IMG/VR virus record: IMGVR_UViG_3300043775_003319
Coordinates: 1-59,030 of that record
Strand: one strand, 5' to 3'
Origin: a virus
Length of the DNA stretch: 59,030 nucleotides
This document shows, in pieces, positions 1-59,030 of the stretch. The notes beneath the pieces were generated by a model. The model was not told the DNA's origin, searched no databases, and worked only from the letters and a program-made list of their open reading frames with translations. The position numbers were made by a program, and so were the translations under genes. Position 1 is the stretch's first letter, and every line of letters starts with the position of its first letter.

Positions 1-20
1 ATAAATGATTTGTCGCACAT
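1..20 (-). CDS. possible start of a leftward gene cut by the window edge
   Basis: On the minus strand an ATG at 20-18 opens a frame that stays open to the edge (MCDKSF...). It follows an AGGAGGGAG stretch about 13 nt upstream and would continue the leftward gene series seen at 82-2591. Only six codons are visible, so this is a guess from position and start context. Confidence 0.2.
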
Positions 21-51
21 TGCAGGCAGCGACTCCCTCCTGATTATTGTG

Positions 52-73
52 GGTGGTGGAAGGTAGCATAACC
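52..73 (-). repeat. hairpin element, copy 1 (conserved loop)
   Basis: The arms GGTGGTG (52-58) and CATAACC (67-73) pair with one mismatch and one wobble around the loop GAAGGTAG. The same loop lies between other arms at 756-786 and 1118-1148. It sits just past the stop of the leftward gene 82-699. No U-tract follows, so it is more likely a processing or stability element than a classic terminator. Confidence 0.45.
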
Positions 74-81
74 AGTCACGT

Positions 82-699
82 TTATCGTGACCAGTTATGT
101 AATCCACCAGCAAGACATTTAAAGTCTTGTCTGCTAATGATCTTGATTGGTTTACTACCATCGACAGACCATCGTTTGCAGGTGATTGTGATTGTATAAT
201 AATCACAGCTTACAACTTCATAAATACCCTGGCGAGATTTGATATGAATTTTATCACCAGGTTTTAAGTCATAAGATGTGTTATATTCACACTTATCACA
301 ATTATTTTTAGCAAGATGAGCTTGATATGCTTGTTCAACAAGCTTTTGTTCAATTCTTGCTTTGGCAATGCGCTTACTATAACTAGAAGCTGAGCCAATT
401 CTATAAGTAGTATACTGAACAATTTTGTCAGAACCTGTACATTGACGTACATGTCTACCGACATTATTATCCCATACTAACTCGTATCTATGATTACCAT
501 AAGTATAGAAATCAGCTCTACACAGATCATAATCAGTAGGATCGAAACCATCATTGATGATACAATCATCAAATAGTTTATACATCGTGTAGCTTTTATC
601 ATTATTGATAACTACTACTTTACCATTTACCAATGTAGGTAATACGTGTAACTCGCTTAAGTTTACGCGAGATACATCTTTGAACATATGATTTTCCAT
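82..699 (-). CDS. hypothetical phage protein, 205 aa
   Basis: I cannot assign a function. The protein starts MENHMFKDV with an alternative Met five codons in. It has Cys residues in a short DKCEYN stretch near residue 138, followed by a small beta-rich C-terminal domain (about 145-205) beginning LKPGDKIHI and ending near DFKCLAGG. That tail pattern is one I associate with small proteins of Bacteroidota phages. The leader has an AAAGATTAAT box (735-744) shared with the next two leftward genes, and hairpin elements lie on both sides. There is no signal peptide or membrane segment. Codon use matches the rest of the window. Confidence 0.6.
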   Translation of the reverse strand: MENHMFKDVSRVNLSELHVLPTLVNGKVVVINNDKSYTMYKLFDDCIINDGFDPTDYDLCRADFYTYGNHRYELVWDNNVGRHVRQCTGSDKIVQYTTYRIGSASSYSKRIAKARIEQKLVEQAYQAHLAKNNCDKCEYNTSYDLKPGDKIHIKSRQGIYEVVSCDYYTITITCKRWSVDGSKPIKIISRQDFKCLAGGLHNWSR

Positions 700-755
700 A
701 ATGTTAGGCAGTTATACTCATGCAAGAGTTTTTTAAAGATTAATTATTGATTATT

Positions 756-786
756 AAGGGTGGTAGAAGGTAGCTCTATCACCCTT
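756..786 (-). repeat. hairpin element, copy 2
   Basis: AAGGGTGGT (756-764) pairs with ATCACCCTT (778-786) over nine positions including one wobble. The loop contains GAAGGTAGC, as in the copies at 52-73 and 1118-1148. It lies between the leftward genes 792-1082 and 82-699. Confidence 0.6.
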
Positions 787-791
787 GTTAT

Positions 792-1082
792 TTATAAAGA
801 TGAGGAGAACTTTGTTCTATCATCTATTTCTTTCATCAACATTCTAAATTTCCATGTGATTTCTATTTCTGTACGCCATGGAGATTCCACAGGAAATACG
901 TCAGTAAACATTGATGTATCTTCACGTAGGAAATTGACAAATCCTGTAGTCAAGCATTTTACGTTAACATTTCCTGGTTTTTCTTTTTTGAGAACTTCCA
1001 GTTGATATTGCAGTACTTCATTTTTGTTTAGAACGTGTCTGCCTATTCTAAATTTTCCTTGAGGAATTCTTGTAATTTTCAT
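792..1082 (-). CDS. hypothetical protein, 96 aa
   Basis: Unrecognised small soluble protein. I start it at the ATG at 1082 (MKITRIPQGKF). A TTG nine nucleotides further upstream is possible but less likely, because the ATG follows an AT-rich leader with the AAAGATTATTAAT box (1097-1109) shared with its neighbours. The middle is rich in Lys and Glu (QLEVLKKEKPG), followed by a beta-rich segment. It lies between hairpin elements at 756-786 and 1118-1148, suggesting a separately expressed or processed small gene. Confidence 0.55.
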   Translation of the reverse strand: MKITRIPQGKFRIGRHVLNKNEVLQYQLEVLKKEKPGNVNVKCLTTGFVNFLREDTSMFTDVFPVESPWRTEIEITWKFRMLMKEIDDRTKFSSSL

Positions 1083-1117
1083 AATTATCAAGTATTAAAG
1101 ATTATTAATTGAGTTTT

Positions 1118-1148
1118 AAGGGTGATGGAATGTAGCATCATCACCCTT
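1118..1148 (-). repeat. hairpin element, copy 3
   Basis: AAGGGTGATG (1118-1127) pairs perfectly with CATCACCCTT (1139-1148) over 10 bp around GAATGTAGCAT. This is the strongest member of the hairpin family. It begins a few bases past the stop of the leftward gene 1155-1361. A run of T after the stem is missing on both strands. Confidence 0.65.
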
Positions 1149-1154
1149 GATTAG

Positions 1155-1361
1155 TTATCGTGATTTACGATTTTTATAGATTAATAATATAACAGATGCA
1201 TAAGTCATTATGTTAGTAATGAGGAATGCATTCTTATAATCCATGTGATGTGGATTAGATTCACACCAGCCGCCAACTGGTGTAATCATCATTACAATAA
1301 GCAATGATACAATAGATGTAGTGAACATCATGATCGCGAAGTTTTCTCTGAAGTTTTTCAT
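1155..1361 (-). CDS. small membrane protein, 68 aa, two predicted TM helices
   Basis: Starts with ATG at 1361. Hydrophobic stretches at about residues 9-28 (FAIMMFTTSIVSLLIVMMI) and 46-61 (FLITNIMTYASVILLI) are separated by a polar loop with HHMDYKNA. The C-terminus is basic (YKNRKSR), which predicts that both ends face the cytoplasm. The leader carries the AAAGATTAAT box (1375-1384). The role is unknown; small two-helix proteins in phage accessory regions can act in superinfection exclusion, host modification or lysis, and nothing here selects between these. Confidence 0.6.
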   Translation of the reverse strand: MKNFRENFAIMMFTTSIVSLLIVMMITPVGGWCESNPHHMDYKNAFLITNIMTYASVILLIYKNRKSR

Positions 1362-1419
1362 AAGATATTTATATAAAGATTAATAATTACAATTTAATGT
1401 GTGCCTAATAGTTAGAAAT

Positions 1420-1445
1420 CATGGTCCCTCGTTCAAGAGACCATG
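1420..1445 (-). terminator. stem-loop after a small leftward gene
   Basis: CATGGTC (1420-1426) and GACCATG (1439-1445) form a perfect 7-bp stem. A second stem GTTCAAC-GTA-GTTGAAC lies at 1464-1480. Both follow the stop of the small leftward frame 1482-1577. Neither has a convincing U-tract, so the terminator call is tentative. Confidence 0.4.
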
Positions 1446-1481
1446 AGTTTTTGGCTGTCAGGTGTTCAACGTAGTTGAACT

Positions 1482-1577
1482 CTACTCTTCCTTGCAGTAC
1501 GCTCTGAAGTAAGCAAACGCTTCTCTCCAAGACATAGCAACAATAGAGTATCCCTGAATGAAATAGATAGTTTTCAT
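1482..1577 (-). CDS. possible 31-aa small protein
   Basis: On the minus strand, ATG at 1577 opens a 31-codon frame ending in TAG at 1482. It starts MKTIYFIQG and contains an aromatic amphipathic segment (SWREAFAYFRAYC). The start lies in an AT-rich leader and two hairpins directly follow the stop, as expected for a compact small gene. A longer overlapping frame (1405-1701, TTG start) is the alternative reading of this stretch. Function unknown. Confidence 0.4.
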   Translation of the reverse strand: MKTIYFIQGYSIVAMSWREAFAYFRAYCKEE

Positions 1578-1714
1578 ATAAGACACAATTTATCCTGAAT
1601 TCAAAGGGGGGTAGAGGGTAGTTGGCGGTTCGCTGGGGGTGGTTTTGGTAGGGGGTATCACCTTTCTCACACACAATATTTTTCCAGTTCCAGTTTACCA
1701 AATTTTTTTATACC

Positions 1715-1727
1715 GGTGATCATCACC
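1715..1727. promoter_or_regulatory. 6-bp palindrome, possible operator
   Basis: GGTGAT-C-ATCACC is a perfect inverted repeat in the otherwise gene-poor stretch 1578-1756, upstream of the small leftward gene. Its centre is too tight for an RNA hairpin, so a protein-binding site is the more likely reading. There is no direct evidence of a binding protein. Confidence 0.3.
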
Positions 1728-1756
1728 GTCAACTGCAACTACTGACAAACGCGCAA

Positions 1757-1785
1757 CAAAAAACCCCAGCAGTTACGCCAGGGTT
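1757..1785 (-). terminator. Rho-independent terminator of the thioredoxin gene group
   Basis: Read on the minus strand, AACCCTGGC and GCTGGGGTT (plus-strand 1777-1785 and 1762-1770) form a 9-bp stem with two wobbles. The loop is six bases and a run of T follows the stem. It lies about 30 nt past the stop of 1815-2024 and so ends the leftward group 2591 to 1815. A small stem ATTGCG-TAT-CGCAAT precedes it. Confidence 0.75.
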
Positions 1786-1814
1786 GCATTGCACATTGCG
1801 ATACGCAATATTAT

Positions 1815-2024
1815 TTAATTACTAGTTGCCATTAGTATGTCTTTTTCTTCGCTTATTTCACATTCATAGTGCCAGCTTATTTCGCCATCAGTACTTAGTT
1901 TTATAAGTTTTCCTCCATCAGCGGTTGCTTGCACGCCTATTACTTGTCTTGGATCCTGTGAGATATCTGTTTTCACATATACAATTTGACCAAAATCTAA
2001 ATTACACTTTACAATTATTGCCAT
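1815..2024 (-). CDS. small phage protein, 69 aa
   Basis: Starts ATG at 2024, overlapping the end of the upstream membrane-protein gene by 10 nt, so the two are translationally linked. It is a beta-rich domain with LDFGQIVYVKTD at about residues 9-20, a PRQVIGV segment and a final SEEKDI. I recognise this layout, with an opening G-Q-I-V-Y-V strand and a closing acidic turn, from many short proteins of Bacteroidota phages, but none has a known function that I can name. It is followed by a good terminator. Confidence 0.65.
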   Translation of the reverse strand: MAIIVKCNLDFGQIVYVKTDISQDPRQVIGVQATADGGKLIKLSTDGEISWHYECEISEEKDILMATSN

Positions 2025-2284
2025 AGTTTTTGAATTATGTTTATTAAAAAATCACTTAATAATAGTCCTAATAGACTACCGATCATTGCACCAAAAGAAT
2101 AGCATATTCTATCTTTCATTGTACCAAACACTACTTTTTTTACATTGTACGACCAAATCATACTGATTGTAAATGCTGCAAATGCTACACCAATATAAAT
2201 AGACTTGCTTAAAAATACAGTATTAACAGCTACAAAAAATACTTGTAACATGCCTGTGCTAAATAGTTGTAACTTGTTATTCAT
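2015..2284 (-). CDS. small integral membrane protein, 89 aa
   Basis: Starts ATG at 2284 and overlaps the thioredoxin gene by 8 nt and the following gene by 10 nt, forming a tight three-gene unit. Three hydrophobic segments are visible: about residues 7-25, 30-45 and 62-82 (SFGAMIGSLLGLLLSDFLI). A basic loop VKKVVFG lies between the second and third. Three helices plus co-expression with thioredoxin suggest an inner-membrane protein. Holin is a possibility because of size and topology, but no lysin lies beside it, so I leave it unnamed. Confidence 0.6.
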   Translation of the reverse strand: MNNKLQLFSTGMLQVFFVAVNTVFLSKSIYIGVAFAAFTISMIWSYNVKKVVFGTMKDRICYSFGAMIGSLLGLLLSDFLINIIQKLWQ

Positions 2285-2591
2285 TTTTTTCTATTATTTC
2301 ATCAACAACTTCGATTGCCAATATGTTTTTAACATTATGTTCTTTAGAATCGTTTATTTCTGTTACTATATCGTCATACGTTTTAGAATTTATTAAACCT
2401 GTAGTTCTATGTATTTCAATACCGTTTTGTAAAAAAACAAGAGTTGGGACATTTCGAATTTTATATTGCTGAGTAATTTCTGGGTTTTTTTCAATATCTA
2501 TTTCTTTAAGATTTTCTTTTTCACCCAATGTTTGCGACAACGCTTTACATGGACCACACCATGACGCGCTAAATTTAAGTACTGTTACCAT
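2277..2591 (-). CDS. thioredoxin-like protein
   Basis: Thiol-disulfide oxidoreductase of the thioredoxin fold, expected in the cytoplasm. The active-site motif WCGPC is at residues 11-15 within FSASWCGPCK, and the cis-proline loop is VPTLVF at about residues 49-54. A usual thioredoxin is about 105 residues; this one is 104, with a highly charged extra C-terminal tail (KEHNVKNIL...). It could reduce phage or host enzymes such as ribonucleotide reductase, but none is encoded here. It is first in the leftward group and directly abuts the divergent control region, so it is probably strongly expressed early. Confidence 0.93.
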   Translation of the reverse strand: MVTVLKFSASWCGPCKALSQTLGEKENLKEIDIEKNPEITQQYKIRNVPTLVFLQNGIEIHRTTGLINSKTYDDIVTEINDSKEHNVKNILAIEVVDEIIEKNE

Positions 2592-2610
2592 ATTGTTTTT
2601 TGTTTAATAT

Positions 2611-2637
2611 TTTACAAATATAAAATAAATTTGTAAA
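2611..2637. promoter_or_regulatory. perfect inverted repeat overlapping two divergent promoters
   Basis: TTTACAAAT (2611-2619) and ATTTGTAAA (2629-2637) are perfect 9-bp inverted repeats separated by 9 bp. The left arm overlaps the minus-strand TATATTTG box (2622-2615). The right arm contains the TTTG (2630-2633) that serves as the -33 element of the rightward promoter. A dimeric regulator bound here would control both directions. Confidence 0.6.
2615..2622 (-). promoter_or_regulatory. leftward promoter -7 box, TATATTTG
   Basis: Read on the minus strand, TATATTTG matches the Bacteroidota -7 consensus TAnnTTTG exactly and lies 24 nt upstream of the thioredoxin ATG. No clear -33 element is seen. 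It probably drives the thioredoxin group. Confidence 0.55.
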
Positions 2638-2662
2638 AGTTAAACTTTTCTTTATATATTTG
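2630..2662 (+). promoter_or_regulatory. rightward Bacteroidota-type promoter
   Basis: The -33 box TTTG (2630-2633) and the -7 box TATATTTG (2655-2662) are separated by 21 nt. Both fit the Bacteroidota sigma consensus. The first rightward start codon is at 2688. This is probably the promoter for the long rightward series of genes, at least its early part. Confidence 0.7.
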
Positions 2663-2687
2663 TCATGTAATTAATAACTTAACAAAT

Positions 2688-3044
2688 ATGAAAACAGAAA
2701 CAAAAGCGCCAGAACAACCTACAAAGGAACAAATTATTGCTTGGTACACAGAACAAATTGAAATTGCATCATTAAGACGTGACTTAACAGCTCTTCAAGC
2801 AGAAATTGCAAAAAATGAAGCACAACGCATGCAGGCAACTGTGTTACTTGCACAAATGCAAAACCCAGTTTCTCAAAACGAAGTTGAACATATTGTGACA
2901 CAAAACGATTTAGATGCTAATCCAGAGTTAGTAGAAAATGGAGTTAAGGTTGGTGACAAAATTTTGGTAAGTAATCCGGAACCACAGGTTACTCATGAAA
3001 AACCAGAAGAAGACGAAAAAGTTAGAAAATTAAAAACAGAATAA
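2688..3044 (+). CDS. hypothetical coiled-coil protein, 118 aa
   Basis: First gene of the rightward series. Residues about 14-62 form a heptad-like helix rich in Glu, Gln and Ala (IASLRRDLTALQAEIAKNE), followed by a linker and a charged, disordered C-terminus. An A-rich leader without Shine-Dalgarno precedes the ATG. It is one base from the next gene. No enzymatic motif is seen. A structural or regulatory helper role is possible but unsupported. Confidence 0.65.
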   Translation: MKTETKAPEQPTKEQIIAWYTEQIEIASLRRDLTALQAEIAKNEAQRMQATVLLAQMQNPVSQNEVEHIVTQNDLDANPELVENGVKVGDKILVSNPEPQVTHEKPEEDEKVRKLKTE

Positions 3045-3045
3045 T

Positions 3046-3279
3046 ATGTTTGCTAAAAAACCAATTACAAGCAATACTCTTCTTGCAAAAAAAACCAGAA
3101 TCTTAAATGTATTCACTGTAATGCAGGATGAGTTAAAACAATTGCATGATGAGCAAAAAGAATATGCTAATAATATTCAAGCAAAACTAAAAGAGTTGTC
3201 TGAGGAACTTACAGCTGTTGAAAGCAGTCGAGCAGAAACAACAAAAACAATTAATAACATAGACAAAATTTTGAAGTAA
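3046..3279 (+). CDS. hypothetical coiled-coil protein, 77 aa
   Basis: Short helical protein. After a basic N-terminus (FAKKPITSN), residues about 25-70 are predicted to be one long helix with heptads (LHDEQKEYANNIQAKLKEL). Its stop overlaps the next ATG (TAATGG), so translation is coupled. It is one of three consecutive small helical proteins and they may form a common complex. Function unknown. Confidence 0.6.
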   Translation: MFAKKPITSNTLLAKKTRILNVFTVMQDELKQLHDEQKEYANNIQAKLKELSEELTAVESSRAETTKTINNIDKILK

Positions 3280-3497
3280 TGGAGAATTCATTTTACGACA
3301 GACTTTTAACAGAAGCACAGGAGCTGGCAACTAAAACAAATGCCTTGAACGATTTTATGCGTACACAAGCATTTGTTGATTTAGATCGCCAAAACAAAGA
3401 TTTGCTTTACAAACAATCAAGATTGATGAATGAGTATTTGCAAGTCTTGGGTCAAAGATTAGAAATTTTAGGAGAAAAATTTTCTTTTAAAAAGTAA
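3279..3497 (+). CDS. hypothetical helical protein, 72 aa
   Basis: Begins in the stop of the preceding gene. The product is almost entirely helical and charged, with LLTEAQELATKTNALNDFM near the N-terminus and a basic end (KFSFKK). There are no Cys residues, signal peptide or motifs. It is the third of the adjacent small coiled-coil genes. Confidence 0.6.
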   Translation: MENSFYDRLLTEAQELATKTNALNDFMRTQAFVDLDRQNKDLLYKQSRLMNEYLQVLGQRLEILGEKFSFKK

Positions 3498-3520
3498 TTA
3501 TAAAATAATAAATATAACAT

Positions 3521-3760
3521 ATGGAAGCAAGAGAATTAACATTTGGAGAAAAGTTAGTAGGGTTAACATTTAACCCATCAGGAGATAAGAAAGTTCAAAG
3601 AGCAAAAGAACTTTGTGCTGAATTAGCAGATTTAATCTACGAGGATTATGAAAATAAAGAAGAAGTAACAGATTTCTATGATTATCTTTATGAGCATACT
3701 GTAGGAGAAGTTCTTAATGCTCAAATGAATGTTGTTAAATTGTTAACCTTTAAATATTAA
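3521..3760 (+). CDS. hypothetical protein, 79 aa
   Basis: Small acidic helical protein starting MEARELTFGEK, with VGLTFNPSGD at about residues 13-22 and helices rich in Glu and Tyr (YEDYENKEEVTDFYDYLYE). I recognise the opening 'GEKLVGLTFNPSGD' pattern from small phage proteins of Bacteroidota and other hosts, with no known role. It lies 2 nt upstream of the co-chaperonin gene. Confidence 0.6.
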   Translation: MEARELTFGEKLVGLTFNPSGDKKVQRAKELCAELADLIYEDYENKEEVTDFYDYLYEHTVGEVLNAQMNVVKLLTFKY

Positions 3761-3762
3761 TC

Positions 3763-4050
3763 ATGGCAAAATTTAAAAAATTACGCGGTAGAAGAATTTT
3801 ACTTATTAAACCGGTAAAGAAAGAAAGTTCAATCCAACTTGATGCTGCAACTGACGCTGCATTAGATGCATCAGCAATGAAACAATGGACAGCACTTGAA
3901 GTATTTGCAATTGGGGAAGATGTGGAAGAAGTTGCTGTAGGTGACAAAGTATATGTACCAACCTATGGATTACAACAGGCAGAAATAATTGACATTGATA
4001 AAACCCTTTACATGATGATTAGTGAGGGTGATATTGCAATCATTTGGTAA
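3763..4050 (+). CDS. GroES-like co-chaperonin
   Basis: Resembles GroES/Cpn10 and phage co-chaperonins of the T4 gp31 type, which cap the host GroEL chamber and let it fold phage proteins such as the capsid protein. Visible parts are RGRRILLIKPV (N-terminal strand), a polar segment at about residues 20-40 where the GroES mobile loop sits, EVFAIGEDVEEVAVGDKVYV at 46-65, and a terminal EGDIAIIW matching the GroES ending E-x-D-I. At 95 residues it has the usual family length. No GroEL is in the window, so a host GroEL is the likely partner. It precedes phoH and its structured leader. Confidence 0.8.
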   Translation: MAKFKKLRGRRILLIKPVKKESSIQLDAATDAALDASAMKQWTALEVFAIGEDVEEVAVGDKVYVPTYGLQQAEIIDIDKTLYMMISEGDIAIIW

Positions 4051-4056
4051 TAATCC

Positions 4057-4160
4057 GACTGCATAATACAAGTGAAATCCTATCGCTGTTGGGCATTTCC
4101 CGGTAGTTCTGAATCCAGCCATGAGGCGTAGGTGGTGTTTAGGTATAGGTGTTTACAGTC
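4057..4160 (+). ncRNA. structured leader RNA candidate upstream of phoH
   Basis: Four nested complementary pairs enclose this stretch: GACTG (4057-4061) with CAGTC (4156-4160), CCTAT (4079-4083) with ATAGG (4145-4149), GCTG (4085-4088) with CAGC (4116-4119), and GGG (4091-4093) with CCC (4099-4101). The segment is more GC-rich than the genes around it and ends 13 nt before the phoH ATG. It matches no riboswitch or tRNA I know. It could be a regulatory 5' leader or an independent RNA. Confidence 0.5.
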
Positions 4161-4173
4161 AAAAACAACAAAA

Positions 4174-4824
4174 ATGAAAGAACCAAACAGAGCAAGAAAG
4201 AATGAGATTAAATATAATGTCACTCTTAATGAAGAACAAAAACAAGCTAAACAGTTAATTATTGATAATCAGATTGTTATAGTTACTGGTAGAGCTGGTT
4301 CTGGAAAGTCATTGGTAGGTGCACAAACTGCTATTGATTTTTTGAATAAAAAACAATGTGAAAAGATTTTAGTAACACGTTCTGCAATCGAAGTAGGAAG
4401 ATCGTTGGGATTTTTACCAGGGAGTTTAGAAGATAAGTTTAATCCGTATATGGAAGCACTTATTGAGAATCTTTACAAATGCATGGATCCAATAAAGATT
4501 GATGACTTTGTCAAGCAAGGTAAAATAGATGCTCTTCCTGTACAGTTTATTAGAGGTAAAACTATCGATGATATTTTAATTGTTGAGGAAGCACAGAATC
4601 TTACTAAAGCAGAAATGCTTGCCATTCTCACAAGACTTGGTAAAACAGGTAAAATTGTAATTAATGGTGACAACGAACAACAAGACACAAGAGAATCGAT
4701 TACTGGATTGTCTTATGCTATTGAGTTATCAAAGAAGATTAGTGGTATTAAGTGGATCAAACTAAAAGAAAATCACAGATCTGATTTAGTAGGTCAAATA
4801 CTTGATTATGAGTATTCAAAGTAA
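4174..4824 (+). CDS. PhoH-like P-loop ATPase
   Basis: PhoH-family ATPase/helicase-like protein, common in phages and probably acting on RNA. The Walker A motif GRAGSGKS is at about residues 39-46, Walker B ILIVEEAQNL at about 133-142, an NGDNEQQD segment follows, and a C-terminal KENHRSD supplies the conserved Arg. I start at the ATG at 4174 (MKEPNRARK); a GTG at 4132 lies inside the upstream RNA structure and is unlikely. 216 residues is typical of the single-domain phage form. It is flanked by structured RNA candidates on both sides, an arrangement that fits an RNA-related role without proving it. Confidence 0.9.
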   Translation: MKEPNRARKNEIKYNVTLNEEQKQAKQLIIDNQIVIVTGRAGSGKSLVGAQTAIDFLNKKQCEKILVTRSAIEVGRSLGFLPGSLEDKFNPYMEALIENLYKCMDPIKIDDFVKQGKIDALPVQFIRGKTIDDILIVEEAQNLTKAEMLAILTRLGKTGKIVINGDNEQQDTRESITGLSYAIELSKKISGIKWIKLKENHRSDLVGQILDYEYSK

Positions 4825-4827
4825 TAA

Positions 4828-4913
4828 GACCTCTGCCAGTGCACTGGTAAGTATCGAAGACAGGAATTACAGATCACTTTCCTGACATCAGGAAAATGGT
4901 AGGCGTGGAGGTC
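4828..4913 (+). ncRNA. structured RNA candidate downstream of phoH, possibly bistable
   Basis: GACCTCT (4828-4834) pairs with GGAGGTC (4907-4913), enclosing GCC (4835-4837) with GGC (4902-4904). Inside, TTCCTG (4879-4884) can pair upstream with CAGGAA (4861-4866) or downstream within TTCCTGA-CA-TCAGGAA (4879-4894), so two folds compete. A palindrome CCAGTGCACTGG is at 4836-4847. At 86 nt with a 7-bp closing stem it is tRNA-sized, but it has no T-loop sequence. Confidence 0.5.
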
Positions 4914-4939
4914 CTCTAAATCGTAGGTTAGCACAGTTA

Positions 4940-4966
4940 GTAGTTCTGGGGGTATTCAAAAACTAC
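4940..4966 (+). other. 6-bp stem-loop upstream of the tRNA
   Basis: GTAGTT (4940-4945) and AACTAC (4961-4966) pair perfectly around a 15-nt G-rich loop. It ends five bases before the tRNA begins and may be a maturation or spacing element. Confidence 0.4.
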
Positions 4967-4971
4967 AACAG

Positions 4972-5046
4972 CGCGTGGTAGACTGGAGGTGGTTCCAGCT
5001 CAGGCTCATATCCTGAACTACGTGGGTTCGAGTCCCACCCACGCTA
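4972..5046 (+). tRNA. tRNA with CAU anticodon, initiator-like
   Basis: 75 nt. The acceptor arms CGCGTGG (4972-4978) and CCACGCT (5039-5045) pair except at position 1-72, where a C faces a U; an unpaired first position is a hallmark of bacterial initiator tRNA. The anticodon stem-loop is TCAGG-CTCATAT-CCTGA with CAT at 5007-5009. The T-arm is GTGGG-TTCGAGT-CCCAC. The D-stem CTGG/CCAG is set four rather than two bases from the acceptor. The three G-C pairs usual in initiator anticodon stems are only partly kept. CCA is not encoded. Identity is therefore Met, initiator more likely than elongator. Confidence 0.85.
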
Positions 5047-5060
5047 CTAAATTTAATGAC

Positions 5061-5252
5061 ATGTTACAATTAAATCCTATGATACCAATTAAAAGAGTGT
5101 CTGACAACATGGAAGGATATGCTTTTTTGGTTATTGATTACTCACAAGAGCATGATTTGTTATTTACATGTGCTATGGATAATGGTGAAATATGGACACT
5201 GAATAATAAAGAAATAAGATTTTGTAAAAACATATCGTTAGATAGAAAATAA
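5061..5252 (+). CDS. small conserved phage protein, 63 aa
   Basis: I start at the ATG at 5061 (MLQLNPMIPIKRV), because the upstream part of this frame is the tRNA. The protein is a compact beta-rich domain with AFLVIDYSQEHDLLFTC at about residues 21-37 and DNGEIWTLNNKEIR at about 41-54. This 'DNGEIW-LNNKEIR' pattern is familiar from many small phage proteins without known function. It lies between a tRNA and the tmRNA, only a few bases from each, so all three may be processed from one transcript. Confidence 0.7.
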   Translation: MLQLNPMIPIKRVSDNMEGYAFLVIDYSQEHDLLFTCAMDNGEIWTLNNKEIRFCKNISLDRK

Positions 5253-5255
5253 AAA

Positions 5256-5574
5256 GGGGGTGACAGGTTTTGACAGGTTACTAGTAAATAATGCAATCAG
5301 CCAGAGAGATAACTGTAAACTAAGATGAATATAATTAAATGGCAAAAACAATTCTCGTGTAGTGGCTCTAGGAGCAAACGCACAAATCGAAGCTAACATG
5401 AACAAAGTATTCTCTTTATTAGGAGAAGAAGTTGCTGTAGCAGCCTAAATTAAAGATTTCTCTGTTAGATTAAACAGAGTGGTGGAGTCGTCAACTGAGT
5501 TGATTACCTAAAAGCTGTATAAATTGTATTGTTGAACATGATTTTGGACAGGAGTTCGATTCTCCTCACCTCCA
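5256..5574 (+). ncRNA. ssrA: transfer-messenger RNA (tmRNA) with a long tag
   Basis: The 5' end GGGGGTG (5256-5262) pairs with the 3' arm CACCTCC (5567-5573), giving the 7-bp acceptor, followed by discriminator A. The 3' T-arm is AGGAG-TTCGATT-CTCCT, and the 5' side has the typical GGTTTTGACAGG. The tag frame starts at GCT 5365 after TAGTG, resembling the usual resume context, and ends at TAA 5446-5448. It encodes 27 residues, beginning ALGANAQIEA and ending EEVAVAA. The Ala-Ala end fits a ClpXP-type degradation tag. A stem beside the tag's stop (CTCTGTT/AACAGAG) and further pairings follow. CCA is not encoded. The RNA rescues stalled ribosomes. Confidence 0.93.
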
Positions 5575-5640
5575 CAAAATGTACAGTATTCTGTACAAAA
5601 TCGCACAATTTGTGTAAAATAACAAACAAGAGAAGAAGAA

Positions 5641-6036
5641 ATGGAAGTAAAAAAAGTAACTAAAAAACTAAGGGTATCTACTCCTGATGTAATAAAATAT
5701 CAGTTAATCACAGAAATTATGCTTTTTAAAAAAGAGCATCTTATTCCATCTGACTTAGATATACTTATATTACTGGTCATGTGGGGACCGATGGAACTTG
5801 TAGGATTTTGCATGAATGCTGCAAAACAATTGTATCCTGAAACAGCACCTGAAGATTTATCAGTTCGTTCGCAAAATGTGCGTAATAGAATTGTAAAATT
5901 AGAAAAAAGAAATATTGTTGTTAAATCTAAATCAGGTAGAAAAGTTATAAACTTAAATCCTGATATTAACATACAATCAAAAGGTAATATATTATTAGAC
6001 TATAACTATTTAGCAATTGAATCCAATAAAGCGTAA
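5641..6036 (+). CDS. probable winged-helix DNA-binding regulator, 131 aa
   Basis: Residues about 28-110 read as a helix-turn-helix/winged-helix domain: LIPSDLDILILLVMWG (first helices), then SQNVRNRIVKLEKRNIVVKS (recognition helix and start of the wing) and GRKVINLNP (wing strand). No catalytic residues are seen. It lies between the tmRNA and the IHF-like gene, and its end overlaps that gene by 20 nt. Similar small regulators sit next to HU/IHF genes in crAss-like phages as I recall them. It could control late transcription or recognise DNA for packaging; both are inference. Confidence 0.6.
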   Translation: MEVKKVTKKLRVSTPDVIKYQLITEIMLFKKEHLIPSDLDILILLVMWGPMELVGFCMNAAKQLYPETAPEDLSVRSQNVRNRIVKLEKRNIVVKSKSGRKVINLNPDINIQSKGNILLDYNYLAIESNKA

Positions 6037-6409
6037 AACAATAGTAGAAAAAACAGCGAATGATTTAGGTCTTCCTGTTCAAATCGTTGATGAAATAATA
6101 TCGTTTTATTACAAAACGGTTCAAAAAAAACTGTCTAATGCTAAACATCATTCTATTGCGGTTCCTAATCTGGGAACATTTGTAATAAAAAGAAAATCAT
6201 TAGAAGAAAAAATAAAAAAAAATATAGCGTTTGTACAAAAAATTGAAACAGACGTTGATATTTCAGTACAGACATATGAGTTGATCATTCAAAAACGAAA
6301 GGACATTGCAGGTTATGTGGAATTACTAGAGTTAATGAAATCAGAACAAGAACGAAAACAAGACGTTAAACTTAAAAAACAAGAATTTAAAAATGGCAAA
6401 TCCAATTAG
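6017..6409 (+). CDS. HU/IHF-like DNA-binding protein
   Basis: Histone-like DNA-bending family. The N-terminal KRKTIVEKTANDLGLPVQIV resembles the helical dimerisation part of HU/IHF. IAVPNLGTFVIKRKS at about residues 49-63 matches the conserved HU signature (G-x-F in the strand before the DNA-binding arm). The family is usually 90-100 residues; here a Lys-rich helical extension follows (130 in total). The only start I can find is TTG at 6017, inside the upstream gene, an uncommon start that would couple translation. Likely roles are DNA compaction, packaging or promoter bending. Confidence 0.75.
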   Translation: MNPIKRKTIVEKTANDLGLPVQIVDEIISFYYKTVQKKLSNAKHHSIAVPNLGTFVIKRKSLEEKIKKNIAFVQKIETDVDISVQTYELIIQKRKDIAGYVELLELMKSEQERKQDVKLKKQEFKNGKSN

Positions 6410-6701
6410 AATATGGAAAAACCGTGGTCTTATTATGGAAGGTATTAAAAATAATATGTTCAAGACTGCGCACGTTGAAAATATTGCATTTTTTAGAAAT
6501 GAAATATGTAAAAGTTGTGAATTTTTAGATACAAAAGGTAATGCATGCGCTGTACCAGGCACACAACCTTGTTGTTCGGAATGTGGATGCTCATTAGGAT
6601 TTAAAACAAGATCTCTTGCATCTGAATGTCCTAAAGGATTTTGGAAAGCAGAACTTACAGAAGCAGAAGAACAAGAACTTTTAAAACAAATAAATAAATA
6701 A
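6393..6701 (+). CDS. Cys-rich, probably zinc-binding protein, 102 aa
   Basis: The ATG at 6393 overlaps the previous gene by 17 nt. Residues about 46-85 hold nine Cys: CKSC, then NACAVPG, QPCCSECGCS and ECPKGFW. This is the spacing of two structural zinc sites. I know the same 'PCCSECGCSL-KTRSL' pattern from small proteins of many Bacteroidota phages, none with an established role. Binding to nucleic acid or to a virion protein is possible. Confidence 0.7.
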   Translation: MANPIRIWKNRGLIMEGIKNNMFKTAHVENIAFFRNEICKSCEFLDTKGNACAVPGTQPCCSECGCSLGFKTRSLASECPKGFWKAELTEAEEQELLKQINK

Positions 6702-6703
6702 TT

Positions 6704-7549
6704 ATGGCAATAGTATTTGAAGCAGCAACACATTCTTACGTTTCAATAGATCCGCAAGACAATACAAAATGGAAATCAGTAACAACCTTGTTAAGCGGAT
6801 TAAAGCAACCATTTGATTCTGAGGCTATTGCATTAAAATGTTCTAAAAATACACGTAAAGACAACAAGTGGAAAGGGATGACTCCTGAAGAAATTCAAAA
6901 AGCTTGGAAACGTGAATCAGATAGAGCATGTGCACTAGGCAACTGGTATCACGACCAACGTGAACAAGATATTGTAGGTTGTGAGACAATGGTTAGACAC
7001 GATAGCGAACTACCTGTAATTAAACCTTTGTTAGATAATAATGGTAAAAAATTAGCACCATTGCAAAAACTTATTAATGGAATATATCCAGAACACATGG
7101 TGTACTTAAAATCAGCTGGGATATGTGGTCAATCTGATTTAGTAGAAGTAGTAGATAATACTATTCATATAACTGATTATAAGACTAATAAAAAAATTGA
7201 TAAGACCTCTTTTGTAAACTGGGAAGGAATTTCTAAAAAAATGTTAGGTCCTGTTTCACACTTAGATGATTGTAATTTAAACCATTATAACTTACAACTC
7301 AGTATTTATATGTATATTATACTGAAGCATAATCCTAATTTAAAAGCAGGTAAGTTAATTATTCATCATATTACGTTTGAAGAAGAAGAAAAAAAAGATG
7401 AATACGGTTATCCAATTTTAAAAGTATCAGCTGAAGGTGAGCCAATTATTCGCAATATTGAAGTGCATGAACTTCCTTATCTTAAACAAGAGGTGATTGA
7501 TATACTTAACTGGTACAAGGATAATCCAAATGCTATAACTAAAAAATAA
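6704..7549 (+). CDS. PD-(D/E)XK nuclease, RecB/Cas4-like
   Basis: Predicted DNA exonuclease or endonuclease of the PD-(D/E)XK superfamily. Elements in order: an N-terminal domain with TTLLSGLKQPFD, LGNWYHDQRE at about residue 79-88 (conserved His-Glu helix), ICGQSDLVEV at about 140-149 (motif with catalytic Asp), DYKTNKK at about 158-164 (D-x-K) and YNLQLSIYMYIL at about 193-205 (the QxxxY helix of the RecB/Cas4/lambda-exonuclease group). At 281 residues it is a normal single-domain length. It may act in DNA processing, recombination or end trimming at packaging. Confidence 0.82.
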   Translation: MAIVFEAATHSYVSIDPQDNTKWKSVTTLLSGLKQPFDSEAIALKCSKNTRKDNKWKGMTPEEIQKAWKRESDRACALGNWYHDQREQDIVGCETMVRHDSELPVIKPLLDNNGKKLAPLQKLINGIYPEHMVYLKSAGICGQSDLVEVVDNTIHITDYKTNKKIDKTSFVNWEGISKKMLGPVSHLDDCNLNHYNLQLSIYMYIILKHNPNLKAGKLIIHHITFEEEEKKDEYGYPILKVSAEGEPIIRNIEVHELPYLKQEVIDILNWYKDNPNAITKK

Positions 7550-7554
7550 AAAAA

Positions 7555-8067
7555 ATGGTAAGACTATTTGATATTCAGAACGGAACAGTTGTCCCAAGTG
7601 AACATTGTTATGTATTGCGAGATTTAAAAATGATAATTGACGCCTACCCAGATGATTATCAAAATGTATTTGCGTATTTATTTTATATGACTTGTCCAAA
7701 CCCTGATATGAATCCTTATTTTGATACGCAAGAACATGAAAAAGAAGAACTTATACTTTCGCAGCTTAATGTCAATTTTAGTACTGAAGATGATCTTATC
7801 GTTGATGCTCTCAAACTTTGTAGCAAATTGTATGAGACCCCTACGTTTCGTGCGTACATGGGTATTAAAAGTATGCTGGATCGTCTCGGAAGGTATATGG
7901 AGACTACTCCAATCGAACACGGTAGGGATGGTAATATTAATTCTATGGTTAATGCTGCAGCAAAGTTTGAGCAGATTAGAATATCGTTTAAAGGTGCGTA
8001 CAAAGACCTCATGGAAGAACAAAAAGGTTCTGCAAGAGGAGGAAGTCAAATAGCATATGATCAATAA
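7555..8067 (+). CDS. hypothetical protein before terminase, 170 aa
   Basis: Mainly helical, no enzyme motif. It opens with a strand pair (MVRLFDIQNGTVVPSE), followed by a helix containing YPDDYQNVFAYLFYMTC and a C-terminal half with KSMLDRLGRYMET and KGAYKDLMEEQKGSARGG. The last part, with a basic Gly-rich tail, could contact DNA or terminase. The position two genes upstream of the large terminase makes it a candidate small terminase or packaging accessory, but no DNA-binding fold is visible. Confidence 0.55.
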   Translation: MVRLFDIQNGTVVPSEHCYVLRDLKMIIDAYPDDYQNVFAYLFYMTCPNPDMNPYFDTQEHEKEELILSQLNVNFSTEDDLIVDALKLCSKLYETPTFRAYMGIKSMLDRLGRYMETTPIEHGRDGNINSMVNAAAKFEQIRISFKGAYKDLMEEQKGSARGGSQIAYDQ

Positions 8068-8071
8068 TATT

Positions 8072-8254
8072 ATGAAAGACAACGCTTTATACAATTGGAT
8101 GTTTCATTATAATCATCATACAGGTTTATGGAGTGCTTTTCATAGAGATGATCATAGTGCTTATTGGAATGGTACTATAAATGAACATGATGTTTATAAA
8201 CATACAGACGTTACAGAACTTATAAAAATTCTTAATACTTTTAAATGTATATAA
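8072..8254 (+). CDS. small hypothetical protein, 60 aa
   Basis: I use the ATG at 8072, five bases after the upstream stop; an in-frame ATG at 8057 overlaps that gene and would add five residues. The product is rich in His, Tyr and Trp (NWMFHYNHHTGLWSAFHRD), suggesting a small folded domain, and the end overlaps the terminase start by 10 nt. Function unknown. Confidence 0.5.
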   Translation: MKDNALYNWMFHYNHHTGLWSAFHRDDHSAYWNGTINEHDVYKHTDVTELIKILNTFKCI

Positions 8255-10446
8255 ATGTACCAACATACGACTACGCGACTGACGCATGGTCAATAACAGA
8301 TTTTGAAACAAGAGAAGATTTTGTAAAATTTATGTGGTCTGTGTTTAAAAAACCAGGTGAATATGAATTTGATGAATGTTCTCAGAAATTTAATGAACAA
8401 GCAATATTATTTAACAAAAATAATAAAGTTTATTGTTATGCACCAATGCGTTCTAAAGATTATGTAGCATATTGGGATGATCAAAAAGCAAAATGCAGAA
8501 ATGGTGTTATCTATAAAAATGGTAGCAAAACTTGGTATTTAACCAGAGAATACTACATGTGGTTAAATTTTTTACCAATCTACGATAAAGAAGAAGCACG
8601 ATTTGGATTTGCTAAAGTCAGAGATGCCCAGTATCATATGGCATTATATGAAGAACTTGGAAGACATTCATACAAACATGCTGTCGTATTAAAGAAACGT
8701 CAGATTGCATCCAGTTATTACCATGGTGCAAAAATGATAAATTACTTCTGGTTTGAAGAAGGATCTGTAAGTAAAATGGCAGGTTCGCTAAAAGATTATA
8801 TTAGTGAAAAAGGTACATGGCGTTTTCTTGAAGAATATAGAAACTTTCTTAATACATATACTGCATGGTACAGACCATGTACTCCGGATAAAGTTCTTAA
8901 CTGGGAACAAAAGATTGAAATCACTCAAGGTGGTAAAAAACGTGATATTGGACTAAAGTCTGTTATCTTTGGATTAGTACTTGATAAAGACCCTACTAAT
9001 GGCGTTGGGGGACCATGTACATTATTTTATCATGAAGAAGCAGGTATTGCTCCTAAGATGAATACTACAATGGAATATTTATTACCTGCAATGAAATCGG
9101 GTATGGTGTATACTGGGCAGTTTATTGCTGCTGGTTCTGTGGGAGATCTTACGCAATGCGAGCCTTTACGCGAAATGTTATTGAACCCTGATAGTAAAGA
9201 CATACTTGCTGTTGAAACAGATTTGTTAAACGACAAAGGTGAAATTGCACAATGTGGATTGTTTATTCCAGAACAGTGGTCGATGCTTCCATGCATAGAT
9301 GAATATGGAAATTCTCAGGTAGAAAAAGCAATTGAAATGATTCTTGAAGAAAGATTAGACTGGAAAAAGAAATTAAAACCAGATGACTATCAACTTCGTA
9401 TTTCTCAGAAACCTATTAACATTGAAGAAGCGTTTGCACATAGAACTAAATCTGTATTTCCACTTCATTTAGTTACACAACAATTAAGAAGAATTGAAGA
9501 AGGAGAATACTATAAAGAATTTTTAGAATTAAATCGTGACGAAACTGGTAAGATAGTTGCAAAAGAGTCTAAAAAAATTCCAATATCAGAATTTCCTATA
9601 TCACCAAAAACTCAAGATAAAGAAGGAGTTTTAGTAGTGTGGGAAAGACCTATTAAAGATCCTGGTTTTGGAATATATTACGCGTCTGTCGATCCTGTTG
9701 CTGAAGGAAAAACAAACACTTCTGATTCATTGTGTTCAATATACATATATAAAACATCTCAAGAAATAACAACACACAAGGCGGATGGCACAATTGAATC
9801 TACAATTGAACGTGATAGAATTGTTGCAGCATGGTGTGGAAGATTCGATGACTTAAATAAAACGCACGAGAGGCTCGAACTCATCATTGAATGGTATAAT
9901 GCTTGGACAATATGTGAAAACAACGTCAGCGCCTTTATTCAGCACATGATTGCGCGTAGAAAACAAAAGTACTTAGTGCCAAAAACACAAATCATGTTTT
10001 TAAAAGAAATACAAGCAAACATGAATGTGTTTCAAGAGTATGGTTGGAAAAACGTAGGGACAATGTTTAAAGTAAATATCATTCCGTATGGTAAACAATT
10101 TCTTGAAGAAGAACTGGATCATGAAACTAAAACAGACGGTACAATTGTAAAAACTACATATGGTGTTGAAAGAATACCTGATGTAATGTTGCTTAAAGAA
10201 ATGGCTGCATATCGCGATGGATTGAATGTCGATAGAATTGTATCATTCTGTGCATTAGTTGCATTTGCAAAAGTACAAGAATCAAATAGAGGTTATACAA
10301 AACGTGTTGAAAGAGAAGAGGGTTATTTGGATAAATCAAATAAAAATGTTAAATTGAGAGTGAGTCCTTTTCGACATTATGGTGCTACTCAATCAAGTAA
10401 CTCTACAATGCAACGATCAAGAAATCCTTTTAAAAATTTAAAGTAA
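8245..10446 (+). CDS. terminase large subunit
   Basis: Packaging motor: ATPase plus nuclease, acting at the portal. The ATPase domain has a divergent Walker-A-like KKRQIASSYYHGA at about residues 149-161 and a Walker B with catalytic Glu, LFYHEEAG, at about 260-267. The nuclease domain has YYASVDPVAEGKTNTSDS at about 477-494 (first acidic residue) and further acidic residues towards the end. At 733 residues it is at the long end for the family and similar to large terminases of crAss-like phages as I recall them. The N-terminal 110 residues are an extra domain. The portal gene follows after 30 nt. Confidence 0.88.
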   Translation: MYINVPTYDYATDAWSITDFETREDFVKFMWSVFKKPGEYEFDECSQKFNEQAILFNKNNKVYCYAPMRSKDYVAYWDDQKAKCRNGVIYKNGSKTWYLTREYYMWLNFLPIYDKEEARFGFAKVRDAQYHMALYEELGRHSYKHAVVLKKRQIASSYYHGAKMINYFWFEEGSVSKMAGSLKDYISEKGTWRFLEEYRNFLNTYTAWYRPCTPDKVLNWEQKIEITQGGKKRDIGLKSVIFGLVLDKDPTNGVGGPCTLFYHEEAGIAPKMNTTMEYLLPAMKSGMVYTGQFIAAGSVGDLTQCEPLREMLLNPDSKDILAVETDLLNDKGEIAQCGLFIPEQWSMLPCIDEYGNSQVEKAIEMILEERLDWKKKLKPDDYQLRISQKPINIEEAFAHRTKSVFPLHLVTQQLRRIEEGEYYKEFLELNRDETGKIVAKESKKIPISEFPISPKTQDKEGVLVVWERPIKDPGFGIYYASVDPVAEGKTNTSDSLCSIYIYKTSQEITTHKADGTIESTIERDRIVAAWCGRFDDLNKTHERLELIIEWYNAWTICENNVSAFIQHMIARRKQKYLVPKTQIMFLKEIQANMNVFQEYGWKNVGTMFKVNIIPYGKQFLEEELDHETKTDGTIVKTTYGVERIPDVMLLKEMAAYRDGLNVDRIVSFCALVAFAKVQESNRGYTKRVEREEGYLDKSNKNVKLRVSPFRHYGATQSSNSTMQRSRNPFKNLK

Positions 10447-10476
10447 AATATATAACTTCGTCAAAATATATAAATT

Positions 10477-13224
10477 ATGCCAAAAATATATAATGCATTA
10501 CAGTTAAAAGCTGGTGCAAAATCAGAATATAACAGAATGGGTACAATCACCCAACCTGTTCAATTTTTGTTAACAAAAGACAAAGATGAGACATGGGGTG
10601 CATGGAACATGGACTGGCATGAAATGCAAGGTTTAAAACAAATTAGACGTAACGCAAGACGCCTAATGAAAAACTATAAACTTGCAAATGGTATAATTGA
10701 CAAATCTGATTATATTGTTGAAGAAGATAACGAAATGTCAAATTTAATTGACACTCTTACAAAAGAAGACGAATCTGCGTTTGAGTTAAAGTTTTTTCCA
10801 ATTATACCTAACGTTATTAATGTACTCACAGGTGAATTTGCAAAGCGTAATGATAGAATTACGTATCGTGCTGTAGATGATGCTTCTTTTAATGAGATGG
10901 CAGAAATGAAAAGAAGCATGATTGAAGAAACACTTGTTAGTTATGGTGAGCAAAAAATGCAAGAAACCATTGCTCAAATGGGATTAGATTTGGAAGATCC
11001 AGAGCAATCACAACAAGCGCAACAAATGATGTCGCCTGAAAATGTAAAATCATTACCTGAAATAGAACAGTTCTTCAAAAAAGATTATCGTTCAATGATT
11101 GAACAATGGGCAACACATCAGCATGAAGTTGATAGTGAACGCTTTACAATGAAAGAACTTGAAAATCTTGCATTTAAAGACATGCTTATTGCAGACAGAG
11201 AGTTTTGGCATTTTAACATGCGCGAAGACGATTACGAACTTGAGCTGTGGAATCCATTATTAACCTTTTATCACAAGTCGCCAGAAGCAAGATATATTTC
11301 ACAATCCAACTGGGCAGGTCGTATGGACCTTATGACTATTTCTGACATCATTGATAAGTATGGTTACATGATGAATGAAGAACAGCTTGCAGCACTTGAA
11401 GTAATTTATCCGGTAAAATCAGCAGGATACATGCTTCCAGGCGTACAAAACGATGGTTCATTTTACGATGCAACACGTTCGCATGAATGGAATGTGGAAG
11501 GACCTTCTTTAGGAATGCGTCAGTTTATCGCACATAGAGATGCAATATTAAACACAGGAGATGATATTATTTATAGAATTTTAAACGAGTCTGAAGACTT
11601 AATGGATTTTAGTAATTATTCTTTATTGCGTGTAACAACTGTTTATTGGAAATCTCAACGTATGGTAGGACATCTTACAAGATTAGATGAAGAAGGAATA
11701 CCAATGGAAATGATTGTAGATGAAAACTATAAAGTTACTAGCAAACCTTTATATGACAACACTGTACTTAAAAACAAAACAAAAGACAATTTATTATATG
11801 GAGAACATATTGATTGGATATGGATCAATCAAACGTGGGGTGGTATTAAAATTGGACCAAATAGACCGTCATTCTATGGTAATAACGACAGCACTGGATT
11901 TTCTCCAATATATCTCAATGTTAAACCTGTAAGATTTCAGTTTAAAGGAGACTTTACATTATATGGTTGCAAGTTACCGGTAGAAGGTGCTGTGTTTACA
12001 GATAGAAATACTAAATCAAGATCTCTTATTGATAAAATGAAACCTTATCAAATAGGATATAATTTGGTTAACAATCAGATTGCAGATATTCTTGTAGACG
12101 AATTAGGTACAGTTATTATGTTGGATCAGAATGCTTTACCACGTCACTCAATGGGTGAAGATTGGGGTAAAAACAATTTGGCAAATGCATATGTTGCAAT
12201 GAAGAATTTTCAAATGTTACCATTAGATACTTCTATTACCAATACAGAAAATGCTTTAAACTTTCAACATTATCAAGTATTAAACCTTGAACAAACACAA
12301 AGGTTGTTATCTCGTATTCAACTTTCTACATATTTTAAAAATCAAGCATTTGAAGCAATTGGTATTACACCTCAACGTCTTGGCGGAGCAACTTCTCAAG
12401 AAACAGCAACAGGTGTAACACAAGCACTAAATGCTTCTTACTCGCAAACAGAAATGTATTTTGTACAACACTCAGAATACTTAATGCCTCGTGTACATCA
12501 AATGCGCACAGATCTTGCGCAATACTATCATAGTAATAAACCAAGTATTAGATTGCAGTACATGACAGGCATGGATGAAAAAGTAAATTTTGAAATCAAT
12601 GGTACTGAATTGTTGTCGCGAGAATTAAACGTGTTTACTTCTACAAAAGTAAATCAACGTATGATTACTGAACAAATCAGACAACTTGCATTATCTAATA
12701 ATACAGCAGGAGCTTCTATATTTGATCTTGGTAATATTATTAAAGCAGACTCAATGGCTGAAATTACACATACTCTTAAAGCAATTGAAGAAAAGGTTAA
12801 TGCACAACGTGAGCAAGAACAACAATCTCAACAACAAATGGTTGAAATGCAACAACAAGCTGAAACTGAAAGACAAGATAAAAAACTTGCTTTTGAAGCT
12901 GAACAAAATCAATTAGATCGTGATAATAGTTTACGCGAAGCTGAAATACGTTCTGCAGGATATACAGGTATGCAAGACATGAATGAAAACAAACAATCAG
13001 ATTACATTGACACTTTAAAGTATCTTGATGAAAAGAATGCTCGTAATGAAAACATGTCTTTACAACGCGATAAAGAAATTAACCAACAAGTAAGCGAACA
13101 ACGTAAAGCTAATTTACAGCAACAAGAAATTCAGTCTCGTGAGCGAATTGCTGACAAACAAGTGCAGATTGCAGCAATGAATAAGAACAGATATGATCAA
13201 AAAAGCACACCTAAGAAGAAGTAA
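10477..13224 (+). CDS. portal protein
   Basis: Dodecameric head-vertex ring through which DNA enters. The identification rests on position directly after terminase, length (915 residues, the range of large podoviral portals), and layout: residues 30-770 are mixed alpha/beta with FFPIIPNVINVLTGEFAKR at about 105-123, typical of the portal clip/stem entry, and NDGSFYDATR and ITPQRLGGATSQETATGV further on. From about 775 to 915 it is a long Gln/Glu-rich helix (QQSQQQMVEMQQQAE) that could form an internal barrel as in P22. No other family fits better. Confidence 0.8.
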   Translation: MPKIYNALQLKAGAKSEYNRMGTITQPVQFLLTKDKDETWGAWNMDWHEMQGLKQIRRNARRLMKNYKLANGIIDKSDYIVEEDNEMSNLIDTLTKEDESAFELKFFPIIPNVINVLTGEFAKRNDRITYRAVDDASFNEMAEMKRSMIEETLVSYGEQKMQETIAQMGLDLEDPEQSQQAQQMMSPENVKSLPEIEQFFKKDYRSMIEQWATHQHEVDSERFTMKELENLAFKDMLIADREFWHFNMREDDYELELWNPLLTFYHKSPEARYISQSNWAGRMDLMTISDIIDKYGYMMNEEQLAALEVIYPVKSAGYMLPGVQNDGSFYDATRSHEWNVEGPSLGMRQFIAHRDAILNTGDDIIYRILNESEDLMDFSNYSLLRVTTVYWKSQRMVGHLTRLDEEGIPMEMIVDENYKVTSKPLYDNTVLKNKTKDNLLYGEHIDWIWINQTWGGIKIGPNRPSFYGNNDSTGFSPIYLNVKPVRFQFKGDFTLYGCKLPVEGAVFTDRNTKSRSLIDKMKPYQIGYNLVNNQIADILVDELGTVIMLDQNALPRHSMGEDWGKNNLANAYVAMKNFQMLPLDTSITNTENALNFQHYQVLNLEQTQRLLSRIQLSTYFKNQAFEAIGITPQRLGGATSQETATGVTQALNASYSQTEMYFVQHSEYLMPRVHQMRTDLAQYYHSNKPSIRLQYMTGMDEKVNFEINGTELLSRELNVFTSTKVNQRMITEQIRQLALSNNTAGASIFDLGNIIKADSMAEITHTLKAIEEKVNAQREQEQQSQQQMVEMQQQAETERQDKKLAFEAEQNQLDRDNSLREAEIRSAGYTGMQDMNENKQSDYIDTLKYLDEKNARNENMSLQRDKEINQQVSEQRKANLQQQEIQSRERIADKQVQIAAMNKNRYDQKSTPKKK

Positions 13225-13347
13225 ATTAGATTATAGCGTTATAGTCGAAAAAAGTTAAAATTATTATTTCGTAATTATAAATCTTTAAGATTTATTTACG
13301 TAGATTATATATGAAGAAGAAATAGAAAATAACTAACACTTTAAAAC

Positions 13348-14613
13348 ATGACAAAAGACACTGCCAACGATCCGACTGTTGATAATGTAAGTATTGACAA
13401 CATTGATGATTTTTTACCGATGCCTGGTGCAGACAGTATTGTAACATCAGAAGAAGATGACAATGGTTCAAAACCTAATATGTTTTCTTCTAATAACAAA
13501 CCTGTTAACATGGATTTTTTAGATGAAGATCCTGCTAAAAGAAAAAATGAAAATGAAGATGAAGACACGATTAGTGCTATTGCTGAGTTAGATACAGCAT
13601 TAGAATCAGGTGATGATGATGATGATTTAAAATCAAAACCTGGAAGAAAAAAAACTGATAAAAGCGGATTAGTTGATTTCTTGAAAAAAAGAATTGAAGG
13701 TAATGAGATGTTTGCGTTTGATGACTATGATGACACAAAACAATCATTAGATGAGTATCTTGGAAGTCTTTCTGAGAAAGATGTTGAAGATTTATGGAAA
13801 GCAAATGTTGACAACATGAAAAATGAAGTTGCAGCTGCAACACCAAAAGAGTTCTTTGAAAGCTTACCTGAAGAATTACAATATGCTGCAGAGTATGTTG
13901 CAAAAGGAGGACAAGATTTAAAAGGATTATTTAGAGCACTTGCACAAGTTGAAGAAGTTAGAACATTGGATCCACGTCAACCTGAGCACCAAGAAATGAT
14001 TGTTAGACAATATTTGCAAGCATCAGGATTTGGTAATGGTGATCAAGAATTAATTGAAGATCAGATTCAAGAATGGTTTGATAATGGTAATTTGCAAAAG
14101 AAAGCTTTACAGTTTCAACCTAAATTGAATGATATGCAAGAAGAAGTTGTACAAGCAAAACTTGCACAACAAGAATCATTTAAACAAGAACAACAGGCAA
14201 AAAAAGAAGCATATATGCAAAACATATATGAAACTTTAAAACCTGCAGAATTAAATGGTATAAAAATAGATAACAAAAGACAAAAAATGTTGTGGGATGA
14301 ACTTACAACAGTTAAATATGAAAGTCTTACTGGTAGACCTACTAATTTACTTGGTAAGTTGTTAGAAGATTATCAGTTTGGTCAAAAACCTAGATATGAT
14401 TTAATTGCTGAAACATTATGGTTACTTTCTGATCCAGACGATTATAAAGAAAGCATTAGAAAACAAGCAAAAAATGAAGTGGTTCAAGACACAGTGAAAA
14501 AATTAAAAACAGAAGAAGCACGTAAATTGTCTTCATATGTTAAAGAAGAAGTTGAAGAAAAAACACCTTCAAAAAAATTGAGTAAACCTCAAAATATATT
14601 TAGTAGACGCTAA
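13348..14613 (+). CDS. probable scaffolding protein, 421 aa
   Basis: Lies between portal and capsid, the usual scaffold position. It is strongly acidic, with disordered Asp/Glu/Ser-rich residues 1-90 (including five Asp in a GAT repeat at about 92-96) and helical Lys/Glu/Gln segments at 240-300 (VVQAKLAQQESFKQEQQAK), and a basic C-terminus ending KPQNIFSRR. A basic end that contacts the capsid is typical of scaffolds. There is no protease triad and no Cys. The 123-nt leader contains the stem ATAAATC-TTTAA-GATTTAT (13278-13296). Confidence 0.65.
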   Translation: MTKDTANDPTVDNVSIDNIDDFLPMPGADSIVTSEEDDNGSKPNMFSSNNKPVNMDFLDEDPAKRKNENEDEDTISAIAELDTALESGDDDDDLKSKPGRKKTDKSGLVDFLKKRIEGNEMFAFDDYDDTKQSLDEYLGSLSEKDVEDLWKANVDNMKNEVAAATPKEFFESLPEELQYAAEYVAKGGQDLKGLFRALAQVEEVRTLDPRQPEHQEMIVRQYLQASGFGNGDQELIEDQIQEWFDNGNLQKKALQFQPKLNDMQEEVVQAKLAQQESFKQEQQAKKEAYMQNIYETLKPAELNGIKIDNKRQKMLWDELTTVKYESLTGRPTNLLGKLLEDYQFGQKPRYDLIAETLWLLSDPDDYKESIRKQAKNEVVQDTVKKLKTEEARKLSSYVKEEVEEKTPSKKLSKPQNIFSRR

Positions 14614-14627
14614 TTAATAACAAACAA

Positions 14628-14640
14628 TATTAACCTTAAT
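14628..14640 (+). promoter_or_regulatory. TATTAACCTTAAT leader box before the capsid gene
   Basis: TATTAACCTTAAT lies 17-29 nt upstream of the capsid ATG. A near copy (TATTAACCTAAAT) precedes the 544-aa structural gene at 18835-18847, and a looser one (TATAACCAACTTAATTAA) precedes 16518. All three precede genes expected to be highly expressed. It could be a promoter or a translation enhancer. Confidence 0.4.
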
Positions 14641-14656
14641 TTAATTTAATTACACA

Positions 14657-16300
14657 ATGGCAACACCTGTTTTAAACAATGGTCTCTTCTTGCGTGACAC
14701 AACTTACAAGGTAAGTTCGCATGTAGACTCATACCATTTGCAAAATATGCTAAGATCATCTGAACCTATGGATTTAGGTCCTGTTGATTTATGGGCAATG
14801 ACGCAAAAGGTAGAAATGCCTCTTTATCAGATGGCATCTTTTGGTGGTAAAAACACCATCATGGTAGACAATGCTCGTGGAGAGTACAAATGGCAAACGC
14901 CTATCGTACAAGATCTTCCTTACATTGTTGAAGATGTAGAACCTACTCAAACTGCTTTAGGAGCTGATGGAGTATCTTTCAAAATCAAAATTAACAGACG
15001 TATATTTGGATCTGGTGATATTATCACTTATGACAAATATAAAGGTCTTGAGTTGTACGTTTTACCAACAGAGGATATTCTTCCTACAGGAGATGGTTTT
15101 ATCTACACTGTTCAATTGGTAAACAACAACAACACTGCAACCTTAGATAAAAAATATCTTAAACCAGGAACCAAATTCTTTAGAAAAGGTTCTGCTCGTG
15201 GTGAGTATGGTGAAAAATTCTCAGACATCGGAGAATTACAAAATGGTTTCCGTGAGTATTATAACTTCGTAGGAGGTGCTGAAGCTCACGTACACTATTC
15301 TATTTCTTCTCGTGCTGACATGATGATGAAAGGTGGTTTAAATGCTGATGGTACAGTTCCTGTAACAGAAATTTGGAAATCATTTGATAAAAACCTTGAT
15401 CCATCTATCACAAAGATTGATGACATGGTGAAAGCAATGGGTAAAGATTACATCAAAAAATCTTACGATAATGGTAATTTAACTCGTTCTTTCGTTACAA
15501 ACTTAGAAGCAGCTCACTTATCAAAAGTTGCAAATGACATCGAAACTTACTTAATGTGGGGACAAGGTGGTAGAATTAAACAAGATGGTCCAGATGATAT
15601 TAGATTATCAGTAGGACTTTGGTCTCAGTTAGATAACTCATTTAAGAGAATCTACAACAAGTCAACTTTCAATTTAGAGTTGTTCCGTTCTGAGATTTTT
15701 AATTTCTACAACGGTAAAGTTGAATTCAAAGGACCAGATCCAGGTCGCCAAATCATTGTTCAAACTGGTATGGCTGGTATGAGAATGGTTAACGAAGCAA
15801 TCAAAAAAGAAGCATTTACTGCTAACTTAGGTTCTGGATTAATTGCAAATATGGATAAATCTGGTGTTGGTGCTATTTCTGGTAACAACGCAATGGATTT
15901 AAACTTTGGATTTGCGTTTACAAGTTATACAATTCCATTCTTGGCAAATGTTAAATTTGTATTGAATCCTGCATTTGACAACGTTCACACAAATGATATT
16001 GAAAATCCAATCATTGATGGATACCCATTATCATCTTACAACTTCATTGTATTTGATATTACTGATAATACAAATGATAATATCTTCTTGTTAAAACTTA
16101 AATGGGATAGCGAGATGAAATGGTTCTACCAAAATGGTACTATGGACTATATGGGTAGATCACAAGGATTTGCATCTTCTGGAAACTTCAATGGTTATAG
16201 AGTATTTATGACTCAAACAATGCCAAGTATCTGGGTAAAAGATCCAACTAAAGTGTTAAAAATTGTTATGAGAAACCCTATCACAGGTGGTTCATTCTAA
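14657..16300 (+). CDS. probable major capsid protein, 547 aa
   Basis: Assigned from position after the scaffold candidate, high similarity of its composition to HK97-fold capsid proteins, and the strong leader and trailing hairpin. Visible segments are DLGPVDLWAMTQKVEMP at about residues 42-58 and QTGMAGMRMVNEAIK at about 371-385, a helix-strand layout like an HK97 spine, followed by a beta-rich P-domain-like part (NFGFAFTSYTIPFLANVKF). It also uses more Gly, Asn and Asp than its neighbours. There is no direct motif for the fold, so an alternative such as a major tail protein is not excluded. Confidence 0.75.
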   Translation: MATPVLNNGLFLRDTTYKVSSHVDSYHLQNMLRSSEPMDLGPVDLWAMTQKVEMPLYQMASFGGKNTIMVDNARGEYKWQTPIVQDLPYIVEDVEPTQTALGADGVSFKIKINRRIFGSGDIITYDKYKGLELYVLPTEDILPTGDGFIYTVQLVNNNNTATLDKKYLKPGTKFFRKGSARGEYGEKFSDIGELQNGFREYYNFVGGAEAHVHYSISSRADMMMKGGLNADGTVPVTEIWKSFDKNLDPSITKIDDMVKAMGKDYIKKSYDNGNLTRSFVTNLEAAHLSKVANDIETYLMWGQGGRIKQDGPDDIRLSVGLWSQLDNSFKRIYNKSTFNLELFRSEIFNFYNGKVEFKGPDPGRQIIVQTGMAGMRMVNEAIKKEAFTANLGSGLIANMDKSGVGAISGNNAMDLNFGFAFTSYTIPFLANVKFVLNPAFDNVHTNDIENPIIDGYPLSSYNFIVFDITDNTNDNIFLLKLKWDSEMKWFYQNGTMDYMGRSQGFASSGNFNGYRVFMTQTMPSIWVKDPTKVLKIVMRNPITGGSF

Positions 16301-16315
16301 TATTAACTTTTGCAA

Positions 16316-16342
16316 ACCAGGAGGTTGATTAGTCCTCCTGGT
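16316..16342 (+). terminator. strong hairpin after the capsid gene
   Basis: ACCAGGAGG (16316-16324) and CCTCCTGGT (16334-16342) pair perfectly around a 9-nt loop, 16 nt past the capsid stop. TTTGCA and TGCAAA flank it and extend the stem. There is no clear U-tract, so it may act as a transcript-stabilising or partial terminator that raises the level of capsid mRNA. Confidence 0.6.
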
Positions 16343-16387
16343 CACTGCAAATAAAGAGATGTCCTCTCTCCCTGAAGTTGACACTGT

Positions 16388-16456
16388 CATCTTCTGTGCT
16401 TGCTGAAAATGCAAGTACTCCTCCTAAGATGTAACAACCTTGACGTGGTTTAGGAG
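16388..16456 (+). ncRNA. structured untranslated RNA between capsid and the next gene
   Basis: CATCTT (16388-16393) pairs with AAGATG (16426-16431) enclosing CTTGC (16399-16403)/GCAAG (16411-16415). CTCCTAA (16421-16427) can pair with TTAGGAG (16450-16456), which overlaps the first stem by two bases, so the structures compete slightly. The whole spacer 16301-16517 has no open reading frame of note and is more structured than any other gap in the head module. Confidence 0.45.
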
Positions 16457-16517
16457 CTTTAAACTAAAAGTTACAAAAAAAGAGAAAAGAAGAATATAAC
16501 CAACTTAATTAAAAAAC

Positions 16518-17534
16518 ATGGAAGTAACAGTAATCGACAAACATCAGTCGTTAAAAAGAAACAGTTCATTGACAATTAGACCATATGTGGACACACAAAT
16601 GGCAAACATGGGATTAGAAAAATATCAAATGGCATTATTTGAAGGAGTTTTTCATGAAGAATCATTAGCATGTCTTGAATACAATGGTATTAGAAGATAT
16701 GTTTCAGGATTAAATGAATTTGCACCAGAAATCAAATTAATGAATCCTGATGATGCAGCTGCTGCAATTAAAGATATTAGAAAAACTGTAGCGCAATTAG
16801 AAAAAGATTTGGCAGCAAATGTTTTAAATGTTGATGATGTAGATTTTTGGAATAAAGTAAAATTACTTAGACCTGACAATGATGAGTTTTGGAGCAAGAT
16901 TACAATGAGATTTAGTAATGAACCAGTTTATTTAGATCCTGTATCTGATCCATATGATTTGATAAAATTACGCGGTATTGAAGCTGGTGGTTTTTCAATT
17001 GTGGCAAAATCATTAGAAGCAGCAAGAAACTCTGCAGTACCGTACAAGTTTTATTTAGACAAGTATGAAGAAACTGCATCTATTAGAACAGAAGTTAAAA
17101 AACTTAGAAACAAAGCATTATCAGAATTACAAAAATTATTTGATAAGAATGCTAACAAATTATTCTATATCTGTAAAGTGATTGATGGAAATTCAACACA
17201 ATACAAAAAATCTACACCGCTTGATGTGATGTATGAAAATATGGATAGTTACATTAATGGTGACACTGTAGATAAAGACAAGCGTAAAACAGCTGGCAAG
17301 TTTTTAGAAATTGCTGCATTAGATATGGAAACATTAAAGCTAAGAGCAATTGTTAAAGATGCTAATTTTTACAAGTTGATTTCTACAAGAGGTGATGGAT
17401 ACATCTATCATTTAAAGTCAGGAAGCATGATTGGTAAAAATCCTTCTGATGTTGTACTGTTCTTGAAAAACCCATTAAACGATGAGATTTTGTCAGAACT
17501 TACGTTGACAACAGAAAAATATTGGAACATGTAA
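16518..17534 (+). CDS. hypothetical head/connector protein, 338 aa
   Basis: Placed directly after the capsid region, so a head-completion or internal head protein is likely. The sequence is mixed, beginning MEVTVIDKHQSL. Helical segments (AAAAIKDIRKTVAQLEKDL at about residues 76-94; IRTEVKKLRNKALSELQKL at about 191-209) are followed by a beta-rich C-terminal third with GDGYIYHLKSGSMIG. There are no catalytic motifs. A looser copy of the capsid leader box precedes it. I cannot name the family. Confidence 0.6.
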   Translation: MEVTVIDKHQSLKRNSSLTIRPYVDTQMANMGLEKYQMALFEGVFHEESLACLEYNGIRRYVSGLNEFAPEIKLMNPDDAAAAIKDIRKTVAQLEKDLAANVLNVDDVDFWNKVKLLRPDNDEFWSKITMRFSNEPVYLDPVSDPYDLIKLRGIEAGGFSIVAKSLEAARNSAVPYKFYLDKYEETASIRTEVKKLRNKALSELQKLFDKNANKLFYICKVIDGNSTQYKKSTPLDVMYENMDSYINGDTVDKDKRKTAGKFLEIAALDMETLKLRAIVKDANFYKLISTRGDGYIYHLKSGSMIGKNPSDVVLFLKNPLNDEILSELTLTTEKYWNM

Positions 17535-17544
17535 TTGATAAAAT

Positions 17545-17667
17545 ATGTCTTTTAATAAAAAACAATTAGGTAAAGATGCTGCAGAAGCAAAAAAACCTAT
17601 CAGCAAACAACAATTGAAACCTATCATACCACCTATGAAAAAAGGTGGTATGACAAAAAAATGCTAA
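17545..17667 (+). CDS. 40-aa protein with a Lys-Lys-Gly-Gly motif
   Basis: ATG at 17545 opens a frame of 40 residues ending at TAA 17665-17667, fitting the 144-nt gap between its neighbours exactly. It is very Lys-rich and ends PPMKKGGMTKKC. A near-identical MKKGG occurs close to the C-terminus of the 1910-residue protein (residues about 1834-1838). Short basic 'KKGG' proteins are familiar from marine phage head modules. It may be a small virion or DNA-associated protein. Confidence 0.65.
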   Translation: MSFNKKQLGKDAAEAKKPISKQQLKPIIPPMKKGGMTKKC

Positions 17668-17678
17668 AATAAAACGCG

Positions 17679-18389
17679 ATGACCAATAACTTATTACAAA
17701 TAAAAATAAAACAAAGGTTGAATAAACTAGCGTCATTTGATTATGATAATATTGAATGTTGGCAAATTTCTGAAGCGTTTAATAAAGCACAACTTGAATG
17801 GTTTCGTAGACAAGTTCATGGACACAACCAAGGTAAAGAAGGAGATGAGTCTACAAAAATGAATATTGACGATGTTCAATTAATGATTGTAGATACAGGA
17901 ACAACATGGAGTGCTACAAAACACGACAAGTATTATGAAACAGCTGCTTTACCAGATGACTATTTGTATTTTAAAAGAGTATCTGTTGATTGTATTTCTG
18001 AATGCTGTCCTGAACCAAGACCTTTGATTACATATCTTGCGCAGGTAGGTGATGTAGATAATTTACTAGTTGATAATTTCAGAAGTCCTAGCGCTGCTTG
18101 GGGGGAAACATTTTGTACAATTCAGAATAACAAAATTAAAATATATACAAATGACGAGTTTGAATTAGGAAAACCTGTTTTGTATTATTTTAGAAAACCT
18201 TTGGATATACAATTTTTAGGATGTGTTAATCCTAATACAGGAATTGCTTCTACAGTAAATGTTGATTGTGAATTTAAAGATGATATTGCTGAATTAATAA
18301 TTGATGAAGCAGCTTCTATTTTAGCAGGTGATATAGAGTCAATGAATCAGTATCAAAGAAACAAACAAAACGCAACATTAAATAATTAA
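17679..18389 (+). CDS. probable tail connector/ring protein, 236 aa
   Basis: Head-to-tail connector by position and layout. The N-terminal helix LQIKIKQRLNKLASFDYDN is followed by ISEAFNKAQLEWFRRQVHG, a beta-rich middle (DDVQLMIVDTG ... DYLYFKRVSVDC) and a C-terminal helical pair (DDIAELIIDEAASILAGDIESMNQY). Proteins of this pattern, with a helix that reads 'AFN-AQLEW', form ring layers under the portal in crAss-like phages as I recall. There are three Cys in ISECCPE. No enzyme motif. Confidence 0.6.
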   Translation: MTNNLLQIKIKQRLNKLASFDYDNIECWQISEAFNKAQLEWFRRQVHGHNQGKEGDESTKMNIDDVQLMIVDTGTTWSATKHDKYYETAALPDDYLYFKRVSVDCISECCPEPRPLITYLAQVGDVDNLLVDNFRSPSAAWGETFCTIQNNKIKIYTNDEFELGKPVLYYFRKPLDIQFLGCVNPNTGIASTVNVDCEFKDDIAELIIDEAASILAGDIESMNQYQRNKQNATLNN

Positions 18390-18394
18390 AAAAA

Positions 18395-18826
18395 ATGGAG
18401 TTTGCTCAAAATTTTAAATTAAAAAGACCAGGTTCTGCAGGATCTTCTTTAGAAGATAAGGTGGCAACTTGTGTAAGTGAACTAATGAATGCATCTACAA
18501 GTTTTCACAAGTTGCATTTAAAAGTATCAGGACTTGGTTCATATGCTCAACATAAAGCATTGAATGAATTATATGATGCACTGCCAGGACATGCTGATGA
18601 TTTAGCAGAAGGATTTCAAGGTGCTGCAGAAAAATTATTAAATTATGAAGATTCTGCTCCAAGAATTTTGAATTCAGTAGAAGAAGCATTATCTTATATG
18701 AGAGAAATTTGTCAAATGATTAATAGTTTACAAGCTGTAATGCCTTACACTGAAATTGTAAATGATCTTGACACAATTAAAAGTACAATGAATAGTATCA
18801 AATACAAGTTACTATTCTTAAAATAA
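18395..18826 (+). CDS. hypothetical helical protein, 143 aa
   Basis: Entirely helical after a basic N-terminus (KLKRPGSAGSSLEDK). Segments include SFHKLHLKVSGLGSYAQHKA at about residues 37-56 and LNSVEEALSYMREICQMINS further on, with no motif I can name. Position between the connector candidate and the 544-aa major structural protein suggests a tail-completion or chaperone role. DNA-ferritin-like (Dps) helices came to mind, but the di-iron ligands are not convincing. Confidence 0.55.
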   Translation: MEFAQNFKLKRPGSAGSSLEDKVATCVSELMNASTSFHKLHLKVSGLGSYAQHKALNELYDALPGHADDLAEGFQGAAEKLLNYEDSAPRILNSVEEALSYMREICQMINSLQAVMPYTEIVNDLDTIKSTMNSIKYKLLFLK

Positions 18827-18834
18827 AATTTTAT

Positions 18835-18847
18835 TATTAACCTAAAT
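18835..18847 (+). promoter_or_regulatory. TATTAACCTAAAT leader box
   Basis: Near copy of the box before the capsid gene, 11-23 nt upstream of the ATG at 18858. This supports a shared promoter or translation signal for abundant structural proteins. Confidence 0.4.
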
Positions 18848-18857
18848 AATTTATATT

Positions 18858-20492
18858 ATGTCTTATTTTCCACATGCCTACCAGAAGGCTTTAGTAGCTA
18901 ATTCGTTAGTGTCTTCATCTGGTACAGCAAGTTCTGCTTTAACTGCAGGTCAGCTTGCATTAATTAGTGCTACAACAAACGCGTCTGTTGCATTATCAAC
19001 TTCTTCTCCTGATTATGCTGTGACACCACAAGCGTATTTAGCACAAGGAAGTTTTCACACTGTAGATAAATTGGGACCTTATCATGGAGGTTACAAAGAG
19101 TCTGTAAAATCTAAAGGAATTAATCCTAAGTACATCAGTGCTTTTACTGTGTCTGAACCAAACAACCCTGTTCAAGATATTTTCCAAATATCTGCTACAG
19201 TAGGATGTGCTGTTACATGTAACACTACTTACAGATTAAGATTAGATCTTAAAGGTTCTCCAGCATTACGTTTTTTAACTCACAATGCTTATTACACTTT
19301 AGATGCTAACACAGGATGTTGTGATTCAAGTTCAAACAATGTAGATCCAAACATTGTATTGTTAGGATGGGCAGACAGATTGGCTTTATATCCAACTGTT
19401 AAAGATTTTGTACAAGGAACTGTATGGAATAGAGTATTAATTGCTGGTGGCGTTGCTGCTACTGGTGCTGCATCTGCAGCAGCTGGTATTTTAGGTATGA
19501 GTGACAAAACAGGTATTAATGCTGGTAATAGAGTGATTTTTACTCCAACTACTGCTTCATCTGCTACAGGTTCTACTATTAACGGTAACTTGTTTACTGT
19601 AGGTACAGCTGCTGCTACAGGATTTAGTGTAGGACAAGTGCTTGCTGGAACAGGTGTTGCTGCTGGTACAACTATTGTGTCTTTAGTTTCTGGTGGTGGT
19701 GGTACAGGTTCAACTTTTATAGTTAACATTGCACAATCTGTTGCTTCAACAACTATTACTTCAGCGTCTCCTTTGACTGCGTATGTTGCTGCAACTTACA
19801 CTCCTGGTACAGGTGCTGGTCCAGTACAACTTGCTGCTGCAGCTACTCTTCAAACTCCAAGTGCAACAAATTTAGGTACAATAACAACTGCTTCTCTTAC
19901 TGCTGTTAAAATTTATAATGCAATTAATTCAGCTACGTATGTACCATTAACAGGTGCTCCTTTACCTGATACTGTAGATTCATTCTTTGAAATTGTAGGT
20001 GCTTATGTAGACACTACATTTGGTGATTGTTCTTTCTCTCCTATAGATCACGTAGAATATCAACCAATTGAAATCTATGCGTCTGTTACAGCAATGGATC
20101 CATTAGGAAATCAATGTTTAGCACAGTGTTTTGTACCTGCAGAGGTTCAACAAGCTATTCAAGGTAGAGGTTTTGGTGAAACTCTTATGAGAGAATTAAT
20201 ATTAGCTAAGAGATATCAACAAGAACCATGGCAACAAGATCCACGTTTACGTGAGGTGCTTGATTATAATCCTTTTGGTGAAATCACTCGTGCTAACAAA
20301 TATCTTATTTATAACTTGTTACACAGTGTTCCTCGTAAGAGCAACCCTTCTGGAACAATGGATAATGATCAATATTTGATTAGAATTTTTGTACCTTCAA
20401 CAACAGGTCGTTTGACTGCTCTTGAGCAAGGTATTACTAAATGGTTACAAACTGCTAACAACTACGATTGTACTTTTACAGTATTACCGTAA
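18858..20492 (+). CDS. major structural protein, 544 aa, with an inserted decoration domain
   Basis: An abundant virion protein by leader and position. Two parts frame an insertion: residues about 1-190 and about 350-544 (with IEIYASVTAMDPLGNQCLAQCF and YNLLHSVPRKSNPSG) form the core. Residues about 225-300 are Gly/Thr/Ser-rich, with VGQVLAGTGVAAGTTIVSL and the closing VASTTITS. This GTGVAAGTTI pattern is a widespread Ig/beta-type decoration module in phage tail and capsid proteins. The core could be a tail sheath, major tail or head-surface protein; I cannot decide. A terminator follows directly. Confidence 0.6.
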   Translation: MSYFPHAYQKALVANSLVSSSGTASSALTAGQLALISATTNASVALSTSSPDYAVTPQAYLAQGSFHTVDKLGPYHGGYKESVKSKGINPKYISAFTVSEPNNPVQDIFQISATVGCAVTCNTTYRLRLDLKGSPALRFLTHNAYYTLDANTGCCDSSSNNVDPNIVLLGWADRLALYPTVKDFVQGTVWNRVLIAGGVAATGAASAAAGILGMSDKTGINAGNRVIFTPTTASSATGSTINGNLFTVGTAAATGFSVGQVLAGTGVAAGTTIVSLVSGGGGTGSTFIVNIAQSVASTTITSASPLTAYVAATYTPGTGAGPVQLAAAATLQTPSATNLGTITTASLTAVKIYNAINSATYVPLTGAPLPDTVDSFFEIVGAYVDTTFGDCSFSPIDHVEYQPIEIYASVTAMDPLGNQCLAQCFVPAEVQQAIQGRGFGETLMRELILAKRYQQEPWQQDPRLREVLDYNPFGEITRANKYLIYNLLHSVPRKSNPSGTMDNDQYLIRIFVPSTTGRLTALEQGITKWLQTANNYDCTFTVLP

Positions 20493-20514
20493 TCATAAAG
20501 TATATAAACATTAT

Positions 20515-20545
20515 AGAGGAAGTATTAATTTACTTCCTCTTTTTG
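20515..20545 (+). terminator. Rho-independent terminator
   Basis: AGAGGAAGTA (20515-20524) and TACTTCCTCT (20531-20540) pair perfectly over 10 bp around TTAATT, followed by TTTTGTTTTA. It ends the head-module transcript 22 nt past the stop of the 544-aa structural gene. Confidence 0.92.
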
Positions 20546-20564
20546 TTTTATTTAATTTTTTTTC

Positions 20565-20580
20565 GTAAATTCTTATTGTA
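20565..20580 (+). promoter_or_regulatory. late-promoter candidate motif, copy 1
   Basis: GTAAATTCTTATTGTA, preceded by TTTTTTTTC, lies between the terminator at 20515-20545 and the next start at 20607. It matches the copy at 27561-27576 in 15 of 16 positions, and further copies at 42354 and 43977 share most of it. Only a promoter makes sense directly after a terminator, so this copy is the strongest functional evidence. Confidence 0.7.
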
Positions 20581-20606
20581 GTAATGATATTAATACTGAA
20601 TCAGTT

Positions 20607-21191
20607 ATGGCAATTAAACACACATTGGCATTAGATATACCAGAAACAGCATGTGAAAATATTTTAAGAATATGGGATGCTTCTGTATATGGAACAGGAT
20701 TGGAAATAGATTGTCCACGATTAGACATTTATTTACCAGGCTTTTCAATGCCTATATATTATTCAACAGATGATGAATCTGTACCTCCTAAATTATTAGA
20801 ACCAGGATTTGTAAAATCTTTTTCAACTGCTGATTTAGGTATAACTGGTAACGATCAACCTGCAGGAATTTTTCCTGATGGTTTGTACACTATAAGATAC
20901 AGTGTTTCTCCAAATGAAACAGTATATGTTCAATATTATCATTTAAGAACAACACACTTGGTAAATACTTATTACAGAGAAATTTGCAAAGTACAATTGC
21001 AAGCATGCGAACCTACAGCAGAACAACATCAAAAAATGCATGATTTGAGATATATAAAAATGTATGCAGATGCTGCAAAAGCAAAAGCAGAATTTTGTAA
21101 TTCTCCTTTACAAGCTGTAGAAATGTATGAATATGCTGAAAAATTACTTGCTAAATATTTAACAGGGTGTTGTATAACGTGCAATCATTAA
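20607..21191 (+). CDS. hypothetical structural protein, 194 aa
   Basis: First gene of the receptor-binding transcript. The N-terminal two thirds is beta-rich: TLALDIPETACENILRIWD at about residues 6-24 and RLDIYLPGFSMPIYY at about 38-52, then DGLYTIRYSVSPNETVYVQY. The C-terminal third is helical with AAKAKAEFCNSPLQAVEMYEY and ends in CCITCNH. A beta-sandwich with a helical tail would fit a fiber-base or adaptor protein. The family is unknown to me by name. Confidence 0.6.
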   Translation: MAIKHTLALDIPETACENILRIWDASVYGTGLEIDCPRLDIYLPGFSMPIYYSTDDESVPPKLLEPGFVKSFSTADLGITGNDQPAGIFPDGLYTIRYSVSPNETVYVQYYHLRTTHLVNTYYREICKVQLQACEPTAEQHQKMHDLRYIKMYADAAKAKAEFCNSPLQAVEMYEYAEKLLAKYLTGCCITCNH

Positions 21192-21209
21192 CTTTAAATA
21201 TATAAACCA

Positions 21210-21365
21210 ATGGCACAATGTAACAACTGTCAAACACAAATATCTTGTGGATGTCAAAAAAGAACAGCATCAAATGGTGTTCAAGTATGTTCTAAATGTA
21301 TTACAACATACGAAGAACATTTAACAGCACTTAAAAATAATCAGAAACTCAACACAAATACGTAA
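21210..21365 (+). CDS. 51-aa Cys-rich protein, probable zinc knuckle
   Basis: ATG at 21210, stop TAA at 21363-21365, which overlaps the next gene's ATG. The Cys layout is CNNCQTQISCGCQ near the N-terminus and VCSKCIT at about residues 30-36, six Cys in a zinc-finger-like arrangement, followed by a helix (TTYEEHLTALKNN). Small proteins with this 'SCGCQKR-ASNG' signature occur in crAss-like phages as I recall. It may be a virion-assembly adaptor. Confidence 0.65.
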   Translation: MAQCNNCQTQISCGCQKRTASNGVQVCSKCITTYEEHLTALKNNQKLNTNT

Positions 21366-21589
21366 TGGATCCATTAGTTCGAATTAATGAAGTTTTTGCA
21401 CAATCTGTTTATGCAAAATATAAGCAAAAAAGATATGGTTTAAAAAACTGTAGTACTCTTATTAATGCTGATTTTGCAGATGATTTGCGCAATTTATTTA
21501 TTCGTGCTACTGAAATGGAAGATTGCGAATGTATAATGAGTGGATCATGTACATTACCTATAATTAAAGAAAAAATAAATACACTATAA
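21365..21589 (+). CDS. hypothetical protein, 74 aa
   Basis: Starts in the preceding stop (TAATGG), so expression is coupled to the Cys-rich protein. Helical N-terminal half (INEVFAQSVYAKYKQKRYG), then a loop with four Cys (KNCSTL ... DCECIMSGSC). The Cys pattern again suggests a disulfide or metal site, as in its neighbours. One base separates it from the next ATG. Function unknown. Confidence 0.55.
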   Translation: MDPLVRINEVFAQSVYAKYKQKRYGLKNCSTLINADFADDLRNLFIRATEMEDCECIMSGSCTLPIIKEKINTL

Positions 21590-21590
21590 A

Positions 21591-23213
21591 ATGGGAGTGC
21601 CAGTAAATAATCCAGAATCAAACAGAGAAAACTGTCCTAAAATATCTAGTGCATGTGTTATATGGCAAGGACCAAATATTTCATGTATTAACTTGTGTGC
21701 TGGTGATGCAATTGATGAAGTTGTGTTTAAACTTGCTACTTATCTGTGTGAACTGTCAGAAAACATTTTTAATGTTGATAATATTGATTTTGATTGTTTA
21801 TTAGGTTCCGGGGACACTGCTCCAACAAACTTAGAAGAAACAATACAATTAATGATTAATAATTACTGTAATGTTTCTTCCGCAACACCTTCTTTATTAT
21901 CATCAGCAAGAATAGTTGGTCAAACATCTACTGGAGAATCTTTATTAGAATTACCTACTTGTTTGCAATACAGAGATGATGAAGGAGATCTTGTTTTAGT
22001 ATTACCAGAATCAGAATATGTAGTATATGTTGCTACAAAATTGTGTGAAGTAATTTACGACATAAACACTTTAAAATCAAAAGTTTTAAGTATAGAAACA
22101 GCTCTTGTCACTATGCAAGCAAAATTAAATTCAATGTCTACATTTGACAAAGATATATATGTTGTTTCGCAATGTGCGTCTGATTTTGTACCTAACAGAC
22201 AGATCTTAATACAGGATGCTTTTGTATATTTTGAAAGAAATTATTGTAACTTATCGTCAGCTTTAGGTACAGCAAGCACTATTTATAATGCTATAAATAA
22301 ACAAATTCCAAATTTGTCTAATTTACCTCAGTTAATGAATGCTGATTTATTGATGAGTGCAACGCCAAGTTGGACTAGTAATGTTTCTAATTTAGGTGAA
22401 TCTTTATCAAATATTTGGTTAACAGTTTCAGACATAAGAAGTAAAGTTATTGAAATTGCTAATAATACTTTTGACACACCTTGTATTTTATTACCTCCTG
22501 AAAATTTAGCGATAGGTACAATAGGAGAATATTCAACACAAATTACATGGAATAAAACTTCAGTAGAAAGTGTTATTGCTCCTGATTCATATAGTGTACA
22601 AGTTTTTGCGTTAACAGATACAACATTTAGCACTCCTTTGTTTTCGCAAACACGATCTCAAATTGATGACCAAACTAACACTATGACTATTGCAAGTGAA
22701 AGCATTGATATAGATGTTGAATACATTGTACATGTTAAATCGATATATAAATGTGGCATGTCTAACGCATTAAGTGCTCAGACAAAACTTAGAGCAGCAT
22801 CTGTTCTTTTTTATGTATCTCCTACAATAACAAACGAAACATTAGCTGAAACTATTTGTACTACTATAGAAGGTGATTCTGAACCATACGATCCAGAAAC
22901 AGCAACTGTTGTGTTTACATTATATTCTAAAAGTACATTGTTACCTGTAACTAATAATAGTGGTGTTGCATTAAACATTATTGCAAGATTTAAAATTGAA
23001 AGTTGTGAGTATGGTGACCCTGTTTATGAAGACGTTACTTTTACAATACCAAATGGATCAAGTGTGTCAGCTGAATATACATACATAAATTCTAAATTAA
23101 CTAACTGTGACACAGGGTTATGCGGAGCTTATACAAAAGATTTAGATTGTGGAGTTTATATTTCAAGTCATTTTGTAGAGTTTGAAAGTTCTAAATTAGC
23201 TGTGTGCGATTAA
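21591..23213 (+). CDS. tail fiber-like protein with attachment module and Fn3-like domain, 540 aa
   Basis: Residues about 18-58 (ACVIWQGPNISCINL ... IDEVVFKLATYLCEL) form the same C-x3-(Y/W)-x-G-P-x-I-x-C module found in the next two proteins, presumably an attachment or trimerisation unit. A helical stalk follows (DINTLKSKVLSIETALVTMQ, about 160-180). A fibronectin-III-like fold is at about 300-405 (ENLAIGTIGEYSTQITWNK, then VEYIVHVKSIYKCGMS). The last part is beta-rich with paired Cys. A receptor-binding or fiber-shaft protein at the tail is the best reading. Confidence 0.65.
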   Translation: MGVPVNNPESNRENCPKISSACVIWQGPNISCINLCAGDAIDEVVFKLATYLCELSENIFNVDNIDFDCLLGSGDTAPTNLEETIQLMINNYCNVSSATPSLLSSARIVGQTSTGESLLELPTCLQYRDDEGDLVLVLPESEYVVYVATKLCEVIYDINTLKSKVLSIETALVTMQAKLNSMSTFDKDIYVVSQCASDFVPNRQILIQDAFVYFERNYCNLSSALGTASTIYNAINKQIPNLSNLPQLMNADLLMSATPSWTSNVSNLGESLSNIWLTVSDIRSKVIEIANNTFDTPCILLPPENLAIGTIGEYSTQITWNKTSVESVIAPDSYSVQVFALTDTTFSTPLFSQTRSQIDDQTNTMTIASESIDIDVEYIVHVKSIYKCGMSNALSAQTKLRAASVLFYVSPTITNETLAETICTTIEGDSEPYDPETATVVFTLYSKSTLLPVTNNSGVALNIIARFKIESCEYGDPVYEDVTFTIPNGSSVSAEYTYINSKLTNCDTGLCGAYTKDLDCGVYISSHFVEFESSKLAVCD

Positions 23214-23225
23214 AAAATATAAAAT

Positions 23226-23471
23226 ATGAGTTGTCCTAATCAAGATTGCAATACAGGATGTAATTGCAATAATTGTTGCCCACCTGTTACTCCACCAACA
23301 CCTCCAACACCTCCTGCCTGTGATGGTACAGAATGTGTTGAATTGTATAATGCTGCTTGTATAAATTATACAGGACCTAACATACAATGTTTAGGAATAA
23401 CAACTAATGCAAATTTGAATGATGTAATACAAGCGTTTGCAACAGCATTATGTAATTGCATTGGTAATTAA
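23226..23471 (+). CDS. small protein with attachment module, 81 aa
   Basis: Cys-rich and Pro-rich start (DCNTGCNCNNCCPPV, then three TPP repeats), then residues about 37-79 repeat the module of the two neighbouring fiber proteins: AACINYTGPNIQCLGITTN and DVIQAFATALC. It is little more than the attachment module on a Cys/Pro leader. It could cap a fiber, serve as an adaptor, or be what is left of a larger fiber gene after domain shuffling. Confidence 0.6.
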   Translation: MSCPNQDCNTGCNCNNCCPPVTPPTPPTPPACDGTECVELYNAACINYTGPNIQCLGITTNANLNDVIQAFATALCNCIGN

Positions 23472-23496
23472 TAAATTACTAAAAAAAATAAAAAAA

Positions 23497-26136
23497 ATGT
23501 TTCCAAATACGCCATGTCCTGATTGCGATCCTTGTCCTGAACAAGTTGTACCATTACCATTACCTGATTTGTCAGAAATTTTATGTAATATTACATATGA
23601 TTCTACATGTGTAATATACACTGGACCAGATATAGAATGTCTTGGTATTACAACAAACATGACATTTGACGAAATATTTCAAATATTTTGTACTGCTGCA
23701 AACTCTTGTTGTTCTTATCAAGCACCTCAAAATTGTGTTACAAGTGCATGGTCAAGTTGGGGAGAATGTGTTTTAAACAAGGATGAAGATGAATATGAGC
23801 AAATAAGAACAAGAACTGTAATAACACCTGCGTTAAATGGAGGTACTCCTTGTGGACCTTTGATTGAAACAAGAACATGTGCTCCTGTTGAAATGTGTTT
23901 TACATTTGGTTCAGGATTATGTTACGATGATCAAGTTACACAATTAACAGTTGCTCCTGAAGGTATTATAAATGGTAAACCTTATTATGTTTTACAAAAT
24001 CCAAGCGGTGATCTTTGTGAATACGTTTATTATGTTTGGTTTAATTCATCAAATAATAAATGGCATTGTAGTCCAACAGAAGCTGTTGCAAGTATAACAG
24101 ACTCAACTTTAAATAACAATTCAAATCAGTATCCTGTTAGTAACAATACAACACAATTATGGGTTAATAATAATCCTGTAGAATATAGTTATTTATTGTT
24201 TTCGCAATTAAATACATGTTCTAATCCTGCTGTATGTTTTAATATTATATTAGAACCTGATAATGTTTCGTATCCACATGAATATTTTGTAAATGCTAAT
24301 CCTTCATTTTTATTTAACGATTCTAAATATCCTGTTTATAACTTTAAAGTATTAGTTGATTCTGAAGAACAAGATATAACTATTTATTATGACAATGAAC
24401 AATCAAAATGGATTGCTAATATTAATGAACAAGAAGTAGCAGAATTAAATGCTACAACATTTTATCCTATAGGTACGTGGACACATTTGTCAGGTGAGGA
24501 AAATTATATAAAAACATCATCTTTTAATAGTTGTGTTCAACCTCCAGATGTTGATTGTGTACTTTCTTGCGGAAACTGGTCAGCATGTGTAGGAGGTACA
24601 AGAACTCGTACATGTATTGTTGCAACACCTGCTTCTGGAAATGGTGAACCTTGTGGTGAACTAATTCAAACTGAAACATGTAGTACACCTTCTTGTAATC
24701 CTGTTAGAAACGTTGTTGTAACTCTTTCAGAAGATTATATAGTTATAACTTTTGATGAAAACATTGATGCACAGGAATACACAATTGTTTATACTACAGA
24801 TAACTGGGTTACAGAAACAGAGGTTACTGTCACAGAATCTCCATACAGTATTCCTTATAAATGTGGTGAATCATATGAAGGATATATTTCTGTATTGTGT
24901 GACAACGATATAGTAAGCAGTCAAGTAACGTTTAATATTAAAACACCAAATTGTCCGCCTCGTTCTTTAATTGGAGGATTTGGCATAGCAATACCTGCTG
25001 GAAATACTGTAGCATTAGATCAGCTTTTTAGCACAACTCTTCAGTTACCAAACTTAAATGTAGGTTCAGGTTCTGTTTTAAAAATGATAAGTATTCCTAA
25101 TGGATATATTTGCGCAGGAGAATTTTCTCAAGTTTTTATTGGTAATTCTTCACCTGTAACTGTTAACAGTATTGTACTTTTAAATGTAGATTTTACAATA
25201 AACAGTACTTTTTTTGGTTCAGGTTTTCAACAAAATACATCTCCTGGTATAATTTATGAACTGTATTACGACAGAAACACAGATCGTATATACGTTGGCG
25301 GCACATTTAATAAATACAAAGGCTCAGCGTGCACACCAAACTTTGTAGTTTTAAAAGCGTCATCAGGAAATATTGATAATACTTTTGCAGCAAATACTTA
25401 TGGTGCAGAAAATCAAAATGGAACACCTGCTATTAAAGCTATTACTGTTGATTCAAGTGGTGATGTGTGGGTTGGTGGTGAATTTACAAAAATGAATAAT
25501 AATATTAAACTACGATATTTGTGTAGATTTGATACTTATGGTGCAGTTGATAATGATTTGTACACAGGTATAAGTTTTCATTATTCTGTGGATCCTAGTT
25601 CAACTTCTATAAATACCATATTAACAGATAATCTTAATAATGCGTATGTAGGAGGGACCTTTAATTATTACGATACAATACCTTCACTTCAACATGGTCT
25701 TATTAAATTATTAAATAATGGTAGTTTAGACACGAGTTTTAGTACTGGTGTAATGAACTATAGTGGTTCATGTGCAGCACCTTCTGTAAACAAGTTAATA
25801 TTTCACAATTCAAGAATATTAGTAGGTGGTAATTTTATTACATACAATGGCACACAAGTTCCTGGATTTTTAAGAATAGACACAAGAGGTAATTTGGATT
25901 CTACATTTACTATTTTAAATCATACAGGACAAAGTTGTTCTGAAGTGTTTGAAATTGTAAGCAAAAACAATAAAATTTACATTGGTACAACTTATTTATC
26001 GTATGGAACAAATACTAAAAGATTATATTACGTTTTAAATTCTAATGGAGATTTGGATCCTAGTGTTAACAATACTGTTACAATACAATCTACAGCGAGT
26101 TATTACGGAATAAAATCTATTTTAATAGTACCTTAA
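23497..26136 (+). CDS. receptor-binding protein with TSP1 repeats and beta-propeller, 879 aa
   Basis: I start at ATG 23497 (MFPNTPCPDC), after a run of A. The attachment module follows at about residues 36-75 (CVIYTGPDIECLGITTN). Thrombospondin-1 repeats lie at about 80-132 (TSAWSSWGEC ... IETRTC) and 354-400 (CGNWSACVGGTRTRTC). An Fn3-like domain at about 402-490 comes next. Residues about 495-879 hold delta-60-type beta-propeller repeats such as RIYVGGTFNKYKG and VWVGGEFTKMNN. Extracellular-adhesion domains at the end of the tail module suggest binding to a host surface glycan or protein. A terminator follows. Confidence 0.8.
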   Translation: MFPNTPCPDCDPCPEQVVPLPLPDLSEILCNITYDSTCVIYTGPDIECLGITTNMTFDEIFQIFCTAANSCCSYQAPQNCVTSAWSSWGECVLNKDEDEYEQIRTRTVITPALNGGTPCGPLIETRTCAPVEMCFTFGSGLCYDDQVTQLTVAPEGIINGKPYYVLQNPSGDLCEYVYYVWFNSSNNKWHCSPTEAVASITDSTLNNNSNQYPVSNNTTQLWVNNNPVEYSYLLFSQLNTCSNPAVCFNIILEPDNVSYPHEYFVNANPSFLFNDSKYPVYNFKVLVDSEEQDITIYYDNEQSKWIANINEQEVAELNATTFYPIGTWTHLSGEENYIKTSSFNSCVQPPDVDCVLSCGNWSACVGGTRTRTCIVATPASGNGEPCGELIQTETCSTPSCNPVRNVVVTLSEDYIVITFDENIDAQEYTIVYTTDNWVTETEVTVTESPYSIPYKCGESYEGYISVLCDNDIVSSQVTFNIKTPNCPPRSLIGGFGIAIPAGNTVALDQLFSTTLQLPNLNVGSGSVLKMISIPNGYICAGEFSQVFIGNSSPVTVNSIVLLNVDFTINSTFFGSGFQQNTSPGIIYELYYDRNTDRIYVGGTFNKYKGSACTPNFVVLKASSGNIDNTFAANTYGAENQNGTPAIKAITVDSSGDVWVGGEFTKMNNNIKLRYLCRFDTYGAVDNDLYTGISFHYSVDPSSTSINTILTDNLNNAYVGGTFNYYDTIPSLQHGLIKLLNNGSLDTSFSTGVMNYSGSCAAPSVNKLIFHNSRILVGGNFITYNGTQVPGFLRIDTRGNLDSTFTILNHTGQSCSEVFEIVSKNNKIYIGTTYLSYGTNTKRLYYVLNSNGDLDPSVNNTVTIQSTASYYGIKSILIVP

Positions 26137-26141
26137 TATTA

Positions 26142-26171
26142 AATGTTTAGTTTGTTGGTTTTCTAAACATT
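26142..26171 (+). other. stem-loop downstream of the receptor-binding gene
   Basis: AATGTTTAG (26142-26150) and CTAAACATT (26163-26171) pair perfectly over 9 bp, only a few bases past the stop at 26136. With the terminator that follows directly it forms a double-stem end of transcript. Confidence 0.6.
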
Positions 26172-26176
26172 GAGAC

Positions 26177-26212
26177 ACCCTCTTGTAAAAAAAACAGGAG
26201 GGTTGTTCTTTT
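26177..26212 (+). terminator. Rho-independent terminator
   Basis: ACCCTCTTGT (26177-26186) and ACAGGAGGGT (26194-26203) pair over 10 bp with one wobble around seven A, followed by TGTTCTTTT. It closes the receptor-binding transcript that began at about 20565. Confidence 0.9.
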
Positions 26213-26231
26213 AATAAAAACCGTATATTTG
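26203..26231 (+). promoter_or_regulatory. Bacteroidota-type promoter
   Basis: TATATTTG (26224-26231) matches the -7 consensus TAnnTTTG and is preceded 18 nt upstream by a TTG (26203-26205). It directly follows the terminator and leads to the ATG at 26253. Confidence 0.65.
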
Positions 26232-26252
26232 TATAACTTTAAATCATGTATT

Positions 26253-27521
26253 ATGAACTTAATTGCAAAACAAGTTTATCAAGGACTAAAAAGAAAAAGA
26301 TCTAACCAGGAAGAAGCGTTGAGATTAAAACTGTCTTTATCAGATTATAAAACAATCAAAAAAGAAGTCACCAATACAATATATAATCTTGAAGATAACA
26401 CTGAAATTAACGATGAGTTATTTCTAAAAATTGAAAATAGAATTATAAAGTCAAAAAAAGAAGTTTCGAAAGTGACGGAAGTACATCATAATGAAGAATC
26501 TGGCACGCGTAAAATTACAGGTGTATCTTTGACAGAACCAAAAACACCTGATGAAATTATTTCATTATTAAAGATTGATGTAACAAAATGGAAGTTGTCA
26601 CAGTTTTGGAATAAAGAGCAAAATGATAAATGGTTAATATCAGCACTGATTACAAAACTACCAGAAGCACAAGTTATACAACAATCTTTTTTACAACAAC
26701 TTTCAAGTTATACATTACCTAGTTATACAAGCATTAACCCTGTACACTTAAATTCAGACTCATCTGAAAAAGTGTGCGGGGTTATTTCATTACAAGATTT
26801 ACACTTTGGAAAACCAGGTAATGAAAACATGGGTGAAATAATGGATAAAGCATTACTTTATCTGGTAGGTAAAGCATATAAGAATTATTATTTATCAAAA
26901 ATAATATTAATTGTTGGTCCGGATACACTTAACATGGACACTTTTGACGGAACAACTACAAAAGGAACACCTGTAGAAAACTCAGAAGTCGCGACTAAAG
27001 CGTATTTAAAAGCATTTGATGCAGTATGTAATGGTATCAATAAACTTAAACAGTTTTGTGACAACCTTGAAGTGGTGTTTGTACCTGGAAATCATGACAG
27101 ATTATCTTCTTATCATATGATTCATGCAACATCTCAAGTTTTTCGACATGATGATAATATAACATTTAATGTTGATTACGCAGAACGTAAAGTAATTGTT
27201 TATGGTAAAAACATGATTGCTGTAGAACATGGTGATGTATCATCTAAAAACAATCCTTTAGTGTATGCTGTAGAATTTCCTAAAGAATGGGGAACGTCTA
27301 CACATCGTATTTTATATACAGGACATTATCATGGTAGAAAAACAAAAGAAGTTATTACAGAAAATGAAGAACAAGGATTTGTGACAAGAATTATTCCTGC
27401 GTTAACTTCTTCAGATTATTATCATTATCATAATAAATGGACAGGTAATCAAAGATCTGCAATTATGCATATTCATCATGAAAACAAAGGTTTGATATGT
27501 GAATTTGTATACACAGTATAA
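26253..27521 (+). CDS. calcineurin-like metallophosphoesterase, 422 aa
   Basis: The dimetal phosphoesterase motifs are in order: SLQDLHFGK (D-x-H, about residue 178), VGPDTLNMD (G-x-D, with Pro in place of the usual Gly or Asn), PGNHDR (GNHD, about 282), VEHGD (about 320) and YTGHYHGRK (GHxH, about 352). Substrate could be a nucleic acid or a nucleotide, which I cannot tell. Residues 1-170 are a separate helical, Lys-rich region. I start at ATG 26253 (MNLIAKQVYQG); a TTG 24 nt upstream is less likely. It has its own promoter. Confidence 0.85.
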   Translation: MNLIAKQVYQGLKRKRSNQEEALRLKLSLSDYKTIKKEVTNTIYNLEDNTEINDELFLKIENRIIKSKKEVSKVTEVHHNEESGTRKITGVSLTEPKTPDEIISLLKIDVTKWKLSQFWNKEQNDKWLISALITKLPEAQVIQQSFLQQLSSYTLPSYTSINPVHLNSDSSEKVCGVISLQDLHFGKPGNENMGEIMDKALLYLVGKAYKNYYLSKIILIVGPDTLNMDTFDGTTTKGTPVENSEVATKAYLKAFDAVCNGINKLKQFCDNLEVVFVPGNHDRLSSYHMIHATSQVFRHDDNITFNVDYAERKVIVYGKNMIAVEHGDVSSKNNPLVYAVEFPKEWGTSTHRILYTGHYHGRKTKEVITENEEQGFVTRIIPALTSSDYYHYHNKWTGNQRSAIMHIHHENKGLICEFVYTV

Positions 27522-27560
27522 TATAATTGGACAAATATTTTAATATGTTCTTATTTTTTA

Positions 27561-27576
27561 GTAAATTCTTAATGTA
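27561..27576 (+). promoter_or_regulatory. late-promoter candidate motif, copy 2
   Basis: GTAAATTCTTAATGTA after TTATTTTTTA, 9 nt upstream of the ATG at 27585. It is nearly identical to the copy at 20565-20580. No clear terminator precedes it. Confidence 0.6.
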
Positions 27577-27584
27577 AATAGTTT

Positions 27585-28157
27585 ATGAATAAACCAAACT
27601 TAAATGCACCACGATTCAGAAAAATGACAGATGGTACATTAAATACAGATTTTATAAAGACGTTGAAAGAAAAGGTTCCATCGTCTGCTAATTTTACAAA
27701 TCAGCAAATAAAATCTATAGTGAGCACTTTTAATAAAAATATGTGGAGCTCTGTGATTGACAAACGTGATGGTGTTGAACTGCCTGAACAAATCGGACAT
27801 TTGTTTATTGGTACATGTCCGCCTCCAAAAAAGAAAAATATTGACTTTAAAGCAAGTGAAGAATATTTACAAGTAGTGCAACATAGAAATTATGAAAGCG
27901 ACCAGTATCTTGCAAAGATATTTTTTACAACGTTTGGAAGTAAATATAGATTTAAAAATCATGAGTTATGGGCGTTTGATGCAACACGTGAATTTAGTAG
28001 AACGGTAAGTGCTACGTATCCTGAAAACTGGAAAAAATATTTACAGATTGATCCAAAGGTAAAAATATCAAACATTTATAAATCAGACATTTACAAGTTA
28101 GAAAAAAAAGAACAAGAACAAGAACTTCTCGAATATTATGATGAGTTCGATATATAA
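27585..28157 (+). CDS. hypothetical protein, 190 aa
   Basis: Basic throughout, beginning MNKPNLNAPRFRKMTDG. Segments include FTNQQIKSIVSTFNKNMW at about residues 38-55, a strand HLFIGTCPPPKKKNIDFK at about 68-85, and a helical charged end (YKLEKKEQEQELLEYYDEF). The pattern 'LPEQIGHLFIGTCP' recalls proteins next to connector genes in crAss-like phages. A transcription or head-tail assembly role is possible, but there is no diagnostic motif. Confidence 0.55.
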   Translation: MNKPNLNAPRFRKMTDGTLNTDFIKTLKEKVPSSANFTNQQIKSIVSTFNKNMWSSVIDKRDGVELPEQIGHLFIGTCPPPKKKNIDFKASEEYLQVVQHRNYESDQYLAKIFFTTFGSKYRFKNHELWAFDATREFSRTVSATYPENWKKYLQIDPKVKISNIYKSDIYKLEKKEQEQELLEYYDEFDI

Positions 28158-28165
28158 ATAAAATT

Positions 28166-28837
28166 ATGATAACAATAGGTGAAGTACTTTCGAGAGTACG
28201 TAATCAAATAAAAGCAGTAAAGCAGGATGCTTTTCTTACAGATAGATTTTTATATTCTATGGTAATGAAGCATGCTAAAATGCTTGTGCGCAGACAAGAT
28301 ATACAAAATAGAATTATGAAATTCAACAGTGTATTTCAAGTGTTGAATTACGTTGAACTTATTGAAGTAGACCGTGCAGAATCTAAATGCCATTGTATTA
28401 CATCTGGTTGTACATTTAAACGTACAAAAAATAAATTGCCAAACATGATGGAAGGACACTGGGGACCTATTTTTAGATCTGTAACTTCATTGGATTTGTC
28501 AGAAGAAGTATCACCTACCTATCCTAATATTTATGAAAAAATGTCTAATCAAAAAACATTTAAGTATAATAAAAAGAAATACTATTGGTTTATGGATGGA
28601 CATGTTTATTTTCCAAATTTAGAATGGGATGCTGTAAGAATTGAAGGTGTGTTTGAAGGTGATATTAGCGGATACAACTGCGACACTGAAGACGATTGTA
28701 TGTATATACAAGACAAAAATTTTGCTATTCCTGAATATTTATATGCAGAAATTGAACAAAATGTTATTAAAGATTTAGGAGCAATGATGGCTGTACCATC
28801 TGATCCTCAACAAGATAATAGAAACATTATTAATTAA
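28166..28837 (+). CDS. probable structural connector protein, 223 aa
   Basis: I associate this pattern with a conserved structural protein of crAss-like phages: an opening GEVLSRVRNQIKAVKQDAF (residues about 5-23), then RFLYSMVMKHAKMLVRRQD, followed by NKLPNMMEGHWGPIFRSVTS, and a beta-rich end with VYFPNLEWDAVRIEGVFEGD at about 150-169. The likely location is the connector/tail ring under the portal. The family memory is from protein patterns, not from a search. Confidence 0.65.
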   Translation: MITIGEVLSRVRNQIKAVKQDAFLTDRFLYSMVMKHAKMLVRRQDIQNRIMKFNSVFQVLNYVELIEVDRAESKCHCITSGCTFKRTKNKLPNMMEGHWGPIFRSVTSLDLSEEVSPTYPNIYEKMSNQKTFKYNKKKYYWFMDGHVYFPNLEWDAVRIEGVFEGDISGYNCDTEDDCMYIQDKNFAIPEYLYAEIEQNVIKDLGAMMAVPSDPQQDNRNIIN

Positions 28838-28845
28838 AATGTATC

Positions 28846-29949
28846 ATGGCATTAACTGAACCACAATATAGAACTTTTGATGATCTTTTAGACAGTGTAA
28901 AAATTGATTTATATACATGGGATCTTGAAGGATTAATAACACCACAACAACTTATTAAAGTTGCAATACGTGTAAATTATGATTTAGGATTACGTATTAA
29001 TCAGTCGCGTTCTAAAGCAATTGAAATACACAAAGGAAAAGGAAAGCTTCCTCAAGACTTTTATGTATTAAATTTTGGATTAGTTTGTGAAGAACATTAT
29101 ACTGAAGAAATACCTACATATAATAAAACATACACTGAAGGTATTTTAGAAGGTGTTACTCTTGCTCAAAATTTTTTAGCAGATAAATTTGTTAATCAAT
29201 CTACTACCATAATGGATATTGTGCAAGGCATTAATATTATTAATCATCAATTACATACGCAAAACATTATTGTACAAGCATTTGGTTCTGACGGTGTAGC
29301 GTTAGATTTTGATATTAATATTATTGATTCTGAAAACATAAGTATTATATCCGAATCAAGTGTTACTATTACAAATGTTAAAGTAATAATAATGGGTGCA
29401 AAAATTAGTACAATGGGTACTGGTTCAGGTTCATGTCCTGCTTTACTTGATTGCACTGCAGATGGCACACCTCGTGTTCATTATGTTACAAATGGAAAAA
29501 GAACAGATAGCAAAAGTCTTATTCCTTTAAGAATGCAAAAATCTAAATCTATATCTGATGATTGTTTTAATTTAAACGCAAAAGGAAGATATGACGCATA
29601 TTTAAAAAATGGATTTATTCATACTAATTTTGATGAAGGTGTTATTTATATTAATTATCAATCTTTAATGGAAGATGATGATGGTAATTTACTTGTATTA
29701 GATCATCCTTATTGTAATGAGTATTATGAATATGCATTAAAGCAACGTGTTTATGAAAATTTATTTATGAGTGGTGAAAGTGTTTCCAATCATTTACAAC
29801 TTATGGAACAAAAGTTAAGAGGAGCACGTGCAAACGCTTTATCATTTGTAAACACTCCAGATTTTGCAGAAATGAAAAAAGTTTGGGAAATGAATAGAAA
29901 AGCACAATATCATAATTATTATAACATGTTTAAAAGTTATATGTACTAA
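28846..29949 (+). CDS. probable tail connector or hub protein, 367 aa
   Basis: Starts with an N-terminal helical segment including FDDLLDSVKIDLYTWDLEGL (residues about 8-27) and QQLIKVAIRVNYDLGLRIN, followed by beta-rich regions (DGVALDFDINIIDSENISII) and a helical C-terminus (AQYHNYYNMFKSYMY). In crAss-like phages such proteins follow the 'RVRNQIKAVKQDAF' protein as here, in the head-tail region. Only 3 nt separate it from the giant tail gene, so they are probably co-translated. Confidence 0.55.
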   Translation: MALTEPQYRTFDDLLDSVKIDLYTWDLEGLITPQQLIKVAIRVNYDLGLRINQSRSKAIEIHKGKGKLPQDFYVLNFGLVCEEHYTEEIPTYNKTYTEGILEGVTLAQNFLADKFVNQSTTIMDIVQGINIINHQLHTQNIIVQAFGSDGVALDFDINIIDSENISIISESSVTITNVKVIIMGAKISTMGTGSGSCPALLDCTADGTPRVHYVTNGKRTDSKSLIPLRMQKSKSISDDCFNLNAKGRYDAYLKNGFIHTNFDEGVIYINYQSLMEDDDGNLLVLDHPYCNEYYEYALKQRVYENLFMSGESVSNHLQLMEQKLRGARANALSFVNTPDFAEMKKVWEMNRKAQYHNYYNMFKSYMY

Positions 29950-29952
29950 GAC

Positions 29953-32900
29953 ATGGCAGAAGAAACAAAAAATACAGGAAATCCACAATTGATTAACAGC
30001 TTTATCAAAGGCATGGTAAAAGACAATACAGATGTCTATATACCAGAAGGCGTTTGGACAAATGCTATTAATGCAATTAATAATTCACACACAGGTGAAT
30101 TAGGTGCGATAGGAAACGAACAATCAAATTTATATTGTACAACTTTTCCATACACTGTAATAGGTGTAATTAATAAATATAAAACAGAATGGGTTATATT
30201 TAGTACAAATAACATTGACTCTGAAATAGGAGTTTTTGATGAGGCTACATGTACCTATACTAAAAAAGTAAACGATAAATGTTTAAATTTTAGTACTTAT
30301 AATTTAATTACAGGAGCTGTCAAAATGAATTATGATGGTTCATATTCTGTTTATTGGCAAGATAATTTGAATCCTGATCGTGTAATGAATTTGGATGATG
30401 ATAAGATACCATATGTTTGCACAACACCTACAATAACTGTAGATAAAATTTGGAACAATTATACAGTTACAAGAGCTGCTCAAGCTAATCCTTGTGGTCA
30501 ATCTACTAATTCAGGAGGTCCTGGTGTAACAAATACTGTACATTCACTTGGTGATAGTTACGGTGTTGTTACAATAGATTACGAAATGTACACTGTTAAA
30601 GATAAACTTGAAGTGTGGTTTGATGCAGACCCTGCAACAGATCCTCCTACAGCAACAACAAGTGTTCCTGTATCAGGAACCGGTACAGTAACTTTTAATA
30701 AATTTACGTCAACTTCTACTTGCTATGTAAGAGTAACAGGACCTAACAATACAGAATGGAAATATACTGTAAATTGTCCAGTTGTTACAGCAACTACTCC
30801 TCCTATGCCTGTAATACCAACAGGTATATTTTACACAGATACTTCTAATAATATTGTAGAAGTTCCTTCATTAGGATACGGTCAATCTATTACTATATGC
30901 GCTTTGGCACAAAGTATTGATATTGTAAACATTGTAAATGGATATACTATATCTGCTCCATTAGCAATCTGTAACGAGGTTCATGATACAATTCCTGATC
31001 CTGATGCTTGTGGTGCAAAAATTTGTACTGACCAATTAGATTGTGACGCTTTAAGATTACATCCTTTAGTAAAACAGCCTTGTGTTACAATAAATAAATC
31101 AAAAGGTAGTGGTCAATTAAACAATGGTTCTTATCAGGCTGTTATTGCATATTCTGAGAAAGGTATTAAACTTACTGATTACAGTATGCCAAGTAATATT
31201 CAATCATTATGGGATCATACTGGAATGGGTGGATCTTTAGATATTACAATTGACAATATTGATAAAAACTTTGAAGAATACGAGTTAGTAATAATTGCTA
31301 CAATTAATCAACAATCTGTTGCAAAAAAGATTGGTTACTACTCAACAGAACAAACAAAGGTTCATTTAGATTTATACAATGCTTCGTTAATAACAGTGGA
31401 GTTATCACTTATACCTGTTAAAAATGTAGTGTATGAAAAAAGTGAAAAAATGTTTGATGTAAACGGTTATTTAGTACGTTCTGCTTTAACTACACAACCC
31501 TTTTTTAATTATCAACCTTTAGCAAATAATATAAAATGCAATTGGGTTGCTGTTCAATATCCTGCAAGTTATTATTGGGATGGTGGAAATGAAACAGGTT
31601 ATTATAGAGACGAAGTGTATCCATTTTTTATAAGATGGGTTTATAAAACAGGTGCTAGATCAGCATCTTTTCACATACCTGGTAGAGCATCTTTACCAAG
31701 TGATCTTACAGTATTACCTGTTACAAATCCTGATTTAATAGATCCAACACGAAGAAAATATTGGCAAGTGTATGACACGTCTACTATTACAAGCATGGCT
31801 ACAGATGATAGAAACGATGGAGGTCTTATAATTGCTCGTGGTGACATGGCATATTGGGAATCTACAGAATTATATCCAAATAGTCATCCTGAAATATGGG
31901 AGGATTTATGTAATAAACCTATAAGACATCATAAGATGCCTTCTAATGAAACTATTCATATTCATGACATAACTGGTAATTATATAAATGTATTAGGGGT
32001 AGAGTTTACAAATATTAAACACCCTGTAGATTTAGATAATAATCCTATTCTTGATATTGTAGGATATGAAATACTTAGAGGATCACGTGAAGGAAACAGA
32101 AGTATATTGGCAAAAGGTCTTTTTAACAATATGGTTCAATACGACATGCAAAATAATGTAACTCAAAAAGGATTGTTTCAAAACTATCCTTATAATGACG
32201 TTACTACACCTGATCCGTTTTTATTGTCTTCTAATAATTTAGAAGTACAAAATGATATATTTTCATTTCACTCGCCTGAAAACAATTTAGTAAAACCTTA
32301 CATGGGTTCTGGTGGACATATAAAAATGTATACAGAAGAACTAGGTAATTCTGAAACATATGGTTTAATACCTTACAAACATCCTAAATTTAAGTACATA
32401 CACGAAGATATATTTGCAGCAAGTGCTGTTATTGCAACAGGTATTGCACTTTTAACATTGTTTGGAAAACAATCAAGTTCTTATACAACAACTGCTCATA
32501 CAAGCACAGGTGGTGAAATTTGGGTAGGTTCTGCATTAGCAGGGTATGTTGTAAATAGAATTCCTACAGTTAATTTTGATACTTCTACTACAAATCAAAG
32601 TGAAGGAGGACTTTCGTCAACTGGTGCAACAATGGTTGTAAATCAAATATCAGCAGGTGCTGACGCTGCATTTAGTGGAGGAACAGGTTTTGCAAAATAT
32701 GCAGCTATTTTTACAACTATTGTTCAAGCAGCATTACAAGCAGAAATGACTTTTATTCAATCATTACAAACAATGATTGATATTATTTATAACATTATTA
32801 ATTACAACGACTATGTTGTACAATTAAATAGTCATGCGTTTTATAATTCTTACTCTAATGTTGTAAACACAAACACTCCATCTTTATTAAAACCTTCTAT

Positions 32901-35667
32901 TACAAGACCTGTTGCTTCTCAAGGTGCAAAATATGTTAGCTCAGGACTTCAAGATTTTAATTCTACACAAAGAATTAACAACTTAAATAGAAATAAATTT
33001 TTGGCAGTGCAGTCTAAAACAGATATTCCTAATACGTATAACGTTGATGATTCTAAACAATTATTATCAGACACCGATAACATTAGTAAAATATATACAA
33101 CAAAAACTGCATCTTATTACGGAGCAATAAAAGTAGATTACGAAAATCAATATGGACAACTGTACTCTATTGTGCAAATTCCTGTTAATTCTTGTGTATA
33201 CGAAACACTTGACGATGTTACGTTATCACACACAACTTCTCAAATATTTGGTGGTGATATTTATATAAATAGATATACAGAAAAAAATACATATTATTTT
33301 TATAATACATGGTTGATTGATGTACCAAATGGTACAGAATGGAATTACCAAAATTATGTAAATGGTCCTACACCTGTTTATTGGTTAAATTCTAAAAGAT
33401 ATCAAGCTACAGATTTTGATATATCATTAGACTGGGGTTTAATACCTGAATTTGAATTTGATACACCTAGTGATTATTATAATTTACATGGTAAAAAATC
33501 AACAGGACAACTTATACGTTCAAGTTTTAAAAACGCTTGGATGTACTTGTCTTACAATGGTGTTAGAGATTTTTTTACTGAATCTGAATTAAACGTTGCA
33601 TTTAGAGATTATGGTGAAGAACCTTGGGAAAAATTTTATGATCCTGTTGGTAATTCTTTTACTGATTTAGACACAATGTTTAGAAGCGATATTATAACAA
33701 AACCTGTTTATTATGAATATGACTTGTCACTTAGCGCATCGAAATTATACAGTAACTTTGCTTCATGGGCAAATATTTTACCAAGGGACTATGATCCAAC
33801 CCTCTATACCAGCTACTTTGAATACTACCCACGAAGAATTGTGTATTCATTACAGCAACAAGAAGGACTTAAAAGAGACAACTGGAGAAATTATTTACAA
33901 AATAACTATAGAGACTTTGACGGAAAAATAAGTACTATAAAAACTTTAAATGCTCAAGGCGCAATAATGTTATTTGAAGATATTGAACCTACACAATTTG
34001 TAGGTGTTGATACTTTTGAATCACAAGGAGGTGTAAAATATACAATAGGTGACGCAGGTTTGTTTCAACAAAATATGCAATCTCTTGTAAATGCTGATGA
34101 TGCTTTTGCTTATGGTACATGTATATCAAGTAAATCAGCTGTAAATACACCATATGGTTTATTTTGGGTATCACAACAAACAGGAAAAATTATTAATTAT
34201 TCAGGTGGAGGAATGGATGAAATTTCTAAAGACGGAATGAAACACTGGTTTTTAGAAAATCTTCCGTCACCACTTTTAAAAAAATATCCTGATTTTAAAT
34301 TGTATGATAATGTAATTGAAGGTATATCTGTGCAATCAATTTTTGATTCTCAATATGATCTTTTATATTTTACTAAAAAAGATTATGTACCTAAACCAGA
34401 GTTTGATGAAATAATTGATTGTTTAGTTTATATTAATGGTGAAGGATATTTTATTAATCAATCTGAATGTGATGGTCAAGGATATTTACAAACTTGTCCA
34501 CAAGGTTATACACTTGTTGCTGGTGAATGTCAAAAAACAAACATTACAAATATATGTAGTGAAGGATACACTTATAATTCTGTAACAAATAAATGTGAGG
34601 CTACAATACGTGTAGCAGCAACATGTTGTAATACAGTGGCTCCTGTTGCAAATGCTTCTCAAAGTTTTTGTTCTGGTAAAACAGTTGCTGATTTACAAGC
34701 TGTTGGACAAAGTTTAAAATGGTATTTACTACCTGTAGGGGGTACTGCATTATTGTCAACAGATGTTTTAACAAATGCTACATATTATGTTTCACAAACA
34801 ATAAGTGGTTGCGAAGGTCCAAGATCTGCAGTAATTGTATCTTTGATTGTTGTTGCACCTCCTACAGCAACTTCTTTACAAGAATTTTGTTTAGCAGGTC
34901 GTACAGTTGCTGATTTAGTTGCTACAGGAAATTCTATTAAATGGTACGCTGCAGCGACAGGAGGTTCTGCTTTAAGCAGTAGTACATTACTAGTAGATGG
35001 TCAAACTTATTATGCAACACAAACTGTAAATGGTTGTGAAAGTGCAAGAAAAGCAGTAACTGTAAATATAAATGCAATTGAATGGGCAGCTAAAAACTTA
35101 GAGGTTACTACTTATAGAGATGGCACACCAATACCACAAGTTACTGATGCAACACAATGGGCAAATCTTACCACTGGCGCATGGTGTTATTATGAACATA
35201 ATTCTGCTAATGGTCCTGTGTATGGTAAACTGTATAATTGGTATGCTGCAGTAGGAATACATAATTCTGCATCATTGACAGATCCTTCGTTAAGAAAACA
35301 AATTGCACCTGTTGGATATCGTGTACCTACAGAAGCTGAATACACTACATACATAAACTGTTTAGGTGGAATATATATTGCAGGTGGTAAAATGAAAGAA
35401 ACAGGTCTTGCACATTGGAATAGTCCTAACGAAAGTGGTACTAATTCTAGTGGTTTTACAGGTGTAGGAAATGGTTTTAGACCTGAAGGAAATTCTCATG
35501 TTTTTGCAAGATTAAAAGAATGGGCGCAATTATGGATTACTGATTATGATGCTAGTCAAACCACACAACCTGCTAAAGTTTTGAGTTTACAATATGATTA
35601 TGCAATTGTAGGTTTTAGCAGAAGAAATCCTAAATTTGGTGCAGGAATTAGATGTATAAAAGAATAA
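29953..35667 (+). CDS. giant tail protein with Ig-like and FISUMP C-terminal cassette, 1904 aa
   Basis: The N-terminus (INSFIKGMVKDNTDVYIPE, then SNLYC ... VIFSTNN-DSEIGVFD) resembles the large beta-propeller tail ('stabilization') proteins of crAss-like phages. A hydrophobic stretch lies at about residues 820-842. At about 1515-1556 a Cys-rich linker (CPQGYTLVAGECQ; NICSEGYTYNSVTNKCE) leads to two Ig-like adhesin domains at about 1558-1706 (SFCSGKTVADLQAVGQSLKWY; YATQTVNGCESARKAVTV). A FISUMP domain at about 1710-1903 follows (AKNLEVTTYRDG, GYRVPTEAEY, GAGIRCIKE). The last two are typical of secreted Bacteroidota proteins. It is probably a tail/receptor-recognition component. Confidence 0.78.
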   Translation: MAEETKNTGNPQLINSFIKGMVKDNTDVYIPEGVWTNAINAINNSHTGELGAIGNEQSNLYCTTFPYTVIGVINKYKTEWVIFSTNNIDSEIGVFDEATCTYTKKVNDKCLNFSTYNLITGAVKMNYDGSYSVYWQDNLNPDRVMNLDDDKIPYVCTTPTITVDKIWNNYTVTRAAQANPCGQSTNSGGPGVTNTVHSLGDSYGVVTIDYEMYTVKDKLEVWFDADPATDPPTATTSVPVSGTGTVTFNKFTSTSTCYVRVTGPNNTEWKYTVNCPVVTATTPPMPVIPTGIFYTDTSNNIVEVPSLGYGQSITICALAQSIDIVNIVNGYTISAPLAICNEVHDTIPDPDACGAKICTDQLDCDALRLHPLVKQPCVTINKSKGSGQLNNGSYQAVIAYSEKGIKLTDYSMPSNIQSLWDHTGMGGSLDITIDNIDKNFEEYELVIIATINQQSVAKKIGYYSTEQTKVHLDLYNASLITVELSLIPVKNVVYEKSEKMFDVNGYLVRSALTTQPFFNYQPLANNIKCNWVAVQYPASYYWDGGNETGYYRDEVYPFFIRWVYKTGARSASFHIPGRASLPSDLTVLPVTNPDLIDPTRRKYWQVYDTSTITSMATDDRNDGGLIIARGDMAYWESTELYPNSHPEIWEDLCNKPIRHHKMPSNETIHIHDITGNYINVLGVEFTNIKHPVDLDNNPILDIVGYEILRGSREGNRSILAKGLFNNMVQYDMQNNVTQKGLFQNYPYNDVTTPDPFLLSSNNLEVQNDIFSFHSPENNLVKPYMGSGGHIKMYTEELGNSETYGLIPYKHPKFKYIHEDIFAASAVIATGIALLTLFGKQSSSYTTTAHTSTGGEIWVGSALAGYVVNRIPTVNFDTSTTNQSEGGLSSTGATMVVNQISAGADAAFSGGTGFAKYAAIFTTIVQAALQAEMTFIQSLQTMIDIIYNIINYNDYVVQLNSHAFYNSYSNVVNTNTPSLLKPSITRPVASQGAKYVSSGLQDFNSTQRINNLNRNKFLAVQSKTDIPNTYNVDDSKQLLSDTDNISKIYTTKTASYYGAIKVDYENQYGQLYSIVQIPVNSCVYETLDDVTLSHTTSQIFGGDIYINRYTEKNTYYFYNTWLIDVPNGTEWNYQNYVNGPTPVYWLNSKRYQATDFDISLDWGLIPEFEFDTPSDYYNLHGKKSTGQLIRSSFKNAWMYLSYNGVRDFFTESELNVAFRDYGEEPWEKFYDPVGNSFTDLDTMFRSDIITKPVYYEYDLSLSASKLYSNFASWANILPRDYDPTLYTSYFEYYPRRIVYSLQQQEGLKRDNWRNYLQNNYRDFDGKISTIKTLNAQGAIMLFEDIEPTQFVGVDTFESQGGVKYTIGDAGLFQQNMQSLVNADDAFAYGTCISSKSAVNTPYGLFWVSQQTGKIINYSGGGMDEISKDGMKHWFLENLPSPLLKKYPDFKLYDNVIEGISVQSIFDSQYDLLYFTKKDYVPKPEFDEIIDCLVYINGEGYFINQSECDGQGYLQTCPQGYTLVAGECQKTNITNICSEGYTYNSVTNKCEATIRVAATCCNTVAPVANASQSFCSGKTVADLQAVGQSLKWYLLPVGGTALLSTDVLTNATYYVSQTISGCEGPRSAVIVSLIVVAPPTATSLQEFCLAGRTVADLVATGNSIKWYAAATGGSALSSSTLLVDGQTYYATQTVNGCESARKAVTVNINAIEWAAKNLEVTTYRDGTPIPQVTDATQWANLTTGAWCYYEHNSANGPVYGKLYNWYAAVGIHNSASLTDPSLRKQIAPVGYRVPTEAEYTTYINCLGGIYIAGGKMKETGLAHWNSPNESGTNSSGFTGVGNGFRPEGNSHVFARLKEWAQLWITDYDASQTTQPAKVLSLQYDYAIVGFSRRNPKFGAGIRCIKE

Positions 35668-35683
35668 TATAAAAAATAAAAAA

Positions 35684-36625
35684 ATGGCTTGCACATGTCC
35701 AGATCCTAGTTGTACACAAGTAGTAATCAATAGTATTACATATTGTGATTGCGTTGTTAGTGTTTCTCCACAAATATGTCCTCCAGGATGTATTACAAGT
35801 GTTGAAACAAACGAGTGTTTATGTACAGAAACAGTTGATCCTATTAGTAATCCTGTATTAATACCTATTGATATTAAAGATTATTTAGAAGAAATTCGAT
35901 GGACAATAAGTTATGATCCAAAAATAAAAACATGGTTATCATTTCATGATTGGCATCCTGAATGGCTGGTTCCTTCTTTTAATCATTTTTTAACAATTAA
36001 GACTACAGGTTCACAAACACCTGTTACAAAAATTTGGAGACACAACGTTAGAAAAGATAGTTTTGCAAATTACTATGACCAAAATTTTCCATGGGAAATA
36101 GAATTTCCTATTGTAACACCGAACACAATAACAACCTTGAGAAGTTTTGAATATACACTTGATGTGTATAAATACTTTAACAATGGTAAAGATTTTAATC
36201 ACGCATTAGATGAAAACTTTGATAGAGCTATTATTTATAATTCTGAACAAAACAGTGGGTTATTAAAATTAAATTTAAAATCAAAAAATAATCCTTTGTC
36301 TTTATTAAATTATCCAATCGTTAATAATTTTGATATTGATATACAGTACAGCAAAGAAGAAAATAAGTTTAGATTTAATCAATTTTACGATGTTACTAAT
36401 GATAGAGGTGAGTTTTCAGGAAACAATGTTCCGATGTGGGTGACACAAGAAGATGGTTATCATAAAAACTTTAACGTTCCTTATTATAATTTTAACAAAG
36501 CGCCTTTAGAGCATAAAAAGTTTAGACATTATGGTAATAAAGTCATTTTGCGAAAAAACATAAGCAATGATAAAAAAATGATTCTTAAATTTGTTAATAA
36601 TAAATACTTAATAAGTCCAAGGTAA
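35684..36625 (+). CDS. probable detached C-terminal part of the tail protein, 313 aa
   Basis: A Cys-rich start (CICTxxC-type: CTCPDPSCTQ, then QICPPGCITSVETNECLC) aligns with the linker before the Ig cassette in the preceding protein. The rest begins YLEEIRWTISYDPKIKTWLSFHDWHPEW and ends in a beta-rich part with FDRAIIYNSEQNSGLLKLNLK and KAPLEHKKFRHYGNK. In related tail proteins, as I recall them, such segments are the C-terminal continuation of the same polypeptide. The start is ATG 35684 in an A-rich leader, so it is expressed separately. Confidence 0.65.
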   Translation: MACTCPDPSCTQVVINSITYCDCVVSVSPQICPPGCITSVETNECLCTETVDPISNPVLIPIDIKDYLEEIRWTISYDPKIKTWLSFHDWHPEWLVPSFNHFLTIKTTGSQTPVTKIWRHNVRKDSFANYYDQNFPWEIEFPIVTPNTITTLRSFEYTLDVYKYFNNGKDFNHALDENFDRAIIYNSEQNSGLLKLNLKSKNNPLSLLNYPIVNNFDIDIQYSKEENKFRFNQFYDVTNDRGEFSGNNVPMWVTQEDGYHKNFNVPYYNFNKAPLEHKKFRHYGNKVILRKNISNDKKMILKFVNNKYLISPR

Positions 36626-39600
36626 TGGCTACAAACAAAGACATATTGATGAAATTCATCACAGGACAAGTTGAAAAAACTCGTCAGGATGTATCTGAAA
36701 AAGGATATAAAGATAATTCACCTTATAAAAACAATCCTTCAAACACTATTTATGGTACACCGGAAGGAACATCTATAACAATGAAAGGTGTGAGTACTCC
36801 TCTTATTGGTATAGATGAGTTTGGTAATAAGCAATACATGGAGCCTGGACAAGAATATTTCTTTCCAGGTTCTCAAGTTACCGAAACACCTTTTGCAAAA
36901 TATGGAGGATTGCTTAACAAAACAGTTACATGTTCTAATTGCGGTTGGTCATGGAAAGCTGCTAATGGAGGTAATGATGTTTCTACTTGTCACAAATGTG
37001 GTAATGAAAACAAAATAATGCAAACAGGTGGTGAAGCGGATTTTAACAAAGTAAAAGAATGGTATAATAATTATATAGATTCGCCACTGTATAAAAGAAA
37101 TTTAGAAAATTCAGGATACCCTGATGTTGACAAAGTAATTGAACAAAGAAAGTCAAATATAGGTAAAACAGAATTTTTAAATGATGAAAACAAATTTGGT
37201 ACATACTACCAACCTAATACTAATGTAATTCATTACTCTCCTGAAAAAGATTCAGAAATTTGGTCTAAAGATTATGATTCTGTTTTACCAACTGATTCTG
37301 TATTAGCACATGAATTTGGACATGCTGTTTTAGATAATAGTAAAACTTTTTTTGGAAGACAGACACCTGCTTATAATAGATACGACTATCAACAATTAGA
37401 GTCAAGAAATAAAGATAGAAAAATATCAAGAGGCGCTAATGAAAACTATGCTGATCAAAAAGCGTTACAATACGAGGCTGCAAAACTTAACATTTATAAA
37501 CCTGGTTATGAAGAGTTTACAAAAGAACATTTAGAAGCATTACCTTCTGATGTTAAAGAAAGAGCTTTAAAAAATTATTCAGAAGAAGATCTTATTTGGT
37601 TAATGAACAACATTGCTCAAAATGACAATGATGTAAATAATAATTTATCTCTTGCTCAAACAGGAGGTGAGCAAATGTTCAATGTTTCATTAAATGAACC
37701 AATGATAATACCTTCTCAAGGCAGTTATCCTTTAAGTTATAAAGATAGAGGTGATAGAGATACTGATGGCACTTTGTTTACATCTGCTAAAAAAGTAAGT
37801 AGAGTAGATGAAAATGGTAAACCTTTATCTGCACCTCAGATTAGAGAAAATCAATTAATGTGGAATATGCAAAAACTTGCGTATAGTCCTTATCAACAGT
37901 CTTTTAATATTTGGAAAAACAATGCTCAGAATAGTGCTCAAGGTTTTTATAATCCTCGTGAGTACTCTAAATATTTAAGTAAAATAAATTCTGGTCCTGA
38001 TGTAGGATTAGATGGATTATGTGATCCTAATTTTTCATCTACTAAATGTGGTACTTCTAAACAACATGCAAAGGAAGATAAAAAAGAATGGTCTAAAAAA
38101 CAATTTGGAGGTGACTTATACTCAGATTATAATCTTCCTATTGCTCAAGATGGCGGAAGAGCTACAAGAGCTGATAGTCTTGCTTTATATAATAATAGTG
38201 TAAAAGTAGAATCTTATTATAATAATAAAAATTATAAAAATGATCATGTAAATTATCATCAAAATCCTTATGCTCATAAAATGAATGATGATGAAGTTAA
38301 AGAGTTTAAACATAGAGGCAGCAGAGCCCAAGTTCCTACTAAAAACAATGAATCAACAGAAATTAAACTTCCTAATAACATTTATAGAAAAGATATAGAT
38401 AAAAATAAATATTTACAAAGAGAATTGGCTACTAGGATTTTAGACACTCGAGCACCAATGCAATTATTTGATAGAAGAATAACCCCAACATCTTTTAAGT
38501 CTTTTAAAAATATTAATGAAAATGATATAATGGATGGAGATGCTATAACTTTATCTGGATATGATCCTATTTCTGTAAAACCATTTGATTTATTGACAGA
38601 AAAAGAAAAAAAACTTAGAATTGAAAGATATGGTATGGATGGTGTACCTAAAAGTTATTTATCTAAAAAATCAATAAAAAAAGAAACAGATAAACCTATT
38701 AAAGTTAAACCAGAACTGCAACCAAGAGTGGAAGCTATAAACTTATCACTAATGCAAAATCAAGATCCATCGTTCCCTAAACAAGAACTGGATTTGATAA
38801 GACCTATACAAGCTCCTAAATCTTATAATGTTAATATGCAAAGATATAACATGAAAGGACCTAGTGATTATTATCAAGCTAATGAAGAAGGTGTTGATTA
38901 TCAAAGAGCTATGGAAATCAAAGCTGCTTCAGATGCATATAACAAATACATACAAGAAAAGTATGGTAATGAAGATGCTCTTAAAAATCCAAAAGCTGTA
39001 GAGAGATTAAAACAGTTAAGAAGTGAATTTAACATAGAATCTAATTATAAATTTGGAGGAGATTTGTATCAATATCAAAACGGTTCTCAAACATGGGATA
39101 AACAAAAACAAAATCTTAAAAATGAAAAATTAGAAAAATTAAAAAGATTATTAAGTTTACCAGATCCTGTTTTTAAAGCAAAAACTTTTGAAGAAAAAGT
39201 TGCTGAAAAAATGGAACAAGAAAAATATAAAACTACTTCTAAAGATAACACTACTGTAAGAAATTATAATAATGCTAATAAACATTCTAATGCTGCAAGA
39301 AATAAAACAAACAAAGAATTTGCAGATGAAAGACAAGCAAAAATAGATGCACAAGTTCAAGCAAACAAACAACCTTTTGATTGGAACAATTTTAGACAGT
39401 CTTTGTCAGATAGAAGTCAGGCAACAGGAGATGCTATGAGAATATCAAATGAACCTAACTTTTTTGATGATTATATAAATCCTGCAGTAATGATAGGAAG
39501 TATGGCAGATAATTTAGGTCAGGCACCTTTAAGAGCGCAACAAGAAGATTCTTATATGCCTTATGTAACATCTGTTGGAGCACCTTTGCTTACAGGTGCT

Positions 39601-42357
39601 TTAGCAGGAATTGGTACAAAAAATACAGGTCAGTTTATAAATAATGTAGTTAATCCTTTAGCAGGATTTGGAATTAAAAAAGGAACGGTCAAAGGTGAAA
39701 TACCTAAAATAGGAGATGACTTTGCAAATGCTATTCATAATCTTGATGGAGATAAAATATTTTATGATACTACTGACACAAGTAATTTTTTAAAAGGTGA
39801 ATGGAAATATGTAGATGAGTTACCAAATGAAGGAGGAATTTCAGAAGTAGAGCCTTTTAATAATGCACTTGACGAGCTAATTGTTAAAGCAACATATGCT
39901 GAAAAACCTTTACTTACAAAAAAAGACTTTTTTACAAATAAAGAACTTGTCGATAAAATAGCAAAAGAACGCAGTTATTGGGATAAGTTTTTTAAATTTT
40001 CTGATGAATATCCTTTAAGTGATGCTGATATGGTATTTGACAAAAAATTTCCTGAACTTAAAGCTGGCAGTTTTAAAGAAAAGTTCATGACACCAGAACA
40101 ATATAATTATGCAAAATCTAAATTAGGTATATTTGGCGATCTTGGACATCAAGATATTACAAATCCTACAATATTTAAAAAACAATTAGATTCAAATTGG
40201 AATAATGCACAAGCATTTGATGCTCAAGATTTTCAAAATGCATTACGTAATACAATTTTTGAAAGAACAGGTAAAATTAAAAATGCAAATCCTGATTATT
40301 TAAAATCTCTTATAAAAAGTGATGAAATATTAACACCTGAACTTTTAAATAGAATGGGAACTATGGAAAATTATACAGGTAATCAGGCTTTTAAAACTTT
40401 AAATGCCAATAAATATGGAGGTATTATTAACTTTTTACAAAAAGCACAAGAAGGAACAACTGTTACCGTAGATCAAGGTGATGGTATTAAAAAAAAAATA
40501 TTAACCGATTCAAGAGAATATTCTGATGCGTACAATGAAGGCAGAATTGGTGTAAAAAATGATGACGGAAGTATTTCTTTTAATCCTTTAAATGAAGTTG
40601 TTGTCACTCCTTATGATAAAGAATATCCTTTTTATCAAGAATTATCAGATGAAGAAAAGAAATATTTTAATGATGATACTCCAATAGGAAGAGCTGTTAG
40701 AAGAAAAGCATATACAAAAAATTCATTAAGTGACGATGTAACAGATATTGCAGCTCCTATATTATATGGAACTGCAGCAGCAATGCTTGCACCATATGCA
40801 TTAGCTCCACTTGTAGCAGGATTAGAATTTGCAGGTGCTGCAGCTGCTCCATACGTTGAAGGAGCATTAGCAACTTCTTTACCAGGTATGTCTTCTATTC
40901 CAGGAGCTACTGTTGGTAATGCTATTAATGCAGGTTTTGCAGGACATGGTTTATATAATATTGCACCTGATGCTGTAGAAATGTATAATAATCCATCTTG
41001 GAGTAATGCAGGTAATGTAGGAATGGATGTTTTAGAAATTGCACCTGTTGCAGGACCTGCAGGAAGAATGATAGGTGAAGGAATATCAACTGTAGGAAGA
41101 ATGCCAAAACAACTACCTGGTTCTAGTACTGTTGATTATGCTAATTCTATAAAAGATGTTGTTACAACATTTAAAAATAGAAATAAAAAATTATTAACTG
41201 TTGGTGCTGAAAATTTAGATAAAGAGTTGTTAAAAAAAATTGAACAACTTGAGTCTCCTGAAGGATTTAGTAGATTAGTTACACAAGAAGCTGAAATGTT
41301 AAAAAGAGATTTTCCTTTATTAGAACGCATAATAGATGTAGAAAAAAAAGCAGTCAGCAATGCTCATACAAGAATTTCAGAATTGTATCAAACAGCTTTG
41401 CAGGGAAATTTTAACAGAAATTATTTAGAAGCTAAAAAATTAAATCCTGGATTAACACCAAAAGAATTTGGAATACCTACAAATAATGCGTTTTTTAGAC
41501 AGGGTTTAGGTTCAAGTAATTATTCAGATAATGCTCTTAATTTAAGTAAAGAACCAAGTTTAAGAGATAATGTTTTTTCAAATACATATTATAATGCTGA
41601 GCTTCCTGGAGAAATAGCAATTGGTAGAGAGTATGCAGAAGCAATGCCTGTCTATGATCATGAAATAAATCATGCTTTACAAAATAGTAGAAATACTACT
41701 TTAGATGATTTACTTAGAAAATATTTTAATAATTCAGAAAACTTATCAGAAAACTTATCAGAAAAAACAAAAAAGGCATATAATTATTTTAGAAAAAATA
41801 AAGTTGGCATGCCTTCAAGAGAACCATCATCATTTTTAGCTGAGGCAAGAAGATCAATGTTAGAAAGAGGATTAATAAAAGATATCTATGAACCAATTAC
41901 TCCTAAAAAAGTTTTTGAGGCAATGAAACATTTTAAAAAAGAACCTTATATAAATCCTTATACTGAACAATCATATCATAGATTATTTGATTTTGCTGAT
42001 GATCATCCAAAAACTTTGAAATTTTTATCAAGCATGTTTAACAAGCTTCCTGCAGCAGTTCCTGTTGGTTTGGCAGTAAGCGCTGCATCTCAAGCAGAAA
42101 CAAAAAAAGAACCTGTTTCAGGAATGAAAAAAGGAGGTGTGACTAAATTGTCAGAACTTGATAAATTAGCAATACAAGAGTTAGGTGGAATGTTACATGT
42201 AAATGATAAATTACCACATGAACAATCGATAGTAAAATATCTTGGTCCTGAAAAATCTGTTTTAAATTTTATGAAACAAAAAAAAGCAATTGGAGGTTTT
42301 GTACCTTTTAACGAATATTACAGAGAAAACATTATAAATCCAAGAAATAAATCGTAA
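36625..42357 (+). CDS. giant virion-cargo-like protein with two zincin motifs, 1910 aa
   Basis: The start is in the stop codon region of the previous gene (TAATGG). A zinc ribbon lies at residues 103-125 (C-x2-C-x15-C-x2-C), a zincin motif HEFGHAVLD at 229 and a second HEINHALQ at 1679. Hydrophobic segments lie at about 976-995 and 1373-1440 (AAMLAPYALAPLVAGLEFAG), possible membrane-penetrating regions. Short x-Gly-Gly motifs recur at 93, 134, 346, 494, 509, 810, 1264 and 1836. Large size, peptidases and hydrophobic helices fit an injected 'polyvalent' protein that is processed or processes others. It is rich in Lys, Asn and Tyr. Confidence 0.65.
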   Translation: MATNKDILMKFITGQVEKTRQDVSEKGYKDNSPYKNNPSNTIYGTPEGTSITMKGVSTPLIGIDEFGNKQYMEPGQEYFFPGSQVTETPFAKYGGLLNKTVTCSNCGWSWKAANGGNDVSTCHKCGNENKIMQTGGEADFNKVKEWYNNYIDSPLYKRNLENSGYPDVDKVIEQRKSNIGKTEFLNDENKFGTYYQPNTNVIHYSPEKDSEIWSKDYDSVLPTDSVLAHEFGHAVLDNSKTFFGRQTPAYNRYDYQQLESRNKDRKISRGANENYADQKALQYEAAKLNIYKPGYEEFTKEHLEALPSDVKERALKNYSEEDLIWLMNNIAQNDNDVNNNLSLAQTGGEQMFNVSLNEPMIIPSQGSYPLSYKDRGDRDTDGTLFTSAKKVSRVDENGKPLSAPQIRENQLMWNMQKLAYSPYQQSFNIWKNNAQNSAQGFYNPREYSKYLSKINSGPDVGLDGLCDPNFSSTKCGTSKQHAKEDKKEWSKKQFGGDLYSDYNLPIAQDGGRATRADSLALYNNSVKVESYYNNKNYKNDHVNYHQNPYAHKMNDDEVKEFKHRGSRAQVPTKNNESTEIKLPNNIYRKDIDKNKYLQRELATRILDTRAPMQLFDRRITPTSFKSFKNINENDIMDGDAITLSGYDPISVKPFDLLTEKEKKLRIERYGMDGVPKSYLSKKSIKKETDKPIKVKPELQPRVEAINLSLMQNQDPSFPKQELDLIRPIQAPKSYNVNMQRYNMKGPSDYYQANEEGVDYQRAMEIKAASDAYNKYIQEKYGNEDALKNPKAVERLKQLRSEFNIESNYKFGGDLYQYQNGSQTWDKQKQNLKNEKLEKLKRLLSLPDPVFKAKTFEEKVAEKMEQEKYKTTSKDNTTVRNYNNANKHSNAARNKTNKEFADERQAKIDAQVQANKQPFDWNNFRQSLSDRSQATGDAMRISNEPNFFDDYINPAVMIGSMADNLGQAPLRAQQEDSYMPYVTSVGAPLLTGALAGIGTKNTGQFINNVVNPLAGFGIKKGTVKGEIPKIGDDFANAIHNLDGDKIFYDTTDTSNFLKGEWKYVDELPNEGGISEVEPFNNALDELIVKATYAEKPLLTKKDFFTNKELVDKIAKERSYWDKFFKFSDEYPLSDADMVFDKKFPELKAGSFKEKFMTPEQYNYAKSKLGIFGDLGHQDITNPTIFKKQLDSNWNNAQAFDAQDFQNALRNTIFERTGKIKNANPDYLKSLIKSDEILTPELLNRMGTMENYTGNQAFKTLNANKYGGIINFLQKAQEGTTVTVDQGDGIKKKILTDSREYSDAYNEGRIGVKNDDGSISFNPLNEVVVTPYDKEYPFYQELSDEEKKYFNDDTPIGRAVRRKAYTKNSLSDDVTDIAAPILYGTAAAMLAPYALAPLVAGLEFAGAAAAPYVEGALATSLPGMSSIPGATVGNAINAGFAGHGLYNIAPDAVEMYNNPSWSNAGNVGMDVLEIAPVAGPAGRMIGEGISTVGRMPKQLPGSSTVDYANSIKDVVTTFKNRNKKLLTVGAENLDKELLKKIEQLESPEGFSRLVTQEAEMLKRDFPLLERIIDVEKKAVSNAHTRISELYQTALQGNFNRNYLEAKKLNPGLTPKEFGIPTNNAFFRQGLGSSNYSDNALNLSKEPSLRDNVFSNTYYNAELPGEIAIGREYAEAMPVYDHEINHALQNSRNTTLDDLLRKYFNNSENLSENLSEKTKKAYNYFRKNKVGMPSREPSSFLAEARRSMLERGLIKDIYEPITPKKVFEAMKHFKKEPYINPYTEQSYHRLFDFADDHPKTLKFLSSMFNKLPAAVPVGLAVSAASQAETKKEPVSGMKKGGVTKLSELDKLAIQELGGMLHVNDKLPHEQSIVKYLGPEKSVLNFMKQKKAIGGFVPFNEYYRENIINPRNKS

Positions 42358-42371
42358 ATTAACAATGTAAA
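42354..42371 (+). promoter_or_regulatory. late-promoter candidate motif, copy 3
   Basis: GTAAATTAACAATGTAAA overlaps the stop codon of the 1910-aa gene and lies 36 nt upstream of the ATG at 42408. It shares GTAAATT and AATGTA with the other copies. Two ACATGT palindromes follow at 42371-42376 and 42385-42390. Confidence 0.5.
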
Positions 42372-42407
42372 CATGTGATTATAAACATGTAACTAAAATT
42401 TTATATT

Positions 42408-43934
42408 ATGAGTAAAACTTGTCATGATTGTGGAAAAGAATTTGCAATGCCGTTAGCGTATTACATAAATCCTTTGACAATTGTCAAAACTGGTGGAGAA
42501 ATGATTAAACGTGCAGATGGCTCTTATTCAAAAAGAGGTCTTTGGGATAACATACGTGCAAACAAAGGTTCTGGAAAAGCTCCTACTAAAGAGATGCTTG
42601 AACAAGAACGTAAAATAAAATCTAAACAAATGGGTGGAGATTCTCAAAATGAAATTGTTAAGTTGATTAAAATGTATGCTCAAATGCATAATGTTGATCC
42701 TCAAGTTATTGTGCAAAAATTACAAGAACTTGATGAGTATCAGCAAGAACAAGCATTACAGTCAATGGTTGCAGAAATACAACAAAACAGTGGTGCAGAA
42801 CAAGAAGCACCTATGTCTTATGCAAATAATGATGAAAATACTGAAATGCAATCTTATCAAGTAGGAGGCGCTTATGATTATAAGACAACAGGAGGATATG
42901 GATATCGAGGAGCTGCAGGTATAGGTGAAGGAATGCCTAATATATTACCAGCAATAAATACTGTTGCTTCTGGTGATTCAGATTTAGCAGGAGGAATAAA
43001 AGCTATAACTGGAGTGTTAGGACTTGCATCAGGTTTAGCAGGTTCAGCTTTAGGATATGGAAAATCAGCACAATGGGTTGGTAATAAAATAAAACCTGGA
43101 AGCAACATATTAGAAAAAACAAATAACACTTTAAGAAATGTTGTTGACTTTGGTGTTGATGCAGGTTATGGTTATCCTTTAAATAGAAATGATATTTCTA
43201 AAACAAACAATAACACACCAAATCCATACATTGATTATTCTAAAGTGTCAAATACAGACTTTACTAAAATGCCTGTATACAATGATAATCCTAATCATAA
43301 AAATACAATGGTAGGTAAATATGGAGGGTATCTTCCTAAACATCAAGGAATTATTCCAGGTGTTTCTAGCACAGTAGGCGATGGATCAGCAGGAATGATG
43401 ATGAACGATGGTTCTGCTAATTACAATGATGGATATTATCAAGCATATACACAAGACAATAATGCTTATAATAAAGTTGATTATAATAAACAATACATGA
43501 ACATGTCTTTAAAAGATGAGCAACTAAAAAAACAAAAAGATACTACTTTTAATAAGGTTTCTGACAACAATGGTTCTGACTTTAGTGGTATGGAATATGC
43601 TCAAAAAGCCATTACAGGTCTTGGTTCTTTCAATAGTTATTTAGACTGGAGAGAAAACAAAAGAAGACAAAGAGATTATGAAGACATGTTAAAAACAACA
43701 GGTAATACTGATTTTAGACTTGCTTCAAATGCTCCAAATCCTTATGGTAATTACACACTTAACGTGGGACCTGCAAATAATTTTCAATTAGGTATGACAA
43801 CTCCTATTCAGGATTTTGGTACTACTGCAAAATATGGTGGACAAGCATTTGCTGAAGGTGGAGAATATCAAGTATCAGAAGATGAATTATTACAACTTAT
43901 GCAGAACGGTGCTGAGATTGAATTCGTCAATTAA
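42408..43934 (+). CDS. probable virion cargo/internal protein, 508 aa
   Basis: N-terminal CHDCGKEF (residues 5-12) is a half zinc knuckle. A helical Gln/Glu segment at about 75-135 (VQKLQELDEYQQEQALQSM) and a Gly/Ala-rich hydrophobic patch at about 190-222 follow. x-Gly-Gly motifs are at about 31, 75, 153, 305 and 478. The segment KYGGYLPKHQGIIPGVSSTV at 304-323 is nearly repeated in the next protein (about 530-549). An acidic end resembles a packaging or processing signal. No function can be named, but shared motifs tie it to its large neighbours. Confidence 0.55.
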   Translation: MSKTCHDCGKEFAMPLAYYINPLTIVKTGGEMIKRADGSYSKRGLWDNIRANKGSGKAPTKEMLEQERKIKSKQMGGDSQNEIVKLIKMYAQMHNVDPQVIVQKLQELDEYQQEQALQSMVAEIQQNSGAEQEAPMSYANNDENTEMQSYQVGGAYDYKTTGGYGYRGAAGIGEGMPNILPAINTVASGDSDLAGGIKAITGVLGLASGLAGSALGYGKSAQWVGNKIKPGSNILEKTNNTLRNVVDFGVDAGYGYPLNRNDISKTNNNTPNPYIDYSKVSNTDFTKMPVYNDNPNHKNTMVGKYGGYLPKHQGIIPGVSSTVGDGSAGMMMNDGSANYNDGYYQAYTQDNNAYNKVDYNKQYMNMSLKDEQLKKQKDTTFNKVSDNNGSDFSGMEYAQKAITGLGSFNSYLDWRENKRRQRDYEDMLKTTGNTDFRLASNAPNPYGNYTLNVGPANNFQLGMTTPIQDFGTTAKYGGQAFAEGGEYQVSEDELLQLMQNGAEIEFVN

Positions 43935-43969
43935 TAACAAAATCAGAAACAAAATAGGAAAAAACAAAT

Positions 43970-43991
43970 TATATTTGTAAATTCTAAATGT
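43970..43991 (+). promoter_or_regulatory. late-promoter candidate motif, copy 4, fused to a TATATTTG box
   Basis: TATATTTG (43970-43977) runs directly into GTAAATTCTAAATGT (43977-43991), 39 nt upstream of the ATG at 44031. This copy joins the host-type -7 box to the phage motif. It suggests that the motif includes or abuts a transcription start. Confidence 0.6.
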
Positions 43992-44030
43992 GATAGATTT
44001 ATCATTTTTAACTTTAAACTTTAAAAGTTT

Positions 44031-47000
44031 ATGTACAATATTAGAATAAAACAGCTACCAAAAAATGGTGATCAACGTAATTATAGTTTAGTTGACAGAA
44101 ACGATTTATATATTAAAGTAAATCCTGTTAATAGTGATTCCAATGTGAAAAACACTATTAGTGCAGTTCCACGCGATGAGGCTAACATAGAAGCAGAAGG
44201 TGGTGAAACTGTAATAGGTGATATTAATAACGATGGTTTTTTAGAACATAGTAAAATTGTTGGTAAAAGACATACTGAAGGAGGTGTTCCTTTAAATGTT
44301 GCACCAGGTTCTTTTATATTTTCTGATACTAAAAAGTTAAAAATTAAAGATCCCGAAGTGCTTTCTATATTTGGAATATCAAATGTTCCAAAAGGGGGAA
44401 TAACTCCTGCAAAAATTGCACAAAAGTATCCAATGAATAATTACATGAATACCATGAAAAGCAATGAGTCGGATCCTATTGCAAAACGCACTGCTACTCA
44501 AATGATGAAAAATAATCTTGAGAAGTTAGGAATGCTTGCATTAGTACAAGAATCAATGAAAGGTTTTCCTGATGGTATTCCTGCAATTGCTGAATCTGTT
44601 ATGGCAGGATTACAAGGACAGCAATCACCTGGTCAAGAACAAGGTGGAGGCAGTGCGCGTGAATCAATGGAAGGTGCTGAAAATGAAATGAAATATGGTG
44701 GTGGTTATTACCAGAATGCTGGAACAACAAAAGAAAAACAAAAAAATAAAGTAACTTCTGCTGGCAATCCTGTTGAAGGATTTAAGTTTTATAATGGAAT
44801 CACACCTGTTACAGTAACAAAAGTAAACAAAGAATATGGTGTTGAAAATCCAAACAGTCCTTATATTGAATTAAGTAATGGTGAAAGATTGACTAAAAAA
44901 CAATTTGAACAATTACTAACAAAAGGTTATTATAATTATATCCATGGTGGAATCGGTGATGTTTATACAATAAATCAAAACATACAAAAAAGAACTCTTA
45001 AAAATTCCAGCGGCAATACTGTAAAAGGTTTTGATTTGTATTCAGGTGATAAAATAAATTTTAAAGGAAATGATTATACAGTTGTAAATCCTTACGCTGA
45101 TAATTCACGTGGTTATTATGACACAATGAAACCTTTAAGAGATATGTTTGATAATACTCAAGGTATTGTTCAAGTAAGAAATAATAAAACTGGACAATAT
45201 GAGTATATCGAAGGAGAAGATTTAGCAGATGCTTATGTTTTTGATAACTCACAAGTTCCTATTTTACCAAATGAAAGTTTTAGAACTGCTTTTAAAAACA
45301 ATCAAAAACGAAGTGTTACTAATCCTGGATATGATGTTGTAAGTCCTTCATATGCATCGCAAAATAAACAAGTTTCTTACACACCTTCTGCAAATAATAC
45401 TATAAATGTAACTGGTGAAACTAATTTGCAACCTTTGGATACAACAACTGTAGTTAATAAAAAACAAGTTGTAAAGGATAACGTTCCTGTCAAAACTGCA
45501 AAAAATACATATACACCACAACGTTCTTCAAATACAAATATTGCTCCAAAAACAAATACTACAGCACCTGTTGCAAAACCTGCAGGTGTGACTACTGAAT
45601 ATGTAGATGATGAGTTTGAATATGGTGGCACTTTACCAAAACATCAAGGAACACAACCTGGTGTACCGAGTACTGTACAAGGACCTGGACCTAGTGATAA
45701 AACAATTGTTAAATGGCAAATTAATAATAAAACAGGTAATAAAAGACCTGTGTATTCTGATGGAACTTTTGGTGACATTGTTCAGTATGATGTTGCTGAC
45801 AAAGATCTTAGAACAGAAGTATCCGGCAAAGGATACGAGTTTATAGATTTAAAACCTGAGTTTAGATATCAAGGTACAACTGTTGGACATCAGACTGCAG
45901 AATCAGGATATAAAGTAGATAATGAATCAGGATTTTTATATAAAGATATTAAACCTGGAACTGCAGGTTTAGAAAATTATATGGAAATTCATTCTGATGC
46001 AATTAACGCTTTTCCAGGTGGTGCAGAAGCTTGGAAAAAAACTATGTTGGCAACACCAGGAAAAGAAAATCCTGCAATGACTCATTTGTTAAATTATCAA
46101 AACTCAGCTATTGGACTTTTATCAGGAGACAAACCATACGTAGATTTAAACAAACCAGGTGCATTAGTACCAGGTGTTGAAAACTTTAATTTACCAGGTG
46201 TTAGAAAAAAACCTGCACCTATTGAAATTCCTAAAAATAAAGAGGAAGAAATTATTGTTAATAAAATAGAAAACAAACTTCCTGTAAAAAGAAGAAGACC
46301 TTGGTGGATACAAGATTCAATGAACTACGCTGCAGCAATGACTGATATTATTAATTATTATCCTCCTGCAATGAGTAGAGTTGATCTTGAAACTCCTGGT
46401 TATGTTATTGAAGATCCTGATAGACAAATTGCAGCAATGCAAGAAATGGGTGCAAGAGCAACAGAAGCTGCTATGAATAGTACAGCAGGAAATGTTGCAG
46501 GTGCATCTTTAGCAGCTCAATCTGATCAAAGACTTGGTCAATCAGCAAATATAATTGCAGGTGTTGAAAATAGAAATGCTCAAATTGTTAATCAAGCTCT
46601 TGGAAGAAATGCTCAAATTACAAATCAAGAATCAATTCTTAATGAAAATGCTAAACAAAAATACATTGCAGACTCTGCAATAGGTAGACAAAATTATGAC
46701 AATGCTTTACGCGAACTAAAATATAGAAAAATAAAAGCATGGAACAATGGTACTACAAATTGGATGCGTCATAAACAAATGGAAGATGTATTGTTTCCAA
46801 ATGTTGGTATTGATTCTATTACAGGTGATGTTTATTTTCCAGGTGGAAGACAAGCATTTGATGCTCAAGGTAGAGAAGTATATGATCCATACATAAATCC
46901 TGCAAATCCTAATGACACATCTTCTTTATCAAAAAGAAATTTTGAAGAAAGATATAATTATTGGACATCTAAAGGTTTATCTCCAGAAGACGCTTCTCGC

Positions 47001-47183
47001 AATGCTCATTATGAAATAAATAAACAAGGTGCGGCTACAGGTTCTAAATCTGATTATGGTCAATACATGGCTGCTAATCAAACATTACCACAAGAAACAA
47101 AATACGGTGGAAGAATAAAAAAACAATATGGAGGTGTTGTATTTGATTTTGGTGCATTACCTTTGTATTTCTTTGAAGATTAA
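44031..47183 (+). CDS. large virion-cargo-like protein, 1050 aa
   Basis: The N-terminal domain (residues about 40-190) carries NIEAEGGETVIGDINNDGF, GKRHTEGGVPLNVAPGSFIFSD and KYPMNNYMNTMKSNESDPIAK, a conserved pattern I know from large phage proteins next to crAss-like tail genes. A Pro/Thr/Asn-rich middle at about 440-540 follows. A helical C-terminal third (AAMQEMGARATEAAMNSTAGN; NAQIVNQALGRNAQITNQ) resembles an internal ejection protein. x-Gly-Gly motifs lie at about 224, 531 and twice near the end (TKYGGRIKKQYGG). It begins after promoter copy 4. Confidence 0.6.
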   Translation: MYNIRIKQLPKNGDQRNYSLVDRNDLYIKVNPVNSDSNVKNTISAVPRDEANIEAEGGETVIGDINNDGFLEHSKIVGKRHTEGGVPLNVAPGSFIFSDTKKLKIKDPEVLSIFGISNVPKGGITPAKIAQKYPMNNYMNTMKSNESDPIAKRTATQMMKNNLEKLGMLALVQESMKGFPDGIPAIAESVMAGLQGQQSPGQEQGGGSARESMEGAENEMKYGGGYYQNAGTTKEKQKNKVTSAGNPVEGFKFYNGITPVTVTKVNKEYGVENPNSPYIELSNGERLTKKQFEQLLTKGYYNYIHGGIGDVYTINQNIQKRTLKNSSGNTVKGFDLYSGDKINFKGNDYTVVNPYADNSRGYYDTMKPLRDMFDNTQGIVQVRNNKTGQYEYIEGEDLADAYVFDNSQVPILPNESFRTAFKNNQKRSVTNPGYDVVSPSYASQNKQVSYTPSANNTINVTGETNLQPLDTTTVVNKKQVVKDNVPVKTAKNTYTPQRSSNTNIAPKTNTTAPVAKPAGVTTEYVDDEFEYGGTLPKHQGTQPGVPSTVQGPGPSDKTIVKWQINNKTGNKRPVYSDGTFGDIVQYDVADKDLRTEVSGKGYEFIDLKPEFRYQGTTVGHQTAESGYKVDNESGFLYKDIKPGTAGLENYMEIHSDAINAFPGGAEAWKKTMLATPGKENPAMTHLLNYQNSAIGLLSGDKPYVDLNKPGALVPGVENFNLPGVRKKPAPIEIPKNKEEEIIVNKIENKLPVKRRRPWWIQDSMNYAAAMTDIINYYPPAMSRVDLETPGYVIEDPDRQIAAMQEMGARATEAAMNSTAGNVAGASLAAQSDQRLGQSANIIAGVENRNAQIVNQALGRNAQITNQESILNENAKQKYIADSAIGRQNYDNALRELKYRKIKAWNNGTTNWMRHKQMEDVLFPNVGIDSITGDVYFPGGRQAFDAQGREVYDPYINPANPNDTSSLSKRNFEERYNYWTSKGLSPEDASRNAHYEINKQGAATGSKSDYGQYMAANQTLPQETKYGGRIKKQYGGVVFDFGALPLYFFED

Positions 47184-47204
47184 TATTTTATACATTAAAA
47201 AAAC

Positions 47205-49817
47205 ATGGCAACATTTTTAAAAGGAGTTACTGATGAGTTTCCACAAATGGATCTATATAAACCTGATTATAGTTTTCTTACACAAGTGTACGGAACTCGT
47301 CAAGGTGAATATGACCGTGGATTTGAGTATGTAAAAAATATAGTTAATTCTGCGTTAAATGATCAGTTAACTTCTGAATCAAATGAAGAATTTCGTAAAC
47401 AAGTATTTAAAAAAATACAAAGTTCTTTAAAAGATATTTCAAATTTAGATTTATCAAATCCTGCAAATATTAGTATTGCAAATTCAATAGTTGATCCAAT
47501 TACACAAGATAAAGAACTTGGTCGTGATATGGCATTGACAAAATTTTACAATAGAGAAATTGGTAAATATAATGCTTTGAAAGCAAGTGATGATCCTAAA
47601 AAAAGAGCACTTGCAAATGATTACAGCATGGCATATATGAACTATGGTATTAATGAATTAAAAAATGCTAAACGCGGTGATGGTAGTATATTAAATGCAC
47701 AACCAAAAAACTTTGTACCATTTGAAGATGTTACAGGATTTCTTGAACAACGTGTAAAAGATTTAAAATTAGAAATTGTTCAAGACAAAGTGCATGGTTT
47801 TTATAAAGTAAAAGAAACAAACGGTGTTGATGCAGGAATACCTTTTGCATTATGGGCAAAAAATGCATTAGAATCAGATGGTAGATTTAATGAACAGCTA
47901 CGTGTCATGGGATTTGTTAATGCAGAAAATGACATTAGACAAGAAATGGAAACAGGTAAAATTTCCAGAGATCAAGCATTGCAAATGGTTGCTAAAAAAT
48001 TAGAAAAACCTGTAACAGAAGAAGTTAAAAAAACCGAAATGCAGTCTAATTTATCATTAGCAGATGTTAAAGAAAAAATTGAATTGTTTGATAGAGAATA
48101 TCCTAATGGAGTACCAGCATTAAAAAAAACATATTATGATGATTTGATGCGTCAAAAAACACAATTAGAAAAAACAGCAGGTAATGCATCAAAAGACTTT
48201 TCTGATGTAACGAAAGGTGGATACGAATACATTGCTCAAAACATGCATAATATTTATAAAAATAATGCGTTAAACAAAATAGCATTAGATTGGGGTAAAA
48301 ATCACGCAAAGGTTACTGCAAAAGTTGAGATTGATCAGGATGATGTGGCAATGAATTTGTATAAAATTAAAGTTGATACAAGTTTAGCATATGCTAAAAT
48401 GAATCAAGATAAAGAACTTGCTTTTATGAAAATGGCGCAAGATGAAAAGATAGAAAATGCAAAATTAGAACTAGAAATAAAAAAGGCAGGTGCAAAAGGT
48501 GAACTACCTGTAAGCACAATTATTGGTACTTCTCAAACAACAGGTTCTATTCCTGCTGTTGATATTTTATCTGAGTCATTGGTAACTACTCGTAATGAAA
48601 TATTTTCTGACGCTTTTGATCCAAAAGATGGAGCATTAAACATTGTTGTTGGTGGAGAAAATTCTGGTAAATTTTATTCAGTAATGGACAAGGTTAAAAG
48701 AATTGCAAACAACAGTAATGAAAAATTAACTCCTGATGAATTAAAACTACTTGGTACTCTTGGTGGACACGCTGGGGTACAAGTATATAATCCTAATTCA
48801 CCAAAACTTGCTCAATCAACAATTGATGCATTAGCTGTAGGTATACATAATAAAGCAAGAAAAATTATACCTGTTCTTGCAGCACAAGGAAGTGTTCAAG
48901 ATTATAAACAACAAGTGTATATTTTAAACAACATGATGGGTAAATTTGATCAAGCTCTTTCTCAAAAAGAACAGATTGAACAAAATTATGAAAATATAGC
49001 AAAGGCAATATTAAACCCAGATGGTTCTGTAAAAGAAACATATGAAGGAAACGTAAAAGTAGTAGGTTATACTAGCAATAATTATCCTATTTTTGATTTA
49101 TCTAAATTGTCAGAAGCACAGAAAAAAGGATTAAGCATTAGAGTTTCTCCTGAGTTTAACAAACGTACAACAGGTACTACAATTACAAGATTGAATACAG
49201 GCGTTACTGCTGATGAATGGGGTAATATTTTTGGAGCAGTGGCTGCTGAAAGCGCAAGTGATGCATCTGTATTTACAAAATTTGCCAACATGAACAACAA
49301 GGCAAGAGCTGAAATGTTAGGTAACGAGTATGAAGTAAGCAGTGATCCTGTTGCTGAAACTGTAAAAATTACAGTAAGAGCTAAAAATGATAAAGAAAAA
49401 GAAGCTACAGCACCTTTAGTTGTAACTATACCATTTGAAACAATTAGCACAAATCCTTCGTTATCAAGATTTAAAAAATTTGTTAAAGAATCTACAATGA
49501 ACAAAACATCTCTTGGTGATTTTAACTCTTTGTTTCAAAATCCAACAGGAACAATAAATGCTAAAAAAACAATTAAAGATACAGGTTTTGATTTTACTGC
49601 TACTGGTAATTATGACAGATATGGTAACTATTCAGTTTCATATAGTACAAAATATTGGGATCCTGTAAAAAACAAATGGGTAAATTCAGGTGTCGATTTT
49701 ATTCCTATGAATGGTCCTGATGATGTTGATGGAATAATAGCATTAGATGAACATATTAAAACACAGTACGAAACTTATATGACTGCGTTAAAAACAATCA
49801 ATAGTAAAAAGAAATAA
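47205..49817 (+). CDS. large hypothetical virion-cargo protein, 870 aa
   Basis: No recognisable enzyme motif. Residues 1-130 begin TFLKGVTDEFPQMDLYKPD and carry YDRGFEYVKNIVNSALNDQL, followed by long charged helices with Lys/Glu heptads at about 390-440 (AYAKMNQDKELAFMKMAQDEK). The C-terminal 200 residues are beta-rich. Position within the giant-protein block and the opening pattern suggest an internal virion protein. It is 7 nt from the next gene. Confidence 0.5.
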   Translation: MATFLKGVTDEFPQMDLYKPDYSFLTQVYGTRQGEYDRGFEYVKNIVNSALNDQLTSESNEEFRKQVFKKIQSSLKDISNLDLSNPANISIANSIVDPITQDKELGRDMALTKFYNREIGKYNALKASDDPKKRALANDYSMAYMNYGINELKNAKRGDGSILNAQPKNFVPFEDVTGFLEQRVKDLKLEIVQDKVHGFYKVKETNGVDAGIPFALWAKNALESDGRFNEQLRVMGFVNAENDIRQEMETGKISRDQALQMVAKKLEKPVTEEVKKTEMQSNLSLADVKEKIELFDREYPNGVPALKKTYYDDLMRQKTQLEKTAGNASKDFSDVTKGGYEYIAQNMHNIYKNNALNKIALDWGKNHAKVTAKVEIDQDDVAMNLYKIKVDTSLAYAKMNQDKELAFMKMAQDEKIENAKLELEIKKAGAKGELPVSTIIGTSQTTGSIPAVDILSESLVTTRNEIFSDAFDPKDGALNIVVGGENSGKFYSVMDKVKRIANNSNEKLTPDELKLLGTLGGHAGVQVYNPNSPKLAQSTIDALAVGIHNKARKIIPVLAAQGSVQDYKQQVYILNNMMGKFDQALSQKEQIEQNYENIAKAILNPDGSVKETYEGNVKVVGYTSNNYPIFDLSKLSEAQKKGLSIRVSPEFNKRTTGTTITRLNTGVTADEWGNIFGAVAAESASDASVFTKFANMNNKARAEMLGNEYEVSSDPVAETVKITVRAKNDKEKEATAPLVVTIPFETISTNPSLSRFKKFVKESTMNKTSLGDFNSLFQNPTGTINAKKTIKDTGFDFTATGNYDRYGNYSVSYSTKYWDPVKNKWVNSGVDFIPMNGPDDVDGIIALDEHIKTQYETYMTALKTINSKKK

Positions 49818-49823
49818 CAAGTC

Positions 49824-52800
49824 ATGGCTGAAAACACAGAATTAGAAGCATCTGCATTAAACACTGTTGATGCGAATCAACAAGAAGATTTTGCGTCATT
49901 AATGTCATCAAATAATCAAGCACAGATGTTTTTAGATACAGAAGCACTTGCGCCTGAAACATCTTCTGATGGTCCTGGAGGAGATCCTCTTGGTGAAACA
50001 ATGCGTTATTCACAACATGTTGGTAGACAACAATTGCAAAATAAAATTGCACCTCCTACATCTCTTGTAGAATCTTTAACTTATCAAAAGTCACCTGGTA
50101 TACGCTACTTAGATGCAGATAGTATTGCAAATTTTACACAACAAGAATCATATAATCCAGATGGATTTAATCCAAAAGATCCTACTAATTATACAAGATT
50201 TGCAGCAAGAGAAACTTGGGGTACAGCGTTATCAAAAGGATTTGATTCTATGTCAAGCAAATTTGGTGCAGCGTTTAAAGAAAACTTTGTTGGTTATGGT
50301 AGATTAGGTTCTGCTCTTGCAAACATGGACATGTCATTGTTAATGGCTTCTGAAGATGAAATGATGCAACAATATTACCAAGATCAAAAGGATGCACAAA
50401 AAAACTTTGTGTTTCAAAAACCTGAAGATCAAGATAGTATTTTTTCAAAAGGAAGTGTGTCTGAATTTATTGGCAGTAGTGGTTTCATGCTTGGAACATT
50501 TGCAGCATTGTCTTTAGAAATTGCAGCAGACATACTAATCACAGCTGCTACTGTTCCTTCTGGTGGAGAAGGTGCAGCATTATTTGCTCCAACCTTTGCA
50601 AAAATAGGCGCCAATTTTGGAAGACTTATGGGTAAGGAAGCGTTAGAAGTTGGTGCAAGAGAATCTGCAGAGGCGCTTGCTAAAAAACAAAACATGTTCA
50701 GAGAAGCAGCTGAAGGATTCACATTAGGTAATAAATCTGCAGAAGAAATAAGATTATTAAATAAAATTGGAGAAGCATCTGCAATCTCTAATACAACAGG
50801 TAGTGCAGCAAGACAAGCATTAAACGATACCTTTACTGTTTTTAACGGTAATTTACCAGCAATATTGAAATCAAAAACTGTTCTTGAAATGACAGGTAAT
50901 GTTGCAAGAGGATTACCCTTGGTAGGTACAGGAATTAGATATGGTGAAAAGGTTGTCGCAGGTGTTGAAGCAGGAGTTTCAACAGCAAAATTAATGGGTA
51001 TTGGTGCGCAAGGTTTAAGACGTGTTGTACAAGAATATAATATGTCAGCTACAGAAGCATCTTTTGAAGCTGTTTCTTCATATGGAGATACATTAAACAA
51101 ACTTGTAGAAAATCATCGAATGAATAACAACGGTGATAACCCTAATGAAACACAGTTTGAAGAAATGCGTAAGTTGTCCATGGATTCAAGTGGAGCAAAT
51201 TACAAAACAAACATGGCAATATTATTAGCAACTAACAAGTTGCAATTTGGAAACATGTTTAATAAGTTTTTACCTGCTAATAAAACAATGCGAGAATTGA
51301 TTGAAGCAAGTAAAGATAATCTAGTACTTGTGGAAAAAAATGGTTTAAAGAAATTTTACAAAAAAGGATTTGCAGGAGCGTACGGTGTCACAGGACAAAT
51401 TGCACGTGACTTTGGTAAAAAAGAAGCAACATTCCAAGTAGGTAAAGCTTTCTTTAAGGACATGACAAGATTTGAACTTGTAGAAGGTTTACAAGAAAAT
51501 TTACAAAGTATTTCTGCAAATGGTTGGAAAGACTATTATATTGGTCAGTATCAAAAATCTAATTCCATATTGAGTGAGTCTTTTGGTAAAGCTTTTGAAG
51601 ATGAGATTAGTAAACAAGGTTTGAAAACATTTTTAATGGGTGCTCTTACAGGTACACTTGTCAGATTACCTGTTCACATGACAACTAAAGGATTAGAAGC
51701 TGCTTCTAATAAGCTTACTGAAAGACAGTATGCAAAAAATCCAGGAGAAAATCCTGTAGAAAGAGTAAAGAAACAATTTGATAAAGACATTGAAACTTTA
51801 AATACATTTTTTAAACAAACAGAAGAAAGAGCTTTTAAACATAAAATTGTAAATTTTGTCAATCAGGTACAAGAAGGACAGAATCAAGCAGAAGCTGCAG
51901 CAAAAGGTTTAAGATACGAATTTGAAAACAGTAGAGATAATGCATTAGTTTCTGCAATTAGTGCTGCAAAACGTACAGAATCTATTGATGTATTACAAAG
52001 AGCTGTTTCTGAAATGGGTATCGATATGACAAATGAAGATTTTGAAAAATCATTTGGAGTAAAACTTGAAGATACCAAATATGCTACACCATTAGATTTT
52101 ACAAGAAATCTTTCAAAAGATATTAAAAAATATTCTGATGTAACAGATGGCATAAGAAATAAAGTTAAAAACTTTACAGAACCAACACTGTATACACCTG
52201 GCACTAAAGATTATTTTACAGCAATGATTGCTCGTTCTGCAGAAGAAGATGCTGTTCATACTATTGCAATGAATGCTATTAAAAGTGATATGACTGCAAA
52301 ACGTGCACAACAAATATCACAAGAATTATTAAGCAATAAAAGTCTTGCTAATAGTTCTGACTATGCCATTCGTGTTTTGACAGATCCTAAATATCTTAAT
52401 GATGAAAAAGGAAACATAATATCTGAGTTAAAAATTTATGAAGAAAATTTAAAACAAAATGCAGATCCTGCTCTTACAGATAAAATTAAAAAACAAATAG
52501 AAGATAAAAAACAAGAACTTGAACATTTAAAAAAATGGCAGTCTTTTTTTAGTACAAGACCTGATGTTAACATAGGTTTAAATGCAGAAGGAGAAGTCGA
52601 AACACAAGAGAACATTGTGTTGGATACTTTTGTTGGAAAACGTATTGATAAAATGCAAACCTTAGTAGACGGTTATGGTGAACCTCTTGACATTTTTGAA
52701 ACAACTTTTGATACAAATGATAATGAAGTTATTGAAACGTTTAGACAATTGATTAATGTTAAAAATAAACAGTCAGGTTCAGATGTTCAAATTTCAGAAA

Positions 52801-54836
52801 CAGAAATGCGCGATGTTCATAGCAAGTTGGTTGATTATATGAAACTTGATAAAGATACTAAAGATTACATGAGTGCTGTTGATACACTTATGAATCCTGA
52901 AAACTTTAAACATGCGTTGGGTAAAATGACTGACGGTAAAATGAAGTTTTATGTATTATCATGGTTAGATCGTTTTAATTATGAAATTTACAATAATATT
53001 GAAGGACCGGAAGGTTTAGTAGCAAGTTTAAATGAAACTGGTAAATTAAACAAAGCTGATATAGTTTTTTTAGTACAAGATATTTGGAATGCTGTATATG
53101 AAAATGAAAACTATAAAAATCTATTAACAATATCGCTTGATCCAAATCTTGGAATTAACAATAGTGAATATGCTCAAAAGTTAGTTGATAAATTACGTGA
53201 TGATATAGTATTAAGATTTTCTGAGATTGTTAAAAAATATACACCGTCAGAGTATGCTGAAGATTTGACAAACGAAGAGTATGATGATATTATTGCCACT
53301 GGTAAAATAGAACCTGTAAAAGAACAATTACTTGTAGATAAAATTGCACGTGGTGAAATTGAACTTGGACCAAACGAACAAAAAATTGTAAATTCTGAAC
53401 AATTTAAAGCGTCTATTGAAGCTCAGGTGCTGACTGCAAAACAAAAACTTGTACAAAAAACAACAGGTACAGAAGTCTTTCAAGATTCTGATGGTAAATT
53501 TGGAGTTGTTTCAAGTAATGGAGAAGTTATAACAGAAGGTTATAATACTGAAGAAGAAGCACTTGCTGCAAGTCAAGAAATGACAAACACTTCAGAAATA
53601 CCTGTTAGCGAAATTCCAGAAACAACACCTGGGCAACAATATGCAGACATGTCAGAACTTGAATTACAACACAGACTTGATGATGTAAACGAGTCTTATG
53701 ACGAAATGATACATTATGCTACGCAAGAAGAGATAGATGATTTATTAAAAGAAAAAAATTATATACTTGAAGCAATACGTAAAAAAGCAAATCAAACTCC
53801 AGCATCAAATCCTCCTGAAATAGAAGATGTTGCTGAACCTGATAATATTATTGTTCCAATACCTGAAACGTTATTAGTTGGTACTCCTATATTTTATGTT
53901 AATAATCCATCGATAAAAGGTGTAATAACAGGTATTGATTTAAAAACTAATACTGTTGCGTATGAAACTGATAAGGTTGACAATGAAGAAGATTATTCAG
54001 AGTTTATTAAATCTTATGCTGTAGAAGAACAACCGCCTGTAACACCACCTGCTGCATCTATAACACCAACAGCGCCTGTTGCAGTATCTCCTGTTACTTC
54101 AACAGCTGCTCCTACACCTGATGTAACTCAAATAAGTGAAAGTAACGAAGATGGATTTGTAAGTTTATCTGAAGAAAACTTTGTGAGAAGTCTGATGGGA
54201 CTTCCACCGCTAGAATCAATGGAACCGTTTGTTGTTGAAACAAACAATGAAGAAACATATGATATAAAAGATTCAGAAAATAATACAGTACAAACATTTA
54301 CTACTGAAAAAAAGGCACAAGAAGTTGCAACTTCAGCAAACAATACTAGAAAAGACGTTGATTTTGTAAAGAAATTTATGGATGAAGTGTTGACAAATGT
54401 TGAAGACAAGATTGACATTGTTATGTATACAAGCATGCTGTCACGTGGTGAAAGATCTATGAAATTGTATAATAAGAAACACGGTACTGAATATAAAACA
54501 TTAGAAGAATACGCTGCTAAAAAACATGGTAGAAAAAGTCTTGAAGGTATTCGAGAATCTGTAATTACAGGTAAAAAAATTAAATACCAATCTAAAAAGG
54601 TTTCAATTAAAAAACCTACAGAAGAGGTTCAAGTTAATTTATTTGACACTGTTAATACACCTGACATATTATCTACTAATCGTAATATTTTGGAAAGTTT
54701 AAACAATGAACTGTCAGATTTTAAATCAATTGTAGAAGAAAATTCAAAAGAAATTAGTAAATTTGTAGATGAGGGTACTATTTCTGAGTCATCAATTCTT
54801 GAACAATTAAAAGAAGCAGCTAAATGCTTTAAGTAA
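49824..54836 (+). CDS. giant virion-cargo-like protein, 1670 aa
   Basis: The N-terminus is acidic and disordered (residues 1-60). A long hydrophobic region at about 213-265 (GSSGFMLGTFAALSLEIAADI; then GEGAALFAPTFAKIGANF) could span or perforate a membrane. Residues about 270-1250 are mostly helical with coiled-coil stretches (KQNADPALTDKIKKQIEDKK). A Pro/Thr-rich linker at about 1405-1435 and a basic C-terminal part (KHGRKSLEGIRESVITGKK) follow. Layout with hydrophobic N-part and long helices fits ejection proteins that reach into the host during DNA entry. No catalytic motif is seen. Confidence 0.55.
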   Translation: MAENTELEASALNTVDANQQEDFASLMSSNNQAQMFLDTEALAPETSSDGPGGDPLGETMRYSQHVGRQQLQNKIAPPTSLVESLTYQKSPGIRYLDADSIANFTQQESYNPDGFNPKDPTNYTRFAARETWGTALSKGFDSMSSKFGAAFKENFVGYGRLGSALANMDMSLLMASEDEMMQQYYQDQKDAQKNFVFQKPEDQDSIFSKGSVSEFIGSSGFMLGTFAALSLEIAADILITAATVPSGGEGAALFAPTFAKIGANFGRLMGKEALEVGARESAEALAKKQNMFREAAEGFTLGNKSAEEIRLLNKIGEASAISNTTGSAARQALNDTFTVFNGNLPAILKSKTVLEMTGNVARGLPLVGTGIRYGEKVVAGVEAGVSTAKLMGIGAQGLRRVVQEYNMSATEASFEAVSSYGDTLNKLVENHRMNNNGDNPNETQFEEMRKLSMDSSGANYKTNMAILLATNKLQFGNMFNKFLPANKTMRELIEASKDNLVLVEKNGLKKFYKKGFAGAYGVTGQIARDFGKKEATFQVGKAFFKDMTRFELVEGLQENLQSISANGWKDYYIGQYQKSNSILSESFGKAFEDEISKQGLKTFLMGALTGTLVRLPVHMTTKGLEAASNKLTERQYAKNPGENPVERVKKQFDKDIETLNTFFKQTEERAFKHKIVNFVNQVQEGQNQAEAAAKGLRYEFENSRDNALVSAISAAKRTESIDVLQRAVSEMGIDMTNEDFEKSFGVKLEDTKYATPLDFTRNLSKDIKKYSDVTDGIRNKVKNFTEPTLYTPGTKDYFTAMIARSAEEDAVHTIAMNAIKSDMTAKRAQQISQELLSNKSLANSSDYAIRVLTDPKYLNDEKGNIISELKIYEENLKQNADPALTDKIKKQIEDKKQELEHLKKWQSFFSTRPDVNIGLNAEGEVETQENIVLDTFVGKRIDKMQTLVDGYGEPLDIFETTFDTNDNEVIETFRQLINVKNKQSGSDVQISETEMRDVHSKLVDYMKLDKDTKDYMSAVDTLMNPENFKHALGKMTDGKMKFYVLSWLDRFNYEIYNNIEGPEGLVASLNETGKLNKADIVFLVQDIWNAVYENENYKNLLTISLDPNLGINNSEYAQKLVDKLRDDIVLRFSEIVKKYTPSEYAEDLTNEEYDDIIATGKIEPVKEQLLVDKIARGEIELGPNEQKIVNSEQFKASIEAQVLTAKQKLVQKTTGTEVFQDSDGKFGVVSSNGEVITEGYNTEEEALAASQEMTNTSEIPVSEIPETTPGQQYADMSELELQHRLDDVNESYDEMIHYATQEEIDDLLKEKNYILEAIRKKANQTPASNPPEIEDVAEPDNIIVPIPETLLVGTPIFYVNNPSIKGVITGIDLKTNTVAYETDKVDNEEDYSEFIKSYAVEEQPPVTPPAASITPTAPVAVSPVTSTAAPTPDVTQISESNEDGFVSLSEENFVRSLMGLPPLESMEPFVVETNNEETYDIKDSENNTVQTFTTEKKAQEVATSANNTRKDVDFVKKFMDEVLTNVEDKIDIVMYTSMLSRGERSMKLYNKKHGTEYKTLEEYAAKKHGRKSLEGIRESVITGKKIKYQSKKVSIKKPTEEVQVNLFDTVNTPDILSTNRNILESLNNELSDFKSIVEENSKEISKFVDEGTISESSILEQLKEAAKCFK

Positions 54837-54854
54837 ATAAACAAAATCACTTTT

Positions 54855-57800
54855 ATGAAACAGTGTGAAATAACAACTGGTCAATACGTATCAATTGTAA
54901 AAAATCTGATTAAATTAAATCCTAACGAATATCGAAACTTTGACAAAACAGCAGAGTTTATTTTAAAGAGTGGTCTTTCAACTAATGAAAAATCACTTTC
55001 TTTATTTTCAATATCTGAGATTTATATAGGTTTAAACGAACTTGACGGTTCATTTTATCAATTAGGTAATGCTTTAAAAGTTGCAGATGCAAAATTATTA
55101 TTACCAACTCCTGACAAATTTATAGCATCTGTTAGTACATTGTACAATGTTAAAAAATCTCCAGTTTTAAAAGCAGAAGTTATTGAGAAAAAAATTCAAC
55201 AATTGTCTGAATTAAATGCTATAACAGAAGGTGATTTAAAAGGATCAGATGGTGTATTGACAGTAATTAAAAATTATTTTAACACACACGAGTTTGAAAG
55301 TCTTGAAGAAAGAGAGGAAGTATTAAAAAGTATTAGTAGCGAATTAAAAAATGTTATTCGTGAACTTGATACTACAGCTTCTCAGAAAGAGTTTTTATTA
55401 AGTAGAATTGATTCTGTCATTACATCATTAGATAAAAAATCTGATTTTATATCTATACGTGATATTGCGTCTCTTGCAGAATTAGATAACAACATTGTTA
55501 CATTAAAGAATAATCAAATTGTTGAAGCAGTAGCTAAACCAGAAGGATTATTTACAACGGATGAATTTGGTAACGAACGTAAAATTGAAGACTCAGAAAT
55601 GTTGAGCAGTAAATCTGCGCGTAACGATGATTACTCAAGAAGTAACACAGGACAACAAGAGTTTTTTGAAGATACAATTACTTCTAATTTTAAGATCCAA
55701 CCAGTTGAAAATGATGTTTTTCTTAAACAAAAAATAGAAGAAAAACTTAAAAAAATGGGAGACAACCCATCTGCTGGTGTACGCATATTTGCTGTACAGT
55801 TAAGTGGTGTAGGTGATGAACGTCTTAACAGAATACAAGAACTTGCTTCTAATCCAAAATACAAAGGACTTGCTAATAGAACTTACGAAACATTTGAGAA
55901 TGAAACTCAAATTAATTATTTAAAGTCTACTTCAAAAGGAACTGTTATCACTGTTGCAAGACCTCAAAAATCAGAAAGCAAATTTGCATTAATGGGTGAA
56001 ATAATTGGAACCGGTGAAAAGTTTTATTTATATCCTCTTGACAATTATGTTTTTCTAAACAGTGATAATACTACTGTAAAAATTGATTTTTCTAATCCTG
56101 TACATCTTGCTAAAGTTAAAGAACTTTCTATCAAAACATTAAACGATAAAACTCAAACAGAATTATCTGAAGATGATTTGTTAAATATGAAAAATGCTTT
56201 TGAAGTATATAAAGGTTTTAAAGAAAATTTAGAAACAATTGTTGAACCTCAGTTTTCTGAAGATGTTACTTCTGTAGATGTTACAGAACAATTTTTTTCT
56301 CAATATAATTTAGGAACAACAACCTTTGGTAAAAAACAAGTTTACGACTTAAAAGATGAAATTGAAGAAGATCCTGCTCTTTCACGTAAATTAATAATTG
56401 CCACTATTGATACTGCAGGTGATATTATTAAACAAGAAGAAAGAAATGTAATATTTGCATTTACAAAAATTTCTGATAGAAAAGATGCTCAAGGTAACTA
56501 TCCTGAAAAAGCAGAACAAAATCAATATCAATTACAAAACACATTAAATGACAATGAAAGAATTGTAGTTGTCAATGAACTTGGAGAAATAGAAGATACG
56601 GTAACTCAACAATATTATTTAGATTCTTACTTAAAAATAAATGACGCCTATATTAAAAATGAAATTTTTAAAGGAAAGGGATATGAAACACAAAGTCATA
56701 TTATTATAAGATTTAATAATAAAGGTACACATGGTTGGCGTGTAGTAGAACCTGTTAATATAATGGGTCAGTTAGAAGGATTTGCAACATTTATAACTAC
56801 ACTGGCAGATGTGTTAAATGCGCCTGATAAACAATCACAGTTAAATAAATTTAACAGAAATGTTTATGCTTTTAAATCTTTTGCGTCTAAATCAGGAAAA
56901 GTAGAGTTGTATGTAAATTTTGCAAGTTCTCCGCAAATTTCTGGAAAATCATATTTGCAAGTAGAAGTGAGACCTGCAAATAAAAAATCAGATAGTAAAT
57001 ATGGTTTTATAGAAACTAACAAAGGATTTTTTAATTTTCCATTAGTAGAAGAAGAAGGTAAAATAAAAACGTTAGCAAACACTTTGCGTGGTAATACTTC
57101 TTTGGTTCAAAATGTAGTTGCTGAAAATGTTATATTTTCTGAATTAGATTTAAACAAACCTAAAGATCTTGCTAAATTTTATTCATTAGTAAATGAATTA
57201 TCAAAAGATTCTAATCCTTCTGAAAATGTTATTAACTTAATTGATGCTGTTAAAAAACAACAACATGCTTTTGGTGAAATACTTTCTCAAAAAGTAGTTG
57301 GTAAATTGTTAGAAAATGGTGAAAAGTTTCCTGGATTTTTAGAAAACTTTAACGAAGATTATCCTAATCCTGAGCATCTTGTTGTTGACATAGATGAAGA
57401 AGGTAATAAAATTTCACGTGTTGTATTTGGTCAATTTAATAATACTCAAGCAAGAAGAGATTATGAAAAAAATGCAACTAGTTTTAAAATAAAAGATATT
57501 TCAAAAAAACGATTGGTAATTACTTCTAAAACGCCATCTGCAAAAAGTACACCTGTGGTTAACAAAGGACCTTTAGAAGTAACAAATCACCCTGTAGAAA
57601 ATATTCCTATTAGTCAACCTCTTTCTTCTTCAGAATACACTGAAGAAACAGCTGCTAATATAATTGATTTGACAGATGACATTCCTGAAAACGAATTGTT
57701 TTCTATTTCTAATACTGAAGTACAAACAGAAACAAAAGCAGAAAGACAAAAGGCTGTGCAATGGTTACAAAAAATATTACCACAATTTGGTATTAGTTCA

Positions 57801-59030
57801 GAAGACATTGCAAGTGTTTTTGATTTGTCAGCAATTGACGGAACAGTTCTTGGTATTTTTAAAGATAGAGTAATTTATCTAAACGATTCTATATTGTCAA
57901 AAGGTGTAGTATACCATGAAGCATTTCACGGTGTATTTAGATATTTAATGACTTCTGAACAAAGAGCAAAACTTATTGATGTAGTATCGTCAAACAAAAA
58001 ATATAAAAAAGCATTTACAGAAGCATCATTAAAGAAATTTGCAAGTGAAAGAAACTATGTATATAATTATGAGAAAATGTTTCAGTTACAAGCTGAAGAA
58101 ATTCTTGCAGATGGTTTCCAAAACTACATGAATAAAAATACAAAACCACAAGGTCTTGTAGCAAAATTATTCGAAATACTTAAAAAATTAATTGACATGT
58201 TTACTCAAAAAGGTAACCTTGTTGATAGTACTTATAAAGATATTCAAAGAGGATATTATAGTAAAATGCAAATCCAATCTAATATTTATGATGGACAAGC
58301 TGCCTATGAATTAATACCAGGTTTGAAAAAAATTATTAATGACAAATATACTGCATCAGGAGTTAGTCAATCTCCATCTGTATTGTTAAAAGCTGATCAA
58401 AATCAGTTAGTAAACATGATGACTAAATACATAGTTGAAAATAGATCTAGTCAAACATTTGATGAAAAGTTTAAAACTGCACAAAGATTGCTTCTTACTA
58501 AAGTTTATAATCTTGATGAATTACTCAAAAAGAATTCAAATACAAAAGAATATCCAAACAGAGAAGAAGAATTTATTAAATCAAAGGGTGATATTATATC
58601 TCAGTACAGATTTATGTTAGGAGCTAGAGCAACTGGTGAAACTATTTACGATATTAATACTACTGAAAATAATAAGTATGATAAGCAATTATTACCTAAT
58701 AAAGTAAAACAGTATGAAGCTGATCCTTTAGATAACAGTCTTGGACAAGTTTCTACTGAAATATTAAAAAAACTTGTTAAGAAAAAAACTCAAGAACTAT
58801 ACTCAATTTTAGATGGTTCTGGTGACACACTCGATGTACAATTATTATTAAAAGAACTTGCTGGTGAAAATGAAAAAAAATCAGAAGTTGATGAAGATTA
58901 CGCAAACTCAGAAGAAGTATCTGATGATGTAAATTTTGATGAAGGATTTGGTGAACACAATAGATTAGATTCTGCACCAAGACAAATTAGAAGATTTCTT
59001 GCTATTATTAATTATGAACAAGAAGATACT
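54855..59030 (+). CDS. giant protein with zincin metallopeptidase motif, partial at the right edge
   Basis: ATG 54855 (MKQCEITTGQYVS) opens a frame with no stop to the window end, 1392 codons. Residues 1-300 are helical. Residue 1021 begins HEAFHGVF (HExxH) and EEILADGF at 1081-1088 supplies a plausible third zinc ligand, as in zincin peptidases of phage polyvalent proteins. The sequence between carries charged helices, and the last 150 residues are rich in Lys and Glu. In crAss-like phages giant proteins after the tail include RNA polymerase polyproteins with peptidase domains, as I recall. No RNA polymerase motif is visible in this part. Confidence 0.7.
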   Translation, partial: MKQCEITTGQYVSIVKNLIKLNPNEYRNFDKTAEFILKSGLSTNEKSLSLFSISEIYIGLNELDGSFYQLGNALKVADAKLLLPTPDKFIASVSTLYNVKKSPVLKAEVIEKKIQQLSELNAITEGDLKGSDGVLTVIKNYFNTHEFESLEEREEVLKSISSELKNVIRELDTTASQKEFLLSRIDSVITSLDKKSDFISIRDIASLAELDNNIVTLKNNQIVEAVAKPEGLFTTDEFGNERKIEDSEMLSSKSARNDDYSRSNTGQQEFFEDTITSNFKIQPVENDVFLKQKIEEKLKKMGDNPSAGVRIFAVQLSGVGDERLNRIQELASNPKYKGLANRTYETFENETQINYLKSTSKGTVITVARPQKSESKFALMGEIIGTGEKFYLYPLDNYVFLNSDNTTVKIDFSNPVHLAKVKELSIKTLNDKTQTELSEDDLLNMKNAFEVYKGFKENLETIVEPQFSEDVTSVDVTEQFFSQYNLGTTTFGKKQVYDLKDEIEEDPALSRKLIIATIDTAGDIIKQEERNVIFAFTKISDRKDAQGNYPEKAEQNQYQLQNTLNDNERIVVVNELGEIEDTVTQQYYLDSYLKINDAYIKNEIFKGKGYETQSHIIIRFNNKGTHGWRVVEPVNIMGQLEGFATFITTLADVLNAPDKQSQLNKFNRNVYAFKSFASKSGKVELYVNFASSPQISGKSYLQVEVRPANKKSDSKYGFIETNKGFFNFPLVEEEGKIKTLANTLRGNTSLVQNVVAENVIFSELDLNKPKDLAKFYSLVNELSKDSNPSENVINLIDAVKKQQHAFGEILSQKVVGKLLENGEKFPGFLENFNEDYPNPEHLVVDIDEEGNKISRVVFGQFNNTQARRDYEKNATSFKIKDISKKRLVITSKTPSAKSTPVVNKGPLEVTNHPVENIPISQPLSSSEYTEETAANIIDLTDDIPENELFSISNTEVQTETKAERQKAVQWLQKILPQFGISSEDIASVFDLSAIDGTVLGIFKDRVIYLNDSILSKGVVYHEAFHGVFRYLMTSEQRAKLIDVVSSNKKYKKAFTEASLKKFASERNYVYNYEKMFQLQAEEILADGFQNYMNKNTKPQGLVAKLFEILKKLIDMFTQKGNLVDSTYKDIQRGYYSKMQIQSNIYDGQAAYELIPGLKKIINDKYTASGVSQSPSVLLKADQNQLVNMMTKYIVENRSSQTFDEKFKTAQRLLLTKVYNLDELLKKNSNTKEYPNREEEFIKSKGDIISQYRFMLGARATGETIYDINTTENNKYDKQLLPNKVKQYEADPLDNSLGQVSTEILKKLVKKKTQELYSILDGSGDTLDVQLLLKELAGENEKKSEVDEDYANSEEVSDDVNFDEGFGEHNRLDSAPRQIRRFLAIINYEQEDT

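What the first reader, a model, noticed from the sequence alone, without database searches (positions are those of the whole stretch)
34440..35830. Adhesin cassette appears to have split a tail gene in two
The 1904-aa protein has a Cys-rich linker (NICSEGYTYNSVTNKC) just before its Ig-FISUMP cassette. The next protein (35684) begins with a similar linker (QICPPGCITSVETNEC) and continues with a segment that would complete the tail domain. The most economical explanation is insertion of the cassette inside an ancestral single tail protein, giving a new stop and a new start.
Basis: partly seen in the sequence, partly recalled or inferred. Interest (0 to 1): 0.7.

Follow-up and report, generated by a model that had tools for sequence, protein, structure and literature searches.

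The report
Phage tail muzzle split beside adhesin
In this crAss-like phage the large protein that closes the tip of the tail, one chain in nearly all relatives, is encoded as two chains that divide a single blade of its propeller, and an exchangeable adhesin-type module hangs on the new free end of the first chain.

Summary
The 1904-aa ORF (29953-35667) and the 313-aa ORF (35684-36625) are two halves of one crAss-like "muzzle" (tail-tip) protein, homologous to phiCrAss001 gp44. Of 87 distinct related loci with both parts, 84 are single ORFs, including distant phages and a near relative, L004 (72% and 79% identical), with no cassette. The 313-aa protein folds like the C-terminus of gp44 (7QOK 1197-1371, Z 12.8). 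The break lies in a loop of one propeller blade, the family's insertion hot spot, filled elsewhere by von Willebrand A and other modules.

One refinement: the Ig-FISUMP cassette did not necessarily cause the split. Four other contigs have the split with other cassettes or with the insert on the second chain, and all second chains start with a similar Cys-rich module (MAC.C). On the core tree split and undivided states interleave, so the linker block was gained, lost or exchanged repeatedly. In the L004 phage a FISUMP domain sits on a separate gene, of which the window keeps only an 81-aa stump. Reassembly of the two chains into a working muzzle is inferred, not shown.

The parts
29953..35667 (+). 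Muzzle chain 1 (1904 aa): muzzle core (residues 1-1482), Cys linker, then C-terminal Ig-Ig-FISUMP cassette
34327..34392 (+). End of the muzzle core on chain 1: the two strands (SVQSIFD, LLYFTKKDYVP; equivalents of SAQAIFD and LLYFTKKDYKP in L004) of the divided propeller blade that chain 1 keeps
   Evidence: alignment A3; AF2 model of undivided L004
34495..34599 (+). Two class-1 Cys linker repeats, CPQGYTLVAGECQ and CSEGYTYNSVTNKCE; the second ends at the insertion point
   Evidence: homologous repeats in L002, L005-L009
34630..35073 (+). Two Ig-like domains (Ig_7, CHU_C associated); the boundary of the first is approximate
35062..35661 (+). FISUMP (Fib_succ_major) domain, C-terminal on chain 1
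35665..35683 (+). TAA stop and 16-nt A-rich spacer before the new start (80% A in the last 20 nt, highest of 12 starts compared)
   Evidence: gaps of 15-18 nt in the other split loci
35684..36625 (+). Muzzle chain 2 (313 aa)
35684..35767 (+). Start module MACTCPDPSCTQVVINSITYCDC.. (class-2 Cys repeat carrying the new start), shared by the split loci
35768..35884 (+). Second class-2 Cys linker (CPPGCITSVETNECLC) and lead-in to the core; its counterpart follows the class-1 linkers directly in L005/L006/L007/L009
35885..36085 (+). Remaining strands of the divided blade (TISYD, TWLSFH) and the last blade; contains site B, the loop where L005-L009 carry a von Willebrand A-type insert
36086..36622 (+). 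C-terminal beta-sandwich, probably the ring-joining domain (assignment inferred from position and fold)
   Evidence: domain description in PMC10172136
23226..23471 (+). 81-aa ORF homologous to residues 1-77 of the separate 551-aa FISUMP protein of the L004 phage; a stump without the FISUMP part

Best explanation
The two ORFs are one muzzle protein (the crAss-like tail-tip nozzle) divided into two chains at a loop inside a propeller blade. This loop, site A, is an insertion hot spot where members of the family carry adhesin-type modules, often flanked by small Cys repeats. In the window's lineage the linker block gained a stop and a new start, so chain 1 ends with an exposed Ig-Ig-FISUMP module and chain 2 supplies the rest of the divided blade, the last blade and the C-terminal domain that probably joins the tail barrel. 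Most likely the chains are made from adjacent genes and assemble as a split propeller in the muzzle, perhaps fastened by linker disulfides, with the module displayed at the tail tip to bind the host surface. Shown: homology, undivided and empty-site relatives, derived state, predicted fold of chain 2. Inferred: reassembly, disulfides, display and binding function.
For: (1) 84 of 87 distinct loci with both parts are single ORFs, including all distant outgroups. (2) L004: undivided, 1791 aa, no cassette, 72% and 79% identical to chains 1 and 2. (3) L005/L006/L007/L009 have class-1, class-1 and class-2 Cys repeats joined at the place where the window has cassette, stop and start. (4) The split is real: the same arrangement in four other contigs, gap 15-18 nt, second chain always starting MAC.C. 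(5) The window and the other split loci are nested among undivided ones in the tree. (6) Fold: chain 2 residues 70-310 match 7QOK (phiCrAss001 muzzle) 1197-1371, Z 12.8, rmsd 2.3 over 173 residues, next unrelated row 7.1; the undivided L004 C-terminus matches 7QOL 1021-1371, Z 18.5. (7) Every insertion of 70 aa or more relative to L004 in 73 undivided homologues falls at site A or site B. (8) Other site-A inserts include VWA domains.
Against: No protein-level evidence that both chains are made or assemble. AF2 was run on the L004 C-terminus and on chain 2 separately, not as a two-chain complex, and the L004 model is only moderately confident (pLDDT 78). The split is polyphyletic on the core tree (about four changes by my count on the trees), which also allows an older split with later re-fusions, or exchange of the linker block between phages. 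No direct repeat marking an insertion event was recognised at the cassette edges.
Confidence: 0.83

Rival explanations
1. Strict version of the first reader: one insertion of this Ig-FISUMP cassette created the stop and the start at the same time.
For: The cassette ends at the stop and the second start follows 16 nt later; cassette GC is raised.
Against: L002 is split the same way but carries a different cassette; L046 is split with almost no chain-1 cassette; the start modules are similar between split loci, so the split or the start module can exist without this cassette.
Confidence: 0.2
2. The split arose once in the ancestor of the twelve-tip clade (window clade plus L100/L102/L103/L104/L105) and several members re-fused the gene later.
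For: Start modules are similar between both subclades (46-71% identity to the window). L100 has the same kind of segment in frame without Met (EPAFCDPENCIIDEDEATCTC).
Against: Needs about four re-fusions on the core tree; L004 has no linkers at all; block exchange by recombination is as economical.
Confidence: 0.3
3. A sequencing or assembly error or frameshift breaks a single gene.
For: The two ORFs are adjacent and in different frames.
Against: The same break with a TAA stop, an A-rich spacer and a MAC.C start recurs in four other contigs.
Confidence: 0.01
4. The 313-aa ORF is an independent accessory tail protein that happens to lie beside the muzzle gene.
For: It is a complete ORF with its own start.
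Against: It is the C-terminus of the muzzle in 84 undivided loci and has that fold.
Confidence: 0.03

Closest known systems
phiCrAss001 muzzle protein gp44 (PDB 7QOK/7QOL; PMC10172136)
   Same: Collinear homology; chain 2 matches residues 1197-1371 and L004 matches 1021-1371; ring-protein genes next to it
   Different: gp44 is one chain of 1371 aa with a very short loop at site A. The published length variation is in the crass and IG2 domains; here the insertions and the break are in propeller loops
csAssE-Sib muzzle protein (2257 aa) and Cellulophaga phage phi4:1 gp042 (2289 aa, structural by MS according to the record)
   Same: Single-chain homologues covering both ORFs
   Different: Undivided; phi4:1 has about 320 aa at site A
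T7-type nozzle proteins
   Same: Propeller and ring-joining domain at the tail tip (according to PMC10172136)
   Different: No IG or crass domains; no adhesin cassette or split examined here
Ig_7 (CHU_C associated) and FISUMP domains, known from Bacteroidota proteins (own knowledge)
   Same: The cassette domains pass Pfam gathering scores
   Different: Here fused to a phage tail-tip protein

Membership tests
Crassvirales muzzle protein (gp44-like) | Sequence homology to single-chain muzzle proteins over both halves | tested here: met
Crassvirales muzzle protein (gp44-like) | C-terminal propeller blades and C-terminal domain with the gp44 fold | tested here: met
   chain 2: Z 12.8 to 7QOK 1197-1371; undivided L004: Z 18.5 to 7QOL 1021-1371
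Crassvirales muzzle protein (gp44-like) | Gene next to crAss-type ring proteins | tested here: met
   CrAss_Ring_2 at 28166-28837 and CrAss_Ring_1 at 28846-29949 above Pfam cut-off
Crassvirales muzzle protein (gp44-like) | IG1, IG2 and crass fold in the central part | not tested
   only the C-terminal region of L004 and chain 2 were modelled
Crassvirales muzzle protein (gp44-like) | Single polypeptide (usual, not a published criterion) | tested here: not met
   two ORFs in different frames in the window and a split in four other contigs; this is the variant feature, and the pair of chains together is the member
Crassvirales muzzle protein (gp44-like) | Hexameric assembly at the tail tip | not testable with these tools
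   needs virions or a solved complex
FISUMP domain (PF09603/TIGR02145) | Profile score above the curated cut-off | tested here: met
   102.7 bits against 33.9; 59.2 against 41.65
VWA domain in site-B inserts of L006 and relatives | Profile score above the curated cut-off | tested here: inconclusive
   L006 passes VWA_2 (28.0 against 27), L007 is below the cut-off, L009 has no VWA match

The most novel reading that the evidence does not exclude
The break inside the propeller blade is itself useful. The free C-terminus of chain 1 is a plug-in place for exchangeable adhesins, and binding of the adhesin pulls on a blade held together without a peptide bond, so that the split muzzle acts as a receptor-triggered gate for DNA and protein ejection.
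Probability: 0.1. Interest if true: 0.85.

Novelty: new variant of a known kind. Interest (0 to 1): 0.56.

Why it matters
The muzzle is a conserved tail-tip protein of crAss-like phages, described as a gatekeeper whose contact with the cell surface is only presumed (PMC10172136). Here one propeller loop is the main place where adhesin-type modules are inserted, exchanged and even separated by a gene break. That gives concrete candidates for the host-contacting part of the tail tip, and a natural split propeller with undivided and empty-site relatives for comparison.

Tried and rejected
Sequence searches of solved structures found no muzzle match; only fold comparison did. A search of bacterial and archaeal genomes for the chain-2 domain gave none. 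A search of viral contigs for near relatives of the cassette gave none, so its source is unknown. Pfam found nothing in the L002 cassette or in the L042/L046 chain-2 inserts. Direct repeats at the cassette edges were not convincing. Hypotheses rejected: sequencing error, unrelated 313-aa protein, readthrough fusion (different frame). IQ-TREE could not be run with the threads asked for; FastTree was used. The linker test is a simple composition shuffle. Papers searched did not describe a split muzzle or FISUMP on a muzzle, but only titles, abstracts and hit lists were looked at and the library is incomplete. One Pfam call failed on wrong coordinates and was repeated.

Full report
What is there. 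ORF 29953-35667 (1904 aa) is followed after TAA and 16 nt by ORF 35684-36625 (313 aa) in another frame. PHROG 37948, whose profile is 2289 positions long, is matched by the first ORF at 1314-1767 and by the second at 2050-2244. The neighbours are CrAss_Ring_1 and CrAss_Ring_2 genes, so this is the tail block of a crAss-like phage. The record is a virus contig of 59030 bases.

Identity. In distant phages both ORFs match one gene: Lbo-JY46 (1654 aa), phi4:1 gp042 (2289 aa, structural by MS according to its record), csAssE-Sib (2257 aa, annotated muzzle protein), Fpv1 (1783 aa) and MT837925. phiCrAss001 gp44, the muzzle solved by cryo-EM (PMC10172136), aligns collinearly with L004 (L004 1321-1668 to gp44 1025-1304, hhalign probability 68%). 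AF2 models from family alignments match this protein best. Chain 2 residues 70-310 match 7QOK 1197-1371 with Z 12.8, rmsd 2.3 over 173 residues, where the next unrelated row has Z 7.1. The C-terminus of L004 matches 7QOL 1021-1371 with Z 18.5, rmsd 4.0 over 329 residues. Sequence searches of the PDB did not find it.

Where the break is. In the L004 model the strands SAQAIFD and LLYFTKKDYKP come before, and FEKIEWTISYD and IWLSFH after, the loop that holds the break (residues about 1512-1545). Read as the four strands of one blade, the loop lies between the second and third strand; the blade is probably the last but one (counting inferred, coordinates not inspected). Propeller-like matches of the L004 model end near model residue 332; the rest, chain 2 residues from about 135 on, is a beta-sandwich and probably the ring-joining domain (inferred).

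Relatives. Searches of viral contigs and phage records gave 87 distinct loci with both parts: 84 undivided and 3 split, plus the window, plus L105, whose second chain runs off the contig. Site A is about 24-45 aa long when empty and up to about 805 aa when filled. Relative to L004, every insertion of 70 aa or more in 73 undivided homologues falls at site A or at site B, the next hairpin loop. Pfam finds VWA in the site-A inserts of L100, L019 and L039 and, more weakly, in the site-B inserts of L006 and L007; the window has Ig_7 and FISUMP.

Empty sites. L004 has a plain loop and no Cys repeats. L005, L006, L007 and L009 have two class-1 repeats (CPxGYxYNxxTxxCE) followed by one class-2 repeat (two Cys, a gap, then CxC) in one frame. 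The window has two class-1 repeats, then cassette, stop and start, then two class-2 repeats, the first of which carries the new start.

Split loci. Window (1904+313), L002 and its near-identical L003 (1833+314), L042 (1487+738), L046 (1376+762) and L105 (1517+more than 251). Gaps are 15-18 nt, spacers are A-rich, and all second chains begin MAC.C. The window's start module is 64% identical to that of L002, 71% to L046 and 46% to L042. L002 has an unrelated cassette on chain 1; L046 has hardly any; L042, L046 and L105 have an insert at the N-terminal side of chain 2. L100 carries a segment like the start module, in frame and without Met.

Polarity. In the core tree split loci occur only within two sister subclades, mixed with undivided ones; everything outside is undivided. 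So the split is derived, but on this tree it needs about four changes. Repeated splitting, one split with re-fusions, or exchange of the linker block are all open. Several nodes in question have low support.

Where the cassette may come from. FISUMP occurs once in the window. Among eight relatives it is found only in the L004 phage, on a separate 551-aa protein with a second domain, Lcl_C. Its FISUMP region is 49% identical to the window's, and its first 77 residues are 57% identical to an 81-aa ORF of the window (23226-23471) that has no FISUMP part. This fits a module that changes address between virion genes, but direct transfer is not shown.

Mechanism. Inferred: the two chains are made from neighbouring genes and assemble as a split propeller; Cys linkers may form disulfides (phiCrAss001 tails contain disulfides); the cassette on chain 1 is displayed at the tail tip and takes part in binding the cell surface. 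None of these steps is shown by sequence.

Verdict. The idea that this very cassette made the stop and the start is weaker than an insertion hot spot whose linker block acquired the break and whose cassettes were exchanged.

Noticed in passing
window 23226-23471; L123:1331-2986: An 81-aa ORF of the window is homologous to the first 77 residues of a 551-aa FISUMP plus Lcl_C protein in the L004 phage; the window's copy stops after this part.
   Followed up: partly
L005, L006, L007, L009, site B (window equivalent about 36000-36025): An insert of about 340 aa, von Willebrand A-type in L006 and L007, sits in a second propeller loop, flanked by the same kind of Cys linkers.
   Followed up: partly
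L100:8956-16608: 2550-aa undivided muzzle with about 805 aa at site A that hold a VWA domain and a second stretch resembling the L046 chain-2 insert.
   Followed up: no
L042, L046, L105: Split muzzles in which the site-A insert lies on the second chain and chain 1 ends in a small domain or nothing.
   Followed up: partly
window 36625-42357; L123:14376-18392 and 18397-20415: The 1910-aa gene after the muzzle corresponds to two adjacent genes (1338 and 672 aa) in the L004 phage; another fusion or split.
   Followed up: no
window 23437-26136: Cys-rich adhesin-type protein whose start resembles the 81-aa ORF before it (23226-23471); it contains WSxW..C stretches that look like thrombospondin repeats (read by eye, not searched).
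   Followed up: no

What the first reader, a model, noticed from the sequence alone, without database searches (positions are those of the whole stretch)
36901..47140. Recurring x-Gly-Gly motifs across the cargo proteins and a small head protein
Short motifs such as KYGG, QTGG, KFGG and MKKGG recur at least 15 times in the proteins at 36625, 42408 and 44031, usually between domain-like regions, and MKKGG is also in the 40-aa protein at 17545. A 20-residue stretch around YGG-LPKHQG-PGV-STV is shared by two of them. They may be processing sites for the virion peptidase(s), or packaging signals that load cargo into the head.
Basis: partly seen in the sequence, partly recalled or inferred. Interest (0 to 1): 0.7.

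Follow-up and report, generated by a model that had tools for sequence, protein, structure and literature searches.

The report
Repeated Gly-Gly junction motif in phage cargo
In a relative of the gut crAss phages, the large proteins packed in the virus head carry many copies of a short K/Q-x-Gly-Gly motif that sits between swappable protein modules; the motif recurs in cargo proteins across crassviruses and is more likely a docking or hinge element than a cutting site.

Summary
[KQ]-x-GG occurs 17 times, only in the three cargo-type proteins (36625, 42408, 44031) and the 40-aa head protein (17545); none of 42 Gly-Gly pairs in 34 other proteins has it (p=2e-8). The 20-residue stretch is real (15/20 identical).

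The phage is crassvirus-like (capsid and ring proteins). Relatives fetched through a domain of 44031, not through the motif, show the same enrichment in the same genes (176 observed, 49 expected) and none in the next gene. Extended forms (GGSLPKAQ, GGWLDKYQ) occur in about 90 viral loci; 43 of 50 contigs tested encode a crassvirus capsid protein.

The motifs mark junctions between exchangeable modules (zincin, zinc ribbon, cell-wall enzymes, a 66-aa beta domain). 44031 carries the domain by which crAss001 cargo protein gp45 sits on the portal (profile P=7e-7). In gp45 that ordered segment includes an intact FGGWL motif, so a general cleavage site is unlikely there; both ordered gp45 fragments begin at an [FY]GG motif.

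Best reading: uncut junction motifs of modular ejected cargo, probably docking or retention sites (inferred, about 0.45). Plain flexible linkers and proteolytic processing remain open.

The parts
36898..36909 (+). KYGG motif 1 of the 36625 protein (aa 92-95), directly after the mobile beta domain
37021..37032 (+). QTGG (aa 133-136), between zinc ribbon and zincin module
37657..37668 (+). QTGG (aa 345-348), end of the zincin module; 80% identity with L002 ends here
38101..38112 (+). QFGG (aa 493-496)
38146..38157 (+). QDGG (aa 508-511)
39049..39060 (+). KFGG (aa 809-812); a 57% identical block shared with L002 begins here
40411..40422 (+). KYGG (aa 1263-1266)
42127..42138 (+). KKGG of MKKGG (aa 1835-1838)
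42486..42497 (+). KTGG (42408 protein, aa 27-30)
42627..42638 (+). QMGG (42408 protein, aa 74-77)
42858..42869 (+). QVGG (42408 protein, aa 151-154)
43317..43376 (+). KYGGYLPKHQGIIPGVSSTV (42408 protein, aa 304-323), local copy of the widespread GG-x-L-P-K-x-Q element
43830..43841 (+). KYGG (42408 protein, aa 475-478)
44691..44702 (+). KYGG (44031 protein, aa 221-224), in the low-confidence tail after the portal-type domain
45618..45677 (+). EYGGTLPKHQGTQPGVPSTV (44031 protein, aa 530-549)
47100..47111 (+). KYGG near the C-terminus of the 44031 protein (aa 1024-1027)
47124..47135 (+). QYGG near the C-terminus of the 44031 protein (aa 1032-1035)
17545..17667 (+). 40-aa basic protein with C-terminal MKKGG, in the slot after the 338-aa head gene; homologues end in RMGGKTKKC, MKYGGMKGGKKC or KKMGGSIKK
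36625..42357 (+). 1910-aa modular cargo-type protein (beta domain, zinc ribbon, zincin HEFGH, further modules, second HExxH at aa 1679)
36706..36909 (+). mobile ~66-aa all-beta domain (aa 28-95), found in 68 ORFs of the fetched loci; matches a virion structural protein family (phrog_36695)
37033..37659 (+). zincin-like module (aa 137-345), in 9 proteins with 9 different neighbourhoods
42408..43934 (+). 508-aa cargo-type protein with 5 motifs
42498..42629 (+). module EMIKRADGSYSKRGLWDNIRANKGSGKAPTKEM.. between KTGG and QMGG; a stand-alone 47-51 aa gene in relatives
44031..47183 (+). 1050-aa cargo protein, related to crassvirus C1
44148..44621 (+). ordered N-terminal domain (aa 40-197), homologous in part to the portal-bound domain of crAss001 gp45

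Best explanation
The x-Gly-Gly motifs are short linear motifs at the junctions of modular 'beads on a string' cargo proteins of crassvirus-like phages. Shown: they are enriched only in the cargo-type genes of the window and its relatives, they delimit modules that are exchanged between proteins and phages, they fall in low-confidence linkers of the two AlphaFold models made, and 44031 has the domain by which crAss001 cargo protein gp45 sits on the portal. Reported for crAss001: one such motif lies uncut inside the portal-bound part of gp45. Inferred: the motifs work without being cut, as weak, repeated docking or retention sites that hold the chain on internal head or tail surfaces (portal, tail barrel), while the glycines form hinges that let the folded modules be threaded out one after another at infection.
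For: Gene-specific enrichment in the window and in relatives, with the downstream gene as an internal negative control. Extended motif GG-[SW]-L-[PD]-K-[AY]-Q found by DNA pattern alone in 56 and 38 loci, none with the reversed peptide, often several copies per protein; 43 of 50 such contigs carry the crassvirus capsid protein. Module junctions: alignment ends fall within 15 aa of a motif in 31.8% of cases against 15.3% expected, with a masked-random-site control at 15.5% against 17.0%; 80% identity to L002 stops at QTGG 345-348 and another block starts at KFGG 809; a module that is a free 47-51 aa gene in relatives sits between KTGG and QMGG in 42408. Homology of the 44031 N-domain to the gp45 portal-bound domain, hhalign P=6.9e-7; two control comparisons 0.03 and 0.5. 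gp45 ordered segments 425-552 and 214-245 both start at an [FY]GG motif, chance about 0.002, judged after the fact. AFGG-x-LNTQGG is conserved as the start of the portal-bound domain. C-terminal placement GGWLDKYQ-stop, 21 of 91 sites against 0.6 expected, though mostly one family.
Against: No binding partner is identified. Motif variants are not more alike within a genome than between genomes (permutation p=1.0), so there is no sign of co-evolution with one receptor. Individual sites turn over in distant relatives. Packaged proteins without the motif exist (RNA polymerase subunits of crAss001). The stand-alone 47-51 aa module lacks the motif. The docking argument rests on two fragments of one protein; the contacts of the GG residues were not inspected.
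Confidence: 0.45

Rival explanations
1. The motifs are only flexible Gly-Gly linkers that have become seams of domain shuffling; they have no receptor, and the sequence around GG is inherited with the shuffled modules (for example as the tail of the 66-aa beta domain, ..EYPM-[AM]-[QK]-x-GG).
For: The beta domain has a Gly-Gly pair close to its end in 43 of 68 cases; motifs lie at low pLDDT; module ends cluster at motifs; no genome-level coherence of variants.
Against: Conservation extends beyond GG on both sides (GG-x-L-P-K-A-Q, GGWLDKYQ) in otherwise unrelated modules; a C-terminal copy links nothing; one copy is ordered in the virion (PMC10172136).
Confidence: 0.33
2. The motifs are cleavage sites: a virion or prohead peptidase, perhaps one of the zincins in the cargo, cuts the polyprotein into modules during maturation or after ejection.
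For: Multi-enzyme strings with a motif after each module; conserved residues on the upstream side ([MYF]-[KQAR]-x-GG); zincins lie in the same protein.
Against: gp45 is modelled unbroken across FGGWLNTQGG (residues 425-552) and is thought to span portal and tail as one chain over several further motifs; C-terminal motifs leave little to release; strong conservation downstream of GG is unusual for a protease site; no GG-specific protease family was seen among the window proteins that were scanned.
Confidence: 0.18
3. Chance or composition: glycine- and lysine-rich proteins give such tetrapeptides by themselves.
For: 42408 and 44031 are glycine-rich (11% and 9%).
Against: Shuffle and Fisher tests in the window, and replication in relatives with a flat neighbouring gene.
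Confidence: 0.02

Closest known systems
Cargo protein C1 (gp45) of Bacteroides phage crAss001 (Kehishuvirus)
   Same: Portal-bound domain homologous to the 44031 N-domain; Gly-Gly motifs strung along the protein (21 GG; AYGGPL, AFGGSL, AFGGWLNTQGG); comparable gene position after the ring and muzzle-position genes.
   Different: In gut crassviruses the motifs concentrate in C1; here they are spread over three large proteins and a small head protein. Residues before GG are mostly Ala-Phe/Tyr there, Lys/Gln-x here.
Capsid targeting sequences of phage T4 internal proteins (IPI-III)
   Same: A short sequence shared by otherwise unrelated packaged and ejected proteins (PMC9026906).
   Different: The T4 signal is N-terminal, single, about 10 residues and removed by gp21; here it is internal or C-terminal, repeated, and intact in the one case with structural data.
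Prohead-protease motifs of phiKZ-like phages (SPN3US gp245)
   Same: Recurrent short motif in ejected head proteins, some with several copies (PMC10052503).
   Different: Those sites are cut and release N-terminal propeptides; here there is no evidence of cutting and no such protease was found.
Virion proteins gp080/gp081 of Cellulophaga phage phi14:2
   Same: Annotated as structural by MS/MS; zincin domains separated by GG motifs.
   Different: Motif residues differ (AAMGGPVDPP); few copies.

Membership tests
Crassvirales-like phage | Crassvirus major capsid protein (PF23898) | tested here: met
   window 14657-16300, 113 bits against a 27-bit cut-off
Crassvirales-like phage | Crassvirus tail ring proteins 1 and 2 | tested here: met
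   PF24228 at 28846-29949, PF25702 at 28166-28837
Crassvirales-like phage | virion RNA polymerase with DxDxD-type catalytic motif | tested here: inconclusive
   No D.D.[DG] in 47205 or 49824; the 54855 ORF runs off the contig
Crassvirus cargo protein C1 (gp45) | portal-bound domain | tested here: met
   hhalign of 47 against 12 sequences, P=6.9e-7, 80 aligned columns
Crassvirus cargo protein C1 (gp45) | same fold as the solved gp45 fragment | tested here: inconclusive
   No PDB match to the model; the library keeps one chain per sequence, and which gp45 fragment is held is unknown
T4-type capsid targeting sequence | single N-terminal signal | tested here: not met
   Motifs are internal, C-terminal and multiple
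T4-type capsid targeting sequence | removed by the prohead protease | not testable with these tools
   Needs virion proteomics; crAss001 gp45 argues against it
Adenain-type viral Gly-Gly protease sites ((M/I/L)xGG, consensus from general knowledge) | hydrophobic residue two places before GG | tested here: not met
   That position is Lys or Gln here; the hydrophobic residue, when present, is one place earlier

The most novel reading that the evidence does not exclude
A crassvirus-wide cargo code: repeated x-GG linear motifs act as multivalent docking tags that let almost any enzyme module (peptidase, lysozyme, amidase, ADP-ribosyltransferase-like) be part of a protein string stored at the portal and injected into the host cell.
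Probability: 0.33. Interest if true: 0.82.

Novelty: new variant of a known kind. Interest (0 to 1): 0.6.

Why it matters
Crassviruses are the most abundant viruses of the human gut, and how they load and eject megadaltons of protein is open. A short recurring motif that marks module seams, and that starts both ordered cargo fragments in the one virion structure at hand, gives a concrete testable handle on cargo storage and ejection. It also allows cargo genes to be annotated by motif and domain where families give nothing. No paper in the held library contains the peptide GGWLDKY.

Tried and rejected
Genome-level coherence of motif variants, as a sign of one receptor per phage: negative, p=1.0. 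Fold matches of the 44031 N-domain and the mobile beta domain in the PDB: no significant match, only weak cupin-like or helical similarities. A ubiquitin-like reading (beta domain ending in xGG): the model is all-beta without the beta-grasp helix, so it was dropped. Homology of the mobile beta domain with the portal-bound domain or the 44031 N-domain: not supported. DNA-level repeat as the origin of the motif: codons differ. Recoded stop codons in the apparently empty 3' end: it is an ordinary open-ended ORF. Exact GGWLDKYQ hits in bacterial genomes: four, each single in an unannotated open frame of 59-105 codons with 1-2 GG pairs, read as chance. 44031 protein against annotated phages by tblastn: no match.

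Full report
OBSERVATION. The 36625 (1910 aa), 42408 (508 aa) and 44031 (1050 aa) proteins contain 8, 5 and 3 copies of [KQ][^G]GG, and the 40-aa protein at 17545 one. None of the 42 Gly-Gly pairs in 34 other proteins, 14,574 aa, fits the motif (p=2.5e-8), although the 1904-aa fibre-like protein has 16 Gly-Gly pairs. The shared stretch is 15/20 identical in protein but only 68% in DNA, and glycine codons in the motifs are mixed, so selection is on the peptide.

REPLICATION. Sixty-five viral loci were fetched through the N-terminal domain of 44031, without use of the motif. By gene position relative to the 44031 homologue, non-redundant proteins hold [KQ]xGG 38 times against 8.4 expected (-3), 71 against 25 (-2), 176 against 49 (-1), 106 against 47 (0), but 20 against 22 (+1) and 3 against 7 (+2). 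Upstream residues are also biased: Met/Tyr/Phe at -3, Gln/Ala/Lys/Arg at -2, Tyr/His/Glu at -1. Single sites are mostly kept in close relatives and turn over in distant ones.

A WIDER ELEMENT. The window's GG-x-LPKHQG belongs to an element GG-[SW]-L-[PD]-K-[AYH]-Q. DNA patterns for GGSLPKAQxG and GGWLDKYQ hit 56 and 38 loci in the viral collection; the reversed peptide hits none. Many of the ORFs hit carry two to seven such elements. In one family the element is the very C-terminus (NFTNYN..KPTKGGWLDKYQ-stop; 21 of 91 sites lie at the end against 0.6 expected, not independent events). Of 50 contigs found by the motif alone, 43 encode the crassvirus capsid protein, and none of 14 control genomes does.

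THE PHAGE AND ITS CARGO GENES. Capsid and ring proteins place the window with the Crassvirales. The ordered N-terminal domain of 44031 (aa 40-197, pLDDT above 90) is homologous to the segment of crAss001 gp45 that sits on the portal (hhalign P=6.9e-7; control comparisons 0.03 and 0.5). In crAss001, gp45 is cargo protein C1, with residues 425-552 bound to the portal wing and 214-245 inside the tail barrel (PMC10172136). In the human gut crassviruses examined, Gly-Gly motifs likewise concentrate in C1 rather than in polymerase subunits.

MODULES. L002, a relative, matches the 36625 protein at 80% for residues 1-349 and stops at QTGG 345-348, where a second, different HExxH module follows; another block begins at KFGG 809. 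Among 198 motif-bearing proteins, with motifs masked, alignment ends lie within 15 residues of a motif in 31.8% of cases against 15.3% expected; randomly masked sites give 15.5% against 17.0%. Segments between motifs recur in different contexts: a 66-aa all-beta domain (aa 28-95 of 36625; 68 ORFs, at N- or C-termini or inside, usually followed by PM[AM][QK]xG or xGG), the zincin (9 proteins, 9 contexts) and a small basic module that in relatives is a separate 47-51 aa gene beside the capsid genes. Other cargo-type strings carry lysozyme, amidase, transglycosylase, LysM plus L,D-transpeptidase, or ADP-ribosyltransferase-like modules, fitting roles at cell entry.

THE SMALL HEAD PROTEIN. The slot after the 338-aa head gene holds, in several relatives, small basic proteins ending in RMGGKTKKC, MKYGGMKGGKKC or KKMGGSIKK; in others it is empty. 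So the link between cargo and a small head protein is real, but the protein is not present throughout the lineage.

HOW IT MAY WORK. Cutting is not favoured: gp45 is modelled unbroken through AFGGWLNTQGG (which starts at residue 425 of the modelled 425-552), its two fragments are thought to be bridged by one chain running through portal and tail, and C-terminal motifs would release almost nothing. Docking is favoured moderately: both ordered gp45 fragments begin at an [FY]GG motif (chance about 0.002, judged after the fact), and AFGG-x-LNTQGG is conserved as the start of the portal-bound domain. Against a receptor: motif variants are not coherent within genomes. A plain flexible seam with no receptor therefore remains a serious rival. 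Steps shown: enrichment, modularity, homology to C1. Steps taken from a published structure: the intact motif on the portal. Steps inferred: docking, hinge, order of threading.

LIMITS. No structure, proteomics or genetics of this phage exists. The motif regular expression was set on the window; relatives are the fair test. The crAss001 coordinates could not be opened here. Only sequences held in these collections were searched.

Noticed in passing
window 5256-5577 (+): A tmRNA gene in the phage (Rfam RF00023, 80.7 bits; ARAGORN tag ANAQIEANMNKVFSLLGEEVAVAA), beside a tRNA-Met gene at 4972-5047.
   Followed up: partly
window 23437-26136 (+): Tail-region protein with spondin-like TSP1 domains and beta-propeller repeats (Pfam PF19028, PF17164), unusual for a phage.
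   Followed up: no
window 29953-35667 (+): 1904-aa protein ending in a Fib_succ_major domain with Ig_7 domains, typical of Bacteroidota surface proteins; possible host-derived adhesin.
   Followed up: no
window 54855-59030 (+): Open-ended ORF of at least 1392 aa with a HEAFH zincin-like motif and no Gly-Gly motif; probably a further large cargo-type protein cut by the contig end.
   Followed up: partly
L090:4588-10248 (-): A motif-bearing cargo-type string with an ADP-ribosyltransferase domain, recalling the packaged Alt enzyme of T4.
   Followed up: no
L014:1469-8215 (-), L031:3674-11737 (+): Cargo-type strings with LysM repeats and an L,D-transpeptidase (YkuD) domain, unexpected enzymes for phage entry.
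   Followed up: no
window 42498-42629; L197, L201, L207, L213: The RGLWDNIRANKGSGKKPTPEM module exists both inside cargo proteins and as a separate 47-51 aa gene beside head genes.
   Followed up: partly
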